64,000 bases of DNA, from contig NC_036450.1 of assembly GCF_002775205.1 (NCBI RefSeq), positions 27,772,837 through 27,836,836 on the forward strand, in the 5' to 3' direction. Shown here piece by piece: positions 1-64,000 of the stretch. Numbering within the stretch: the first letter of the stretch is position 1; each line of letters begins with the position of its first letter. Both the position numbers and the translations under genes were made by a program. Under the pieces are notes generated by a model, which ran no database searches, was not told where the DNA came from, and saw only the letters and a list, made by a program, of their open reading frames with translations. Origin of the DNA: Xiphophorus maculatus (lineage: Eukaryota; Chordata; Actinopteri; Cyprinodontiformes; Poeciliidae).

Positions 1-284
1 CAACACCACTCAGAATTCCTCCTGAATTTAATTATTTCTATCAGGGATAAATTAAATCCTGCAAACTGAACATGCACCACACCCTGCACCAAACCTGACA
101 CTAGAAGCAGTTTTAATTAGCTATAGGATATTTGAAGTTTGGAGCACTTATTGTGAAAGTTTACTGTATTGACTCCAAAAAAACGGAATTTATCATTGAT
201 TGTCTTATTATTGTTGTGACTACTCTACAGAGTAGAATCAGTGCAAAAATATAGGATTGCAATGTATAGAATGTACCTCATTGA

Positions 285-3179
285 CAGTGATGTCAGTAAC
301 GCGTTACTGACGTCGAACCACTTTTTTCAGTAAAGTTGCTATTTCAAATTAAGTAGTCAGACTACAGTTACTTATCAAAATCACTTTGCGTTACTATCTT
401 CTTTTGTTATCAATCAATCAATCAGCTTTATTGTCAATTCCTCTTACATGTCCAGACATACAAGGGAATCGAAATTACGTTTCTCACTATCCCACAGTGA
501 TACAAGACAGGGCGTTACTAACATTGAGTAACAATAAAAGACACAGTCTAACTAAAATTATCCTAAACAATTAATAAATAGATGTACAATAACTAGACAT
601 ATAGCGTAAAAAGTTTTACAACTGAGAATGTATATGTTTATATACAAGTATGGAGATATACAGATAAAAAAAAGTGGCAGAAGTGCAGAGTTTAAATGCC
701 GAATTTGCCCTCTATTTTAGGAGGAAGGGCAGTTGTGCAAGGTTCTGGGTTTCTTCTTCTTCATCTTCTTGGCCGCTTTGATGCTGAGGGGAGGGAATTC
801 AGCATCCTCACAGCCTGATGGATGAAACTGTTGGAGAGTCTGGTGGTGCGGGAGCAGAGGCTTCTATATCTTTTCCCGGAGGGCAGGACACTGAACAGTT
901 TGTGGGCAGGATGATTTACATCTCCCACAATCGTGACCGCTTTCTGGGTGAGTCGGGTGGTGTACAGGTCTTGCAGGGCGGGGAGTGGGGCACCAATGAT
1001 CTTGGAGGCTGTTTTCACAATGCGCTGCAGAGCTTTTCTGTTCTGTTCAGCTTCCGCCCCACACTGTGATGCAGCTAGTCAGGGTGCTTTTTATGGTGCC
1101 TCTGTAGAAAGTGGTCAAGATGCGTGGTGAAGCACTTGCCTTCTTGAGCTTGCGCAGGAAGTAGAGGCGTTGTTGGGCCTTCTTCACAAGTGATGTGGTG
1201 TTGGTGGTCCAGGAGAGGTCTTCACAGATGTGCACCCCAAGGAATTTTGAGCTGCCTACTCTCTCTACTGCAGCGCCATCTATGGTCAGTGGTGGGTGTT
1301 CGATATGGCCCTTCCTGAAGTCCATAACAATCTCCTTGGTTTTGCTGACATTTAGCAAGAGGTTGTTGTTGCTGCACCACTTGGTCAAAAGATGGACCTC
1401 CTCCCTGTAGTGGGTTTCATCGCCCTTGGTGATGAGGCCCACAAGAGTTGTGTCGTCTGCAAACTTTACTATATGGTTGGAGGTGTGGGTTGTTGTGCAG
1501 TCATGTGTCAGCAGGGTGAAGAGCAGAGGACTGAGCACACAGCCCTGGGGGCGCCTGTGTTCAGGGTAATACTGCTCGAGGTTAAGTTGCCAACCCGTAC
1601 TGCTTGAGGCCTCTGAGTGAGGAAATCTAGCAGCCAGTTGCAGAGGGAGGTGCTAATCCCCAGCTTGTCCAGTTTGCAGATAAGTTGTTGTGGTATTATT
1701 GTATTGAATGCTGAACTGAAGTCAATGAACAGCATTCTCACATAAGAGTCCTTTTTGTCCAGGTGGGGGAGGGCAGGGTGAAGGGCAGAGCAGATTGCAT
1801 CCTCTGTGGATCGTTTTGATCTGTATGTAAACTGAAAAGGGTCCAGGGTAATGGGAAGGTTGCACTTGACGTGGGCCATGACTAGCCGTTCAAAGCACTT
1901 CATGATAATGGATGTCAGTGCCACTGGACGGTAGTCATTGAAGCAGGATGGAGAGGATTTCTTTGGCACTGGTATAATGGTTGCGGTTTTGAAAAGTGAT
2001 GGAACAATGGCTTGTTCCAGGGAGATGTTAAAGACATCGGTGAAGACATCTTTTAGCTCCTCTGCACAGTCTTTCAACACACAACCTGGGATGTTGTCTG
2101 GTCCCGCTGCTTTCCGGGGGTTGATTCTGGCCAGTGTCCTCTTCACCTCTTATCAAACTTCAGGAAATACGTTATTTTATCGTATTTCCTCTACGCGTCT
2201 TGTCGAGTGACAATGGAGGGAGATGCGCATTTTGTTGGTGGAAAAACTGGAACTATTTTGAGTTTCTGTCGCCAAGTCCGATTATTATAAGCGGCTTTGG
2301 GCTTTTTTTTTTTTTTTTTTAAGTCACTTGCAAATTTAAAGAGTGGTGGGTTGAGCCTTTTTGAGCTCGTTTTTGAACGTGAAGTTACTCATTTGGGCTT
2401 GGAAATAAGCAGAGACTCATAATAAATCCCAGAATTTGTCCGTCATTAAGGTAGTTTTAGTCAGGCTCTCCCTGTCCATCATTTCCCGGATGATCCGCCC
2501 CGCTGTGTCTTTGTTAATGTCAAGTTAATATATTACCTCTGAATGACGTCGAGCTTCGCGTTGTGCTCCAGAAAACTGCAAACATTGAGACTAATTTGAA
2601 CAGCGCAATAAACGTGAAAACAGCCACGAATAAACGTGTCCGTAGTTGCCAATAATTATAATGGCAACTTAACGCCATTATAACTATTTATATTAAGATA
2701 AGTGTCACAAATCTGTGCAGCCATGTGAGTTGTGAAGCTGCAGGAGGAGCTCTGTGCGCTGTGCTTAGACACCAAATGCAGGGCCGTAGCGCAGAACCTG
2801 GAGGCTGGGGGGACATATGGGGGCTTTAAAATCCTTCTTAGAGTTTTCCAGACAACAGTGGACCACACAAATTACTCACGTTTTGTTTTTTTGTACTGTA
2901 ACCATTAAAAAATCTCCCCTTCAGTTCAACCTTATAAGTGGAGACACATTGTTGATGTTACCATTATAAAATAGCTTACAATTAAGTATTGGCAAAGCTC
3001 AATGTAATTTTCACAGGAGAGTTGTTGTTAGCATCTGCTGAAAGTAATTAAAAGTTACTTTTAATGTAACTTAGTTACTTTCCAAATCAAGTAGTCAGTA
3101 ATCTAACTAAGTTACTTTTTCAAGGAGTAATCAGTAATCCAATTAAAGTTACTTTTTCAAAGTAACTATGCCATCACTG
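285..3179. mobile_element. Non-autonomous hAT transposon with a nested L2 LINE
   Basis: The element begins CAGTGATGTCAGTAAC and ends in the imperfect reverse complement (GTAACTATGCCATCACTG). It is flanked by perfect 8-bp direct repeats ctcattga at 277-284 and 3180-3187, the target-site length of hAT transposons. Subterminal DNA is full of AGTTACTTT-type repeats, as in vertebrate hATs. I see no transposase. The L2 fragment at about 413-2149 sits inside, so the original element was about 1.15 kb. It lies in what should be slc12a2 intron 1. Confidence 0.85.
413..2149 (-). mobile_element. 5'-truncated L2-type LINE (reverse transcriptase fragment)
   Basis: Minus-strand frames carry the reverse transcriptase of a fish L2/CR1-group LINE in three overlapping pieces (2146-1508, 1538-1047, 1018-761). 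They show the region before the palm (AAGPDNIPG), motif A ([11 protein letters not shown]), the catalytic FADDTTLV block near 1450, and the C-terminal part (LPSGKRYRSL). The pieces are in different frames, so the copy is dead. The 3' tail is a short TGAT repeat at 411-425. The sequence ttatca occurs at both ends (407-412 and 2150-2155) and may be the target duplication. Endonuclease and ORF1 are absent, as in most 5'-truncated insertions. Confidence 0.85.
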
Positions 3180-3187
3180 CTCATTGA

Positions 3188-4946
3188 TTATTTCAAGATC
3201 CCTTACTTTGGCAACTTAACGTTTTCTACAGAACCCTACAGAAGACTCTTATTTAGTCAACTTCATGGTTGTTCAGAGTCCAAAATCACGACAAGTCTTC
3301 TAATCGAGTCAACCCACAATGAACCCATACAGAATCCTTTTGGTTTCTTTTCAAACATTCCAACTGAAAAAGAAGCTTTCATGCCAATTTAAAAACAAAA
3401 TGGTTCCAGATATGTTTCACAAGTTAATTAGAAGTGTCTGTAACAGTATTTTTTTGTCTTCAGAAGAAAAATAGTGTGTTGCAACATGTTTTCATATGAA
3501 ATTGACAACCTGCAAAAGCTAAAACAGATATTTTTATGTGGGCACAAGCAGTGCCAAATACTTTAGAATGCTACTTATACGCTTTATCTATGAACTAGCT
3601 AATATTGCTCTCATTTAGCACAGATTGCAAATCCAAAATATGGAGAAACATGTATTTAGAATGATTTTTTTAAATATTTGAGAAATTCTGATTGGGGTTA
3701 AGTGCTTATGTTTTTAATTGCTTTCTTTGTATAACAGCAATCCCTCTGTAGAAAAATTGACTGCTGTAATAAATGTAACAACCACTAACACAAACATAAT
3801 AAATGTAACAACCACTAACAGAAAACAAACCTGTTTAACATGTAAGGACTGTTCGATATGCCGTCTACATCTTCAACAACACGTTAAGGGAAAATAGAAC
3901 TTGAAAATGTTCTTTATTCATTTTTTGTTTTTTCTTTATCAGTCTCTCTCCATCCTTCTGTCTCTCTTTAACTATTTCTGTCTCTCTCCACTTTTAAATC
4001 TTCATCCACAGTCTCCCTCTCTATTACTTACGGCTTTCCTTACAGACTTCTAGAGCCAGAGGAAGCATTTCCCTTTTCAGGGTTTTCCCCTGAAAACCTG
4101 CTAAGCCCGGTGGTATCAGCGCTAGGGCAGTCATCCAGTGGCCTAGTGTGTTTTTGAGTTAAAATTTTTTTTTGGGAAGTTGACCTTTAAAATATCACAA
4201 ATATCACAAGGTAATGAGTAATAATGTGTTAATGTAATAATATCTTATTGGAAGACATTATTAACAATACCTAAATTCCAAATATAAAGCCTTAAAGGCA
4301 AACATACAAAAAGATATCAGAATAAATAAAGCTTAGCCTGGTGGGAGCACAAGTAAAGCCAGGTGGCCCACCAGGTGGCCCACCCTGAACAATATACAAT
4401 TAAGAGATTTGGACAATAGAATGGCCAGTTAACCATAGATTCCACATTCACAGCCATAGGGATGAACAAAGAAGAACAGGCTGTGCTTTGACTTAATGAG
4501 ACTATTACAAGCTGAAAATAATACACCCTCACTCTCCATATAGAGTTTTAAATTCCTGAAACTACAGAAAGTGTTCATTTTCTCTCAATTTTAGTCTCAC
4601 TACTGCATTTTCCATTTTTTAAGCAATGATTGCTTAGATATTATAGCATTTCAACCTTGATTAATGATTTCAAAAGTTTAAAACGACTTTCTGCTTAGTG
4701 AAGTGGAAAGCTAACAGTGAAATAAAGAAAGAAGCAGAAAAATCATCTGGGATTATTTGGAGTTTTAGCAACAATACAAACTAATCTGTCCCTAATTTAG
4801 CAGCATATCACTGAGCGTGAGGATCCCACAAAGCGTGATATCTTGCTGTGGAAGTCATGTTTAACTCTCATTCTAAATTAGTCACCGAGCTAAACACGCT
4901 GGCTTCTGCACGCATCAACGCTCTCTGAATCTTGAGGGAAGCTTAC
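3188..4946 (-). other. Presumed slc12a2 intron 1, no other feature seen
   Basis: AT-rich sequence between the hAT element and the exon 1 donor. I see no conserved reading frame or recognisable repeat. It is assigned to intron 1 only because the exon donor at 4946-4941 points into it and exon 2 is not in the window. Confidence 0.5.
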
Positions 4947-5483
4947 CTTTTCCAGCCCGTCATGGAGCTCCGACAGGGTGGGTCTCACGAGTTTCTCTCC
5001 CAGAGGCGCAGCCGTCTGTCGGTAAAAGTCAATTTTGGGAACAGCATCAATGGTGTTGTGGCCAAAGGTCCTCAGATAATAGGTGTTGGTATGGGTGTCA
5101 TAGTGATAGTGATGCTGGCCCCCTGTGGATGAATGTAAGCTGGTCTCACTCATCACCGTGTCTCCGTTCTGTAATCCCTCAGGCGGCACTGCCTCCGGAG
5201 AGGCCCCGCTCCCCGACCCGTTTGGATCCGCAAAGTTTACAACTCTGAACCGTCCTTTGGCTTCCTCACCCCCGGCCCCTGAATCACCATCCGCTGCAGA
5301 GTTTTCGGAGCTCGCAGACTTTTCTTCAGAGGCGCCCGCAGCTTCAGACACAAGATCCACCTGGAAGCGGCTCTGACTAGGTGTCGGACCGGACGGCCTT
5401 TGCCCGGCATCTGGAGCTAAAAAATCATTTTCCGGGGCAGCACTGTCTGCTGGCGCGGAAGGCGCAGAGGATGGTTCCGACAT
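4947..5483 (-). CDS. slc12a2: Na-K-2Cl cotransporter 1, first coding exon
   Basis: This exon encodes the cytoplasmic N-terminus (179 residues) of NKCC1, the bumetanide-sensitive cotransporter that imports Na+, K+ and Cl- across the plasma membrane. Diagnostic stretches are [16 protein letters not shown] (32-47), KGRFRV (76-81) and [14 protein letters not shown] (131-144). RFQV and RFRV are R-F-x-V docking sites for the SPAK/OSR1 kinases. T139 and T144 match the conserved phosphorylated threonines that activate the family. Translation starts at ATG 5483 (MSEPSS); an upstream in-frame GTG at 5510 is unlikely to be used. The exon ends in frame at CTGGAAAAG followed by donor GTAAGC (4946-4941). 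The residue-1-to-50 region is acidic and poor in the Ala runs seen in mammals. Remaining exons lie left of the window. Confidence 0.95.
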
Positions 5484-5950
5484 AGCTGTTAGGAGGAATG
5501 TAGCCAACACTCGCTTGGATCCACTAAATCAGTAAAGAACGCGCTGTATTGTTCCGTCACTAAACCCCTGCTAGTTGCAGGAAAACACACGCTGTGCTGC
5601 CCGCTGAGGAGAGGCGCAGGATCCCTAGCAGAAGGCGGTATTAGAGGTAGATAGCTGCTTAGCAGCGTCAAGACATGCGAGTACAAGCTGGAAAGTTACC
5701 ACCACTCTTCTTTTTCTCTTTCTGTCGCAGTAAATAAAAACGTTCCAACAACCTTCGTCTTTTAAAAGTCAGGAAGGACCACTTGTAAGCGTTGTGTTAT
5801 TATAAAGGATGCTGCTGTCGACCTTGCCACGGCTCCTCCTAGAGTCCAAGCGTCTCTCTGCTTGCTATTATACACGCTGCAGACGGCACCGGAGAAGGGT
5901 GGGATCCACAGAGAAATGCATCGCGAGACTTCAGTGATTACCTTTTGTGT
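5484..5950 (-). promoter_or_regulatory. slc12a2: slc12a2 5' UTR and probable promoter region
   Basis: The sequence directly upstream of the slc12a2 start codon is richer in G+C and CpG than the AT-rich flanks. That fits the CpG-island promoters typical of this gene family. No TATA box or confident start site can be placed by eye, so limits are approximate. Confidence 0.45.
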
Positions 5951-8900
5951 CAAACAGTGGGATGAAAACGTCGCGAGAATATTGCAATACTTACTCAGTA
6001 TGGATGACGTTATCAAAACCCTATGCGAGGAAGGTAAGGTGGGGCGCCAAACTGTACCAACAGGCTAACCAACAAAACATGTGCACGGACAGCTCTTCAG
6101 GGTTATTTCCTTCATAAAGGAAGAAAACTTTATGAAGGAAAGACTGTCCTTGACACTTTGCCTCTAACTTAGACTCAAATTATTAATCGGTTTTACCTGG
6201 TCAAATAAACTGTGAAAAGTGCTCTTAATGTTTATATTTTTTTGACTATAAATCTCCTCAATTTGATTTGTCCATCAGAAAGCTTTACTTAAACACTTAG
6301 CATTGTTCTTAAATGCTATTAACAGTTTTTGTTTACCATTCTGTGCAACTTATAGCATACAAAAATGATCTGGTTCACATCTTTTCCATTCACTTCTAAT
6401 CTTGTTCAGATTGCAGCAAGATTTTTTGAACAGAAATCTATATTTTCACTTTTCTAGTGTGTTGTTTAACACTTTATGTACCAGCCGTTGAATAGAAGTT
6501 CAGTGTCTAGGTTTATTCATACTGTCACCTTCCCAAGATGACAGTGTGCCTGTGACATTTTTTGTGCAAAGTGTGTGTGTTTCTTTCTTCTTCTTTTTTT
6601 GCCCAAAACCTTTTTTTTTGTTGAAAAAGAGGTCATGATTTTTTTCTTTTTTCTTTGCCAAAATCAGTTCCAGGCCATCAGTTTAGGAAGGTGATGATAA
6701 CCCTAACTCTAAATGGTGGAGCCAACCCTTAACCTATTCATGACTCCAGCATCATAAAACTATTTGTGAAGGGGAAAAAGAGTGACAAAGAGTCTTCAGA
6801 TACAATCCAAGAAAATGCTGTAGTTCATCTGGAATGTTGGGATCCATTTTTATTCATGAACTGATCAGAACTAATTCCTAAGCATTCATTGTGCTGGAGA
6901 CACCACTGGTTGTGATATCAGTGCCTCAATAAAGCTCAGAACTGATCCAGCAAGAACTGATCCCCACTAAAAAAGCAAGACCTGAATCCCAAAGCCCCGT
7001 CTTTGGATTCAGCCTCCAACTGAGACACAACAGCTCTGAACCTTTTTCTTCTAACCTGTTAGCCAGGAAGAAGAATTTATTCAAAATCTTCAGTATTCCC
7101 TGTAGAACTTTTAGAAAGCAGTCTGCATACCCATAGAGACTTGAGAAGTCTATTGCCGCGTCTGCCTGTGGAGGCCTGCTGTCGCAGCTTCTTTATTCAT
7201 CAAACAGAAGAGTACTTTCCTCTGTTTTTCAACCCAAAATACTGGAGGTTCTGCTGAGAACCTAGCTGGGATGCCACTCCTTAATTCTCGCCTGAAGAAA
7301 AGTCTTTTCTGTTCCGTCAGTTTTGGTCATTGCTTTGACCCAACTGACAATCAACTCAAAGTAAGACCGTTCCAGTATTTGGGCTGAATTAGATGTTTTA
7401 AACTAAGGTTTTTGTAAATTGCCTTTCTGTTGTATGCTTGCTTAATGTTTTGCTGATTATATGGTTTAATATTCTTACGTTATGTTGCTGCTTTGCCATT
7501 TTAGGTTTGCCACATGTTAGAAATTGTTGAGTTCCAGAGCAATTGAATTCAGCACTGCTTGAATTCACTGGCGCTCTCTCGGCCATTCTCTTCTATCTTT
7601 CTTCCTCCTGCTTCCACTTCTCTTCTTTCTTTGATTTCAAATACTTATCTACTTTGTGGTCATAAAAGGCCTAAGACCACGATTTCTTTATCTAGCCTAA
7701 TTGTTAACCCTCAACATGGAGTTTTTTGACCTATTGTTGGAAAGTGGTGGACAGGTCTGAGAGTGACCTGGCCTCCTGTTCTTTTACTTAAATCTTCCTC
7801 CTCCCTTGCCAAAGATTGCAGTGACTCTTTTCATTAGTAGCTAGATTGTATGCCAGTAGTTAAGGAAAGAGGTTATTATCTGCTGTAAAATTGGGCTATT
7901 TTAATTATAAATTCTCAGACTTGATTAGAAATAAGAGTGTCAGTGAGCATTCTTTGTTGAGTTAATTCTGCCAGTAGTGAGAATTCATTCCTTCATGAGA
8001 GTTTGCTTATGACTCCAGAGTTGCTTGAGTAGGTAGGTGCCTTGATTAAACTCAAGAATTTTAATTTTATTAATAATTTGATCAATCATACATTATTGAT
8101 TACAACTATCAACCTCCTCAATACTGGGAGGTTGAAGCCAAACTTCAACGCAAGCTCTGGATCCTAACAATTTTGATACCACCTTGTGAAGTTGTTAGAA
8201 ATATTTCTGTTTCCATAATCCTAATTCCCAACAGGAAAATGTTACAGAGTTTCAGTAATACATGCTTCAGTATATTGAAATGAAGAGAAATTATTAAAGA
8301 AACTTCTGGGATCCTCTTTACCTCTGATTTGAGAAAGTTGCAAGACTGAAGGCCAGAAGGACAGCAGGGAATCCCTTAGCTGTCCTTTCTACCTAGACTT
8401 TCAATAAGTTAGTAAAAATGAGCTTTTCTTTGCACTCCTGCAGAATACTTATGGTGAAGTGGAACATTTTTAGATATAGTGGCTCGTACAAGTCATTGTC
8501 TTCCAGTTAACGTCGAGTTCAAGCCTTCTACAAAATATTGAAGATTCCTTGTGCCAGATATTGAACCTGATGTGTTCAGGGTGTGTATCAATAAGGAGAA
8601 ATACTGCAGCATGTATAGATTCTAACTATAGATTCTAACAGAAGTACTTGTTAGGACTTTGTTTAAATGAGAATCAGATTTTAAAGTGTCCTGTGGAATT
8701 CAAGTTTCCTGTTCCTGTATGAGTCATTCTACATCCAGAATGTAATGAATAACCAGTTCGCCCTCCCTCTGCACCCTCTCAAAAAAGCAATGTCTAGGTA
8801 CAACAATAATATACATGACATTTAAAGCTGTCATGTATAAGTGTCAGCTTTATACATTGGACAGATGAGCAGTTCTCTGGATATCCATCTATAGTGATAT

Positions 8901-10756
8901 AGAGTGGTTGACTCAGAGTAGGCATCACTTCTATGATAATTTCACATAATTTTGCTGTTAAATAAGTTTTAGATCAGTGTACATTAGAATTTTTAATAGT
9001 CAGTAACCTTGATTAGTTATTTGATATAGCCTACCTAGTACAAAGTCTTTATAATTTCATTGCATTTGTTTTCCAGGTTTGCACATATGTTTGCTACTTT
9101 TTGTCATTTTCATTACTCTCCTTCCTGGAAGGACCCTTTATAGAAACTATGGATGGTATTTAAGACTTTTGCACAATATTATAATTGATCACTCCAGTCA
9201 GCCACAACTACTAAACTGTACTTACTTCCAGGATAAAATGTCACCTAACTATAACAGAAATATTTGATCAATATAGCATTACTAAATGCTCCTAAAGCAG
9301 TTGCAATGTCAGAGTTGTTTACGTCAAACGGGAGGAACTATGGGAATGAGACGGGAATTGACTAAATGAACCGACGAGTAGTGACTAACAATGAGGTGCT
9401 TAAATACTGGAAGGTTGAGTGCTGGAGCAAAAGACGTGGGCTGATAAGCTAACTGCTAGCAGGTGTGAGTGGCGGGAGCAGGAGCCAGACTGAGGGAAGG
9501 AAAAGAGGAAGTGGCTTTATTATGTTCTAACATTAAGATACACCACCTTATTGCTATAATAACAAGTTGGTGATCTCATTCCTGTAGTTCCTCTTGTTTG
9601 CCTCATGTCTCCTGTCTTGTTGTGTTTTGGATTATTCTTGTTTCATTCTAGACAGAGAAGCAAAGGAGATAACACAGAGGAACAAGCAAAAATACAAGCA
9701 ATAAGGAATAACTAGACCTTATGAAATGAAACCTGATGAAACAAGAGTAACAAAAAATAACTATAAGAAATAAATATAACCAGAAACACTATAAGGAGAT
9801 AAACTAGGAAAACAGGAATTAAATTGATCTAACCAAAAATCAACAAGACAACGGAAATAAACAAAACTCAACCAAAGAACCCAGAGTCCTGACTATCTGA
9901 TTTCCATAATGTGACTGCAAATATCTAAAGCACTTCACCACACAAACAGCTTATTAAAACTATGCAGCTTCTTAGTTGTGTTCATGGATGTGTAACAGCT
10001 GTAATTGTGTAGTGTCTCTTTAAGATACTCTAGTATCGCTAATAATGTCACAAGTATGCGCCACTGCTTCTCTGTAGAGAGAGTGGGAGAAATGTGCTAT
10101 GGTTGGACACATGAACCGAGACGGACATGTTAGCTCTCTAACTTTTTTGTAACGTTACAGGTTGTTTGGACTCTGCTCATTTTCATGTCTGCTAATATAG
10201 CAGCCATTCAACCGGGCTTTGTAAGGTTGGTGAAGAGAGTGTTTATTAAAGGACAACACTGTGGAATTCCCAGTACCAGTGTGGGTGTGAGTTTTTGACC
10301 GTCCTGACAAGTCTGCCGCCTCCTCTAATCCCTTAAACACAACCCAAGCGTTACAGATGGTATCTAAGCAGTCAGGAAACCCTTTAGAGCAGTCTTAGTT
10401 TATCAGTGGACCAAGAGACACAACAAACAAACAGTCATTGAGCTAATTTGCAATTCTCTGTTAACCTGTTGGAGTATTTTGAGAAACTTGAAGGAAGAAC
10501 ATGCAAATGTCATTCCAAAAGAAGATTTAAATCCATGATCATCTTTTTGCAACTCAGCAGAACTGACTGCTACTGCACTCTGGAGCTCTGCTAAGATTCA
10601 GTTAACACAAACCAATAATATCTGTTCATGGAAAAACTAAAAGTGAAGGTGTATGTCTACAATGATTATATACATAGACTACAGACAAGGGAGACAGCTG
10701 ACTGAAAAAGGCTATGTATTTGGGGTTCTTATTGTTATTTCAGACTATAATAGCGG
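5951..10756. other. Intergenic DNA, nothing recognised
   Basis: AT-rich sequence upstream of slc12a2. Both strands were read for exons, transposase or reverse transcriptase motifs and RNA genes; none was convincing. Open frames here are short and lack splice context. Confidence 0.5.
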
Positions 10757-10764
10757 CTTGAAAC

Positions 10765-12299
10765 CAGTGTTGTATAAAGTACTGAAATCTCAGAGTCAAG
10801 TAAAAGTATAAGTACCTCTCCAAAATATGACTTTGGTAAAAGTCGAAGTCACTGACTGAAATGTTACTTGAGTTAAAGTCTTAAAGTATCTGAAACTTCT
10901 TGTACTTAAGTATGGAAATTACTGTAAAAATGGATGTACTCAAGTAATGTAATGAAAAGTACAAGTAAAAAGTAAAACAAAGCAAATGCAGTTTGAATGA
11001 CATTTTTTATATTTTGGTAAACTTGTCAAATACACTTAAAATAATGTACCCAACCAAGTGCAGGCAAAATTAAACCTGCTAATAGATATACCTGCAGGCA
11101 TCATTTAGTTAAGAAAATTAGGTGCTTTACCTATAGCACAAGGTTAACTTAACCTGCTTTACAACTGAACCAGCTTCTTAGTATACCCTCCAGGACAGAA
11201 AATACAAAGTTTTTGTAAGCCTTAAGTTTTCCCTTCAAGTAAGGTCAGTGCTGAAAATGAGAAAAATAAATAGTGCAGAAAATGCGGCCAACATGAAGAA
11301 AAAGAGCTGTTACGATTACTCTACTTCACAAATCAGTGAATCAGTCAATGCTACAGTCAGTAGGTGGTGCACACAACTGGTCATTATGCAAAAGAAAAAA
11401 AGAATTGGGAGGGAAATGCAGCTTATTGGCATCTGTAAACCTGGTTTTGAACTTGCATGCCTTTCCTATATTCGTTAAATTTAGTCTAAATTGCTATCGC
11501 TATGGTTTCTGTCCCCCCTTGAACAGAGGAGTCTAGGTAGCCTGCTACAGTCAACATTAGGCCTAAGCTAAATACACCACGTGTGGAACTGAAACAATGC
11601 CAAACAAAGTTCATTTATGGTCAACGTTTCACAATACAGTAGTGTCTAGTGACCAAGCTATAGTTACTGAAACAGGAGGATTATAACCATTTCATAAGAC
11701 GTTACCTCGATGTGTTTCTTCAAGTTGGACGGGGAGTTTTTGTAAGATAGAATTTCCACATCTTCGGGCAGGAATAACATAAACTGCATGCGGTCCGACG
11801 AATCTTTAACACCCACGAAAGAGTATATTGTGTTTAAATAAGGCCATGGGCTCTCATCACCAGCTGGTGGTTCCCCTGGAGCAGTGTCTGACGTAGATGC
11901 AGTCGTTGTGGTCTCCGTCTCCTCCTCCATGTGACTGCTGCTGACTGCGAGATTTGCTTTGTGTTTAATGGGAGAAGCGAAACAGGTGTATCCTATTGGT
12001 GGTGATGAACAAGCCCAGGCAAGTAGGCTACGGACTTTGTTCGGTAGCCTGCTTGCTACTTGCTAATCAGTAGGTGGGATCAAAACACTTGCGTTTCTCT
12101 CTCTCGCTTTTTTGTAACGAGTAACTAAACCACACATTGAAAATGTATCGGAGTAAAAGTACGCAATTAAGTTCGGAAATATAGTGAAGTAAAAGTGAAA
12201 GTCATCAAAAATGTTCATACTCCAGGAAAGTATGAAGTACTCCAAAATATACTTAAGTAAAGTAGTGAAGTATTTTTACTTCGTTACTATACAACACTG
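10765..12299 (-). mobile_element. Tol2-like hAT transposon, internally deleted
   Basis: Termini are CAGTGTTGTATAAAGTA at the left and the reverse complement of CAGTGTTGTATAGTAACG at the right. They are flanked by perfect 8-bp target duplications cttgaaac (10757-10764 and 12300-12307). Subterminal DNA is dense in AAGTACTT/AAGTAAAA motifs, as in Tol2. Only transposase exon 1 (11930-11706) is left; catalytic exons are missing. The 1535-bp length and missing catalytic core make it non-autonomous. Confidence 0.9.
11706..11930 (-). pseudogene. Exon 1 of a Tol2-like hAT transposase (BED finger region)
   Basis: A 75-codon open exon starting MEEETET and ending NSPSNLKKHIE, followed by splice donor GTAACG. 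In Tol2 the matching exon also begins with MEE, has a PWPYL stretch before the zinc finger, and ends SPSNL.KHIE at a donor. Here PWPYL is at about 29-33 and KNSPSNLKKHIE closes the exon. The C-x2-C half of the BED zinc finger expected after DSSDR reads MQFMLFLPE, so both metal-binding cysteines are gone. Exon organisation is kept, but the finger is probably dead. Confidence 0.8.
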
Positions 12300-12307
12300 C
12301 TTGAAAC

Positions 12308-13004
12308 TGTTGTGGATCTCCGGAGGACTGGAGGAGGTTCCTGCGGCCTTCTCCACCAGGGGGCGTTCAGGAACATCGTGGTGGGCGTGGTCGGCGGATT
12401 CTACCGGCACACCTGCTGCCACTTACCTTGTTGGGAGGAGTATTTCAGGAGGACATCGTCAACACTCTTGTGCCAGAGTGCTAGCTCGTAAATGATAGAT
12501 CCAGTTTTATTGCTGACCTCAGACCACCTGCTCTATTCTAAAATTCTGCTCTTGTGGCCTCGCCTCAGGTTTCGTTGCCGCGGAGCTGCCGGTATTTCTG
12601 TCCGTCTGGATTCCCTGTGGCCGGAAGAATCATCGAGACCACACGACCTGATCCTCCTTGTTTCCCGAAGAGCCTGTCTCACCTGTCCGCCCTCCAACGC
12701 CGCCGTCGCCCGTCCTCTCTGCTCCAACCCCTGATCCACCGTGCTGCCTATCCCTCTCAGCTCCGCTTTATCCACCAGCAAGTAAGGCCTCGAACCGCTG
12801 AACTTCCGTTTCCCTCCCGTCACTCTGTTCTCACTTCTGTGTTCCTCTTCAGGAAGACCATTGGTCCGGTTCGCCCTCCCGAGTGTCCCATCCTGGATGT
12901 TTTTTCACATTTTGCACCGTGTTTATAATAAATCACTGATCTTACTTTGGTCTCTCTAGTGTGTTCTGCGCATGTGGGTTAATCGAGTAAACCAAAACAT
13001 GACA
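12308..13004 (+). mobile_element. Solo LTR of a Gypsy-type retrotransposon
   Basis: A 697-bp sequence begins TGTTGTGG and ends AACATGACA, with 5-bp direct repeats gaaac on each side (12303-12307 and 13005-13009). An AATAAA signal lies near 12928. The last 45 bases (CATGTGGG then AACATGACA) resemble the ends of the LTRs at 24888 and 33960, so the three belong to related families. The left target duplication is shared with the right duplication of the neighbouring Tol2-like element. Confidence 0.75.
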
Positions 13005-13009
13005 GAAAC

Positions 13010-14386
13010 TATCCTACATAAAGAGCTTAGTCAAAATTGTAGTTGGTCACATCATCCATCCCTTATGTTTTCTATCCATGGATAATTAGGGATTCGTTTT
13101 CAATAGCTTAAAAAGCTCAGGCAGAGCCAGTATCAGGAAAATCAATGTTTCAACAGTATATGCTTCAGGAGGTAAGCAACCACGAACCAGAGATCAGACA
13201 GATGAAAGAAAGAAAAGCATGCAATAAAGTTAGGAGATGAAGAGCTAATGCTCTGATGTCATACTGGTGCATGCTCAAGACCTCTAGAGAGGTTAGCAAC
13301 CACAAGTAAACAAAAAGTCTTAAAGCAAAGCACATTGTGGTAGCCCTTATTGTTAGAACATAATGAAGCCTGCATGAATACTAAAATTGTTTCATGTTGA
13401 GAGATAAATTTAAAATTTATTTTTGAATTGAAAAAATACAAGTTATAACTGAAAACATTATCTCTCCTGGTAGTTTGTATCTGAACTCAGGCAGGAGACT
13501 GATCCAAAACACTGCAGTCCACAGGAAATTGTGTCTAAGAAACTTTTGAAGCATTCAGAGGAAGATCTGAGGCAGATCCCCATGGGGGGATCTGTATTCA
13601 CTACACAAGAACATGCTTAAATGGTTGGCTGCTTGCAACTTAAGGTATAAAAGATATGCCTTGAACATATTCAGACAAAAGTTTACTATGATTTAGAATG
13701 AAGTAATTTAAATTAAGCAAATGTTGTTTTGTAAGCAGAAAATGTTCTATTTTACAAAAAAGAACACAAGGACAAACCTTTTCTTCTAAAACTTTTACTG
13801 TGTGTATTTTCAGATTATAGCACATAAAAAAGTATAGAACTAGCTAGATCTTTGGAACAGAAAAGAAAGTCAAATGGTAATAGTGCCTACTGACCGACAG
13901 TGAAGTACTGAGAATATTTGGCCTTCTAGAAAAGTGAGAGGACCATTATTAAACAATATTTGCCAAACAATGGCTGCTCAATAATGTAGTCAACATTTTA
14001 TTTTCATTCATTATTAATTTAAAACCTACTTTGTCTGACATTTGTGCATAAACATTGTCATTTTGATGTTGGGATCCTTAAATCTAAATAGTGGCAGCAA
14101 CCAAGAATTTGTATGTTCTCATAACTAATATGTTGACACAACATTGGTGAGCTTCAAATGTTCACTGGACAAAAGGAGAAGTGTAAATTCTAAAGCCTCC
14201 ATTATTTAAAGAGCAACAAATATTGTCTACTTGTGAAGAGCAGAGTAAAAACCCCAGCCAAAATGTATTTAAATCAAAACCTTTTTGTTTAACTGTTCAA
14301 AATCAAACAAGGGTAAACAGTGCAAGTTTGAAATGAACCTGTACAATCTTTTACATGCTCCAGATAAGCAGTGACCCTTTTGACCA
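13010..14386. other. Intergenic DNA, nothing recognised
   Basis: AT-rich, with no exon, repeat end or RNA gene that I could identify on either strand. Confidence 0.45.
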
Positions 14387-14399
14387 TTGGCTTTATCTC

Positions 14400-14650
14400 C
14401 TTCTGCTTTATATGCATCTACATCCATCTATCAACTAAAACTGATTATCCTTGCAAGGTCACAGGGGACGGGAGCATACCTCCAGCGGTCATTGGGTGAG
14501 AGCCAGGGTACAGATCGGATGGATGGCCAGTACATCAGACACCCGCAGAGCAAACTAAAATGCACAAAAAATGTTAGAAAAATGGAGCTCCTGAACAGAA
14601 ACTATGTATGCAAGAGGAGAGCTTGCAAACTCTGTGGAGAAACAGCTCAG
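14400..14650 (-). mobile_element. Degraded tRNA-derived SINE
   Basis: Read on the minus strand, it matches the layout of the SINE at 60628-60975: a tRNA-like head, a central part with GTGGG-like blocks, and a GGATGGAT-type 3' end. The ATCCATCTAT tract at 14420-14433 and the segments TTATCCTTGCAAGGTCACAG and GTCATTGGGTGAGAG are recognisable. Many substitutions show it is older than the 60.6-kb copy. Confidence 0.6.
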
Positions 14651-14870
14651 ATTGGATTTACACTTCAACAGCACAAACAACTCATCTACGTTAACAGCTA
14701 ATTTGATATCTTCTCACCTTTTTCACAGGCTTGATGTCATTTAATTGTGCTGTTTCTGGTCAAGCTGGACACAAAACCTAATTACAGTCAGTGATCGCAT
14801 TTGACTGATAAAACAGAGCGATGTGATCTGACAACACAGTATACTTATCAACATAGAGTACAGCATATGT

Positions 14871-15003
14871 CAACACGTTCTCACTCCCGACTCGTCATAT
14901 ATTGACGCTTGGGCAGGTTCCCTCAGCGTCACATATTGACGCGTCGGGTACCCCGTTAGGGGGTACCCGACGTTAGGGGGTACATATGCAACAGAACGTG
15001 TTG
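14871..15003. mobile_element. 133-bp MITE sharing the ends of the KDZ transposon
   Basis: It begins CAACACGTTCTCACTCCCGA and ends GAACGTGTTG, the same terminus as the giant element at 47314-63439. The first 90 bases match that element almost base for base, including CGTCATATATTGACG and CGTCACATATTGACG. Flanking duplications are catatgt, or gcatatgt if the last G is counted as target. It has no coding capacity and appears to be an internally deleted, cross-mobilised derivative. Confidence 0.8.
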
Positions 15004-15339
15004 CATATGTTCATACTTGTGAGCAAAGGCATAATTAAAAATTAAAGCAGAGATATTAGTGTTGTAGTTCTCGAGACCACTTTTTGATGGTCGGGATTTT
15101 ATTTCAAGACCGGTCAGCTGCGGAAATGTCACTAAATTGCCAGCATATCGTCCAGTTTATTTGTTAACGTCTTTGTTTTCACTGGATGCAAAACATACTG
15201 ATTAAAATCCAAGCAATAACGTGGCTTACTAATTTTGTGTTTCTGTTACCGCTGTCACACATCACATCCCCTGTACATTCTAGGGGAATGTTCTTTTATA
15301 TTTCAGATACCCAAGAAGACAAAAGAACAATGAATTGAA

Positions 15340-15540
15340 ATTATACTGATGGCTGGATAGGGAAGCAGTCGCATGGTTGCAAAAAACTTTTAACAGAAAA
15401 CATGGAACGAGCATCACACATGACACTGTGGCAAAAACCTATTTGCAAGTTTCAGAAAACTGGAAATGTTGCAGATCAACCACGAAGTGGTCCAAGACGT
15501 GCAGCGATTACACAGAGTCCCACAAAAATAAAAACCGCTG
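15340..15540 (+). pseudogene. Transposase N-terminal helix-turn-helix remnant
   Basis: The plus-strand frames read a basic helix-turn-helix-like stretch (WLQKTFNRKHGTSITHDTVA). After a frameshift near 15450 they continue as KFQKTGNVADQPRSGPRRA. A K-F-x-x-T-G-x-V followed by a P-R-S-G-x-x-R hinge is typical of the DNA-binding head of several eukaryotic transposases. The family cannot be decided. The L1 insertion at 15632 interrupts whatever followed. Confidence 0.45.
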
Positions 15541-15631
15541 TTCCATATAAAATGTTTATTTTTTCTATGTGTGGAAACTTATGGCCCATCCTGTAGTATC
15601 CCACTACATAAATCATAAGAAATCCGATGGC

Positions 15632-16014
15632 CAGCTCTGGTTGATCTTCCTGCTGATTTTCCTTCGCTGGAGATCGAGTGGGCTCACCGAGCCTTGGCCC
15701 CCGCTCCCGATCAGGGCAAAGCTCCGAGGAGCGTTCTGGTTCGGTTCTTAAGATTCTCTCAACGAGAGGCTGTGCGCAGGGCCGCTTTGAAGAAACGTGA
15801 TATTCGACATGGCGACTCCCAGCTGCGCTTCTACCCCGATTTGTCCTCTGAGGTCCTGCGTAAGCGAAAAGAGTTTGATGGTGTGGGGAGAGCGCTGGCT
15901 CGGCTCAACAAGTATCGTGGATTTGTTACCCAGCTCGCCTCCGTTGTCTGCATGAGGGTCGGATTCACCTTTTTGACACTCTGGAGTCAGCTGCTGTGTT
16001 TTTGGACTCTATAA
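15632..16014 (+). pseudogene. L1 ORF1 protein, C-terminal fragment
   Basis: The frame reads PSLEIEWAHRALAP, then VLVRFLRFSQREAVRRAALK and LRFYPDLSSEVLRKRKEF. This is the order of the L1 ORF1p RNA-binding part: an RRM-like core followed by the C-terminal domain, which binds LINE RNA as a trimer. The N-terminal coiled coil is missing because of the 5' truncation. The frame ends at 16014. Confidence 0.7.
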
Positions 16015-16255
16015 AGTGAGGCATCTCTTTCGCTCTCCATTGCTGTTGTTTTTGTTCTCAATGGCGCTGTAGAGAGTCTGACTGTTCTCCGAGTCATTTC
16101 TGACCGTTTCGTTCCTCTCACACCAAGTTTTGGACTATGAAAGCGTGACTACACTAAGAACAATTTCATTTTGTATAGTTAAGGTGTCTTGAACTATAGT
16201 ATTGTATCTAAATATTCATTCTCTCTTCTATTAGAGAGAACGGAAACAAATATGA

Positions 16256-17800
16256 ATGTGTTCCTGGACGTGTCCTGAAAGACTGCGCCGATCAGCTGGC
16301 TGGAGTCTTCACCAGGATCTTCAACCAGTCCCTAGCCCTGTCTACAGTCCCATCCTGCCTGAAATCTTCCACCGTAGTCCCCATACCCAAGAAACCTCAC
16401 ATCTCTTGCCTCAACGACTACCGGCCAGTGGCATTAACCCCTGTGGTGACGAAGTGTTTTGAAAAACTGGTCCGGGGTCACATCACAGCACTTCTCCCTC
16501 CTGGCTTTGACCACCACCAGTTCGCCTACAGAGCCAACAGATCCACAGAGGACGCTGTGATCACGGCCCTCCATGCTGCTCTGTCACATCTGGAGCAGCA
16601 GGGGAGCTATGTGCGGATGCTCTTTGTAGACTACAGCTCTGCTTTTAATATCATCCTCCCTCACAGACTGGTGGACAAATTGGGGGACCTGGGCCTCCCT
16701 CACTCCACCTGCATGTGGATTCTGAGCTTACTGACCAACCGACAGCAGAGAGTTAGGGTGGGAAAACATACATGCACTGCCCTCAGCCTTAGTATTGGCT
16801 CTCCACAGGGCTGTGGGCTGAGCCCCCTGCTCTATTGTCTGTACACATACGACTGCACCTCTGCCCACCACAGCAACACCATCATCAAGTTTGCTGATGA
16901 TGGCCCCACAGTGGTGGGGCTCATCTCAGGAGGCGATGAGTAAGTCCTACAGGGGTGAGGTGGAGCGGCTGTTGCAGTGGTGCAGGGAGAACAATCTGCT
17001 CCTCAACAACTCAAAGACAAAAGAACTCATAATAGATTACAGGAGGAATAAAACGGACATTACACCACTAACCATTGGGGGAAAATGTGTGGAGAGGGTA
17101 GCTGATTTCCGTTTCCTGGGGGTCCACATTGAGCAGGGCCTCACATGGAACATGAACACCTTCGAGCTGATAAAAAAGGCCCAGCAAAGACTGAACTTCC
17201 TGAGGGTTCTCAGGAGGAACAACATCAAGGAGAAGCTGCTGGTGTCCTTCTACAAGTGCTCCATAGAGAGCATACTGACCTACTGTATCTGCATATGGTA
17301 TAACAGCAGCACTACGGCTCAAAGGAAAGCTCTACAAAGGGTTGTGAATACAGCCCAAAAAATCATTGGCTGCCCTCTCCCCTCACTGGAGGACCTGCAC
17401 AGCGACCGCTGTCTAAGAAAAGCACAACACATCACAAAGGACACTTCTCACCCCGGACATTCTCTGTTCACACTGCTGCCTTCAGGCAGAAGATACAGAG
17501 CAATCAGAACAAGAACCAACCGTCTCAGAGACCGTTTCTACCATCTAGCAATAACAAAACTAAATGCAATCAAAAACAACCATTAATCATCATAAATGAT
17601 GCATGTGAGAATGTGGCTGTTCTTATTTTTTATTTATTTTTTTGTCAGTTGTTTGTTGATTCTTGCGTTGTGGGTGAATTGTGAGACAGTTATTTTTTGT
17701 TTTTGGGCATGTGCACCGACTGATGGCACCCTTTGAATTTCGTTGTCCTTGTGACAATGACAATAAAGATTTATCTGATCTTATCTTATTTATCTTATAA
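16256..17800 (+). mobile_element. Second L2-type LINE fragment nested in the L1 element
   Basis: Reverse transcriptase of the same L2 group as the copy at 413-2149 but on the plus strand. It runs from [12 protein letters not shown] through [24 protein letters not shown] and KFADD (about 16889). A frameshift near 16905-16943 is followed by the thumb and C-terminal part to 17586. The 3' end has the signature TGACAATAAAGATTTATC and a short ATCTT-rich tail. It interrupts the L1 between ORF1 and ORF2, so it inserted after the L1 or into its source copy. Confidence 0.85.
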
Positions 17801-18233
17801 GCAAGGCAATGCATGCCAATATTGGTCTGAAATTCACTTATTCATGCATCAATATTATTTCACTTTTTTACCAATATTATTACATTTTATATTTTCCAAT
17901 TTTCTATGGAGGGAGGATTGTAGGTGGTGTTCAATTTTCGTCCAGGGGCACTGATGCGATTTCTTGTTGTCCTGTTTGTTTCTGTGATCACACTGTTTAG
18001 ATACAGTATTGTGAAGTTATATTTAGATTTTTTGGTGACTTCTTTTGGGATGTTTCTTTCCTGCCAATTGGGGGCAGGATTTGGGAGGGTATGTGCTGCT
18101 TGTCAAGGGGTTTTGTTTTGTTCTTTTTTGTTTTGTTACTTCGCAACAATCTTGGTTTTCTCCTCCTCATGTCTCTTTTTGATTTCAGTATTTCATTCAT
18201 CTTCTAACATCATTCATAATACCTTACGCCAGT

Positions 18234-21200
18234 ATGCCTCGGCCACTTAATCTCATTTCCTGGAATGTCCAGGGTTTAGGCCATGTAATCAAGAGGAAGA
18301 AAATTTTGACTTTTTTGAGGAAGCAGGGAGCTGATATTGCTCTTCTTCAGGAGACTAGGCTATCTAGGGTAGAACATCTGAAACTCAAAACATTGAGTGG
18401 GCAATGTTTATTCTTCTTCTCATCCACAGAACAAAAAGGGCACAGCCATCCTTATTAATAAGAATCTCCCCTTTACCCTCTTACATGAGGAAAGCGATTC
18501 AGAAGGTAGATTTATTCTGATTAAGGTTCAATTGCTGGTCAATCTATAACCATACTCAATGTCTATGCCCCTAATAATGATTCACCTAACTTCATTTCGC
18601 AAGTAATTTTATTGTTTAGTCAGTGTTGTGATGGTTTTGGCTTGCTGGCTGGCGATTTCAATTGTATAATGGATGCCGGTTTAGACAAATCCTCCACGGC
18701 ACATGTGTCCAACCCCAAAGCTTCATCTGCTCTTAAAGAATTGTGTTCAGACATTGGGTTGATCGATGTGTGGCGTCAGCTGAACCCCAAAGTAAAGGAC
18801 TACTCTTTTTATTCACATCCTCATAACTCATATTCTAGACTTGATTATTTTTTTATCCCAAAATCCTACCTACATTCTGTTCTGTCTTGCTTTATGGGTT
18901 CAATTGCCCTTTCAGACCATGCCCCTATTTATTTACAATTTGAATCTTCATTTAATACTGTGAGGACTCCCATTTGGAGATTTAATACCTCGTTCTTGAA
19001 CAGCAGCTCTTTTTGTACCCTTGTTAGGAATAATCTTTTACAGTACTGGTCTGATAATGAGTCTTCTCCAGTTTCTTCTGCCATGATTTGGGATGCGGCC
19101 AAGGCCACCTTAAGAGGGCAGCTCATTTCCTATAGCTCTTTTCAGAAAAGAGTTTTGGAGGAGAACAAAAAAAAATTGGAGAATGAGGTGTCTAGGTTGG
19201 AGCATATACATAAACAGTTTCCTACATCAGGGAATCTCAAGGCATTAGTTGCTGCTAGGACCAAGCTGAATATGGACTATACTCGCCATGCCCAGAAGCT
19301 GTTACTCTATACTAAACAGAAATATTACGAGTTTGGTAACAAGTCAAGTCGTCTGCTTGCCTATCAATTAAAGAACCAAATCAACGATCGCTCTATCAAT
19401 ATGATAAGAACCTGCAACGGGGAGGTTACCTGTGATCCGTCTGTTATTAATAACACTTTCAAAGACTTTTATAAATCCCTTTACACGGCTGGTAAAATAG
19501 AATCAGATATTGGTTCCTATTTAGATGGTGTTCTCTTACCCTCAATTTCAGAGGAGGCTCGCTCTGCCCTTGATGCTGCTTTTATACCTGAGGAGGTTTG
19601 GGTGGCAATCCAATCAATGCCAAATGGAAAATGTCCTGGTCCTGATGGATTTCCACTGGAATTTTTTAAGAAGTTCTGGCCCGAGATCCATCCCATCTTT
19701 TTACCTGCTATAAACGATATCTTAGCAGCAGGTGTGCCTCCGTCTTGGAGTTTTGCTTCTATTAGCTTATTGTTGAAGAAAGATAAAAATCCCCTAGATT
19801 GCTCATCCTATAGACCTATCAGTCTCCTTAATGTTGATTACAAAATTGTTGCTAAGGTGTTGGTGCAGAGACTAGAAAAAATTCTTCCAAAGATAATAAA
19901 CCCCGACCAGACAGGTTTTGTGAAATCTAGACGTCATTCATTATCTTAATCAACATAAAGACCCTGCTTTGCTTATCTCTCTTGATGCAGAAAAGGCCTT
20001 CGATCGGGTAGAATGGCCCTTTTTATTCCTAGTTTTACAGAAATTTGGCATGGGCCCTAATTTTATTAACATGACTAAAGCCTTCTATTCCAGTCCAGTA
20101 GCCATGGTAAATACTAACGGTTTGCTGTCAGACGGCTTTTCTGTTCAGAGGGGTTGTAGACAGGGGTGCCCCTTGTCTCCTTTGTTGTTTACGTTGTTCA
20201 TTGAACCTTTAGCTGTGGCTATCAGATCTAACCCAGACATATCTGGAATTAGGATAGGTGAAGATCACCATGTGATCTCTCTTTTTGCGGATGATGTCCT
20301 TTTATACCTGAAAAACCCAAATAAATCGGTCCCGGCTGTACTTAGTTCCATAGATAAATTTGGTGCTCTTTCGGGTTATAAAATTAATTTAGGCAAGTCT
20401 GTCGCTTCTCCTTTCAATATCCCCCAAGATATGGTGCTACAACCTATTTTTCATACATCTAAAAGTGGTTTCAAGTACTTGGGCATCTTTATTACCCCTG
20501 ATCTGAAAGACTTATTCTCATCAAACTACTCCCCCCTAATTCAGAACATTAAGAATGATCTGTCGAAATGGTCTACTTTACCTATATCACTTCTCAGTAG
20601 GGTTAATACAATAAAAATGAATGCTCTCCCTTGCTTAAACTACCTGTTTCAAAACCTTCCTTGCTATTTGTCCCTTACATTCTTTAAATCCCTTAATTCT
20701 CATATTTCTCGTTTTATTTGGAACAATAAGCATCAACGAATTAGGTTCTCCACTCTTACTAAACCCAAGCAGTTGGGAGGTTTATCTTTACCCAATTTGC
20801 AGCTCTACTACTGGTCTGCTCAGCTTAAAATGATGTCTGACTGGTTTTCTAGTGGAGACACCTGCTTATGGTGGGACCTTGAATCTTTTTCATGCTGTCC
20901 TAGAAGGTTAAGTTCTCTCCCTTTTATCAATAACTTAGATCTCAATGAATCATTGGATTCATTGAAGGAAAACATGGTAGTTTATAGTACTTTGTTAGCT
21001 TGGCAAGACATAAGGAAATACTTGAATATTCCATCCTTTATATTCCATCCTTTATCTCAATTAGATCCCCCCTGATTTTAAACCCAGACCTACCAACTTC
21101 TATTAGAAGTATTGGCCTATTGAACTGGTCTTGTTCTGGTCTGAATGATTTCTCTGATTTGTTGATTTCCGGTGCTATCAAATCATTTAATCAAATCAGG

Positions 21201-21974
21201 GACAAGAGCAACATTCCTCAGAAAGATTTTTATAAATATCTTCAGATTCGACATTTTATGGATTCATTATTTCGGTCCAATGCATTCCGTAGGGAACTGA
21301 CAGACTTAGAAAATGTTCTGGTTTCCACCAATTCTCCTAAAGGTCTGATTTCCAAATTCTATGCTTTCTTACTCTGCTCTGTACCATCAAGCTTTGACTC
21401 TGTCAAGCGGTTGTGGGAGCGTGATCTGGAGATGAAATTCAGCCGTTTAGATTGGCTTAAGATTTGCAATGGAACCTTTCCTCAATGCACTTCTATTTCT
21501 ATACAAGAACAGAATTTCAAACTTTTCTATAGATCCTACTATACTCCTGTTCGTCTTCAGAGAATGTTCCCCAACCGTTCCAATCTGTGCTGCAAATGTT
21601 TGAGGCACAGAGGTACTTTTCTCCATCTATTCTGGTCATGTGATTTATTAAGGACCTTTTGGAGGGACGTACATTTGGTGATTGAAAAGGTTTTGGGTGT
21701 TCGCTTTTCTTTGTCTCCTGTGTTATATCTTCTAAATGTTTCCCCCAATCATTTGGATGCACACTCTAAATCCTTGTTTACAATTCTTCAATTTCTTGCC
21801 AAGAAATGTATTTTGTTACAATGGACTTCTCCTTCTGCCCCCACAGTAAATATGTGGCTCACACAAATATCTGTTATCCTTCCTTTGGAAAAGCTGACCC
21901 ATAATCTCAATCACAAATCAGATACATTTTTGACATTTTGGGGTCCCCTTGAGTCTTTTCTGCTTGGTCCCTAG
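18234..21974 (+). pseudogene. L1 ORF2: endonuclease and reverse transcriptase, frameshifted
   Basis: ORF2 cleaves target DNA and copies the LINE RNA into it. Visible in order: the endonuclease start (NLISWNVQGLG) with LLQETRL; its middle (LLAGDFNCIMD) and end (LSDHAPIYL); a coiled linker; then reverse transcriptase with GKCPGPDGFP, SYRPISLLNVDYKI, LDAEKAFDRVEW, CRQGCPLSPLLF and FADDVLLYL (about 20287). A C-terminal Cys/His cluster (CCKCLRHRGTFLHLFWSC) follows. Frames break near 18455-18600, at 19949-19969 and at 21000-21075, so no full protein is made. Total length is close to that of an intact ORF2, so decay is modest. Confidence 0.9.
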
Positions 21975-22255
21975 GATTTTATTTTATTTTTATTTTTTAT
22001 TATTATTATTTTGTTTTATAGCTCTATTTATTCTTGCCTGCTTTTGTTTCTCCGCTCTTGATGGCTGAGGGGTGACGTGGACTGGAGGAGAGGATTGACA
22101 CCCTATTTCTCGTGCATGTGGGGTATTTTGTTGTAGATTTTTTTTGTTTGTTTGTTTTTATGTGTGTGGCGGCACAGGTTTCTTCTTTGTTCTTTATATT
22201 GTAACGAATCTAAAATTAATAAAAATAATATATAAAAAAAAAGAAATCCGATGGC

Positions 22256-22850
22256 GACATTTAAATCCATCAGCGCTTCGCTTTCACAGACGGTGGGGAC
22301 TACGTTTAACTTTTATCGTCACTTAGAAAATGAGCTCAAAGAAAAGTAAGCTTTGTGGACGTGATATTAGCAAAGCTAGCTGTACAGGGACAAATTGCAT
22401 CAAAAAAAAGCTGTCACTCACTGACCTGAATTATTGTGCGGAGGTGTTGACTGACGTCACATATATGGGACAATGCTGTGACCAAAGTCTGCAATACAGT
22501 GATGTGACATTCACAAATGATCCGATTCTTCTGAACGGCTTTTTACTAAGAAGATAGAACTGGAGCCTCAGTGAGAGCCTTTCTTTGTTCTTGTAATGCT
22601 CTGCGTAAACTGCAGTAGCTATTATATATTTTTTAAAATGATATACATTGGTACTTATTTAGTTAGCAAATAAATAAAACACAAGAACATAAGACCACGC
22701 AGAGAGTGCTCATTGCTCTTTGATTGTTTTCCTCACCTGTCATGGTGGCAGACATTAGCACTGCACTGCCTGGCTTCATGCAGCCGGAGAGAGCCGGTCT
22801 TGTGCGCAAGACCTCTTTCTCTGATCCTGATTCACATTTAGTTCGTTGCT
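22256..22850. other. Unassigned sequence after the L1 element
   Basis: This is the continuation of the pre-insertion locus split by the L1. A 75-codon frame (22330-22557) is rich in Cys and Lys but matches nothing I know and has no splice context. Nothing else is recognisable. Confidence 0.4.
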
Positions 22851-22909
22851 CCCTATGTCCTGGTTCTCCTGATTCTACGAAGCCCCCTAGCGGACATGGG
22901 GATTTTTTT

Positions 22910-23014
22910 TCTTTTGCGTTACCTCGCAAAACTTTTGCGTTCCCTCGCAATACTTTTGAGTTCCCTCGCAAAACATTAGTGTTCCCTTGCAAAACCTTTT
23001 GCGTTCCCTCACAA
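22910..23014. repeat. 22-bp tandem repeat, about five units
   Basis: Units of the form CTTTTGCGTTCCCTCGCAAAA are repeated with small changes. The inverted copy near 33720 has only one unit, so the array expanded in this copy. Confidence 0.8.
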
Positions 23015-23030
23015 AGCTGTACTGATCAGT

Positions 23031-23114
23031 CAACACATTCTCACTCCAGAGTCATTATATATTGACGAGTTGGGACGATTCCTGACCATGCGTGAATGGA
23101 GTGAGAATGGGTTG
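23031..23114. mobile_element. 84-bp MITE with KDZ-like termini
   Basis: Starts CAACACATTCTCACTCC and ends GGAGTGAGAATGGGTTG, an inverted repeat related to the ends of the 47314-63439 element. Flanks are gatcagt and gatcggt, a decayed 7-bp duplication. It interrupts the dispersed repeat: the copy at 33.7 kb has no insert at this point, which provides the empty site. Confidence 0.75.
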
Positions 23115-23344
23115 GATCGGTTATGCGGCTTAATTGAATACTGTAAGCCTTTCTTACGCTGGCCACCGTACTTTCTGCTTTAATATAAGGTTATGTGAGG
23201 TTTTTCCATGAATGTTAATATCTTATTGTGAAATATCTGAAGTTTTATATCTTTCTTTAGGATAGAGAGGCACCACAAACCTATGATATAAACAGAAATC
23301 TTCCATAAGTAGGAAAGAAATAAAAATACATCCAAACTATATTT

Positions 23345-24500
23345 CTGACTTATTATCGTGGCGTAATAAGTCATCTGACAGGTTTGATTGTATCTCTGTT
23401 GTGCTGGTTGCCTGAATGGTTTAAAGGGCCGTTTTCATGTTCAGTTCCATCTCAACCTTAACAGAGATAAATATGCAGTGAATAAATCGACTTTCAATCA
23501 GTTTTATTCACCAATGACTTAATAATAATAAACACGTTTTATTACTAAAAACACAACAAACTAATTATGGTAAAGGGCCACACTGGGTTAACTTGGGGAA
23601 TCTCATCTATCTGTGTATCAATCAACTCCAAACCACTTCTTTGTTCTGTCACAATTATCGATTTATTCCATTCAGACAACCAGCACAACATAGACACAAT
23701 TAAAACCACAAACCTATGATATAAACAAAAACTTTCCATAAGTAGGAAAGAAATAAAAATACATCCAAACTATTTGGACTATTTCTGAGTTATTATCGCG
23801 AGGTAATAAGTCATCTGACAGTTTTAATCGTGTTTCTGTTGTGCTGGTTGTCTGAATAGTTTAAAGGGCTGCTTTCAGTGCCGTTCCATCTTAGCCTAGC
23901 CTTACCATTGCAGTAAATAAATAGATTTTCAATCTGTTTTTTGCACCAAACAGTTAATAATAAACATGTTTTCACTAAGGCTCTGTGAGAGTAATATGAA
24001 TGAAATAAGTAATTATTGATATTACAGGAGCACGAGACTTTGACACTTAGTTGGTGGGTGTGTCGATGTGGGAGTGACGTCACCAGGTATGAATGGGAAG
24101 GTTACTGGCCTGCTGGTTTTGTGTGTATGAGCGGGGTGGTTAGTCCTTAAAAAGTTTGGAGCATAATAATCAAAATGGAATAAATCGATAATTGTGACAG
24201 AACAAAGAAGTGGTTTGGAGTTGATTGATACACGGACAGATGAGATTCCCCAAGCTAACCCAGTGCAGCCATTTACCATAATTAGTTTGTCGTGTTTTTA
24301 ATAATAAAACGTGTTTATTATTATTAAGTCTTTGTTGCAAAAAACTGATTGAAAGTCGATTTATTCACTGCATGTTTATGTCTGTTAAGATTGAGATGGA
24401 ACTGAACAAGAAAAAGGCCCTTTAAACCATTCAGGCAACCAGCACAACAGAGACACAATCAAAACTGTCAGACGACTTATTACGCCACGATAATAAGTCA
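23345..24500. repeat. Large imperfect palindrome of an old repeat
   Basis: Arms of about 325 bp (23345-23670 and 24176-24500) are reverse complements with scattered differences. They share blocks such as TAAATCGACTTTCAATCAG and CAATCAACTCCAAACCACTT. The roughly 500-bp spacer holds another partial direct copy (23704-23960 resembles 23268-23500). No coding sequence is seen. It may be the end region of an ancient DNA transposon. Confidence 0.7.
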
Positions 24501-24887
24501 CATAGATAGATAGATTTTATTACAGACTCAGAGTCCAGATTACATAAAAAGGAAAGCAAAGACAATAAAAAAAGAAGAAAAGAAAAAAACCCGACTCCTA
24601 GCCATTCAGAAGGCAATCATACCAATGTCTCCAGAGTACAGTGTGATGGCCAAATCCATGGCCACACTCTGATGTCGGCAACTCTTTTTTATGCACAGTT
24701 TATTTTTTCATATAAACACAACAACACTTTAGTTTCAATAAAAACATTTATTAGTTGATTTGAATGCATTTGTTCTATTTGTTAGCGTGCACATTTAGTT
24801 AGCATATGTATTTATATCAACTTAAAGTTAATTTTTTTTGCTTAAGATTAATTCTGTTTGTTTTCCCACTGGTACTTACCTTCCTTC

Positions 24888-25678
24888 TGTCATGTTGGGT
24901 TTAACGTTCTTTGCCCACATGCAGAAACACTCACAGAGAGACTGGTGTAAAAGTTCAAAGGGTTTATTTTTTTTCTTATTCACAAAAAACTTAGAACTGG
25001 TAGTTGGACTTGGGCTTCAATAAAGGGTTCTGGGTTCAGCCACTCACTGAGGGAGAGAGATATGGTGAGTTCAGGATCAGCAAATCAACTCAGGTGAACT
25101 GGTTCTGAAGCTCTTACTTGTGGGAGTCGGGGTCCGAACAGAGGAGGAGGAAGGCCAGGCACCAGGAGGTGGGTATGTCCAAAGGCAACAGCTGGGCGGC
25201 TGGGCAGAGAGTCGGAGGGCGGACAGGTTGTGCTTAGACCGCACGGAGAAGTAATGGAGCTGACTGCCAACTGAGGACTGCACCGGAAAGTAACTGGGAA
25301 GATGATGGTGAGGCTCGGGCTCCCAGTTAGAACTCTCACGGCGCCTCTGGAGGATTCCTTCCAAAGAAGGGATGGCTCGAGTTCTCCTGAAGGTTTCCTG
25401 GAAAAAGGATCACAAAGGAAGTTTTAGATCTCCAAACAACTCGAATTTCAACAAGTGTACTCAGCGAAACAACTCTTGAGGGCTCAGTGTACCAGATCAG
25501 GCAAACACTCTGGCGAAGATGTGCTGGCAGTCAGCTGCTCATATACTCCACCAGGAGATGGCAATTCCCCACAGGTGCGTCTGGTTAGGACCTGCCGGCA
25601 CGCCCTCCAAGAACCAGCTGTCATCAGGTGCCCTCTGGTGGATGACCTGAAAAGAACCCACCAGCCTGGTACCTAACA
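24888..25678 (-). repeat. 3' LTR with adjacent polypurine tract
   Basis: On the minus strand the LTR runs from TGTTAGGTACC (25678) to CCCAACATGACA (24888), 791 bp with TG...CA ends. Immediately upstream in element orientation is a purine run (GAGGGGGGGGGG, about 25682-25693), the primer for plus-strand DNA synthesis. The flanking 5 bp outside the LTR are ccttc. With the 5' LTR missing, the duplication cannot be confirmed. Confidence 0.8.
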
Positions 25679-25691
25679 GTACCCCCCCCCC

Positions 25692-28340
25692 TCAACAACC
25701 GCCACCTGGCGGTCCAGAAGAGGTAGAGGGCAGGGAGGAACGGAAATCACTAATGAGGGAAGGATCCAAAATAAAAGAACCAGGCACCCACATGCGGTCC
25801 TCTGGACCATAACCCTCCCAGTCCACCAGGTACTGCCAACCCCGCCCTCGCCGGCGCGAATCCACAATCCGGCGGACTGTGTAGGCAGGGTGGCCCCCAA
25901 TAACGCGAGGAGGGGGTGGCTCCGCAGGGGGGCACAAGGGACTGGAGTGGACCGGTTTGACCTGGGAAACATGAAAGGTGGGGTGGACACGAAAAGAGGG
26001 CGGCAGACGTAAACGGACGGCAGAGGAGCCGACCAGCCTCTCAATCTCATAAGGACCAATGTAATGGGGGGACAATTTCCTAGAAACAGATTTCAACAGA
26101 ATGTCTTTAGTCGACAGCCAAACCTTTTGTGGGGGCAGGTCGCCTCTTGTGGTCGGCCCAGCGATGATTTAGTTCAGCCGTCCGGTTGAGGGCAGAAGTC
26201 GCTCTGTCCCAGAAGGTCTTACAACGGCGGATATGGTGTCGAACAGAGTTGACTGCAATCTCTTTCTCCTCAGCAGGAAAAAGCGGAGGCTGGTACCGTA
26301 ATGAGGCTTCAAATGGAGACAGACCTGTCGCAGACGAGAGGTGGGAGTTGTGCGCATACTCAACCCATGGTAAGTAGAGGCTCCAATCAGTCGAACTGGA
26401 TGATGTGAGACATCTAAGGGTGGCTTCCAACTCTTGATTCATTCGTTCCACCTGGCCGTTAAACTGAGGATGATAACCTGAGGTTAGAGAACTCTTGGCC
26501 CCTAGGGCCGAGCAAAAATGCCTCCACACCTGAGAGGAAAACTGTGGACCTCGATCAGAGAGGATCTCCTGAGGAATCCCATGCAGTCTGAAAACATGTT
26601 TCACTAGTAACTGTGCTGTCTGGAAAGCTGAAGGGAGTTTTCTCAGAGAAATCAAATGGCAGGCTTTAGAAAAGCGATCGATTATGGTTAAAATAGTAGT
26701 CATACCTCTAGAGGCTGGTAAACCAGTCACAAAGTCGATGGCAATGTGGGACCAGGGGCGAGTGGGTGTAGGTAGCGGTTGCAGGAGACCAGACGGAGGC
26801 AGATGGGATGCTTTATTTCTGGTGCAAATTGGACAGGCCAACACGTACTCCTTGACGTCTTTTTGAATGGACGGCCACCAAAAACGTCGATTAATCAGGG
26901 CAACGGTTCTGCTAATCCCTGGATGGCCAGAAAATTTAGAGGAGTGCATCCAGGTGATCAGGCGTGCTCGAATAGATGTGGGAACATAGACCCTGTTGTC
27001 TGGGCCTGTGCCTAGGTCGGGTTCTGTTTGCTGGGCTTGCTTCACCAAATCCTCGATTTCCCAGGTAACCATGGCAACAGAGCAGCTAGACGACAGAATA
27101 GGAGCCGGCTGTCTCTCGGCATCGGTTGGCGAATACAACCTGGAGAGCGCGTCGGGCTTAATGTTCCTGGATCCTGGACGATAGGAAATACACAGGTTAA
27201 AACGGGAGGAGAACAACGACCATCGGGACTGACGAGGATTAAGTCTCTTAGCAGATTTGAGGTAGGATAAATTCTTGTGATCTGTCCAAACAAGAATGGG
27301 ATGCTCGGCACCCTTCAACCAGTGTCTCCATTCTTCCAATGCCAATTTAATGGCTAGTAACTCCCTATCACCAACATCATAATTTCTCTCAGCAGGAGAA
27401 AGTCTACGGGAGAAAAACGCACAAGGATGGGTCTTGTGATCGGTTGCTGTGAACTGTGAGAGAACCGCTCCCATCCCCGTCTCAGAGGCATCTACTTCAA
27501 GGATGAACTGCTTGGTGGGATCTGGTTGTATGAGAATGGGAGCATTCGCGAACAGGGTCTTTAGCTGTGACAAGGCAGCCTCTGCTTCCGGGGACCAGCT
27601 AAACGGAACCTTGGTGGAGGTCAGGGCAGTCAAAGGTTGGGCTGTTTGGCTGTAATTTCGAATAAACCGCCGATAGAAGTTGGCAAAGCCAAGGAACCTT
27701 TGTAACTGCTTACGATTCTCTGGGGTGGGCCATTCTAGGACAGCTCTGATCTTTTCCTCAGTTGGCCTTACCTGTCCACCCTTGAGGACATACCCCAGAA
27801 ATGTGACTGATTGTTGGTGGAACTCACACTTCTCCGCTTTAACAAACAGTTTATTCTCCAAGAGGCGTTGGAGAACCTGGCGGACATGGTTCTTGTGTTC
27901 AGGTAAGGTCTTCGAATAGATCAGGATGTCATCTAAGTAGACAAACACAAAGACATTTAAGTAGTCTCTTAGCACATCATTCACTAAAGCCTGAAAAAAG
28001 GCTGGGGCATTACACAAGCCAAAAGGCATTACCAAATACTCAAAGTGGCCCAACGGTGTCTTAAAAGCTGTCTTCCATTCATCACCTTTTCTGATTCGGA
28101 GCAAATGATAAGCGTTCCTTAGGTCCAACTTAGTGAATATGGTAGCTCCGTGGAGGGGTTCAAAAGCAGAGGAGAGTAATGGTAAGGGATATTTATTTTT
28201 AATTGTTATCTGGTTTAATCCCCTGTAGTCTATACAGGGTCTCAGAGAACCATCCTTTTTACTAACAAAGAAAAACCCGGCCCCCAGAGGTGAAGATGAA
28301 GGTTAGATTATGCCCGCTGCTGTGGATTCCTTTATGTACC
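25692..28340 (-). pseudogene. Gypsy pol: reverse transcriptase, RNase H, integrase, chromodomain
   Basis: The main open frame (28128-26107) begins within reverse transcriptase, with [13 protein letters not shown] and the catalytic YLDD (about 27930). It continues with RNase H ([14 protein letters not shown]), the integrase HHCC zinc domain (HPGISRT to CPIC), and the integrase core with [15 protein letters not shown] and [12 protein letters not shown]. After a frameshift near 26130, in a run of C, it goes on as the integrase tail ([11 protein letters not shown]) and a chromodomain ([15 protein letters not shown]). Upstream, a TAA at 28303-28305 stops the frame just before the reverse transcriptase core. 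The element is defective. Confidence 0.9.
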
Positions 28341-28717
28341 TCTCCATTGTTTCCCACTCAGGTTTAGAAATACTATAAAGTCGACTATTGGGCAACGGGG
28401 CTCCAGGCAGGAGATCAATTGCACAATCATAAGGTCTGTGAGGTGGTAAGGACGCGGCTTTAGACTTGCTAAACACCTGTGCCAGATCATGATATTCTGC
28501 CGGAACTCTGGAAAGATCAGGAGGATCCGCCTCATTGCCGTTAGCCGGGGAGGGACCTGGAGGAACGGCAGAGCGGAGACAGGTTGAATGACACGAAACA
28601 GACCAGGAATCAATGTGTCTGTCGGACCAGTTTATATTTGGATTACGTTGCTGTAACCATTCAAACCCTAAAACTAACTGTGAGCTGGCCGTGGGAAAAA
28701 CATAAAAAGAAAAAGAT

Positions 28718-29020
28718 TCAGAATGATTGCCAGAAACGGTTAATTGTAAGGGTTATCAGAGGCAGCGCCTTCCCGTCGAGGGCGGAAACACGAAGAGGGG
28801 TACGTAGGGGAACTGTTTCTATGGCCATTTGTTGAACAAAATTGACATCCAGTAAATTGCATTCACAGCCGGAATCCAATAACGCCGACAGGGTCATAGA
28901 GCAGTTTTGAAAATGAATGGTTGCGGGCAACAATAAACGAGGTGAGTCTGATATTCTTTGATGGTCCGCCAGTTCCCTCGTAGTTACTGGCGGACCCTGG
29001 CTTTTAACAGTGTGGGGCAG
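28718..29020 (-). pseudogene. Gypsy aspartic protease region
   Basis: The frame contains LSALLDSGCECNLLD, the D-S-G active-site turn of retroelement aspartic proteases, which cleave the Gag-Pol polyprotein. It lies directly after gag and before reverse transcriptase. The hydrophobic glycine segment near the C-terminus is not clear, and the link to pol is interrupted. Confidence 0.75.
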
Positions 29021-29690
29021 TCGGCAATGAAGTGTCCTGCCTCTCCACAATAGAGACAGAGTTTCGCCCGCATCCTTCGCTGTCTCTCCTCAGGCGTCAA
29101 TCTAGCTTGGCCAATTTGCATTGGTTCTGGATCAGATGAAACTTGCTCTCTCTCTACTTGGACTGAGTGGGGGGGAACAGGAAGCGATCTGGGTACTACG
29201 CTTTGGCTGTTTCTTTCCTTAGCTCGTGCACGAATACGGTTATCTATTCTTATGGACAGTTTAATTAAATCCTCGAGAGAACCAGGCTCATCTAAAGTAG
29301 CCAGTTCGTCCTTTAGGGAATCATTTAAGGCATCCAAATACGCGCTCTTTAGAGCAGGGGAGTTCCATCCCGAGGCAGCGGCTTGGATGCGGAAATTAAT
29401 AGAAAAATCAACTACAGATCTCTGCCCTTGTCTCATTTTCAACAGAGTGCGAGAACTCAGGGATTTATCGGTTTCTTGATTGAAAGCCTGTTTAAACTCT
29501 GTTAAGAATTCAGCAAAAGAGCAGCCATATTCAGGGGAGGAGGAAAACTTGGCTTCAGCCCAATCTAGAGCGCGGTCAGATAGATGTGCAATAATGTAAG
29601 ATATCTTGGCTGAATCTTGGGCGAATCTATGAGGTGAGTGATTGAATTGAATGTTACATTGCATCAAAAACTCCCTGCATTCAATAAAAT
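28984..29690 (-). pseudogene. Gypsy gag, N-terminus lost
   Basis: The visible part starts near FLMQCNIQF. It has the helical capsid region typical of Gypsy gag (LSDRALDWAEAKF, FLTEFKQAFN) and ends with one CCHC zinc knuckle (CLYCGEAGHFIADC, about 29018-29061), which packages element RNA. Upstream it is fused in frame with LINE reverse transcriptase; the open frame runs 30042-28984. Confidence 0.85.
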
Positions 29691-29699
29691 CCCAGACAA

Positions 29700-32198
29700 T
29701 TTGAAATACTCTATTTTTGTCCTCCTTAGTGCGACAGATCAAGATGATACTTTTTGATGGATTGAATTTTACATCAAATAATTCACCATATGCTAAACAG
29801 ACATTAAGCAGCTTCTGAAGACCAGCTGAACTTGGACTAAAAACCACTAGATCATCAGCATACATTAAATGATTAATAATAGTGTCACCAACCATACAGC
29901 CAGTTCTACACAGGTTTAGCTGCTTAGAGAGGTCATTCATATAAAAATTAAACAACATAGGAGATAAAATGCTTCCTTGTCTGACTCCATTGCCGACACG
30001 AAAGGATGCAGACACACAGTTGTCCCATTTCACCTGCATCATTTGATTAGCATACCAGTAGGACAGACATTGTACTATATACTTAGGAACACCAGCTTAG
30101 CACAATTTTAAAAATAGTTTTCTATGATTTACACAATCAAAAGCCTTAGTGGCATCTAAAAAGCACAGAAAAAGTGTAGAATTTTTACTGTTATAATTTT
30201 TCGGTAATTCTTTTAGGCCATATATACACATATCAGTGCCTTGTTTGGACTTGAACCCAAATTGATTGTCAGTGGACATAACTATCTTTGCAAATTTTGG
30301 CAAAAGAATTAGTTCAAAGACTTTAGACCAGGGGTCTCAAACTCCAGTCCTCGAGGGCCGCAGTCCTGCAACTTTTAGATGTGCCTCTGCTGCACCACCT
30401 GAATAGAATAATTAGGTCATTAGCAAGGCTGGGAGAACTGATCTACACAAGGAGGAGGTAATTAAGCCATTTCATTCCAGGGTTTTGTACCTGTGGCACA
30501 TCTAAAAACTGCAGGACTGCGGCCCTCGAGGCCTGGAGTTTGAGACCCCTGCTTTAGACAGTGTACTAGCTAGGGCTATAGGTCTATAGTTATCAGAGCT
30601 GCCAGTTTTACCAGCTTTGTTTTTAATCACAGGAAGTAGAAGAACATTCATCAAGGTTTCAGGAATAAAACCATGCATAATAAAACCAGTGAAACACAAG
30701 GCAAGAAGAGGGACGACCCTTGAACTGGCAAATTTGAGATGTTCAGCTGAAATAAGATCCATTCCTATAGATTTATTTACAGACAGTTCTTTAATTGCTT
30801 GATAGACCTCGTGTGTTTTGATAGTTTCTACACTACTAACCTTGTCAACCTGGAAGGGTTCACTGTGTACACAGGTGAATAACTTGCTGTAGTGGTGTTG
30901 CCAAAAATTCACAATCATGTTCACCCCAGAAACACCATCGACAGTGAAAGGGAGAGAGGATTTACTGTTATTGATAGTTTTAACCTCTTTCCAAAAGGTT
31001 TTTGTATCCTTACCTAAAAGATTTTTTACTAAGGAATCAGCCCTCATGGTTTGCTCATTCTGTCTAATGAAGCGTAATGCATATTTGTATTTAGAATTAG
31101 ACAACTTTTTATGCTCAAATATAGGGCCCTGCCTAGGTTTACCTGCTAGAGCCCAAGAAGTAGTAGCTTCACGGGCTTCACTGTGGAATTTAGACACATA
31201 TGTGTTCCAACCTGGTCTATTTTTAATCTTTACATTACTTTTATTAAAAGGCAGGCTAGCCCCCAGTAGCGCTTCAATTATGTCAGAATATAATCCAGTT
31301 ATATTGTTCAATATTAGAGCAGTTACAGTCTGTACAAGTAACTGACTCTCTTGATAAGTTAATGGTAGATAACAATTGATCAGTTTGGGCATAACGGGCT
31401 ATTTGTTCAGTAGATAAAGAAGACCAGTCTATACGTGTCTGATTTTGAATACTGTTCTTATTTACAGTTGCGGGTACATGATCAAATCTAATTGATACCT
31501 CGAAGGGGATGTGATCAACAGTGGATACATCGTATAAGATATTAATATACAGTATATCAAAGCAGCATGAGCATCTGCTGTAGTGATACAATGGTCCAAC
31601 CAAGATGTAGTATGCCAGGCTTCATTTATATAAGTGTAACTTGCAGCTGGCAAAAGTTTTTTACTTGACAATACTAAATTAAAATCTGTACAAAAATGAA
31701 TCAGGTGTTTAGCAAACAGCGAGTTTTTATCCGAGATATCTGCACTCATGTCACCCATAAGATAGATACATTTTGACTTCTCATTTTGCATAAAAGAGCT
31801 AATATAAGCAAGTTTACTAAGGTATTCTTCTTCATTATGATGACATTCATATGGAGCATAGACATTTAAAATAATAAACTCTTTGTCAAGCTGTTTCACG
31901 TGTACTGCAATACACCAATCCACACCTAATCTCATGACATTTATCACTGAGTCCAGGCTTTTTTTCCCCATAATATAGAAACCCCTCCTGGTATCCTTCC
32001 TCTTTTAATTCCCAAACTGAGGTCAGTAGTAGATTCCCTAGCACCCAAGAAACTGTCATTGATAGAGTTTAGTCCTTTTAAATCCTGTTTGGCTAAAAAT
32101 GTTTCTTGCAAGCACAAGATGTCACAATGTAGCAACAACTGGTCGACAACCAAACAGCGAGCTTTATCATCTGCACTCTGCCCTAAGCGCAAGGCCAC
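29700..32198 (-). pseudogene. LINE ORF2: endonuclease and reverse transcriptase fragments
   Basis: Endonuclease blocks are CDILCLQETFL, VNVYAPYECHH-like and LMGDMSADI. The reverse transcriptase shows KSIGMDLISAEHLKF, NYRPIALASTLSK, FLDATKAFDCVNH, VRQGSILSPMLFNFY and the catalytic YADD (about 29850). Frames change at about 31960, 31400, 30520 and 30060, and the MITE lies between the finger and palm motifs. No complete protein remains. Confidence 0.8.
30329..30551. mobile_element. 223-bp hAT-type MITE
   Basis: Terminal inverted repeats of more than 40 bp begin CAGGGGTCTCAAACTCCAG. Perfect 8-bp duplications ctttagac lie at 30321-30328 and 30552-30559. It has no coding capacity. Only one mismatch is seen in the outer 40 bp of the repeats, which suggests a fairly young insertion in the LINE. 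Confidence 0.95.
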
Positions 32199-32428
32199 GA
32201 CAGTTCTAAGAGATGACTTTAATGTCCATAATTCTTTATGACTTTGTGCTCACGCCAGCAATAGGCGCGCATATGTCCATGGAAGAAAGGGTAGCATTTG
32301 CGCCGATGACAGTTTCGTGTGGCTCATAAAACCTTCTCACAATGATTCCCTCTGGCCAGAGCTCTGGGTTGTACATGACAGCCACCTCACTACATTCGGC
32401 AGAAACATTGAATGAGGCGTACCTGGTA

Positions 32429-33436
32429 TTAACCAGGTATTAACATTCTCTGGCATGTTACATTTTGCCCAAGTTTGGTTTTAAGATAAACACATAGTGT
32501 TTCCGCATCCAAGTCAGGTGAGAATTTAGAGGCAAAAACACTCACCAGTTTGGTTTTCACCATTTTGTTGTTCCCTGCGGCCCCAGTACCAACAATAGTT
32601 TGGCCAGCTTTCCTGCATCCCAGTGAAGGGCCAGAGCGAGTCGTCGTATTCACAACCGAGGGATCTTTGGGCTGTCGGTGGTGCAGTTTCACGACCTGGC
32701 TCCACTTAGGAGATCCCGGAGATAGCGTAGATTCTCCGGTACACAACGCAGGAGTATCTCCCTTTACAGTTGATAGCGAATCCCCCTCCAGAACTTAAGG
32801 ATGATGTTCCATATCCAAGGCAATGTTCAGATCCATGTCCGCTGCACCCTTCTCCTTCACCGGTACAGATCCTTGATCGGTGCATTGCTCAAGAGCAAAC
32901 ACCCAGCTTCGCAGATCCGCCGTAACATCGTGAAGACCTTCACTTACTTCAGCCTGTGCTTGAAGTGTTTGCTTCATGGCAGATACTGCAATGTGGAGCT
33001 GTTCCATTTTGCGTAGCAAGCCGCAGACAACCATGTTGGTAAAAGTCACCGAAGCCAACTCGTCTAAGTAATGGGACACAAATCTGGGAATTTTATCCCC
33101 GCATTCATTTAGCACTTTGAGGCAGGCCTTCACATTGTTGATATCCTTTTGTGCTCCTTTATACGAGATGTTATGCTGAGAAGAAGTGCAGAGCTCATAC
33201 AGTGTCTTCTTTGATGTTTCTATCCAGTCTGAGTCAAAAGTGTTGACGGCTAACAACACAATCTCATCCTGGCTTAGAGTCTTTAGTTTGATAGAAAGAA
33301 AGTGTAAAAATTCATCCTCTACGATAATTTTATCCTCAATAGTTTTATACATACATGGTTTTAAGCGAGCTCTAGAAAACGCCGGAGATCCGGAAGAGCT
33401 CGCTGCAGCCACGTCAACCACATCAGCCATGTTCAC
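32429..33436 (-). pseudogene. LINE ORF1 remnant
   Basis: Begins ATG 33436 (MNMADVVDVAAASS). The helical region of about 210 residues has leucine-rich segments that could form a coiled coil. A frame change between 32795 and 32746 leads into a basic segment ending FASKFSPDLDAETLCVYLKT, which resembles the RNA-binding portion of ORF1 proteins of several aquatic LINEs. Its position just upstream of the endonuclease supports the ORF1 assignment. Confidence 0.6.
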
Positions 33437-33514
33437 TCAACAAAACTCTCAGTTTGATCTTTTCAAACTGCGAGTTTAAAAAGATCAAACTATATTTCTG
33501 CTTTCAAACTTAAG

Positions 33515-33790
33515 AAATATAGTTTGGATGTATTTTTATTTCTTTCCTACTTACGGAAGTTTTCTGTTTATATCATAGGTTTGTGGTGCCTTTCTATCCC
33601 AAAGAAAGAAATAAAACTTGATATTTCACAATAAGATATTAACGTTTATGTGAAAACCTCACATAAAGTTATATTAAAGCAGAGTAGCCTATTCAATTAT
33701 GAAGCATAACTGATAAGTACAGTTTTGCGAGGGAACGCAAAAGAAAAAAAATCCCCATGTCTCATAGGGGGCTCCATGATTCAGTATTGC
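33515..33790 (-). repeat. Dispersed repeat, copy 2
   Basis: Reverse-complement match of 22855-23344 without the MITE and with a single TTTTGCGTTCCCTCGCAAAA unit. It directly abuts the 5' end of the LINE, so the LINE may have inserted into this repeat. Confidence 0.65.
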
Positions 33791-33959
33791 GCAATGTGCG
33801 CGTCGTCTTTTTTTCTTCTTTACCCCATACGGTGTGGAGCGGTCGGGAAGCGCTTATCGATGGAGAAAAGCAGACTGTCGTAAACCTTTTAGCTCAGGTA
33901 TTTTGATGATTAAAATTCAAAAGTGCTGTGGTGCTACCGTTTCATACCGGATCACGTAC

Positions 33960-34690
33960 TGTCATGTTGGGTTCAATATTTCTAGCCCACATGCAGAACA
34001 CAACACAGGAGACACAAATATAATAAAGTGAATTTATTGAGAACACAAACTAGAAAAATAGTGAAGCGACGGGTCTCGTCCAGGGGAGAAACGGGCTCAC
34101 AGAAATGCTCGGCTCACTGTCAGAGGCAGAGTGGGGAGATGGTGAGTTCAATGCCGTCGGAGACGGGAGTAACAACTGTTAACAGGAGTGGTCTTACTTG
34201 TTAGACGGAGGTTTGGAGTTAGGAAGGGTTTGCTGAAGTGTCAGGGGGCTTGGCTACTTTGTAGGTCCAGATAGTCCAGTGCTCAGCCACAGAAATCCAG
34301 AAGGCAACGAGGAAGTGGAACAGAGGGCGGACAGGTAGGCTCAGGTGCAGCGGAGACAGAGGGGCGGCGTGACTGCCAACCAGGAATTCCAGGAGAACCT
34401 GAAGACAAAGGAAGGCAACGAGGAAATTACTAGACGATCAGAACAACGAGGAATGCAGAGACAAGCTCTAGGGGGCTCAGAGGTACCGTTACTGGCTAAC
34501 ACTCGGGCATCGAAGTGCTGGCAGTCCGCTCCTCTTGTACAGGCTGCCTGATGAGCTGATGAAACTCAGGTGTGCAAGATGACGACACCAACCTCCGGAG
34601 AGAGGTGATTCTGGCACTACCTGGTGGCTGAATGGTGATTAGCAGCAAAAGGAACCCACAAAGAAAACCAAAGAACCCCGGAACACAACA
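33960..34690 (-). mobile_element. Solo LTR related to the 24888 Gypsy LTR
   Basis: Plus strand starts TGTCATGTTGGGTTC, as does the LTR at 24888, and ends ACACAACA, i.e. TG...CA ends in element orientation. Flanking 5-mers are cgtac and cctac, a duplication with one mismatch. No internal sequence is present. The interior differs from the 24888 LTR, so it is a related subfamily. Confidence 0.65.
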
Positions 34691-34698
34691 CCTACAGC

Positions 34699-36357
34699 CA
34701 GGGGCGCAACTACATATATTCTGAGGTGTATGCGAACGTGTCATTTATTATTAATTTATTTGTATGATTTGTTCTTTAAATTGCCATTTATATTATTTTT
34801 CGGTCTCAGGAAATGACTGAGGGATGAAGAGACTGATGTCTGGTTCTTTAGATTCTGACGCGTCTGCGGTTCCTCTCCTGACCCATTCTGTCTGATATCA
34901 AACAACCCACTGTGCGCCACTGAATATCGCTGACACATTTTTTTAAATGCCCCTATTAAACTTCACTGTGATTGTTTAGCCTGTGTCTTCCCACTCACGT
35001 CTGTATTTTTGCCAGAGGTTTTGATTCTAAGGACGGTGTAGTATCGGGTGGACATTTTGAAAAGATGCGGGTTGACAGCAGCTCACCACGACTGTGTAGT
35101 GTCCGTCTCTAAGCAACCATGACAACAGAGTCAGTTCGTGGGGGTTGGGCAGGCGGGGGTCCACAACGACAATTTAGCTGACCCTAATATTTCCCGTGTT
35201 TTGGTCATTATTATTACACTTATTGTTGAGGTGTGTGTGATAGGTGTGTCTATCAGACATTTATAGCAATACGGAATAAATCGCGTCCCGTACCGGTACA
35301 ATACGGGGCGGAGACAACAACAACCACCTGTCATTTTAGGCTAGCTTGAGCTAACCTGAATATTTACAATTCTCTTGTTGATACACTGACATTACTTACC
35401 TTCTGTCTTTCAACCACTTTGAAAAGCTTTTCTTTGTCTCTCCAACATCTTTATCCCTCCCCCTCTTCCGTTTTCTGTTTTGTAAATGCCCATTCCATTA
35501 TTTATGCTGTTTGTAGGTTGCTACCCATAGTACCCACTAGGGGCGCTGTAGTTTGGTTCACTTTAAGTTAGTACCTTCATTTACAGTGAAAAATAAGAGG
35601 AAGTGTTGCTGGTTTCCTGTCAGTCAGAACTTTAGGCGGAAATATCCCACGGACAAGAGGAAGAGGAGGATATTCTTCAAATTCATGACTCTGGGTTAGT
35701 GCACATTCTTCAGAAAAGGCTAAAAGCAGCGCTGCACGGACTTTACCGCCATAAACTTTGCAGCCCTTGGACAGCGGAGCGAGGTACATGTTTAGAACAG
35801 CATTAGTTTGTGAAGTTAGCGTTTTTATGTAATGTATTCATGTTTTGTGTCAAACAAAGGCACTTAAGCAAATGTATTTTCTTTTCTTTTAGTTTTCACG
35901 GTGTATTTGGAGCACGGTGTATTCAGTGCTAGTCAGCAAACTTGGTTTGGAAAGAAGTAAATACGAATCTGCTGCACCCGTCGAAGCTCTCTGTGTTTTC
36001 TTGGGTCTGAAGGACTGCTACATGTTTTGTGCCCCGGAGTTTTTTTCTGCCGCCCCATCTTTAGCTGCCTGTTGTTCAGTACACTACTACAATTCAAATT
36101 TAACACGCGCTGTGTTAAAAAAACGCGCCTCAGGGACGCTGCCCAAGCTACCTGTATGGGAGGGGAGAGCGGCTGGCAGGAGGGGAGGGGCGCCTAATCA
36201 GTGCTGTTCCTCTGTTATTGATCATTTCATACACAAACAGCTGTTAAGTACATAAAATGCTGCCTTGAAAAAAAACTCCCCACATCGTTTTTGCGCCCTA
36301 TGTAGTGCAGCGCCCCTATGCGTTGCATACACTGCATACCCACTTTTTGCGCCACTG
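34699..36357. mobile_element. Probable non-autonomous hAT-type element
   Basis: Left end CAGGGGCGCAACTACATA and right end reading CAGTGGCGCAAAAAGTGGG on the opposite strand form an imperfect inverted repeat, which continues into GTATGCRRACG-like sequence. Flanks share only partial similarity (cctacagc, cgacagca), so the target duplication is unproven. No transposase frame is seen. Confidence 0.55.
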
Positions 36358-36805
36358 CGACAGCACCAATGTTAACGCTATAAAATGAACGCTCTCTATG
36401 TTATCACCCATGGAGGGATTTCTTTATTTAAATGGGTTCATTTTTCTGAGGGATACACAGTAAGGGTATTGTGATTTCAGTCATTACATGTTTATAAGAG
36501 CGATATTCTGTTCTCCTTCTATGGAAGAGTGCAGCATCCAGACGAACATTAAAACACTTTTTAATATAAGTTGCTGCTTTGACATGATCACAGCCCTGCC
36601 AAAACATATGTACAAAAATCCTCAATAAAACATAAAATATTTGAAAATCAGACACCAGACAAGTTAATAACAGCAACATCATCAGCCTGTGTAACACTTA
36701 ACTGATGCGGTGAAGCTACCAAGAGCAGGAAAAGCTAACAAACACTGAAGAGAAGGAGAGCAACCATCAATACAGTTGCAGCCAGGCATGTTTTAATGTT
36801 ACATA

Positions 36806-36860
36806 CAGGGCCGGCCCAAGGCAAAGCAAACTAAGCAGCCGCTTCGGCCTTAAGCCCTTT
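36806..36860. mobile_element. End fragment of a second hAT-like repeat
   Basis: CAGGGCCGGCCCAAGGC, followed by AGCAAACTAAGCAGCCGCTT, is a recurrent fish repeat terminus. No matching opposite end was found, so only a fragment is claimed. Confidence 0.4.
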
Positions 36861-36904
36861 TCCAACGGCTCTGCTCGGCTCGTCTCACTTTCGGAGCTTT
36901 TCCG

Positions 36905-37518
36905 CCGGTGTTCTGTCAGATAGCCATGCGTTGTCAGATCGTCATACGCGTATGACAAACTGATGGCTATATCTGTCAGATCAGCATACGTTGTCAGATA
37001 GTCATACGCTTAGCTCAGACATGTATACGTTGTCATTACCATATGATTTTATTTAATCAGCAACATAGAATCATGACGTAGATCATCATACACTTTGTTA
37101 TTAACAGTTATATGGCATCCTGACTTAGCGGTTAAGTAGGTTAATGAGTTTTACACGGGCCTGTGTTGTAATTGACTGCAGCTGCAGCCAGACCTGCTTT
37201 AAATACACTTTGAAACCATGACAACGCATGTATATTTATCTAGTTATCATATTAGGTCATATTATAAACAATTTAATGACTTATTTTCGTCATAACTTGT
37301 TGCGTATGCTGAACTGACAACTCCACTGACGGTCGGACTTCTTAATGCGCATGCGCGGGCATGCGTACTGACTGCATGTGTGCTATCCTGACAGCGTATG
37401 GCTATCTGACAGAACAACGGCAATTTCGCGGACCTCCTGCAGAATGCGTATGCGTGCGCATGCGCTCTTACCATATGTATGCTATTCTGACATGTATGGC
37501 TATCTGATAGAACACCGG
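36905..37518. mobile_element. Inverted-repeat MITE rich in GTCAGATAG motifs
   Basis: Ends CCGGTGTTCTGTCAGATAGC (left) and, on the other strand, CCGGTGTTCTATCAGATAGC (right). Internally, variants of GTCAGATAGTCATACG and GCATACG occur many times in both orientations. Flanks are cttttccg and cttttttc, similar but not identical. No protein is encoded. Confidence 0.6.
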
Positions 37519-39830
37519 CTTTTTTCGGGGCTGGCCCTGCTTTGGTCTGTGACGCAAGCTTCGCTCCTGTTCACTGATTGGCTGTGGGCGTGGACAGGCG
37601 GAGCAGCAAAGAGAGAAGAAAAACCAAGGCGCAACGTTTGAAACTTGCTGCAACACGGAAGTGATGGAAGATACAAACAAGCCGTGAACTAAAAGATGCC
37701 GACTTTGCTTTGAATTTAAATATTCAGCGGCAGCTCGATGGAGCAGTGAGGAATGAGTCGATTTTTGTCAATGTAGCGGAGAGAATGGAAAGCCTCGTTA
37801 GCCGCTTCGGAGCCCGACGCAGCCCCAGACCGACTGAACACCGGTGGAGCAGCCAGGTGAGCAGTTTGTAGATATATCTGTCTGTTTTTTGTTGTTGTTT
37901 TTTTTTAAACTATATTTAAGGTTGCATACCTTAAATATAGTTAAAACAATGTCTCAAAAAGGACTTATCCTTCAGGGAGGGAGAAAAGAAAGATGAAGTT
38001 ACCAGATCCATTTTTCATGCATCTCACCTGGATTCCTCGTTTGAATCCAGATTCCCTCGGTCTCCTCGCTGCTCCTTACGGCCTTGTTCCAGGAGAACAT
38101 TTGGAACATCAGCAGTCAGCTTGCACAACCACCAGAAAACGTCAATAACTACATCACCGGATATCACAACTTCCTGCCAACCTCAACCACTGTTCAATCC
38201 ATGTACCCCTCTCTGCCCATCTCCATCCTCAGACCTTAAGCCGTTGCAAGATCCTTTCGTCATCATCTCTGTTTTTACTTCCTAATCTAATCACTTGCCT
38301 CTCTCCTCAGTTCCTCTTCTGGTCTGGTATTTGTGTTGGCCATTTTTCTCGTTACAGATAATGAAACATTAGTTAAGATTAGAATATTACATCAGCAGAG
38401 AAAATATGTTTAATACCTGCTTAAGGTTTATTTTCATAAATGAGAGCACTTATCTAAATTAGTTGGTTTGCTGGTATGATTCCTGGGTTTTAGACATAAC
38501 CTGCAAATTTTAAACAAGGTTGAGATCAGAGGAGAACCTTTACTAGATTAAATCCAATTGCGGGTTAATAAGAGGGAAATCAGACTCAATTCTCTGAAGG
38601 CTCAGTCTAAATCAAGTCTTTAAACATTTTCTCATCAAATCCACAACATCGAAGTTACAAGTTGCTATATGTTGCTATAGTTAGAAAAGCAAACATGTAC
38701 TGTTTGTCCTTAGTGTCAGGATCTTTGTTTGTTTGACCTGGTATTCTTTTTTTTGTGTTCCTTCTCTTTGATCACATCAGCTAGGTTTCTGTTTTACTTT
38801 TTTCAGTCCTAGTAATTCTAGTTTGTTTCTTGTGTCTAGTCCTTTACTTAGTTTTATTATGTTGGTACGAAATAAACATAATGACCAGGTTTTATTCTGT
38901 AAATGTAATGAAATCTGTTATCTTATTTTTGAACACTACAGGCTGAATAAACTGTATAGTAATATTATTAAGAACAATTAAGGTAAGGTAATTTTATTTA
39001 TATAGTACATTTTCAGCAACAAGGCAATTCGAAGTGCTTTAAAAGAATTAAAAGAAAATACAACAAAACAACAAGCCCACGGAAAGAGCAAAATAAGAAA
39101 AACAACAAAAAAAATTAAGCTAAATGCAACCTGACGACAACTGTAACCAAATTCTCTTCTTAGTCTCTTTATTATTTTGCTTTTCTTTCCATGTATTTCT
39201 CTGTTTCAAGTTAATTTTCACTGGGGTATTGTTATTATTAGCATCTTCCTTTTTTGCGTTATTACTGAATTCTTATGTATTACATATGTATTAAGTTATC
39301 TTTAAAAATTTGGAATACATTTTCATGAGTTGGTCTTCCTTTTCAGATTGCTTATTCATAAAATAAGTGTCATTCTAATAACCCTACAGAGGACTTTGTT
39401 TTATGGAGGTGTAGTGTAGTTTATGTATCATCAGTGTTTTGTTTGTTTTCATCATATTTTTGGCCTTTTGGTTATCAGGGTGCTGTGTCTTTCACTGTGG
39501 ACAACTTTGATCTTTTGACATCAAAACGTGAGTTAGTTAGACCTCTCTAAAATCTATATGCAGCTAATTTATATTTTTCCTGTAAGGAAAAGCTAAACTG
39601 GGCAGTAAAAGGTATGACACACATGCCCAAAGGAGACAGGATTTTTCAAAATGAAAGAGCATTGGAGCATTGATGAGAAGTATTAGATTTCTTCTTGATG
39701 CAGAGAAACAACTGAAGACACAATGGACTTGACCTGGTGCGGTGCTGGTGGTGGTTAGGTCAGAGATGGAGGTGGGTAAATCATCCTGAACATAAATGAG
39801 CAAATTTAATCATGAAACCAATTTTCACCC
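37519..39830. other. Mostly unassigned; LINE/SINE-type 3' tail near 39 kb
   Basis: 38985-39060 (TTTTATTTATATAGTACATT then GCAATTCGAAGTGCTTTA) resembles the 3' tail of fish LINE/SINE elements. A frame ending in donor GTGAGC at about 37857 follows the inverted-repeat MITE but is unrecognised. The rest shows nothing. Confidence 0.4.
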
Positions 39831-39839
39831 TCCATATGC

Positions 39840-40474
39840 GCTCTCTCTATCCATCTATCCATTTTTTTCTGCTTTGTCCGGGGTCGGATTGCGGGGGCAG
39901 CAACTTTAAACGGGAGGCCCAGGTTTCCCTCTACCCAGCCACTTGTTCCAGCTCTTCTGGGGGTATCCCAAGGCGTTCCCAGGCCAGCCGAGAAACGTAG
40001 TCAGTCCAGCATGTCCTGGGTGTTCCCCGGGACGTCCTCCCGGTGGGACGTGCCCGGAACACCTCACCAGGGAGGCGTCCAGGAGGCATCCTGACCAGAT
40101 GCCCATGCCACCTCAACTGGCTCCTCTCGACTTGAAGGAGCAGCGGCTCTACTCTGAGTCCCTCCCAGATGACCGAGCTTCTCATCCTATCTCTAAGGGA
40201 GACACCCAGACACCCTACGGAGAAAACCCATTTTGGCCGCTTGTATCCGCGATCTCATTCTTTCGGTCATTACCCAGAGCTCATGACCATAGATGAGGGT
40301 GGGAACGTAGATTGACCTGTAAGACCTGTAAAGCTTCGCTTTTTGACACAGCTCTCTCTTCACCACAACAGACCGGTACAGCGCCCGTTTCAGGGCAGAC
40401 GCTGCACCAATCTGCCTGTCTATCTCTCGCTCCCTTCTTCCCTCATTTGTGAACAAGATCCTGAGATACCGTAT
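39840..40474 (-). mobile_element. Rex3-like RTE LINE, 3' part
   Basis: On the minus strand the C-terminal part of an RTE-clade (Rex3-like) protein is readable: YLRILFTNEGRREREIDRQ, YVPTLIYGHELWVMTE, RRVSGC, then WHGHLVRMPPGRLPGEVFRA and WERLGIPPEELEQVAG. Two frames are needed. The 3' terminus has ATCCATC repeats at 39849-39866, as in this clade. It pairs with the fragment at 41990-44100 as one element split by foreign DNA. Confidence 0.9.
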
Positions 40475-40640
40475 TTTCCACACTATAAGGCGCACCTTCA
40501 ATGAATGGCCTATTTTAAGACTTTTTTCATATATAAGGCGCACCGCATTTTAAGGCGCATAGAATAGACGCTACAGTAGAGGCTGGGGTTACGTTATGCA
40601 TCCATTAGATGGAACTGCGCTAAATGGAATGTCAACAAAA
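40475..40640. mobile_element. DNA-transposon terminus (CGTATTTTCCACACTATAAGG type)
   Basis: CGTATTTTCCACACTATAAG, then GGCGCACC repeated as ATATAAGGCGCACC and TTTTAAGGCGCAT, is a common vertebrate MITE terminus. The opposite end is not found, so this is a fragment. It sits exactly at the left break of the Rex3-like LINE. Confidence 0.6.
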
Positions 40641-40763
40641 TAGTCAGATAGGTCAGTCAAACTTTATTAATAGATTACAAACCAGCGTTCTGAAAACTCA
40701 GTTCATTCCCAAAATGAATAAACAGCTGTTTTATTATTTTCCCCGAGGTAAAGTAAGTGACAT

Positions 40764-41989
40764 TGTCAGAATCTGTGTTTTTCTATGTATTTATTTTGAG
40801 TTTCCGTATCCCTGAGTTTCTGTTGTCCTGTCTCCCCTTGATTACCCCCGAGGTGTATCTCATTCCCTGATTACCTCATGTGTATTTAGTGTCACCTGTG
40901 TCTCTGTGTCTTTGTCGGGTCCTTGTCGCACTTGGCGTCTAGTTGTCCGTTTCTGTGTGCTCTGTCAGTCTGATCCTTGGTTTAACCAGTTGCTACTGGC
41001 GTCGAGCCCTGGTTTCTGCTGGGCCGTGCTGCCCGGCATTTTGGATTATACTGGACTGAGTTATTTTCTGGATTTACTTTTTTAAACCATCATTTCTCCT
41101 CTCATCCTGAGCCACCACTTCATGACAGAATGATCCGACCAGAACGACATGAGGAAGCAGCTTTCATGGCTCAGGCGTACCAGGAGGTATGGATCCAGCA
41201 GCAGTTGGAGTTGGCTCAGAGGGATCTCTACAGGGACGTAGAGATCCTGCCATCTCTGCTGCTGCTGGAAGAAATCGGTCTTGATTCGGACTATGATATA
41301 TGGAGGAACCATTGTCATACCCGACCAGCCACCACTCACGAATCCCGGTCCACTCAAACCAACATCTTTAAGATGGATTCCGAAGAGGATTTTACTCACC
41401 TGTTCAACCAATTCAAGAGAAACTCAGCTGTTTGAACTATACGACGAGTTCATCCAGAAAAAACACTCCGCTCTCGAGCCCGTTCCAGACTCTGCTCTCG
41501 ATCCCGTTCCAGACTCCGCTCTCGAGTCCATCCCTACCATTGTTTCTGCCGGCATGTCAGCCTCCAGGACCGGGCCAAGCCTTGTTTCCAGCCACAGTCC
41601 CCATGGTGATGGGGTTCCAGGTGGCCCACCTGGCTCCAGGCTGACAGGCGGCGTGGTTAGTGGCTTTTTCTGCCCCAGTTTGCGGGTTTTGTGTTCCTTT
41701 GTTGTTTCCCTGTGCTACTTCCGAGTTTCCCTGTGCAAATTCCGAGTTTCCCTGTGCTACTTCCGAGTTTCCCAGTGTACCCTGTGAGCCTTCTAGTGTC
41801 CCCTGTGAGCCTCCGGTCCTCCCTCCATGTTCTCTAGTGTTTTCAGTGTTTCCTTGTCGCCCCCTAGTGACCCTTTGTCACTCCCTCGTGCTCCACCCAA
41901 GCTCCCTAGTGCTCCTCCCGAGACCCCGCCTCCTTGTGCTTTTCTCAAGTCCCTCACGGACTCGAGCTCCTCTCGAGTCCGCCTCGGTG
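40764..41989 (+). mobile_element. LTR-retrotransposon fragment: LTR plus gag-like leader
   Basis: A 364-bp LTR candidate (40764-41127) begins TGTCAGAATC and ends CATGACA. A short frame follows (41130-41435, MIRPERHEEAAFMAQ) resembling the leader/gag start of fish Gypsy elements. Downstream are short repeats: three variants of GCTCTCGAKCCCGTTCCAGA at 41470-41530 and a 24-bp repeat (GAGTTTCCCTGTGCTACTTCC) at 41700-41775. The second LTR is missing. The fragment ends where the Rex3-like sequence resumes near 41990. Confidence 0.5.
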
Positions 41990-44100
41990 CGTAATGAACA
42001 GAATCGGTGACAAAGGGCAGCCCTGGCGGAGTCCAACTCTCACCAGAAATGAGCCCGAATTACTGCCGGCAATGCAGACCAGACTCTGACACCGGTCATA
42101 CAGGGACCTGACAGCCCGTATCAAAGGGCCCGGTACCCCATACTCCCGGAGAACCCCCCACAGGGCTCCCCAAGGGACACGGTCGAACGCCTTCTCCAAG
42201 TCCATAAAACACATGTAGACCAGTTGGGCAAACACCCACGCACCCTCCAGGACCCTGCTGAGGGTGAAGAGCTGGTCAGGTGTTCCACAACCAGGACGAA
42301 ATCCACACTGCTCTTCCTGAATCCGAGGTTCGACTATCCGACGGACCCTGCTCTCCAGGACCCCTGAATAGACCTTGCCAGGGAGGCTTAAGAGTGTGAC
42401 CCCTCTATAATTGGAGCACACCCTCCGGTCCCCCTTTTTGAACAGGGGGACCACCACCCCAGTCTGCCAATCCAGGGGAACTGCCCCCGATGTCCATGCG
42501 ATATTGCAGAGTCGCATCAGCCAACACAACCCTACAACATCCAGAGCCCTTAAGGAACTCCGGGCAGATCTCATCTACCCCTGGGGCCCTGCCACCGAGG
42601 AGCTTTTTAACCACCTCGGCGACCTTGTCCTCAGAGATTGGAGAGCCCAACCCAGAGTCCCCAGGCTCAGCTTCCTCAATGGAAGGCATGTTGGTGGGAT
42701 TGAGGAGGTCTTCAAAGTATTCTGCCCACCGGTCCACAACATCTCAAGTTGAGGTTAGCAGCACAACATCCCCACTATTAACAGTGTTGGTGCCATACTG
42801 CTTCCCCCTGCTGAGACGCCAGATGGTGGACCGGAATTGCCTCGAAGCCTTGCGAAGTCTTTCTCCATGGCCTCTCCAAACTCCTCCCACGCCCGAGATT
42901 TTGCCTCAGCAACCACCCAAGCCACATGCAGCTTCGCCTGCCGGTACCCATCAGCTACTTCTGGAGTCCCACAGGATAAAATGGGCCGGTAGGATTCCTT
43001 CAGCTTGACAGCATCCCTCACTGAAGGTGTTCACCAACGGGTTCGAGGGTTGCCACCGCGACAGGCACCGACAGCCTCGTGGCCACAGCTACGATATGGA
43101 GGCACGGAACATGGTCCACTCAGACTCAATGTCCCCTCTCCTCCCCCGGAATGTGTTCAAAGTTCTGCCGGAGATGGAAGTTAAAGCTCTGTCTCCTCTC
43201 ATGTGAGGACTCTCCTAGCAGACCCTCACAACACGTTTGGGCGTGCCAGGTCTGACCGGCATCCTCCCCCATCACTGGAGCCAACTCACCACCAGGTAGT
43301 GATCAGTGGACAGCTCGGCACCTCTCTTCACCCGAGTGTCCAAGACATACGGCCGCAGAACCGATGAAACGATGACAAAGTCCCTGGCGGAGTCCAACTC
43401 TCACCAGAAACGAGCCCGAAGTGCACATATGGACACCCTTATGCCTGAACATAGTGTTTGTTATGGACAATCCGTGACGAGCACAGAAGTCCAACAACAG
43501 AACACCACTCAAATTCAGAATCGGGGAGGCCGTTCCTCCCAACCACTCCCCTCCAGGTCTCACTGTCATTGCCCATGTGAGCGTTGAAGTCCCCCAGCAG
43601 AACAAGGGAGTCCCTAGGAGTGGCACTCTCCAGTACCCCCTCTAAGGATTCCAAGAAAGGTGGGTAATCTGAACTGTCTTTCGGCCCGTAAGCACAAGCA
43701 ACAGTCAGGACCCATCCTCCCACCCGTAGGCGGAGGGAGTCTACCCTCTCATTCACCGGGGTAAACCCCAACATACAGGCACCGAGACGGGGAGCAACAA
43801 GTATGCCCACTCCTGCCCGATGCCTCTCACTGTGGGCAACTCCAGAGAGGAAGTCTCCTTGAGAGCCCCTCTCAAGGAGACTGGTTCCAGAACCAGAGCT
43901 ATGCGTCGAGGTGAGACCAACTATTTCTAGCCGGAACCTCTCAACCTCACACTAGCTCCGGCTTCTTCTCCATCAGAGAGGTGACATTCCATGTCCCAAG
44001 AGCCAGCTTCTGCAACCATGGTTCGGACCGCCAGGGCCCCCTCCCTCAGCTGCCACCCATCACACATTGCACCCGACCCCTTTGGCCTCTCTCATAGGTG
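41990..44100 (-). mobile_element. Rex3-like RTE LINE, endonuclease and reverse transcriptase part
   Basis: Minus-strand frames show the end of the AP endonuclease ([14 protein letters not shown], [20 protein letters not shown], 43810-43303), a helical linker, and reverse transcriptase: EICPEFLKG, VVPLFKKGDRRVCSNYRGV, FMDLEKAFDRVPWGAL and VGLRQGCPLSPILF (42050-42020). It breaks before the FADD box. A 45-bp piece resembling 42012-42060 is repeated at 43376-43420 inside the endonuclease region. Multiple frameshifts make it inactive. Confidence 0.9.
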
Positions 44101-46090
44101 GTGGGCCCATGGGAACGGAACCCATGTCTACTCTTCAGCCTGAGCCCGAAAGGAACGCAGAAACTAGAATAACTAAAATAAATACTAGACAAAGAAATTA
44201 ACCTAATTAGAATCACTAAGGAAGAACAGAAGAAAACAAAGTAGAAATAAATAGAAAAAACTAAGGAACACCAAAAATGATGAAAATAACAAAATTCCAA
44301 AACCAAACTCAAACAATCACAGATCCCAACAACATTTGTAAAGAATCATCTGTTCTCCATGCTGAGTTCTTGATGTAAGAGTCAGTGAGCTGAATTCACG
44401 AATTCCATCTATTAATTCCAACATACAGCTGGTTCATTATGACCTGCTACCTTTAAGAGCTAACAGACAAAATGGCACCCCAGAACTGTTTTCCATTCCC
44501 TTTGTTAGCCTCTCTCTAAGCTACATCCCAAAAAGGGCATTACCTAGTTTGTCATATCCTGTAATCTTAGCTTTGACGGTGTTTCCTAACATGTAATTTC
44601 CTTTAGCTTTAGCTTTGCAACTAGCTAACAGAGATAGAAGGAAAACACAGAATTATTTATCATACTAGCTAAACCATACAGAACCAAACAGTTTCAGGAC
44701 CATTCTATTCTGGCACTGATATTCTAGCTGCTTCTTATTTATAACAGAGGATAGTAACTATAGAGAGAGCATGTAATTCTTTAACCCATTTAACAAACAA
44801 CCCTCCCCCCTCCATGCTCAACACTTTATCAAGAACTACTCAAATATATTTAGGATTTAGATTTTTACACATGCATACCAGACTGTTATCTAGCTTTGTA
44901 TCTGATTCTGGAAATTATATTTTCCTAACTAAAAGTACCCTGCAGCGTGCTTCAAAATACTGGAAAATGCAGTAAAGTTTGCATGATGTACCATGTCAGA
45001 GTATACAGCCAGGTTTCATGGGACAAAATTTTTATAAGTAAACCCATTCTATAGTGTTAGTAAAAGATGTCACCCAATCAGAATAACAAATAATAAAAAT
45101 AGATGCATTATAGTGTATTCACAAGAACTTGGTTTCCAGGATGAATTGCATCCAAATCTTGAGCCAGCATCCAATTGAATTGTAAATTTAGCTTTTTAGT
45201 AACGAAAGAAACAAGAGATTAGATTCAGTCTTGAAGGTGGTTTTGTTTTTCAGGAAGAACTGGCAGAGAAACATTGAGCTCATGTGTCACAGCAACCTTT
45301 CAGAACAGTGTTAGCCCATTAGCTCCTAGTTGACCCATACATGGAGGCAGCTCACATTCCTGCAAGACACTGTAATGCAATAATCAAGTTCAGGTCAAAG
45401 AGATGTTGATTTCAAAGGCTCACTAGAGTTCAAAAAGAGGTAACGAAATGAGTAAAAGAGACATCAATTGTTTTTCTTAGAATGCAGATGATTTAATAAA
45501 AAAGCAAGTATGTTGTTAAATCAGATCTTATGCCAGATATTTGTCATTAATTGAAGTTCTGAGAGCCATTTAATTTTTGTTTATTCATATAACACCAAAG
45601 TAAACACATATTTTAAGGCCCTTCACAAACCAGTAAATTCTGTCTTTTCATCAATTTATTTTATTATTATTATCCCTTTTTACAACACTTTGGTGCAGTG
45701 TTAGTCTGTTTTTAAAAGTGCTCCATACATAACTTTGGCATTGAAATAAAACACCAATACACACCCACCCTACCAACACGAGACGCATGTCCTATCCTGC
45801 CAAGAGGGAACTTCTGTTTCTAGTTTGTTGAAAAAGCAAAAATCTAAAATAAAATTTACATTAAAGCTCTATTACCATAATATGATAAGAAATTGCCAAG
45901 AGGGGACCTGGATCTCTGAGTGACGTCTACATATCCAAGTGGGGACCTTAATCTACTGCAATAGAACTGTCTGTACTAATTTTTTGACCTAAAGAGTATT
46001 TGCTTACTACAATGAATTACTTGAACTCTTTTAAGAAATTGATGATTTAACTCACTAAAATGATCCAGTTTGGTGAGGATGAGAAAATCC
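44101..46090. other. Intergenic DNA, nothing recognised
   Basis: AT-rich sequence with a 2-kb stretch free of recognisable repeats or coding motifs on either strand. Confidence 0.45.
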
Positions 46091-46094
46091 TCAC

Positions 46095-46352
46095 CAAAAA
46101 AATGTCCATGTTGTGTTCTGAATCAATGTGACAAACATTTCATTTTCTCTTTGACAAGCTTCGAGGGGAACCTTTAGTAAGTCTCTGATTCTCAGGTACG
46201 TTCCAGTGGCTTCAGCTACTTCCGTGTATTCAGGGGTGTCTTCAAATTGAACAATGCCAGCTGCAAATTTGCTCCTATGAGGAACAGCTATGATCTTCTC
46301 ATGACTAAACAAAACATCTCCAGCCCCGTCATTTGGGATCTCTGCATTTGGG
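46095..46352 (-). CDS. Possible exon of an unidentified gene
   Basis: A minus-strand open segment of 258 nt is bounded by an acceptor (CTGACAG before 46352) and a donor (GTGAGG after 46095). Its phase is the same at both ends, so it could be skipped or included without a frame change. The encoded text looks like ordinary soluble protein: NDGAGDVLFSHEKIIAVPHR, FAAGIVQFEDTPEYTEVA, TYLRIRDLLKVPLEACQREN. I do not recognise the family. It could be one exon of a host gene with long introns, or a captured fragment. Confidence 0.4.
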
Positions 46353-46904
46353 CTGTCAGGGCTGTAATTATAGTTATTATAATTATAATTATGAATTATT
46401 ATTTAATTAATTCTTTACAATACAAATATTGCCAAAAAAGTGAAATTATGGCCACATACTTTTGAATAATATTTTGAATGCCATTTAATGATGACATGAA
46501 TTAATAACAAGGTCTACAGTATAAACAAGAAGTATATATTTTTAATAAACATTTTTGTCTCTTAATGTGGTAAGTTGCTCCTCTGTCTTTAACTATTCAA
46601 AGTGGTGCTGCCATGTCGTTCTTAGCAGACAAAGAGGGGACCTTGATTTGCATTAGTAAAGGTACCCACTTGGTTTGTACAGAACGACAGGGGTCCACTG
46701 TTGGCTGGTGCAAAAACGACATAAGTCCCCACTGAGATAGGATGGAGCGACAATCACATTCCAGAAGAAATTAACTGAATTAATTTTTTTAAGACAAAAA
46801 AATATGAAAGCTGAACCAAAACAACTAGAGGTCTTGAATTATTTCAGTTGATGTAAATTACAGATCCCAATATTTGTCTGAAATGTTTCCTCAGCAAGAG
46901 GATT

Positions 46905-47313
46905 TAACATGGGACATTTGGGAGGATTTATAATGGGACATTTGGGAGTATTTCGTATGGGACATTTGGGGGGATTTAATATGGGACACTTAGGAGGATT
47001 TAATATGGGACATTTGGGAGGATTTATCATGGGACATTTGGGAGGATTTATAATGGGGCATTTGGAAGGATTTAGTATGGGACATTTGGGAGGATTCATA
47101 ATGGGACATTTGGGAGTATTTCATATGGGACATTTGGGAGGATTTAACATGGCACATTTGGGAGGATTTAATATATGACATTTGAGAGGATTTAATATGG
47201 GACATTTGGGAGGATTTAATATGGACATTTGATGTATTTATAATGGGACATTTTGGAGGATTTATGATGGGACATTTGGGAGGATTTAATATGGGACATT
47301 TGGGAGGATTTAA
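46905..47313. repeat. 24-bp minisatellite array, left of the KDZ transposon
   Basis: About 17 units of ATGGGACATTTGGGAGGATT plus four bases (TAAT, TATA, TCAT). Because 24 is a multiple of three, the array is open in several frames and yields a false repetitive protein (MGHLGGFN on plus). Units at 47140-47280 form a higher-order pattern that reappears at 63440-63570 and 63850-63990. The array is the target site of the giant element. Confidence 0.95.
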
Positions 47314-47335
47314 CAACACGTTCTCACTCCCGACT

Positions 47336-47417
47336 CGTCATATATTGACGCTTGGGCAGGTTCCCTCAGCGTCACATATTGACGCGTCGGGTACCCCGTT
47401 CGCGTCAATATGTGACG
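47336..47417. promoter_or_regulatory. Subterminal palindromic motifs, possible transposase sites
   Basis: Three 15-bp motifs lie within 105 bp of the tip: CGTCATATATTGACG (47336-47350), CGTCACATATTGACG (47370-47384) and its exact reverse complement CGTCAATATGTGACG (47403-47417). The right arm keeps the last two (63376-63390, 63343-63357), and the 133-bp MITE keeps the first two. Conservation in a MITE that has lost everything else suggests recognition by the transposase. Confidence 0.6.
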
Positions 47418-47975
47418 AGAAGGGTTCTCCCATTGAATGCTGTACGGCTCCCTAAGCGTCCAAAACCGACGATCTAGGAACAAATAAGATGACGAGTCTG
47501 TTCTATTTTTGTAAAGGCACACAATTCGTGCATAGCAGATGTATTTGTAGGTTTTTAACAATTTAGTTAATTTTACTTCAGTTTTAAAAGATCCTCCGGT
47601 TCTCTGAAGCCGCGATTTTATCTACATGTCTGTTTATTTCTTAACAGCAGACACGAATTACACCAGTTTCACTGATTTCATCGTAACTTCATGATTGTAA
47701 AGGACATAACATTCTAATTTTTACACAATAATAAAAAAAGAAAGGAATACGTATGTTATTTGGAGTTTATGAGGTTACAGATAATAGCGGCATGCACCTC
47801 CGAAGTCGTTTGCAGTCCATTAATAATAAAAAAAATAATTTTAATAAAAATGTTTAAGAAGAGTGAGGGTGCATTTCCTTTTGTGATTACATGCCAGACG
47901 GTTCTGTAAACGTTTGATTAAAATAAAAATAAGGACAGATCCCACCCGTCCATAAATCTAAGAAGAAGAAGAAGC

Positions 47976-48660
47976 TGACGTCATCGCATGCGACATTGGA
48001 CCCCGGTGAGTACAAACCTGAATCTGTCAGAAATGGTTTTGTATTATAAAACAAAAGAAAATACTACAGAATGTGATTGCAGTTGTAGGACTTAATGGTA
48101 GTAGGACTGTGCCGCGAATGGTTGAAGACATTTGGACACGTTTGTAACATGTATTTTTTTAATTTTTGTTGCCGCTAGCTACATTAGCTAGCTACATTAG
48201 CTAGCTACATTAGCCTCTTGGAGCCCAGAGAGTTCAGCTGAACCTGCACTTAATACATTTAATTAGCCATGATAGAGTCACAGAATTGTTTGTTGTATAA
48301 TTTGAGGGTTGCTATAACAACCCTAGGCTGTGATGATCCTAAAGGTTTTCTGAATACACTGATTGCAGCTAGGTCATGCATTTGAATTAAAAACGAACTT
48401 GGGTCATTACAGCCAAAGTTCTCTCCACCTGTCTACGTTGAAATAAATAACTTCCGAAATCTGAACATTTATTTTGTTTTTATGTCAACAGGTTCTTCTT
48501 TGAGATATTCATCGGACATACATTTCTGCTCATTCATAGCACCCACAAAAGGCACTTTTAAGAGCCACGTTTGTCAAATCTCTGCGTCATCTTTTTTGTC
48601 ATATCTCTTCGTCATCTTTGTGTTCTTAATTTGTCTATTCTTCACATAATTTGTCAACAG
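47976..48660 (+). promoter_or_regulatory. TIR-borne promoter, 5' non-coding exon and intron for gene A
   Basis: A perfect CRE-type site TGACGTCA is at 47976-47983. Downstream, GACCCCG is followed by splice donor GTGAGT (48006). A pyrimidine-rich acceptor ends TTTGTCAACAG at 48660. Transcription from here would splice out about 655 bases and leave a short leader before ATG 48708. The right arm carries the mirror-image set for gene B. Confidence 0.5.
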
Positions 48661-48707
48661 TTCTGTTTGTTTGTTTTGTTTGTTTGTTTGTTTGTTTGTC
48701 CATCACC

Positions 48708-51700
48708 ATGAGTGTCTCAAACATCCCCGATCCATTAATGGTCCTGGATGCTGCGATACATCAGCATAAAATAAATGTTGAGCTTCAAAAACTTGATGAC
48801 TTAATTGTTGATCTGAAGAAAGATAAAGATCAAGTACCTACGCAGATCCCTGAACCCACAGTAAGGTGGAGAAAAAGGGACAAAGATGGAAACATACTAT
48901 ATAAGAGGCCTAGATCAACAAGAAATCAATTACGTAAGAGTAAGTACTTCTTTTAAAACATGTATGTAGATATGACACATATATACATATATGACACATT
49001 TTTGACACATATATCACTAAATTAATGCATTCATTACTTGATATTTTGGCAATATATATTTTTTTAACCAAGTAATTTATTCTGTTTGTTTTTACATCTA
49101 TAATGTTGATATTTATCTGCTTTTTGAAACAAATCACTATTTCTTAGAGGATTGATAACTTTCCCCAGCACATAATTATTTTCAATTATACGGTAATAGT
49201 ATGCTGAATAGAAATTACTCCACAACATAGAACATGTTAGTTATTTAAGTGAGGATTTTTTCTGTTTTGACATACAGTAGAATGCAGTTGAAACAGAGTG
49301 AATGTATTTCCAGCAGTTGATGTATATGTATTTAGAGACATACCTTGTTACAAAAGGTTACAAACAAACGTGTTGTTCCTCCATTTGTCTGACAGTATAA
49401 ATTACTTTCTTAATTTTTTAGTTACCGGTAGGAACCGGTTTCTACTACAAATTTTAATCTTAAGATATGGGAATGTAATACAGTTATTAAATTGAAATTG
49501 TACTTTGAAATGTTGCTTTAAGTAAGATGTTAGATATACTCCTTACTTTTATATTTGTTTATTTTATTTTTAAAGTGCCCCACCGTCGGAAGACCAGCTG
49601 TCCCTCTCAACCCTCTAACATTCATTGTGAAGTTGCCTTTGCTCCAGAGACTGTTGGTATGTCTGTAGTAGATCTTATTGTATTTCTTCTAAGCATCTTC
49701 TATGTGCCATACGTTTCTAATATGTAAAACATTTTTTTATTTTTTAAAAGAGTCTTTTCTACAAGAACTCCAGAGCTCACTGAATGATGCTGCAGGTCAA
49801 CCAGTAGTGCCAAAAGCTCCTCTGGCTTCCACAAACTGGAGCAGAAGAAAAAGCCTTTTTTCAGAGAGTTGGAAAGCAGAAAGACCCCGTCTGGTTAACA
49901 CCATGGCAGCTCAGCAAAGTGTGTCAGCACACTTATGCCAGCATTGTGGAAATAATCCATCTGCACTTCGGTGTCGTGATTGCCTACCACACCCCTTCTT
50001 TTGTGAAAAATGTGATGTGATGATGCACACCAAACATGTCTTTCACAACAGAGAAACCATCATAGCTGGGTTCTTCCAGCCATTGCCTCCAACTACCTAT
50101 GTTTTAAATACAACTCTTTGCCATGATGGTAAGTTCAAGGTATTAATTAAGCTTTTTATTTGTACTGTTTAAACACTCCTCAGAGTGTTTTTCTTACTGT
50201 TAACTTTTGACTGTATTTTGAATGTTCTGGTTTTTAGGTCATCTGGTTCTGCATATATTAGTTACAATGTGTTAATACAGTTTAGGTGAATTCATATTTT
50301 AAACATGTCAACCTCTTTAGCACGATTCGTACCTGTGGAGATCCCAGTTAGAATTTGTGATTGTCCATCAGAGTGTTTGAGGATCAAAGCAGGAAAGGCT
50401 GTCACTGTCGTCACAATCAATGGTATGAATAACTTTATTTTTTTCATGAATCAAAATCAAAACATAATAAAAACCAATGTTAGCAAAATTTAAATATTAA
50501 GTATGTTTGTTTGCTGACTACAAGGAATTGTTTGTGACACAATGTCAACCTGACACTAAAATAATTAAGTATTACAACTTTTACATTTTTTTGGTGTTTT
50601 AGGTCGTTATGATCTCAGCATGCCAGAGCTGAGGTGTGAGGGATGTGAGGCTAGTTGGACATGTGGAGTACATGATCTAAATTTAACTGATTACTGGCCA
50701 GCTACCCTTCACTTTTCCACTCTATATGCAACTGATGTGCTTTTTACATTTGAAGAAATGAAGATGGCAGCACCAGGTCTCTCCTGTCAAGCATTTCTTA
50801 AAATGTTAGACCAACGAACCGTCCGCTTTGGCCGTGTGAGTACTTTGACGTACATATCCCATAAGGGCCGTCTGACTCAATTCTTGAGTAGTTATGTTCT
50901 TCAACCTTTTGATGTAACTGGTTAAACACACTTGAATCAAATGGCTGAGGTACCACCTCATTCATTCAGCATTCAGATCATATGTAGTAACATCAAAATT
51001 TATTGAATGAGATGTTTTGTGCCAGAGACACACCTAAAACTTGAAGAACACATATCCTGATACCTGGGATTTGGACAACTATGTCCTTTCTTTAGTTTGT
51101 TTTTAATTATTATTTATATATTTATATCTCTCATTTTAAATCAGACAGGAAAGATATCAGCTGACAACTTCCTGAAAAGTTTTTTTGAGTGGGAAGCTAT
51201 AAGATATGAGTTGGATAAAATGTTAAGGAAGGATCCCTTCAAGTGTCAAGCTTGTACCCTGGATATGCTTGCAGTTTCAGTGGATGGAAACCGCAAGCAT
51301 TACCGTTTCAAGAATGCAGCAAGGTATTGTAAAATGTGTTCAATATAACAATTTGTATAAGTTAGTGATGTTCACTACCTGTGGACCATAACACCTATTA
51401 AGTGCTTTTTTTTTTTTTTTTTTTTTCAGATCGGAGGAACAGGCCCTATTTCAGGACCTGTTCATAGCCAAGGATGAAGACGTAAGACAATTTGTGGACT
51501 ATATACACAAATCAACCAAACATGTAAGACTGCAGATTATAAATGTATAACGACAGTAACCTTTTAGCCTGTAATGACGGCGTGCCTGACTTAATTTTAT
51601 GCATTCTAGACTTCTGGAAGAGGTGTCTGTGGTGGGCAATGGTCAGCAGCCAGAGAGACCTCTCACAGATCCAGCAGCAAACTGGACGGGGAGGGATTGG

Positions 51701-53507
51701 AGCTAGCGGTGTGCAGACATGGGGTGCTACTTTGTGCCCTGAACATGTATAGGGGTGAGATATATGCATATCCCTTGTACTTGCAGCAAAGGCTGGCCAA
51801 CAGACGGATCACATTTTTTTGCATGGATGTAACATGCAAGTACTGGCCATATCTTGAGAAAGTATCGAAAAACTGTCCTGAGCTCCAGCACCTGCTTCAA
51901 ATGAAGCCATTCCTCTCCGTGTTCCATGCCAAAGCCCATGACTTCAAATGTGAGGTAAGGAAAACTGACTAGACATGGAATAACCTTGCTAGAACATAAC
52001 TGCATGAACATCGTTGACTCAGTTGATATTGTTTGTGCGTGCATGCTTTTATTTAGGCTAAGTGGAGTGGAGCATATCAAGATGGTGCTGGCTTGACTCT
52101 AGGGGAAGAAGTTGAGCAGTGCAATGCATTTCTCTCAAGGATTGCTGTTACGACAAAACATATGTCAAAAGCTGGTGAGAAGACCAAAGATTTCTTTCCT
52201 GAAATTTTAACTAATTACGATAAAGGAAAACTCTACTATTGGGGGCCTCTTTCTGTTTGCAGGACGGACAGACATGCTGACTCTTATGGCCATGCGCTGG
52301 AATCAGCAAAAACTTGACAACTTGGCCACCTCACTAACCCGTCGATATCAGAAGGTAGTGAAACTGTTGATGTTTGTTAATTCCTATACATGCTGTGATC
52401 TGATTTTTTTTTATTTCTTTGAAATTGACAATGCAGGCCACAAAAGCTCTTCAAAAACAACATCAGAACTTGGAGTCCTTAAAAATTGAGCTTTTGGTGA
52501 CTGACAGTCAACTTGATGACTGGGTCCATGATATTAAGGAGTGGGCAGAAGGTGAGCTATTAGAGTTCAAAAATTAGAGGAAGTTCCAAAAGTACTTCTA
52601 TGTTAACTGCATTTCCCTTATTTATCATCATCAGCAACATCTAGCACAACTGATCCGGACTCCTTGGCAGGCAGAATTGAGGTTCTGGCTGCGAGCATCA
52701 AAAGGCGATCTCAGCGTCTTTATAAAGACATAGACGGAAACAAAGCTCGTGCCAAGGCTCGTCGCAAAATAAGACAGGAGAAAAACGTCTTAGCATTGGC
52801 TTTAGAAAACTACAAGACTGTTACAGGCACAGAAGCACTATCTTTAGAAGAGATCCTGTCCGGTGACACAACATTGCCATGGCAGCAATCAGACAGTGGT
52901 AAATAAACATACACTAATACATTTTATACTGTCATCATACCTGACAGATAATGTGGCTAGATACTCCAGGTGTTGACCTAAACTTTATTACAAATTCAAA
53001 CTGAGTTAATTTGTCTTTTTCCTAAATGCATTTCAGACTCTGTCAGTCTTGCCACAAAAAGGAGGGCATTCGATGGCATTATGACAGTAAAGAGACTGGA
53101 AGAGGAAAAGAGGATCCTCGTAGCAGAGATGGACCGTCATTGGAAATCTCTGTCATCCTATGAAGATGCTCTAAAGGAGCTTCCCCGCCTGTTATCGAGC
53201 GGCAAATTTAAAAGTATGTTTTTAAGTAATGTATAAACCTATCAAGAGTTAAAACATCTAAATTTTCTATTAATTGTTATTTTTACTTATGTTCAATTTT
53301 AAAGGTTCGTCCTGTTCCCTAACTGATGAAGCTCTAAGAGGTCTCCAGAGCATCATCCTCAGAGAGCTACAGCACTTAAAACAAATGAAACTGCAGGCAA
53401 GAGAACATTATCTACAGACTTTGTCAGGAGCAGAAAGTGTTAGTTTTGACGATACTTCTGATGACGACTTTGGTAGTGACTCGGAAGCTTCTGATAATAG
53501 TCTTTAA
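48708..53507 (+). CDS. KDZ-superfamily transposase (gene A), 14 exons, 870 aa
   Basis: Exons by eye: 48708-48939, 49576-49656, 49751-50128, 50321-50422, 50603-50835, 51145-51323, 51430-51523, 51610-51954, 52057-52174, 52263-52354, 52437-52551, 52635-52898, 53037-53213, 53305-53507. All introns have GT-AG ends, phases agree, and the sum is 2613 nt (871 codons with stop) with no break. Residues 167-203 form a B-box-like cluster (C-x2-C-x8-C-x2-C-x6-C-x2-C-x4-H-x2-H), as in the CxC motifs of KDZ transposases. The RNase H-like core has SVDGNRKHYRF (D389), GRGVCGGQWSAARETS, VCRHGVLLCALNMYRGE, FFCMDVTCKYWPYLE (D506), FHAKAHDFKC and LGEEVEQCNAFLSR (E565-E568), a plausible D-D-E triad. The C-terminus is a basic helical region with an acidic tail. 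It would excise and insert the element. Exon 1 could instead end at 48933, which changes two residues. Confidence 0.88.
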
Positions 53508-54052
53508 TCATTTGTGCATATACTGCTGACAAAGATCTACACTAGCGTGACAGTATTCGGCTCCTTCTGGATTGACCAATATGTCACAAGTAAAGTATGT
53601 TTGCTCATAAGTCACAAAGAGACACAATTCTGTTTAAATTTGTTCTTGTGCTTTCATGTTTCCAAATAGGGAGTGTTTTATTTCGGTGATTCTTTTTTTT
53701 AAAATAGTTAATATGTTTGTGCCTTTTTACTTTCTAAAAGGGTCTTACTAGGGCTGTGATTACTTGCGCAGGCATGTCATTCATTTTGTTTCTTTTTCAT
53801 TATGTTTCTCCATATCTACTGTATTTCCAGATAATAGTAAGAGTAATTTTACTGTAGTTAATAATTTTAGTTACTACTTTTACTTCAAATGGAGTAATAG
53901 CAGTTGTGCTTATGTTTAGCAGTTTAAAAATGGCTACAACACTACATTAAGCAGTCGCAGTGATTCTGCACTAACCAAGACATCTTTTTGGATATTATAC
54001 TTTTATTTTCTTTTTTTATTAACATGTGCAGCTCTGACTTATTTTTTAATTC

Positions 54053-54058
54053 AATAAA
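54053..54058 (+). terminator. Polyadenylation signal for gene A
   Basis: AATAAA about 550 bases after the gene A stop codon, followed by a GT-rich stretch (GTGTATAGTGGTGG). Earlier weaker signals are possible. Confidence 0.5.
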
Positions 54059-54779
54059 CACACAGTGTATAGTGGTGGAACACTTCGTTGTCTGTGGTCA
54101 CTTGAATTCTGTTCAATTTTTCTGTCAATTTCTGTATTAAAAAGAAATGAGTTGCAAAGTTTCAGTACATATCAATGTGATATTTTAATGCAGTACTCAC
54201 GGTTCTGATTTTGTTTAATTACATACATTTATACAAGAAATTCATCAAGCATGACTTTACAAACTAAAAAGCATCTAGCTTAGTGGACACTTTACTAAGT
54301 AGGATATGTTCTGAATCCACTAGTTGATAAAAAGCCAGTAATGAAGCACATTAAAATTTTGGACAAACATAACAAAAAGTGGTTTTAAGAAATACGTTTT
54401 TCAGCTTTTAGGTACCCCTTAAGGACATTTGAAAATTAATTATAATTGCATACATAGAACTAACAGGATTAATTTCTGTAACAGAATCTAGTCACCTATT
54501 TTGAACCTGAAGTCATGGAAATGGTCTATTATTTGTCCTTCCAATCATGGACAATCACTGATAACTCGGACATCACTCCTCAAATATGTGTGATATGTAT
54601 TTTTATATATTTAATATATATTCATCTTTTCATATATATTACATAGATTACTATAAAGACATATATGCAAAGAAATGTATAAAACTGTACATAAGGCCAT
54701 GTGAAAATATAAATAGATTTATATCAGATGCGGAAGCCTCCATTATACTCCCAGATTTGTACAGAGGTAGGGTAGAAGT

Positions 54780-55350
54780 AGGGTTAGCTGGGTCTGCTAA
54801 GTGTCTGAGTGCTGGTGGTTCATGGGTAGTGTGGTCCACGGGCATTGTGGGGGATGGGGAGGCCTGCCACTTGTGTATTCTGACCGGTGTTCCTTCGTGG
54901 ACAAAGTGGCTTAGCTGGGTGTGCTAAGTGTCTGAGTGCTGGTGGTTCATGGGTACTACTCTGGAGGTCCATGGGTGGTTCATCCAACCTCCATGCGGGG
55001 TTATGGTGCTCCATTCCTGTGTACTTGAGCTCCATGATGTGCCCTGGTTCTCTCGAGGTCCAAGTACTTAAGCTCCATGATGTGCCCTGGTTCTCTGAAG
55101 GTCCAAGGGGGTGGTTCATCCTACCTCCATGCGGGGTTATGGTGCTCCATTCCTGGGTACTTGAGCTCCATGAGTCCCCCTGGTTCTCTGGAGGTCCGTG
55201 GGGGTGGTTCATCCAACCTCCATGCGGGGTTATGGTGCTCCATTCCTGGGTACTTAACCTCCATGATGTGCCCTGGTTCTCTGGAGGTCCATGGGGGTGG
55301 TTCATCCTACCTCCATGCGGGGATAGGGTTAGGGTTAGGGTTGGGGTTAG
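54780..55350. repeat. 93-bp minisatellite and short TTAGGG tract inside the transposon
   Basis: The block GTGGTTCATC...CTCCATGCGGGG starts at 54975, 55111, 55204 and 55297. The last spacings are exactly 93 bp and the first contains an extra partial duplication of about 43 bp. To the left, TGCTAAGTGTCTGAGTGCTGG occurs twice. It ends with AGGGTTAGGGTTAGGGTTGG, a few telomere-like repeats. Open frames across it are artefacts of repetition. Confidence 0.85.
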
Positions 55351-57765
55351 AATGGTTTTAAAACAACAAAGAGGACCTAGGCTGTCCCTGGGTCCAGGCT
55401 GTTTTATTTAGATTGAGGAGACTAGTGGAAGGGGAGTTTTTCTTTCCTTTGCTGTATTAATCAGGGCTTTTTGTGTGTGAGTGTTTTTGTTGGGGAACAC
55501 TTAGGTGCATTTAGTTGTATTTGTGTTTTCTTTATTATTATTCCTCCCCCAAACTGTCTAACTTTATTTAATTGGGTTTTAACGATGTCTCTCGGCTACA
55601 AGGTTTCCAGGGCCAGCATAGACTCTTACTACCTCATAATTTTTACAAACTTATCTGTGTGATCTGGTAAAAAGAGGATTTAAGGTTCTCCACACATAAC
55701 AGAAACTGTACCTGCTCACAAGTGCATTTTCTTTCCATGCTGTAGTCATCAAGCTGAACATTTATCTTTTTCTGTACAGTGAGAACGTTTTTTAAATTGG
55801 GTAACATTTCACCAAATGAAGTAATTAGAAGTCAGTAAGACCTGATGCCGCACACACTTCTCTCTGCAGGAGAAAATTCTCGCAGAAGCGCATCAACTGC
55901 GCTAGACGCTACAAAGCGCCTGCTCCAGCATCCCGATCACAAATTATAGTCTGACAAATATTTTTCTTATACTGATTGATGGTGAGCTCCGCAATTGTTC
56001 TCTGTTCATTAAGTGGAAAATGTCAACGCACCAAGTGCTCAGGTGCGCATTACGACAGTCTGGATAAGAAACCAGTGAACTGCACTCTGTCCTTGGTCAG
56101 GGTTCGGGGGACCCGACATATTATCTCAATGAAGTTTTTACTGGTTTAGAGTTTTAGACTACCATTAGCGTAAGTAGTGTAACTATTTATTTATTTGGCG
56201 TTTGTCATTTGATGTGTGATTAGTTTGAGCGTAACGGTGGAGCTGCGTGCGCATTTATTGTCCAGCGCACTGCACTTGTTACTGTCTTACCCACATCTAT
56301 GCTTTAATTTCTTTCCTTCCTCAAAGTCAGCTGGCTAATCCTCTATCTATGAAACACATAAGTAACATAACATAGCTTCACACACTTCTGCAAGTGTGGA
56401 GGAAACCAATCAGTTGTACAGTTTAACTTGGCGTCATGCCTTCAAGACAATACACAGGGGAAACTTGACCAACCTCTAACGGCGGCCGGCTTGTCAGTCA
56501 CTGAGAAGGGCAAACTTAAAAAAATGTTTATAAATCCCATTATGACTCTTTCTGTAACATACGCATATTTTAACTACATTTTGAGGGACCATTTCAGAGT
56601 GTTTCGTTGACCACTAACTTGACCTTATTTCACAACTGACAAATAAGGTTGTCAAACATCATTTGTGCCCTCTCTCCCCCGAGATAATCCTGTAAGGTAC
56701 AATGTGTTGATGGAGCTCGATGTGTTCCTTTCTTCTTTTACTCGGTCTGCCGTATAATGGCTGCATTCCATTTCAAATTCCTGCCGATCCGCCGTACAAG
56801 AATTCTAGAACTAACTATGCGGAGCTGTGATGCTTCAGAAATATTTTGTATAGTTTATAATAAAACATTATGGAAGATCAGGTCTGAAACAGGTTTCTCG
56901 TCAAGGTACTTCAGTCTAAACAGCTTTATTTAGACTGTTTCACGTTGGATCATCTAAGGAAATGTAGCCAGCAACATCCAGTACTTAAAAAAAGCACTTC
57001 TTTGGTATTGACAGATCAGTTCTGGAATATATATATATCAAGATATAGATATAAATGATTTATATATAAATTACAGGCTTAGTTTATATATATATATTTG
57101 TATGTGTGTTCTTCAACATGTGCATGGCATTTGTGACATAATTTTATTAAAATGTGTTGGTGTTATATAGTCAGTTGATCTGGACATTAAAATGTATTTT
57201 ATCATGTTCTTCATCAGTAACTTCACTTAAAGTTGCTGTGTTAAAAAGTAATTGTACTGCATTTGAAAGCAATTTTATTATAGCATTTCACAAATACAAT
57301 CTCGATTGACAAAATACATGACACAAAAAAGGTGATGTTGAATTGTTGAAATTTTCATGCTTCTTGGCATGAAACAACTTCCAATTAGTTATATTTAAAT
57401 TAAGTTATATTTATACATTTTTTTTCTATTTTAATAGACTATACTTTGTACATCCACATCAACCTTCAAAACACTCAAAAACAAATGTTTAAAGGATTTA
57501 AGACATCAGGTCAACTATTACAAGCCAAAATGTACAAACAATCCTGTTCAAAATTTGAAGCCTCAATACAGGCAAAATAACTTGTTCATGCAGTGACTCA
57601 ACCAGCATCACTCAGTCTTTTACAGAACATGACAAAGACGTGTCAATAAACAGCCCAAAATAAGCCGAAAACAATATTACACAGAAAACCTTTTAATATA
57701 GTCAAACTGCAGTTATAGAAAAATGGAAATTACAACTTTGTAACACAAAAAAAGAAAGAGCAACA
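55351..57765. other. Unassigned interior of the KDZ transposon
   Basis: AT-rich, with a TATATA-rich stretch at 57030-57100 and no recognisable exon. A reverse-strand AATAAA near 57275 could serve gene B. Confidence 0.4.
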
Positions 57766-60700
57766 TCATGGAAGGACTTGTTTGCTGTCTGAAGGAAGAA
57801 GCTCTTGGGGGACAGCAACATGTGTGAATTCACTTGCAGGTTCCCAGGTGTCATCCCAGATTTTCCCGCTAGAAAAGATCAACAACAATAAAATCAAGTG
57901 GTGGATTTTTTGTGCAGTAAAGTTGACAATTTTCTCTTTCTAAAAGAGAGGTTGTGTAGCCAAAGACTTTTCCCTGCCTAAATCCCCCCCAATTAACAGC
58001 TAGTACATACATCTTGTTGTGTCCCAAAGATACAATATTATCTTGAATTATCATTAAGTATCCAATGACAAACTGACTGCACAGTCATTTTTTACCATTA
58101 CACAAACAAGAAAAATCTCTCATAGAGCTTTAGTTTTTTAGAAAAGTCTAAAAAAAATAAAACACAAAGAAAGTGACCGTTTCAGATTTAATTTCCAGCT
58201 TGTATGAATTATAAAAGGCACAGTATTAAATAATTTATAGGACCATAGTGCCTTTTCATAATATAATAAAGTAAGTCTGTTACCTTCAGTTATTATAAAA
58301 AATGAAGGCAACATGTTTGATAGGTATTCTATCAAAAATGACTTAAAAGAAATGTCACTTTGCCATTTGCACACTTTAAATTATGGATCCCAGGAAGAAT
58401 AGCCATGTTTAAGGCAATGGCTATTGGAGATACAAATAAACCCCTTTGAAAATGGGTCATCGTTTCTTTAAGAAGCGCCTGCTCTTCTGACACTCTGCCT
58501 TCAGGATGTAATCACAACATCACTCCTCCAAGCAGTTTACAGCCATTCTTAGTAGAGTTGGACTGAGAAGATCCCTCACATGAGCTCAGCAGAGGGGCTG
58601 TTCCACCAGGTGTTTGCTAATTGTTGTTGCCACTAGCTTTGAGGGGTTGCATGTGGGATGTATGCTTTGTAGGGCACTATCTCAGCTAGAGACTGAAAAG
58701 CCAAGGAAAAGCTTTTGTGGCAAAAGGCCACAGAAAGCTTGATGACATTATAACATGATATACAGCTCCAAAAGTTGATTTTCCATTATACTTCCCCCTG
58801 AAATAGCAAAATAATATTTCTAATAAGTGCAAAGAAACACTTCTCACCAAGCAGAGCAGGGCAACCAATGAATTTTTACTTCCTCTTTGCCCTAGACACC
58901 ACATAAAATAAGATAAATGCATTAATTAAAGCAATCATCACACAACATATCCATAAATTGTTTCTAAAATACTTAAGTGTGGAAGTGGTTTTTACATGTT
59001 ATTGAAGGATGATAAGTGGTCATGGGTTTTCTTTAGAAAGACGAAAGAACTCCCAAATCAGCATTTCTTTTATGATAAAAGGCCTAATTTAGTTATTTGG
59101 AGTTCTATCTCTATGCTTCTATGTTTCTGTGCAAATACTGACTTTTTTGTGTGAATTTGTTTTGCTCTGCAATACCAGAGATGTTGTGACTTATGTGGTA
59201 TAAGTACTACTGATTCCTATTGTAATGCCCTTCTTTGTCCTTAGAAAACAATAGACAGATAGAAAGAAAGAAAAGGAGTCTGGAATGTCAGTAAATGTAA
59301 CCACAAGGTTTATAAGTAAACAACTGTGCTCATTTTTGCATACCACAGTCCCACTTATCACCCCTCCCCCCATCTATTCATCTCCACACAGGCAATGTCT
59401 CTCAGTGCATCTTGGCATGTTTGACTGGGGTGGAGATAAACTTTGAGAGGGTACATTAGAAACACTTCAAGTCTTACCGCATTAGTCCTATGCCCAGTGA
59501 TTGAGTCAAACAGGAACACCTTTTGTCTGCTACATTTCCGGCAACCTTAATGAGAAGAAAAGAAAAAAAAAATTATAAAAACAAAATAAGAATTAAAGTC
59601 AGAGTGTACACTGAAAAATGAAAACTAGTATGGTGACTCATATTTTATAAACCTTCTAAACTTTATTCTTCTTTACATGGATTTACACATTTTCTCAAAT
59701 TAGGTCAGAGGTTGATATTATATTATTAGTAGTTAAATATTTTTAATATTTAACTACTTTAGAGTGGCCACAGAAATGGAAAAACTAATACTTAAAGTGT
59801 AACTAAACCCAAAACAAGTTTTTGTTGCTTATAAACTGTCTATCAAGGTTTTCTGTGTCTGTGAGAATTTTGTTTTAGTGCTTGACTCCTTAAGTCGGTA
59901 GTTGGGTTTTCCTAATAGTTACAGTGAAAGTCATTAACACAAAAATATGAAATAATACTATAACCATGTCACTCAGGACTCATTCTGGTATATGACAGTC
60001 TCACTCAGCCCCACTGCCCCACACGGTGGTTGTGGTTGAGTTGTGAGTGAGTATGGAGTATTGAGCGTTGTGGTGAGTATTGATGATAGCATCATTCTGC
60101 TTTACAAATGTGTGATTTATTTGTAATATTGACTAAATTGGAATGGGTCTGCTCTGCTATGATTACTGCCACAGGTATTCTGCAGGACAGACAACTGTTA
60201 TACTGCAAGTCTTTCTAGAAGCGAGGGGGAATCAAAGCAATCTATGCTGCTTGCTCAGGCCAGACAGGCTACAGCAAGGCCGCAGAGCAATGTTGACTTA
60301 AGAGTCTCAAACACACAAAAAAGAGTGGCTACACATATCACTAGCTGTTTTGACAAAATGTCTGTAGAGGAGTATAAAAACAATGTACGAAGATAGCAAC
60401 AAAGTGGATAAGCTTTGCCTCTATCTTTGTTAATCTCCATCTCCAGTCGTGTCTTTTCCCTCTGCTCACTTGTGTCAAATTTCAAAAGGCTTGGGTTATG
60501 CTTTCAGGGCAGTTAGTTAAACTTAAAACAAATACTGTGTACTTGTCCAAAGGTTCACAAACAAGGCCAAGACAAGCATTATTGTTGTTTCAGAATTTGA
60601 GGTTAGTATAACAAAAATGTACGTTAAATGCACAGTGGCACAGTTGGTAGAGCTATTGCCTTGCAGCAAGAAGGTTCTGCGTTCAATTCCTGGCCCGGGG

Positions 60701-61984
60701 TCTTTCTGCACGGAGTTTGCATGTTCTCCCTGTGCAAGGTGGGTTCTCTCTGGGTTCTCCGGCTTCCTCCCACAGTCCAAAAACATGACTGTCAGGTTTT
60801 TTGGTCTTTCTAAATTCTCTCTAGGTGTGAGTGTCTGTGTGTATGGCTGTGTGTCCTGTCTGTCTCTGTGTTGCCCTGTGACAGACTGGCAACCTGTCCA
60901 GGGTGACCCCCGCCTCTTGCTGGAAATAGGCACCAGCAGCCCTACCGACCCCTGGTGTAAGAAAATGGATGGATATAAAAGAAATAGTCACAGGACTAAG
61001 GAAAACAAAACTTACCCTTTCTCTTCTTATTTTCAAATAGGCCACCCTGACTTAACGAGATGGCATGGGCAGCAGGCGATTTATATGAATGTTGGTTTGG
61101 CTGGTCTATGGGAGAGACAGATGGCAGAGTAGGAGGAGAGGCAGGTGGAGAGGTGCTTCTGGCTCTTTTCTTCTTCAGGAAAGCCGGAGAAGAAGGAACA
61201 ATAGGAGGAGAAACAGGAACCAGATCAAGCACAATCACAGGCTCTTCCTCAGCTATGGTCTCTGTTGGTTCATAGACCAGGTTCTCAGCTTTTTCATCAG
61301 CCCACTGCTCTTTGGGTGAAAAAACCTGCTGTTCCGTGGAGGTGTCGGGCTGCACTGGTACAGACGTGGCTAGGAAAGACGTAATTTTACAGAAAACAGA
61401 AATAAATATCTATAGACACATATCTTGCTCGCTTTCTGTGGACTTGATATAATGCACCACAGAAGTACACACACTCTCACACACATACATGCATTACCTT
61501 CAGGGAGGAGAAATTCATAAGCCCTTTGCATCTTCTCAAGAAAATTATTTGTAGTAGCAGTGGGCTCCAAAAGAGTAATTGCATCTGCTACCCACTTGCT
61601 TGAAGACTTATCTTCCTTAGCAAAAAATAAAATAGGCTTATAGCCTAAAGCATGAAGTTTGCGAACCTGCAATTGATAAGAACATGTTACAAGTTACTAA
61701 AACGCACCATCCTATTAGAGCAGTTGTTTTTCATCATTTTGCTCATTAACAGAACTTTTTCAGTCTAAAATTTTCTACTTACTGCAATTTCCGCAGAATC
61801 CATTATGCGGGAAACATTTCTGTTTTTTAAAACTGTTTCCCTCCACTGATCATTGAATATCTGAAACTTTTCTTTTATTTTTTTTTTTGGTGTAAAGACT
61901 CTGGTGGCAGGCGACACAAGTTTTTCTGTTTGCCTGATTGGGCGTTTGACACTGTGCGCATGGCCTGAATTTGGGGCGTGTCAT
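57766..61984 (-). CDS. Gene B of the KDZ transposon: zinc-ribbon accessory protein
   Basis: Likely minus-strand exons are 61984-61783, 61666-61498, 61369-61016 and 59545-59478, with a possible last exon 57868-57766. Exon 1 starts MTRPKFRPCAQCQTPNQ and has two Cys pairs (C-x2-C and C-x2-C), a zinc-ribbon pattern. Exon 2 gives IAVRKLHALGYKPILFFAK and MQRAYEFLLPEG. Exon 3 is a long Pro/Ser/Glu-rich linker (VSPPIVPSSPAFLKKKRARS). Exon 4 adds another Cys pair (GCRKCSRQKVFLFDSITGH). GT-AG sites and phases fit for exons 2-4. In exon 1 an A11 run (61880-61890) shifts the frame by one; ten A would restore it. At least one exon between 59.4 and 57.9 kb is missing from this model. I do not know its function. 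The shared promoter arms suggest co-expression with the transposase. Confidence 0.6.
60628..60975 (+). mobile_element. tRNA-derived SINE in a gene B intron
   Basis: The head resembles a tRNA gene with A box-like TGGCACAGTTGG and B box-like GGTTCTGCGTTCAATTCC. The body has GAGTTTGCATGTTCTCCCTG and TTCCTCCCACAGTCCAAAAA, widespread in fish SINEs. The end is ATGGATGGATATAAAA. It lies between gene B exons 3 and 4, antisense to the gene, and is not an endogenous tRNA gene. Confidence 0.85.
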
Positions 61985-62029
61985 ACTTAAAAAACACTGA
62001 CAAAGAGCAAAATAGAATGCAAAGACTTA

Positions 62030-63439
62030 TGATGGACAAACAAACAAACACACAAACAAAACAAACAAACAAACAAACAGAACTGTTGACAAATTACGTG
62101 AAGAACAATAGACAAATTAAGAACACAAAGATGACGAAGAGATATGACAAAAAAGATGACGCAGAGATTTGACAAACGTGGCTCTTAAAAGTGCCTTTTG
62201 TGGGTGCTATGAATGAGCAGAAATGTATGTCCGATGAATATCTCAAAGAAGAACCTGTTGACATAAAAACAAAATAAATGTTCAGATTTCGGAAGTTATT
62301 TATTTCAACGTAGACAGGTGGAGAGAACTTTGGCTGTAATGACCCAAGTTCGTTTTTAATTCAAATGCATGACCTAGCTGCAATCAGTGTATTCAGAAAA
62401 CCTTTAGGATCATCACAGCCTAGGGTTGTTATAGCAACCCTCAAATTATACAACAAACAATTCTGTGACTCTATCATGGCTAATTAAATGTATTAAGTGC
62501 AGGTTCAGCTGAACTCTCTGGGCTCCAAGAGGCTAATGTAGCTAGCTAATGTAGCTAGCTAATGTAGCTAGCTAATGTAGCTAGCGGCAACAAAAATTAA
62601 AAAAATACATGTTACAAACGTGTCCAAATGTCTTCAACCATTCGCGGCACAGTCCTACTACCATTAAGTCCTACAACTGCAATCACATTCTGTAGTATTT
62701 TCTTTTGTTTTATAATACAAAACCATTTCTGACAGATTCAGGTTTGTACTCACCGGGGTCCAATGTCGCATGCGATGACGTCAGCTTCTTCTTCTTCTTA
62801 GATTTATGGACGGGTGGGATCTGTACTTATTTTTATTTTAATCAAACGTTTACAGAACCGTCTGGCATGTAATCACAAAAGGAAATGCACCCTCACTCTT
62901 CTTAAACATTTTTATTAAAATTATTTTTTTTATTATTAATGGACTGCAAACGACTTCGGAGGTGCATGCCGCTATTATCTGTAACCTCATAAACTCCAAA
63001 TAACATACGTATTCCTTTCTTTTTTTATTATTGTGTAAAAATTAGAATGTTATGTCCTTTACAATCATGAAGTTACGATGAAATCAGTGAAACTGGTGTA
63101 ATTCGTGTCTGCTGTTAAGAAATAAACAGACATGTAGATAAAATCGCGGCTTCAGAGAACCGGAGGATCTTTTAAAACTGAAGTAAAATTAACTAAATTG
63201 TTAAAAACCTACAAATACATCTGCTATGCACGAATTGTGTGCCTTTTACAAAAATAGAACAGACTCGTCATCTTATTTGTTCCTAGATCGTCGGTTTTGG
63301 ACGCTTAGGGAGCCGTACAGCATTCAATGGGAGAACCCTTCTCGTCACATATTGACGCGAACGGGGTACCCGACGCGTCAATATGTGACGCTGAGGGAAC
63401 CTGCCCAAGCATTGACGAGTCGGGAGTGAGAACGTGTTG
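62030..63439 (-). repeat. Right terminal inverted repeat (1410 bp)
   Basis: Mirror of the left arm. It carries TGACGTCA at 62776-62783, the 5' exon donor (GTGAGT after 62754) and the acceptor before 62082. It has four copies of the AGCTAGCTACATT unit and lacks about 7 bp near the tip (first palindrome eroded). It ends 45 bases before the gene B start codon at 61984. Confidence 0.9.
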
Positions 63440-64000
63440 GATTTAACATGGCACATTTGGGAGGATTTAATATATGACATTTGAGAGGATTTAATATGGG
63501 ACATTTGGGAGGATTTAATATGGACATTTGATGTATTTATAATGGGACATTTTGGAGGATTTATGATGGGATATTTGGGAGGATTTAGTATGGGACATTT
63601 GGGTGGATTTAACATGGGAAATTTGGGAGGATTTAAAATGGGACACTTGGGGGGATTTAATATGGGACATTTAGGAGGATTTAAAATGGGACATTTGGGG
63701 GGATTTAATATGGGACATTTGGGTGGATTTAATATGGGACATTTAGGAGGATTTAAAATGGGACATTTGGGAGTATTTCATATGGGATATTTGGGAGGAT
63801 TTAACATGGGACATTTGGGAGGATTTCATATATGACATTTGAGAGGCTTTAATATGGGACATTCGGGAGGATTTAATATATGACATTTGAGAGGATTTAA
63901 TATGGGACATTTGGGAGGATTTAATATGGACATTTGGTGTATTTATAATGGGACATTTTGGAGGATTTATGATGGGATATTTGGGAGGATTTAATATGGG
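63440..64000. repeat. 24-bp minisatellite array, right of the KDZ transposon
   Basis: Continuation of the array at 46905-47313, running to the window edge. The first 130 bases after the element repeat the order of variant units at 47143-47280, including the aberrant ATATATGACATTTGAGAGG unit and the short ATGGACATTTGATGTATTT unit. This shows a higher-order repeat. Confidence 0.95.

Follow-up and report, generated by a model that had tools for sequence, protein, structure and literature searches.

Zisupton, a KDZ-superfamily element that Boehne and colleagues reportedly described from platyfish in 2012, is said to have been active recently in fish. Its target site duplication (TSD) is given as 8 bp (PMC12730594). 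In the published domain annotation of the platyfish Zisupton protein, a CxC7 domain lies at residues 1333–1393, so the protein should exceed 1393 amino acids or come close to that length (PMC12062965). Kyakuja elements, another KDZ lineage, are characterized by 7-bp TSDs and 5'-CA..TG-3' ends without inverted repeats, and the families described there lack terminal inverted repeats (TIRs) and carry TET/JBP genes (PMC12730594). The giant KDZ elements reported from Ectocarpus and Chlamydomonas are longer than 10 kb and contain nested insertions and added genes, and one Chlamydomonas element of 31.7 kb is reported to move (PMC12477816). Beyond this superfamily, Galileo and Foldback-like elements are described as combining long inverted repeats with mostly 7-bp TSDs (PMC4168063). 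RAG-like transposons, in the accounts on which we draw, carry two convergent genes each (RAG1L/RAG2L), one of which is the transposase. The PHD finger of RAG2 is a chromatin reader.

Within a 64,000-nucleotide stretch of the Xiphophorus maculatus (platyfish) genome, hereafter the window, positions 47314–63439 make up a complete 16-kb DNA transposon that is bounded by inverted arms of 1.4 kb and carries two genes. The termini are exact, CAACACG from 47314 and CGTGTTG up to 63439. Arm alignment delimits a left TIR of 1392 bp on the transposase side (47314–48705, plus strand) and a right TIR of 1410 bp on the side of the second gene (62030–63439, minus strand); the two agree at 1381 positions and differ at 4, with five indels of 7, 1, 13, 3, and 8 nt, in keeping with the near-identical arms claimed in an initial annotation of this DNA. 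That annotation also reported a target duplication, and flank comparison places GATTTAA on both sides (47307–47313 and 63440–63446), 7 bp and no longer with these ends. Because both flanks lie inside a single 24-bp minisatellite, this duplication is weak taken alone, but its length is upheld by other platyfish copies: among 20 that retain both ends and share 5'-CA..TG-3' termini (CAACAC..GTGTTG), the 7-bp duplication is exact in 12, has one or two mismatches in 3, and is absent from 5, and an 8-bp duplication matches in none (0/20). Inverted termini and target duplication thus recur together in several copies, the pattern of a cut-and-paste transposon. The minisatellite setting, only 561 bp from the contig end at which the window also stops, might be read as an assembly artefact at the chromosome end; we regard this as extremely improbable, given that the TSD flanks the element on either side and that a second copy, C17, repeats the same arm-gene-gene-arm layout.

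The transposase gene starts 3 bp inward from the left arm and runs on the plus strand through 14 exons, which join at GT donors and AG acceptors into 870 codons without a stop. The spliced reading frame defines exons 1 (48708–48939), 2 (49576–49656), 4 (50321–50422), 7 (51430–51523), 10 (52263–52354), 11 (52437–52551), 12 (52635–52898), 13 (53037–53213), and 14 (53305–53507, including the stop codon). Exon 3 (49751–50128) is cysteine-rich, with weak zinc-finger matches under the Pfam cut-offs, and exon 5 (50603–50835) encodes CxC3. Candidates for the first catalytic Asp (residue 389), the second (residue 506), and the catalytic Glu (residues 565–568) fall in exons 6 (51145–51323), 8 (51610–51954), and 9 (52057–52174), respectively. 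This stop-free frame, already proposed in the initial annotation, is matched by two fish proteins: over exons 4–14, it shares 635 of 645 residues with one from Xiphophorus hellerii, and it is 68% identical to one from Leuciscus at 100% query coverage, exons 1–3 included. Either of two donors could serve exon 7 without breaking the frame; the X. hellerii protein corresponds to the longer version.

Assignment to the KDZ superfamily, for which a profile search had been proposed as the check, is confirmed by Pfam: the KDZ model (PF18758) scores 115.9 bits against a cut-off of 26.6 (E 2.9e-33, profile positions 3–217 of 217), and CxC3 scores 49.6 bits against 26.6 (E 3.9e-13). A profile of the transposase matches CONSTANS zinc fingers at E 0.018, which is suggestive of a B-box-like finger; a Foldseek search with the transposase model gave no match at E 0.001 or better. 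Protein searching recovered 216 relatives, and among the best 120 listed nearly all are uncharacterized, hypothetical, or unnamed, while those with a species name are all fish. The same holds for the named relatives among the best 120 listed from a larger aligned search (395 relatives).

Could the locus be a copy of Zisupton itself? The two share a superfamily, a multi-exon transposase, and a host species, and the recent activity reportedly seen for Zisupton would suit an element of this kind, but we consider the identity very unlikely. The transposase here is 870 amino acids long with CxC3 and KDZ domains, and no match named CxC7 appeared up to E 1, in a profile library for which the presence of that model (PF18866, which we take to be the CxC7 family) is unconfirmed. 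The assembly also contains another, very different KDZ gene (C7:27075231–27076784), a possible Zisupton locus, the element described here has a second gene, and its TSD is 7 bp rather than the 8 bp given for Zisupton (PMC12730594). Placement in the Kyakuja lineage, otherwise described in fungi, is a possibility that we entertain with some doubt: the 7-bp TSD and the 5'-CA..TG-3' termini are both found here, whereas the 1.4-kb TIRs and a chromodomain-like partner depart from families described without inverted repeats and with TET/JBP genes (PMC12730594). With the giant algal elements this one shares a length above 10 kb, nested insertions, and additional genes, so its size is in itself no novelty; most of the algal accessory genes are listed without an assigned function (PMC12477816).

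The partner of the transposase, absent from the initial annotation, is a six-exon gene on the minus strand that faces the transposase from the right arm and starts 46 bp beyond the arm's inner end. Exon 1 (61783–61984) encodes a zinc-ribbon-like C-x2-C-x10-C-x2-C motif and contains a frame shift in an A-run near 61878–61888, and the window copy of gene 2 is out of frame. Exon 2 (61498–61666) is followed by a Pro/Ser-rich linker in exon 3 (61016–61369), and the chromodomain-like part begins in exon 4 (59478–59545) with the first C-x2-C, has its core in exon 5 (58848–58891), and ends with the stop in exon 6 (57766–57868), the boundaries of the last two exons being set by eye. All six C-terminal fragments chosen for comparison match the Pfam chromodomain at E values up to 1 (best 5.9e-4), with scores below the cut-off of 25.1 bits both for the C-terminus (17.8 bits for member 1) and for whole proteins (14.3, 14.3, and 15.2 bits). 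From sequence comparison we describe the C-terminus as a putative chromodomain-like fold and the N-terminus as zinc-ribbon-like. A resemblance of the N-terminus to RanBP2 fingers, considered for its cysteine spacing, was dropped, as Pfam shows just a weak double zinc ribbon, and the sole match of the whole gene 2 profile to the PDB was Huntingtin (E about 0.5). No KDZ element paired with a chromodomain protein turned up among the matches listed from the open-licence literature.

Whether gene 2 serves the element or merely rides in it, as a chromodomain gene taken from the host that contributes nothing to transposition, can be weighed from its distribution. Its 34 relatives were found here only in fish, and 19 of them, when aligned, share 24 invariant columns, all within the first 118 residues, although the chromodomain-like part is missing from 10 of the 19. 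Gene 2 and the transposase occur on equally long contigs in the cypriniforms Onychostoma, Chanodichthys, and Paramisgurnus, once with nearby gene numbers; in the other species listed, X. hellerii included, the contigs differ (one contig is listed per cluster). Every platyfish gene 2 locus lies within sequence of this same element. Exon 1 is nevertheless shifted or stopped in copies C8, C1, C44, and C11a (a stop in C11a), yet these elements persist, and extra genes are described as common in giant KDZ elements (PMC12477816). A passenger gene is thus a possible reading, but one that we do not favor.

The likely reading of the locus is a cut-and-paste KDZ-superfamily DNA transposon with two genes, in which arms and partner have the roles that follow. 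The transposase, with a putative RNase H-like core, would cut at CA/TG and join with a 7-bp stagger, and the arms would hold transposase-binding repeats close to their tips. Candidate binding sites are the subterminal near-palindromes CGTCA(C/T)ATATTGACG located by motif search, three in the left arm (47336–47350, 47370–47384, 47403–47417) and two in the right (63343–63357, 63376–63390); with two more in a short relative at 14871, the window has seven matches, and 100 shuffles gave none. The arms may double as matched promoters for both convergent genes: TGACGTCA (CRE-like) and a donor-like CCG|GTGAGTA at 47976–48014 (plus strand) recur in the right arm at 62783 and 62756, and are candidates for a shared promoter and 5' exon. 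The chromodomain-like protein would work with the transposase, most likely by directing the complex to particular chromatin or shielding it there. By analogy only, the layout resembles RAG1L/RAG2L in pairing a transposase with a convergent gene, although the transposase family and the partner are both different. More speculatively, teleost KDZ transposons might in general be two-component systems, reached independently of RAG1/RAG2, in which a DDE transposase is joined by its own zinc-chromodomain reader and identical promoters sit in gene-converted long arms, a single sequence acting as terminus, promoter, and template for conversion. The unexpected features are the partner gene and the behavior of the arms. 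For a largely uncharacterized family of fish transposases, a complete element supplies ends, TSD length, and a partner gene, and it opens two questions to testing: whether a transposon of the cut-and-paste type employs a chromatin reader of its own, and by what means long inverted arms remain alike.

The initial annotation had taken the near-identity of the arms as a sign of recent movement. When copies are compared, however, arm variants group by copy and not by side, and the interior of the window element diverges from that of C17 by about 1.7–3%; because of these two observations, we conclude that the arms came to resemble each other only once the copies had separated. They appear to have been homogenised within each copy, and the long arms would be held alike through gene conversion, or through repair that copies one arm from the other. 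A very recent insertion, with arms alike in the manner of LTRs, would fit the low count of differences (4 of 1385 aligned sites, plus the five indels) but is unlikely, both for the grouping and divergence just given and because cut-and-paste insertion is not known to copy one arm from another or to make the arms identical. Arm likeness does not date this insertion, a warning that such elements are not datable by arm divergence.

The suggestion that the element may still be active is also doubtful, because the window transposase differs at residues kept in 132 of 138 and 140 of 141 relatives, gene 2 is frameshifted, and no further complete open transposase was found in the X. maculatus assembly. 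The window copy has transposed before and is today probably no longer autonomous. The C17 transposase is frameshifted, and C5 retains the region of transposase exons 2–4. Counts of codon differences between the C8 and C17 transposases (8 synonymous, 18 non-synonymous) do not support purifying selection, C17 being frameshifted.

The search of the same genome for other copies, as the initial annotation had advised, yielded deletion derivatives as well. C11b and C14 consist of two arms, and with its long inverted repeats and 7-bp TSDs the family in this respect resembles Galileo and Foldback elements as described (PMC4168063), although those belong to the P superfamily and this element to KDZ. 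An Rfam search of the window gave no match; 21 bases of the element end matched no viral contigs, and the three matched by 17 bases were put down to chance. Between the two genes lies an insertion or expansion of ~540 bp (54788–55329) that C17 and C5 lack. Two short non-autonomous relatives lie elsewhere in the window on the plus strand: one of 133 bp (14871–15003), whose first 87 bp are identical to the arm and whose TSD is CATATGT, and one of 84 bp (23031–23114) with the TSD GATCAGT/GATCGGT.

The 47314–63439 sequence is a real, complete transposon of a superfamily already known, KDZ, with an unusual combination of ends. The element terminates in CAACACG..CGTGTTG, and an alignment of its arms, 1392 bp and 1410 bp long, has 1381 matched positions, with 4 mismatches and five indels between them. 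A 15-bp near-palindrome, CGTCA(C/T)ATATTGACG, recurs close to the tips, with three copies in the left arm and two in the right; it has seven matches window-wide, compared with none in 100 shuffles. A 24-bp minisatellite, possibly subtelomeric, flanks the element on both sides (46898–47313 and 63439–64000) and reaches the end of contig C8, where the window also ends.

Searching the arms against the same genome, as the initial annotation had suggested, recovered further copies, with at least 83 matches to the left arm in the 704.3-Mb assembly of 101 contigs (the window being G000:C8:27772837-27836836). From these matches 36 loci were fetched, some of which represent opposite ends of a single copy or duplicates of the same insertion. 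Scanning the window and these loci for ends identified both ends in 20 copies (3 in the window, 17 in the loci); the 19 loci without a recognisable end were dropped, including L056 and L059, whose weak end pairs were taken as spurious. The target duplication claimed earlier is borne out: the window element is flanked by the 7-bp GATTTAA, and an exact 7-bp duplication accompanies 12 of the 20 two-ended copies, where by our own arithmetic chance would give about 0.001. One further copy has a 7-bp duplication with one mismatch and two (L046, L052) have one with two mismatches, five (L019, L021, L023, L025, L026) show no duplication, and an 8-bp match occurs in none of the 20. Smaller relatives lie within the window at 14871–15003 (133 bp; containing the arm's first 87 bp unchanged, with CATATGT on both flanks) and, more divergent, at 23031–23114 (84 bp; flanks GATCAGT/GATCGGT). 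Directly after the latter is another foldback-like element, a 348-nt inverted repeat (23325–23672 and 24174–24521, 92% complementary, spacing 501 nt).

The 7-bp duplication differs from the 8 bp given for Zisupton, the KDZ element described from platyfish, in PMC12730594. The same paper credits Kyakuja, a fungal KDZ lineage, with 7-bp duplications and 5'-CA..TG-3' ends, as in the window element, but with no terminal inverted repeats, which the window element has. CxC7 is present in platyfish Zisupton according to PMC12062965; a domain search of the window transposase gave no match of that name up to E 1. The same genome holds a second, very different multi-exon KDZ gene (G000:C7:27075231-27076784; L072, L073), which could be Zisupton itself or else a derived gene. 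From algae, KDZ elements of more than 10 kb carrying extra genes have been described (PMC12477816), as have chromodomains in Gypsy integrases. We found no report of KDZ joined to a chromodomain partner in the open-licence literature searched, and no earlier description of the chromodomain-like partner gene, gene 2. Between the transposase gene and gene 2 sits a telomere-like TAGGGTTAGGGTTAGGG (55321–55349), and the copy on contig C17 has a shorter such run in the corresponding place.

Genome searches placed several transposase exons on C8 (the window), C5, C17 and C11, and a single exon-sized match (70%) on C2; gene 2 sites were found on C8, C11, C17, C5, C1, C21 and the near-duplicate C44, and C10 holds two gene 2 exons, along with 3.66 kb of element at 99% identity. 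The C17 copy spans 25 kb with additional insertions and retains both arms, the transposase-side arm lacking 107 terminal bp; its transposase is frameshifted in exon 8. In the C5 copy neither the left arm nor exon 1 was found in the 20 kb searched, and exons 8 and 11 are affected by deletions. A C11 copy (8.69–8.70 Mb) is an internal-deletion derivative missing exons 8–14, and copies C11b and C14 (L018, L019), of about 1.8 kb, are nearly just two facing arms, with a 7-bp duplication in L018 and none in L019. Among the copies found, in a search that gives a lower bound, only the window copy has a complete open transposase.

The initial annotation had judged this copy apparently intact and perhaps still active. 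Its transposase frame is indeed open and, at 113 columns conserved at ≥97%, deviates at one, inside the range of database relatives. However, at residue 460 it carries G, whereas E is found in 140 of 141 relatives, and at residue 381 it carries L, against P in 132 of 138 (E and P, respectively, in X. hellerii); a milder departure is S at residue 175 (A in 105/116). Exon 1 of gene 2, moreover, is out of frame. Across six other copies it is open in C17 and C21, shifted in C1 and C44, interrupted by a stop in C11a, and in C5 stop-free, yet with its first base unaligned. Because the near-duplicates C21 and C44 (L016, L015) differ in this exon, the A-run within it seems to be unstable or misassembled; the two have identical flanks and almost identical partial copies, and are probably a single insertion assembled twice. 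The balance of evidence is against the window copy being autonomous now.

The arms appear to evolve in concert. Between the C8 and C17 copies, which lie in opposite orientation, 15 sites split by copy (four of them inside 9 bp) and four by side, all in a simple repeat (TGTTTG) at the inner end of the arm; the third pattern was absent. When six copies are compared in all 15 pairings, which are not independent, 105 sites split by copy and none by label, and the same four repeat sites count as crossed, owing to the opposite orientation of C17. In the arm tree a copy's own two arms are sisters in C17 (100), C11b (97) and C14 (75), and not in C8, C11a or C1. Arms within a copy differ by 0.5% in C8, 0.6% in C17, 0.95% in C11a, 1.4% in both C11b and C14, and 2.1% in C1 (188 sites). 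Since arms of different two-gene copies, among those listed, are 0.6–2.2% apart, C8 and C17 show a clear contrast and C11a a weak one. This likeness by copy probably stems from gene conversion, or alternatively from repair in which one arm was the template for the other.

The transposase gene and gene 2 each start shortly beyond the inner end of an arm. Besides TGACGTCA and a CCAAT-type box, each arm contains both a donor-like sequence (CCG|GTGAGTA) and one resembling an acceptor, and the observed/expected CpG ratio of the left arm, 0.92, exceeds that of the window, 0.48; these features fit a candidate promoter shared by both genes.

Elsewhere in the window, 16212–21974 and 26107–30096 hold plus-strand reverse transcriptase ORFs and minus-strand Ty3-like reverse transcriptase, RNase H, integrase and gag. 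On the minus strand at 1050–1652 and 4893–5528, ALKBH8_N adjoins reverse transcriptase, and there is an N-terminal amino acid permease domain (1.3e-25) that may belong to a host transporter gene.
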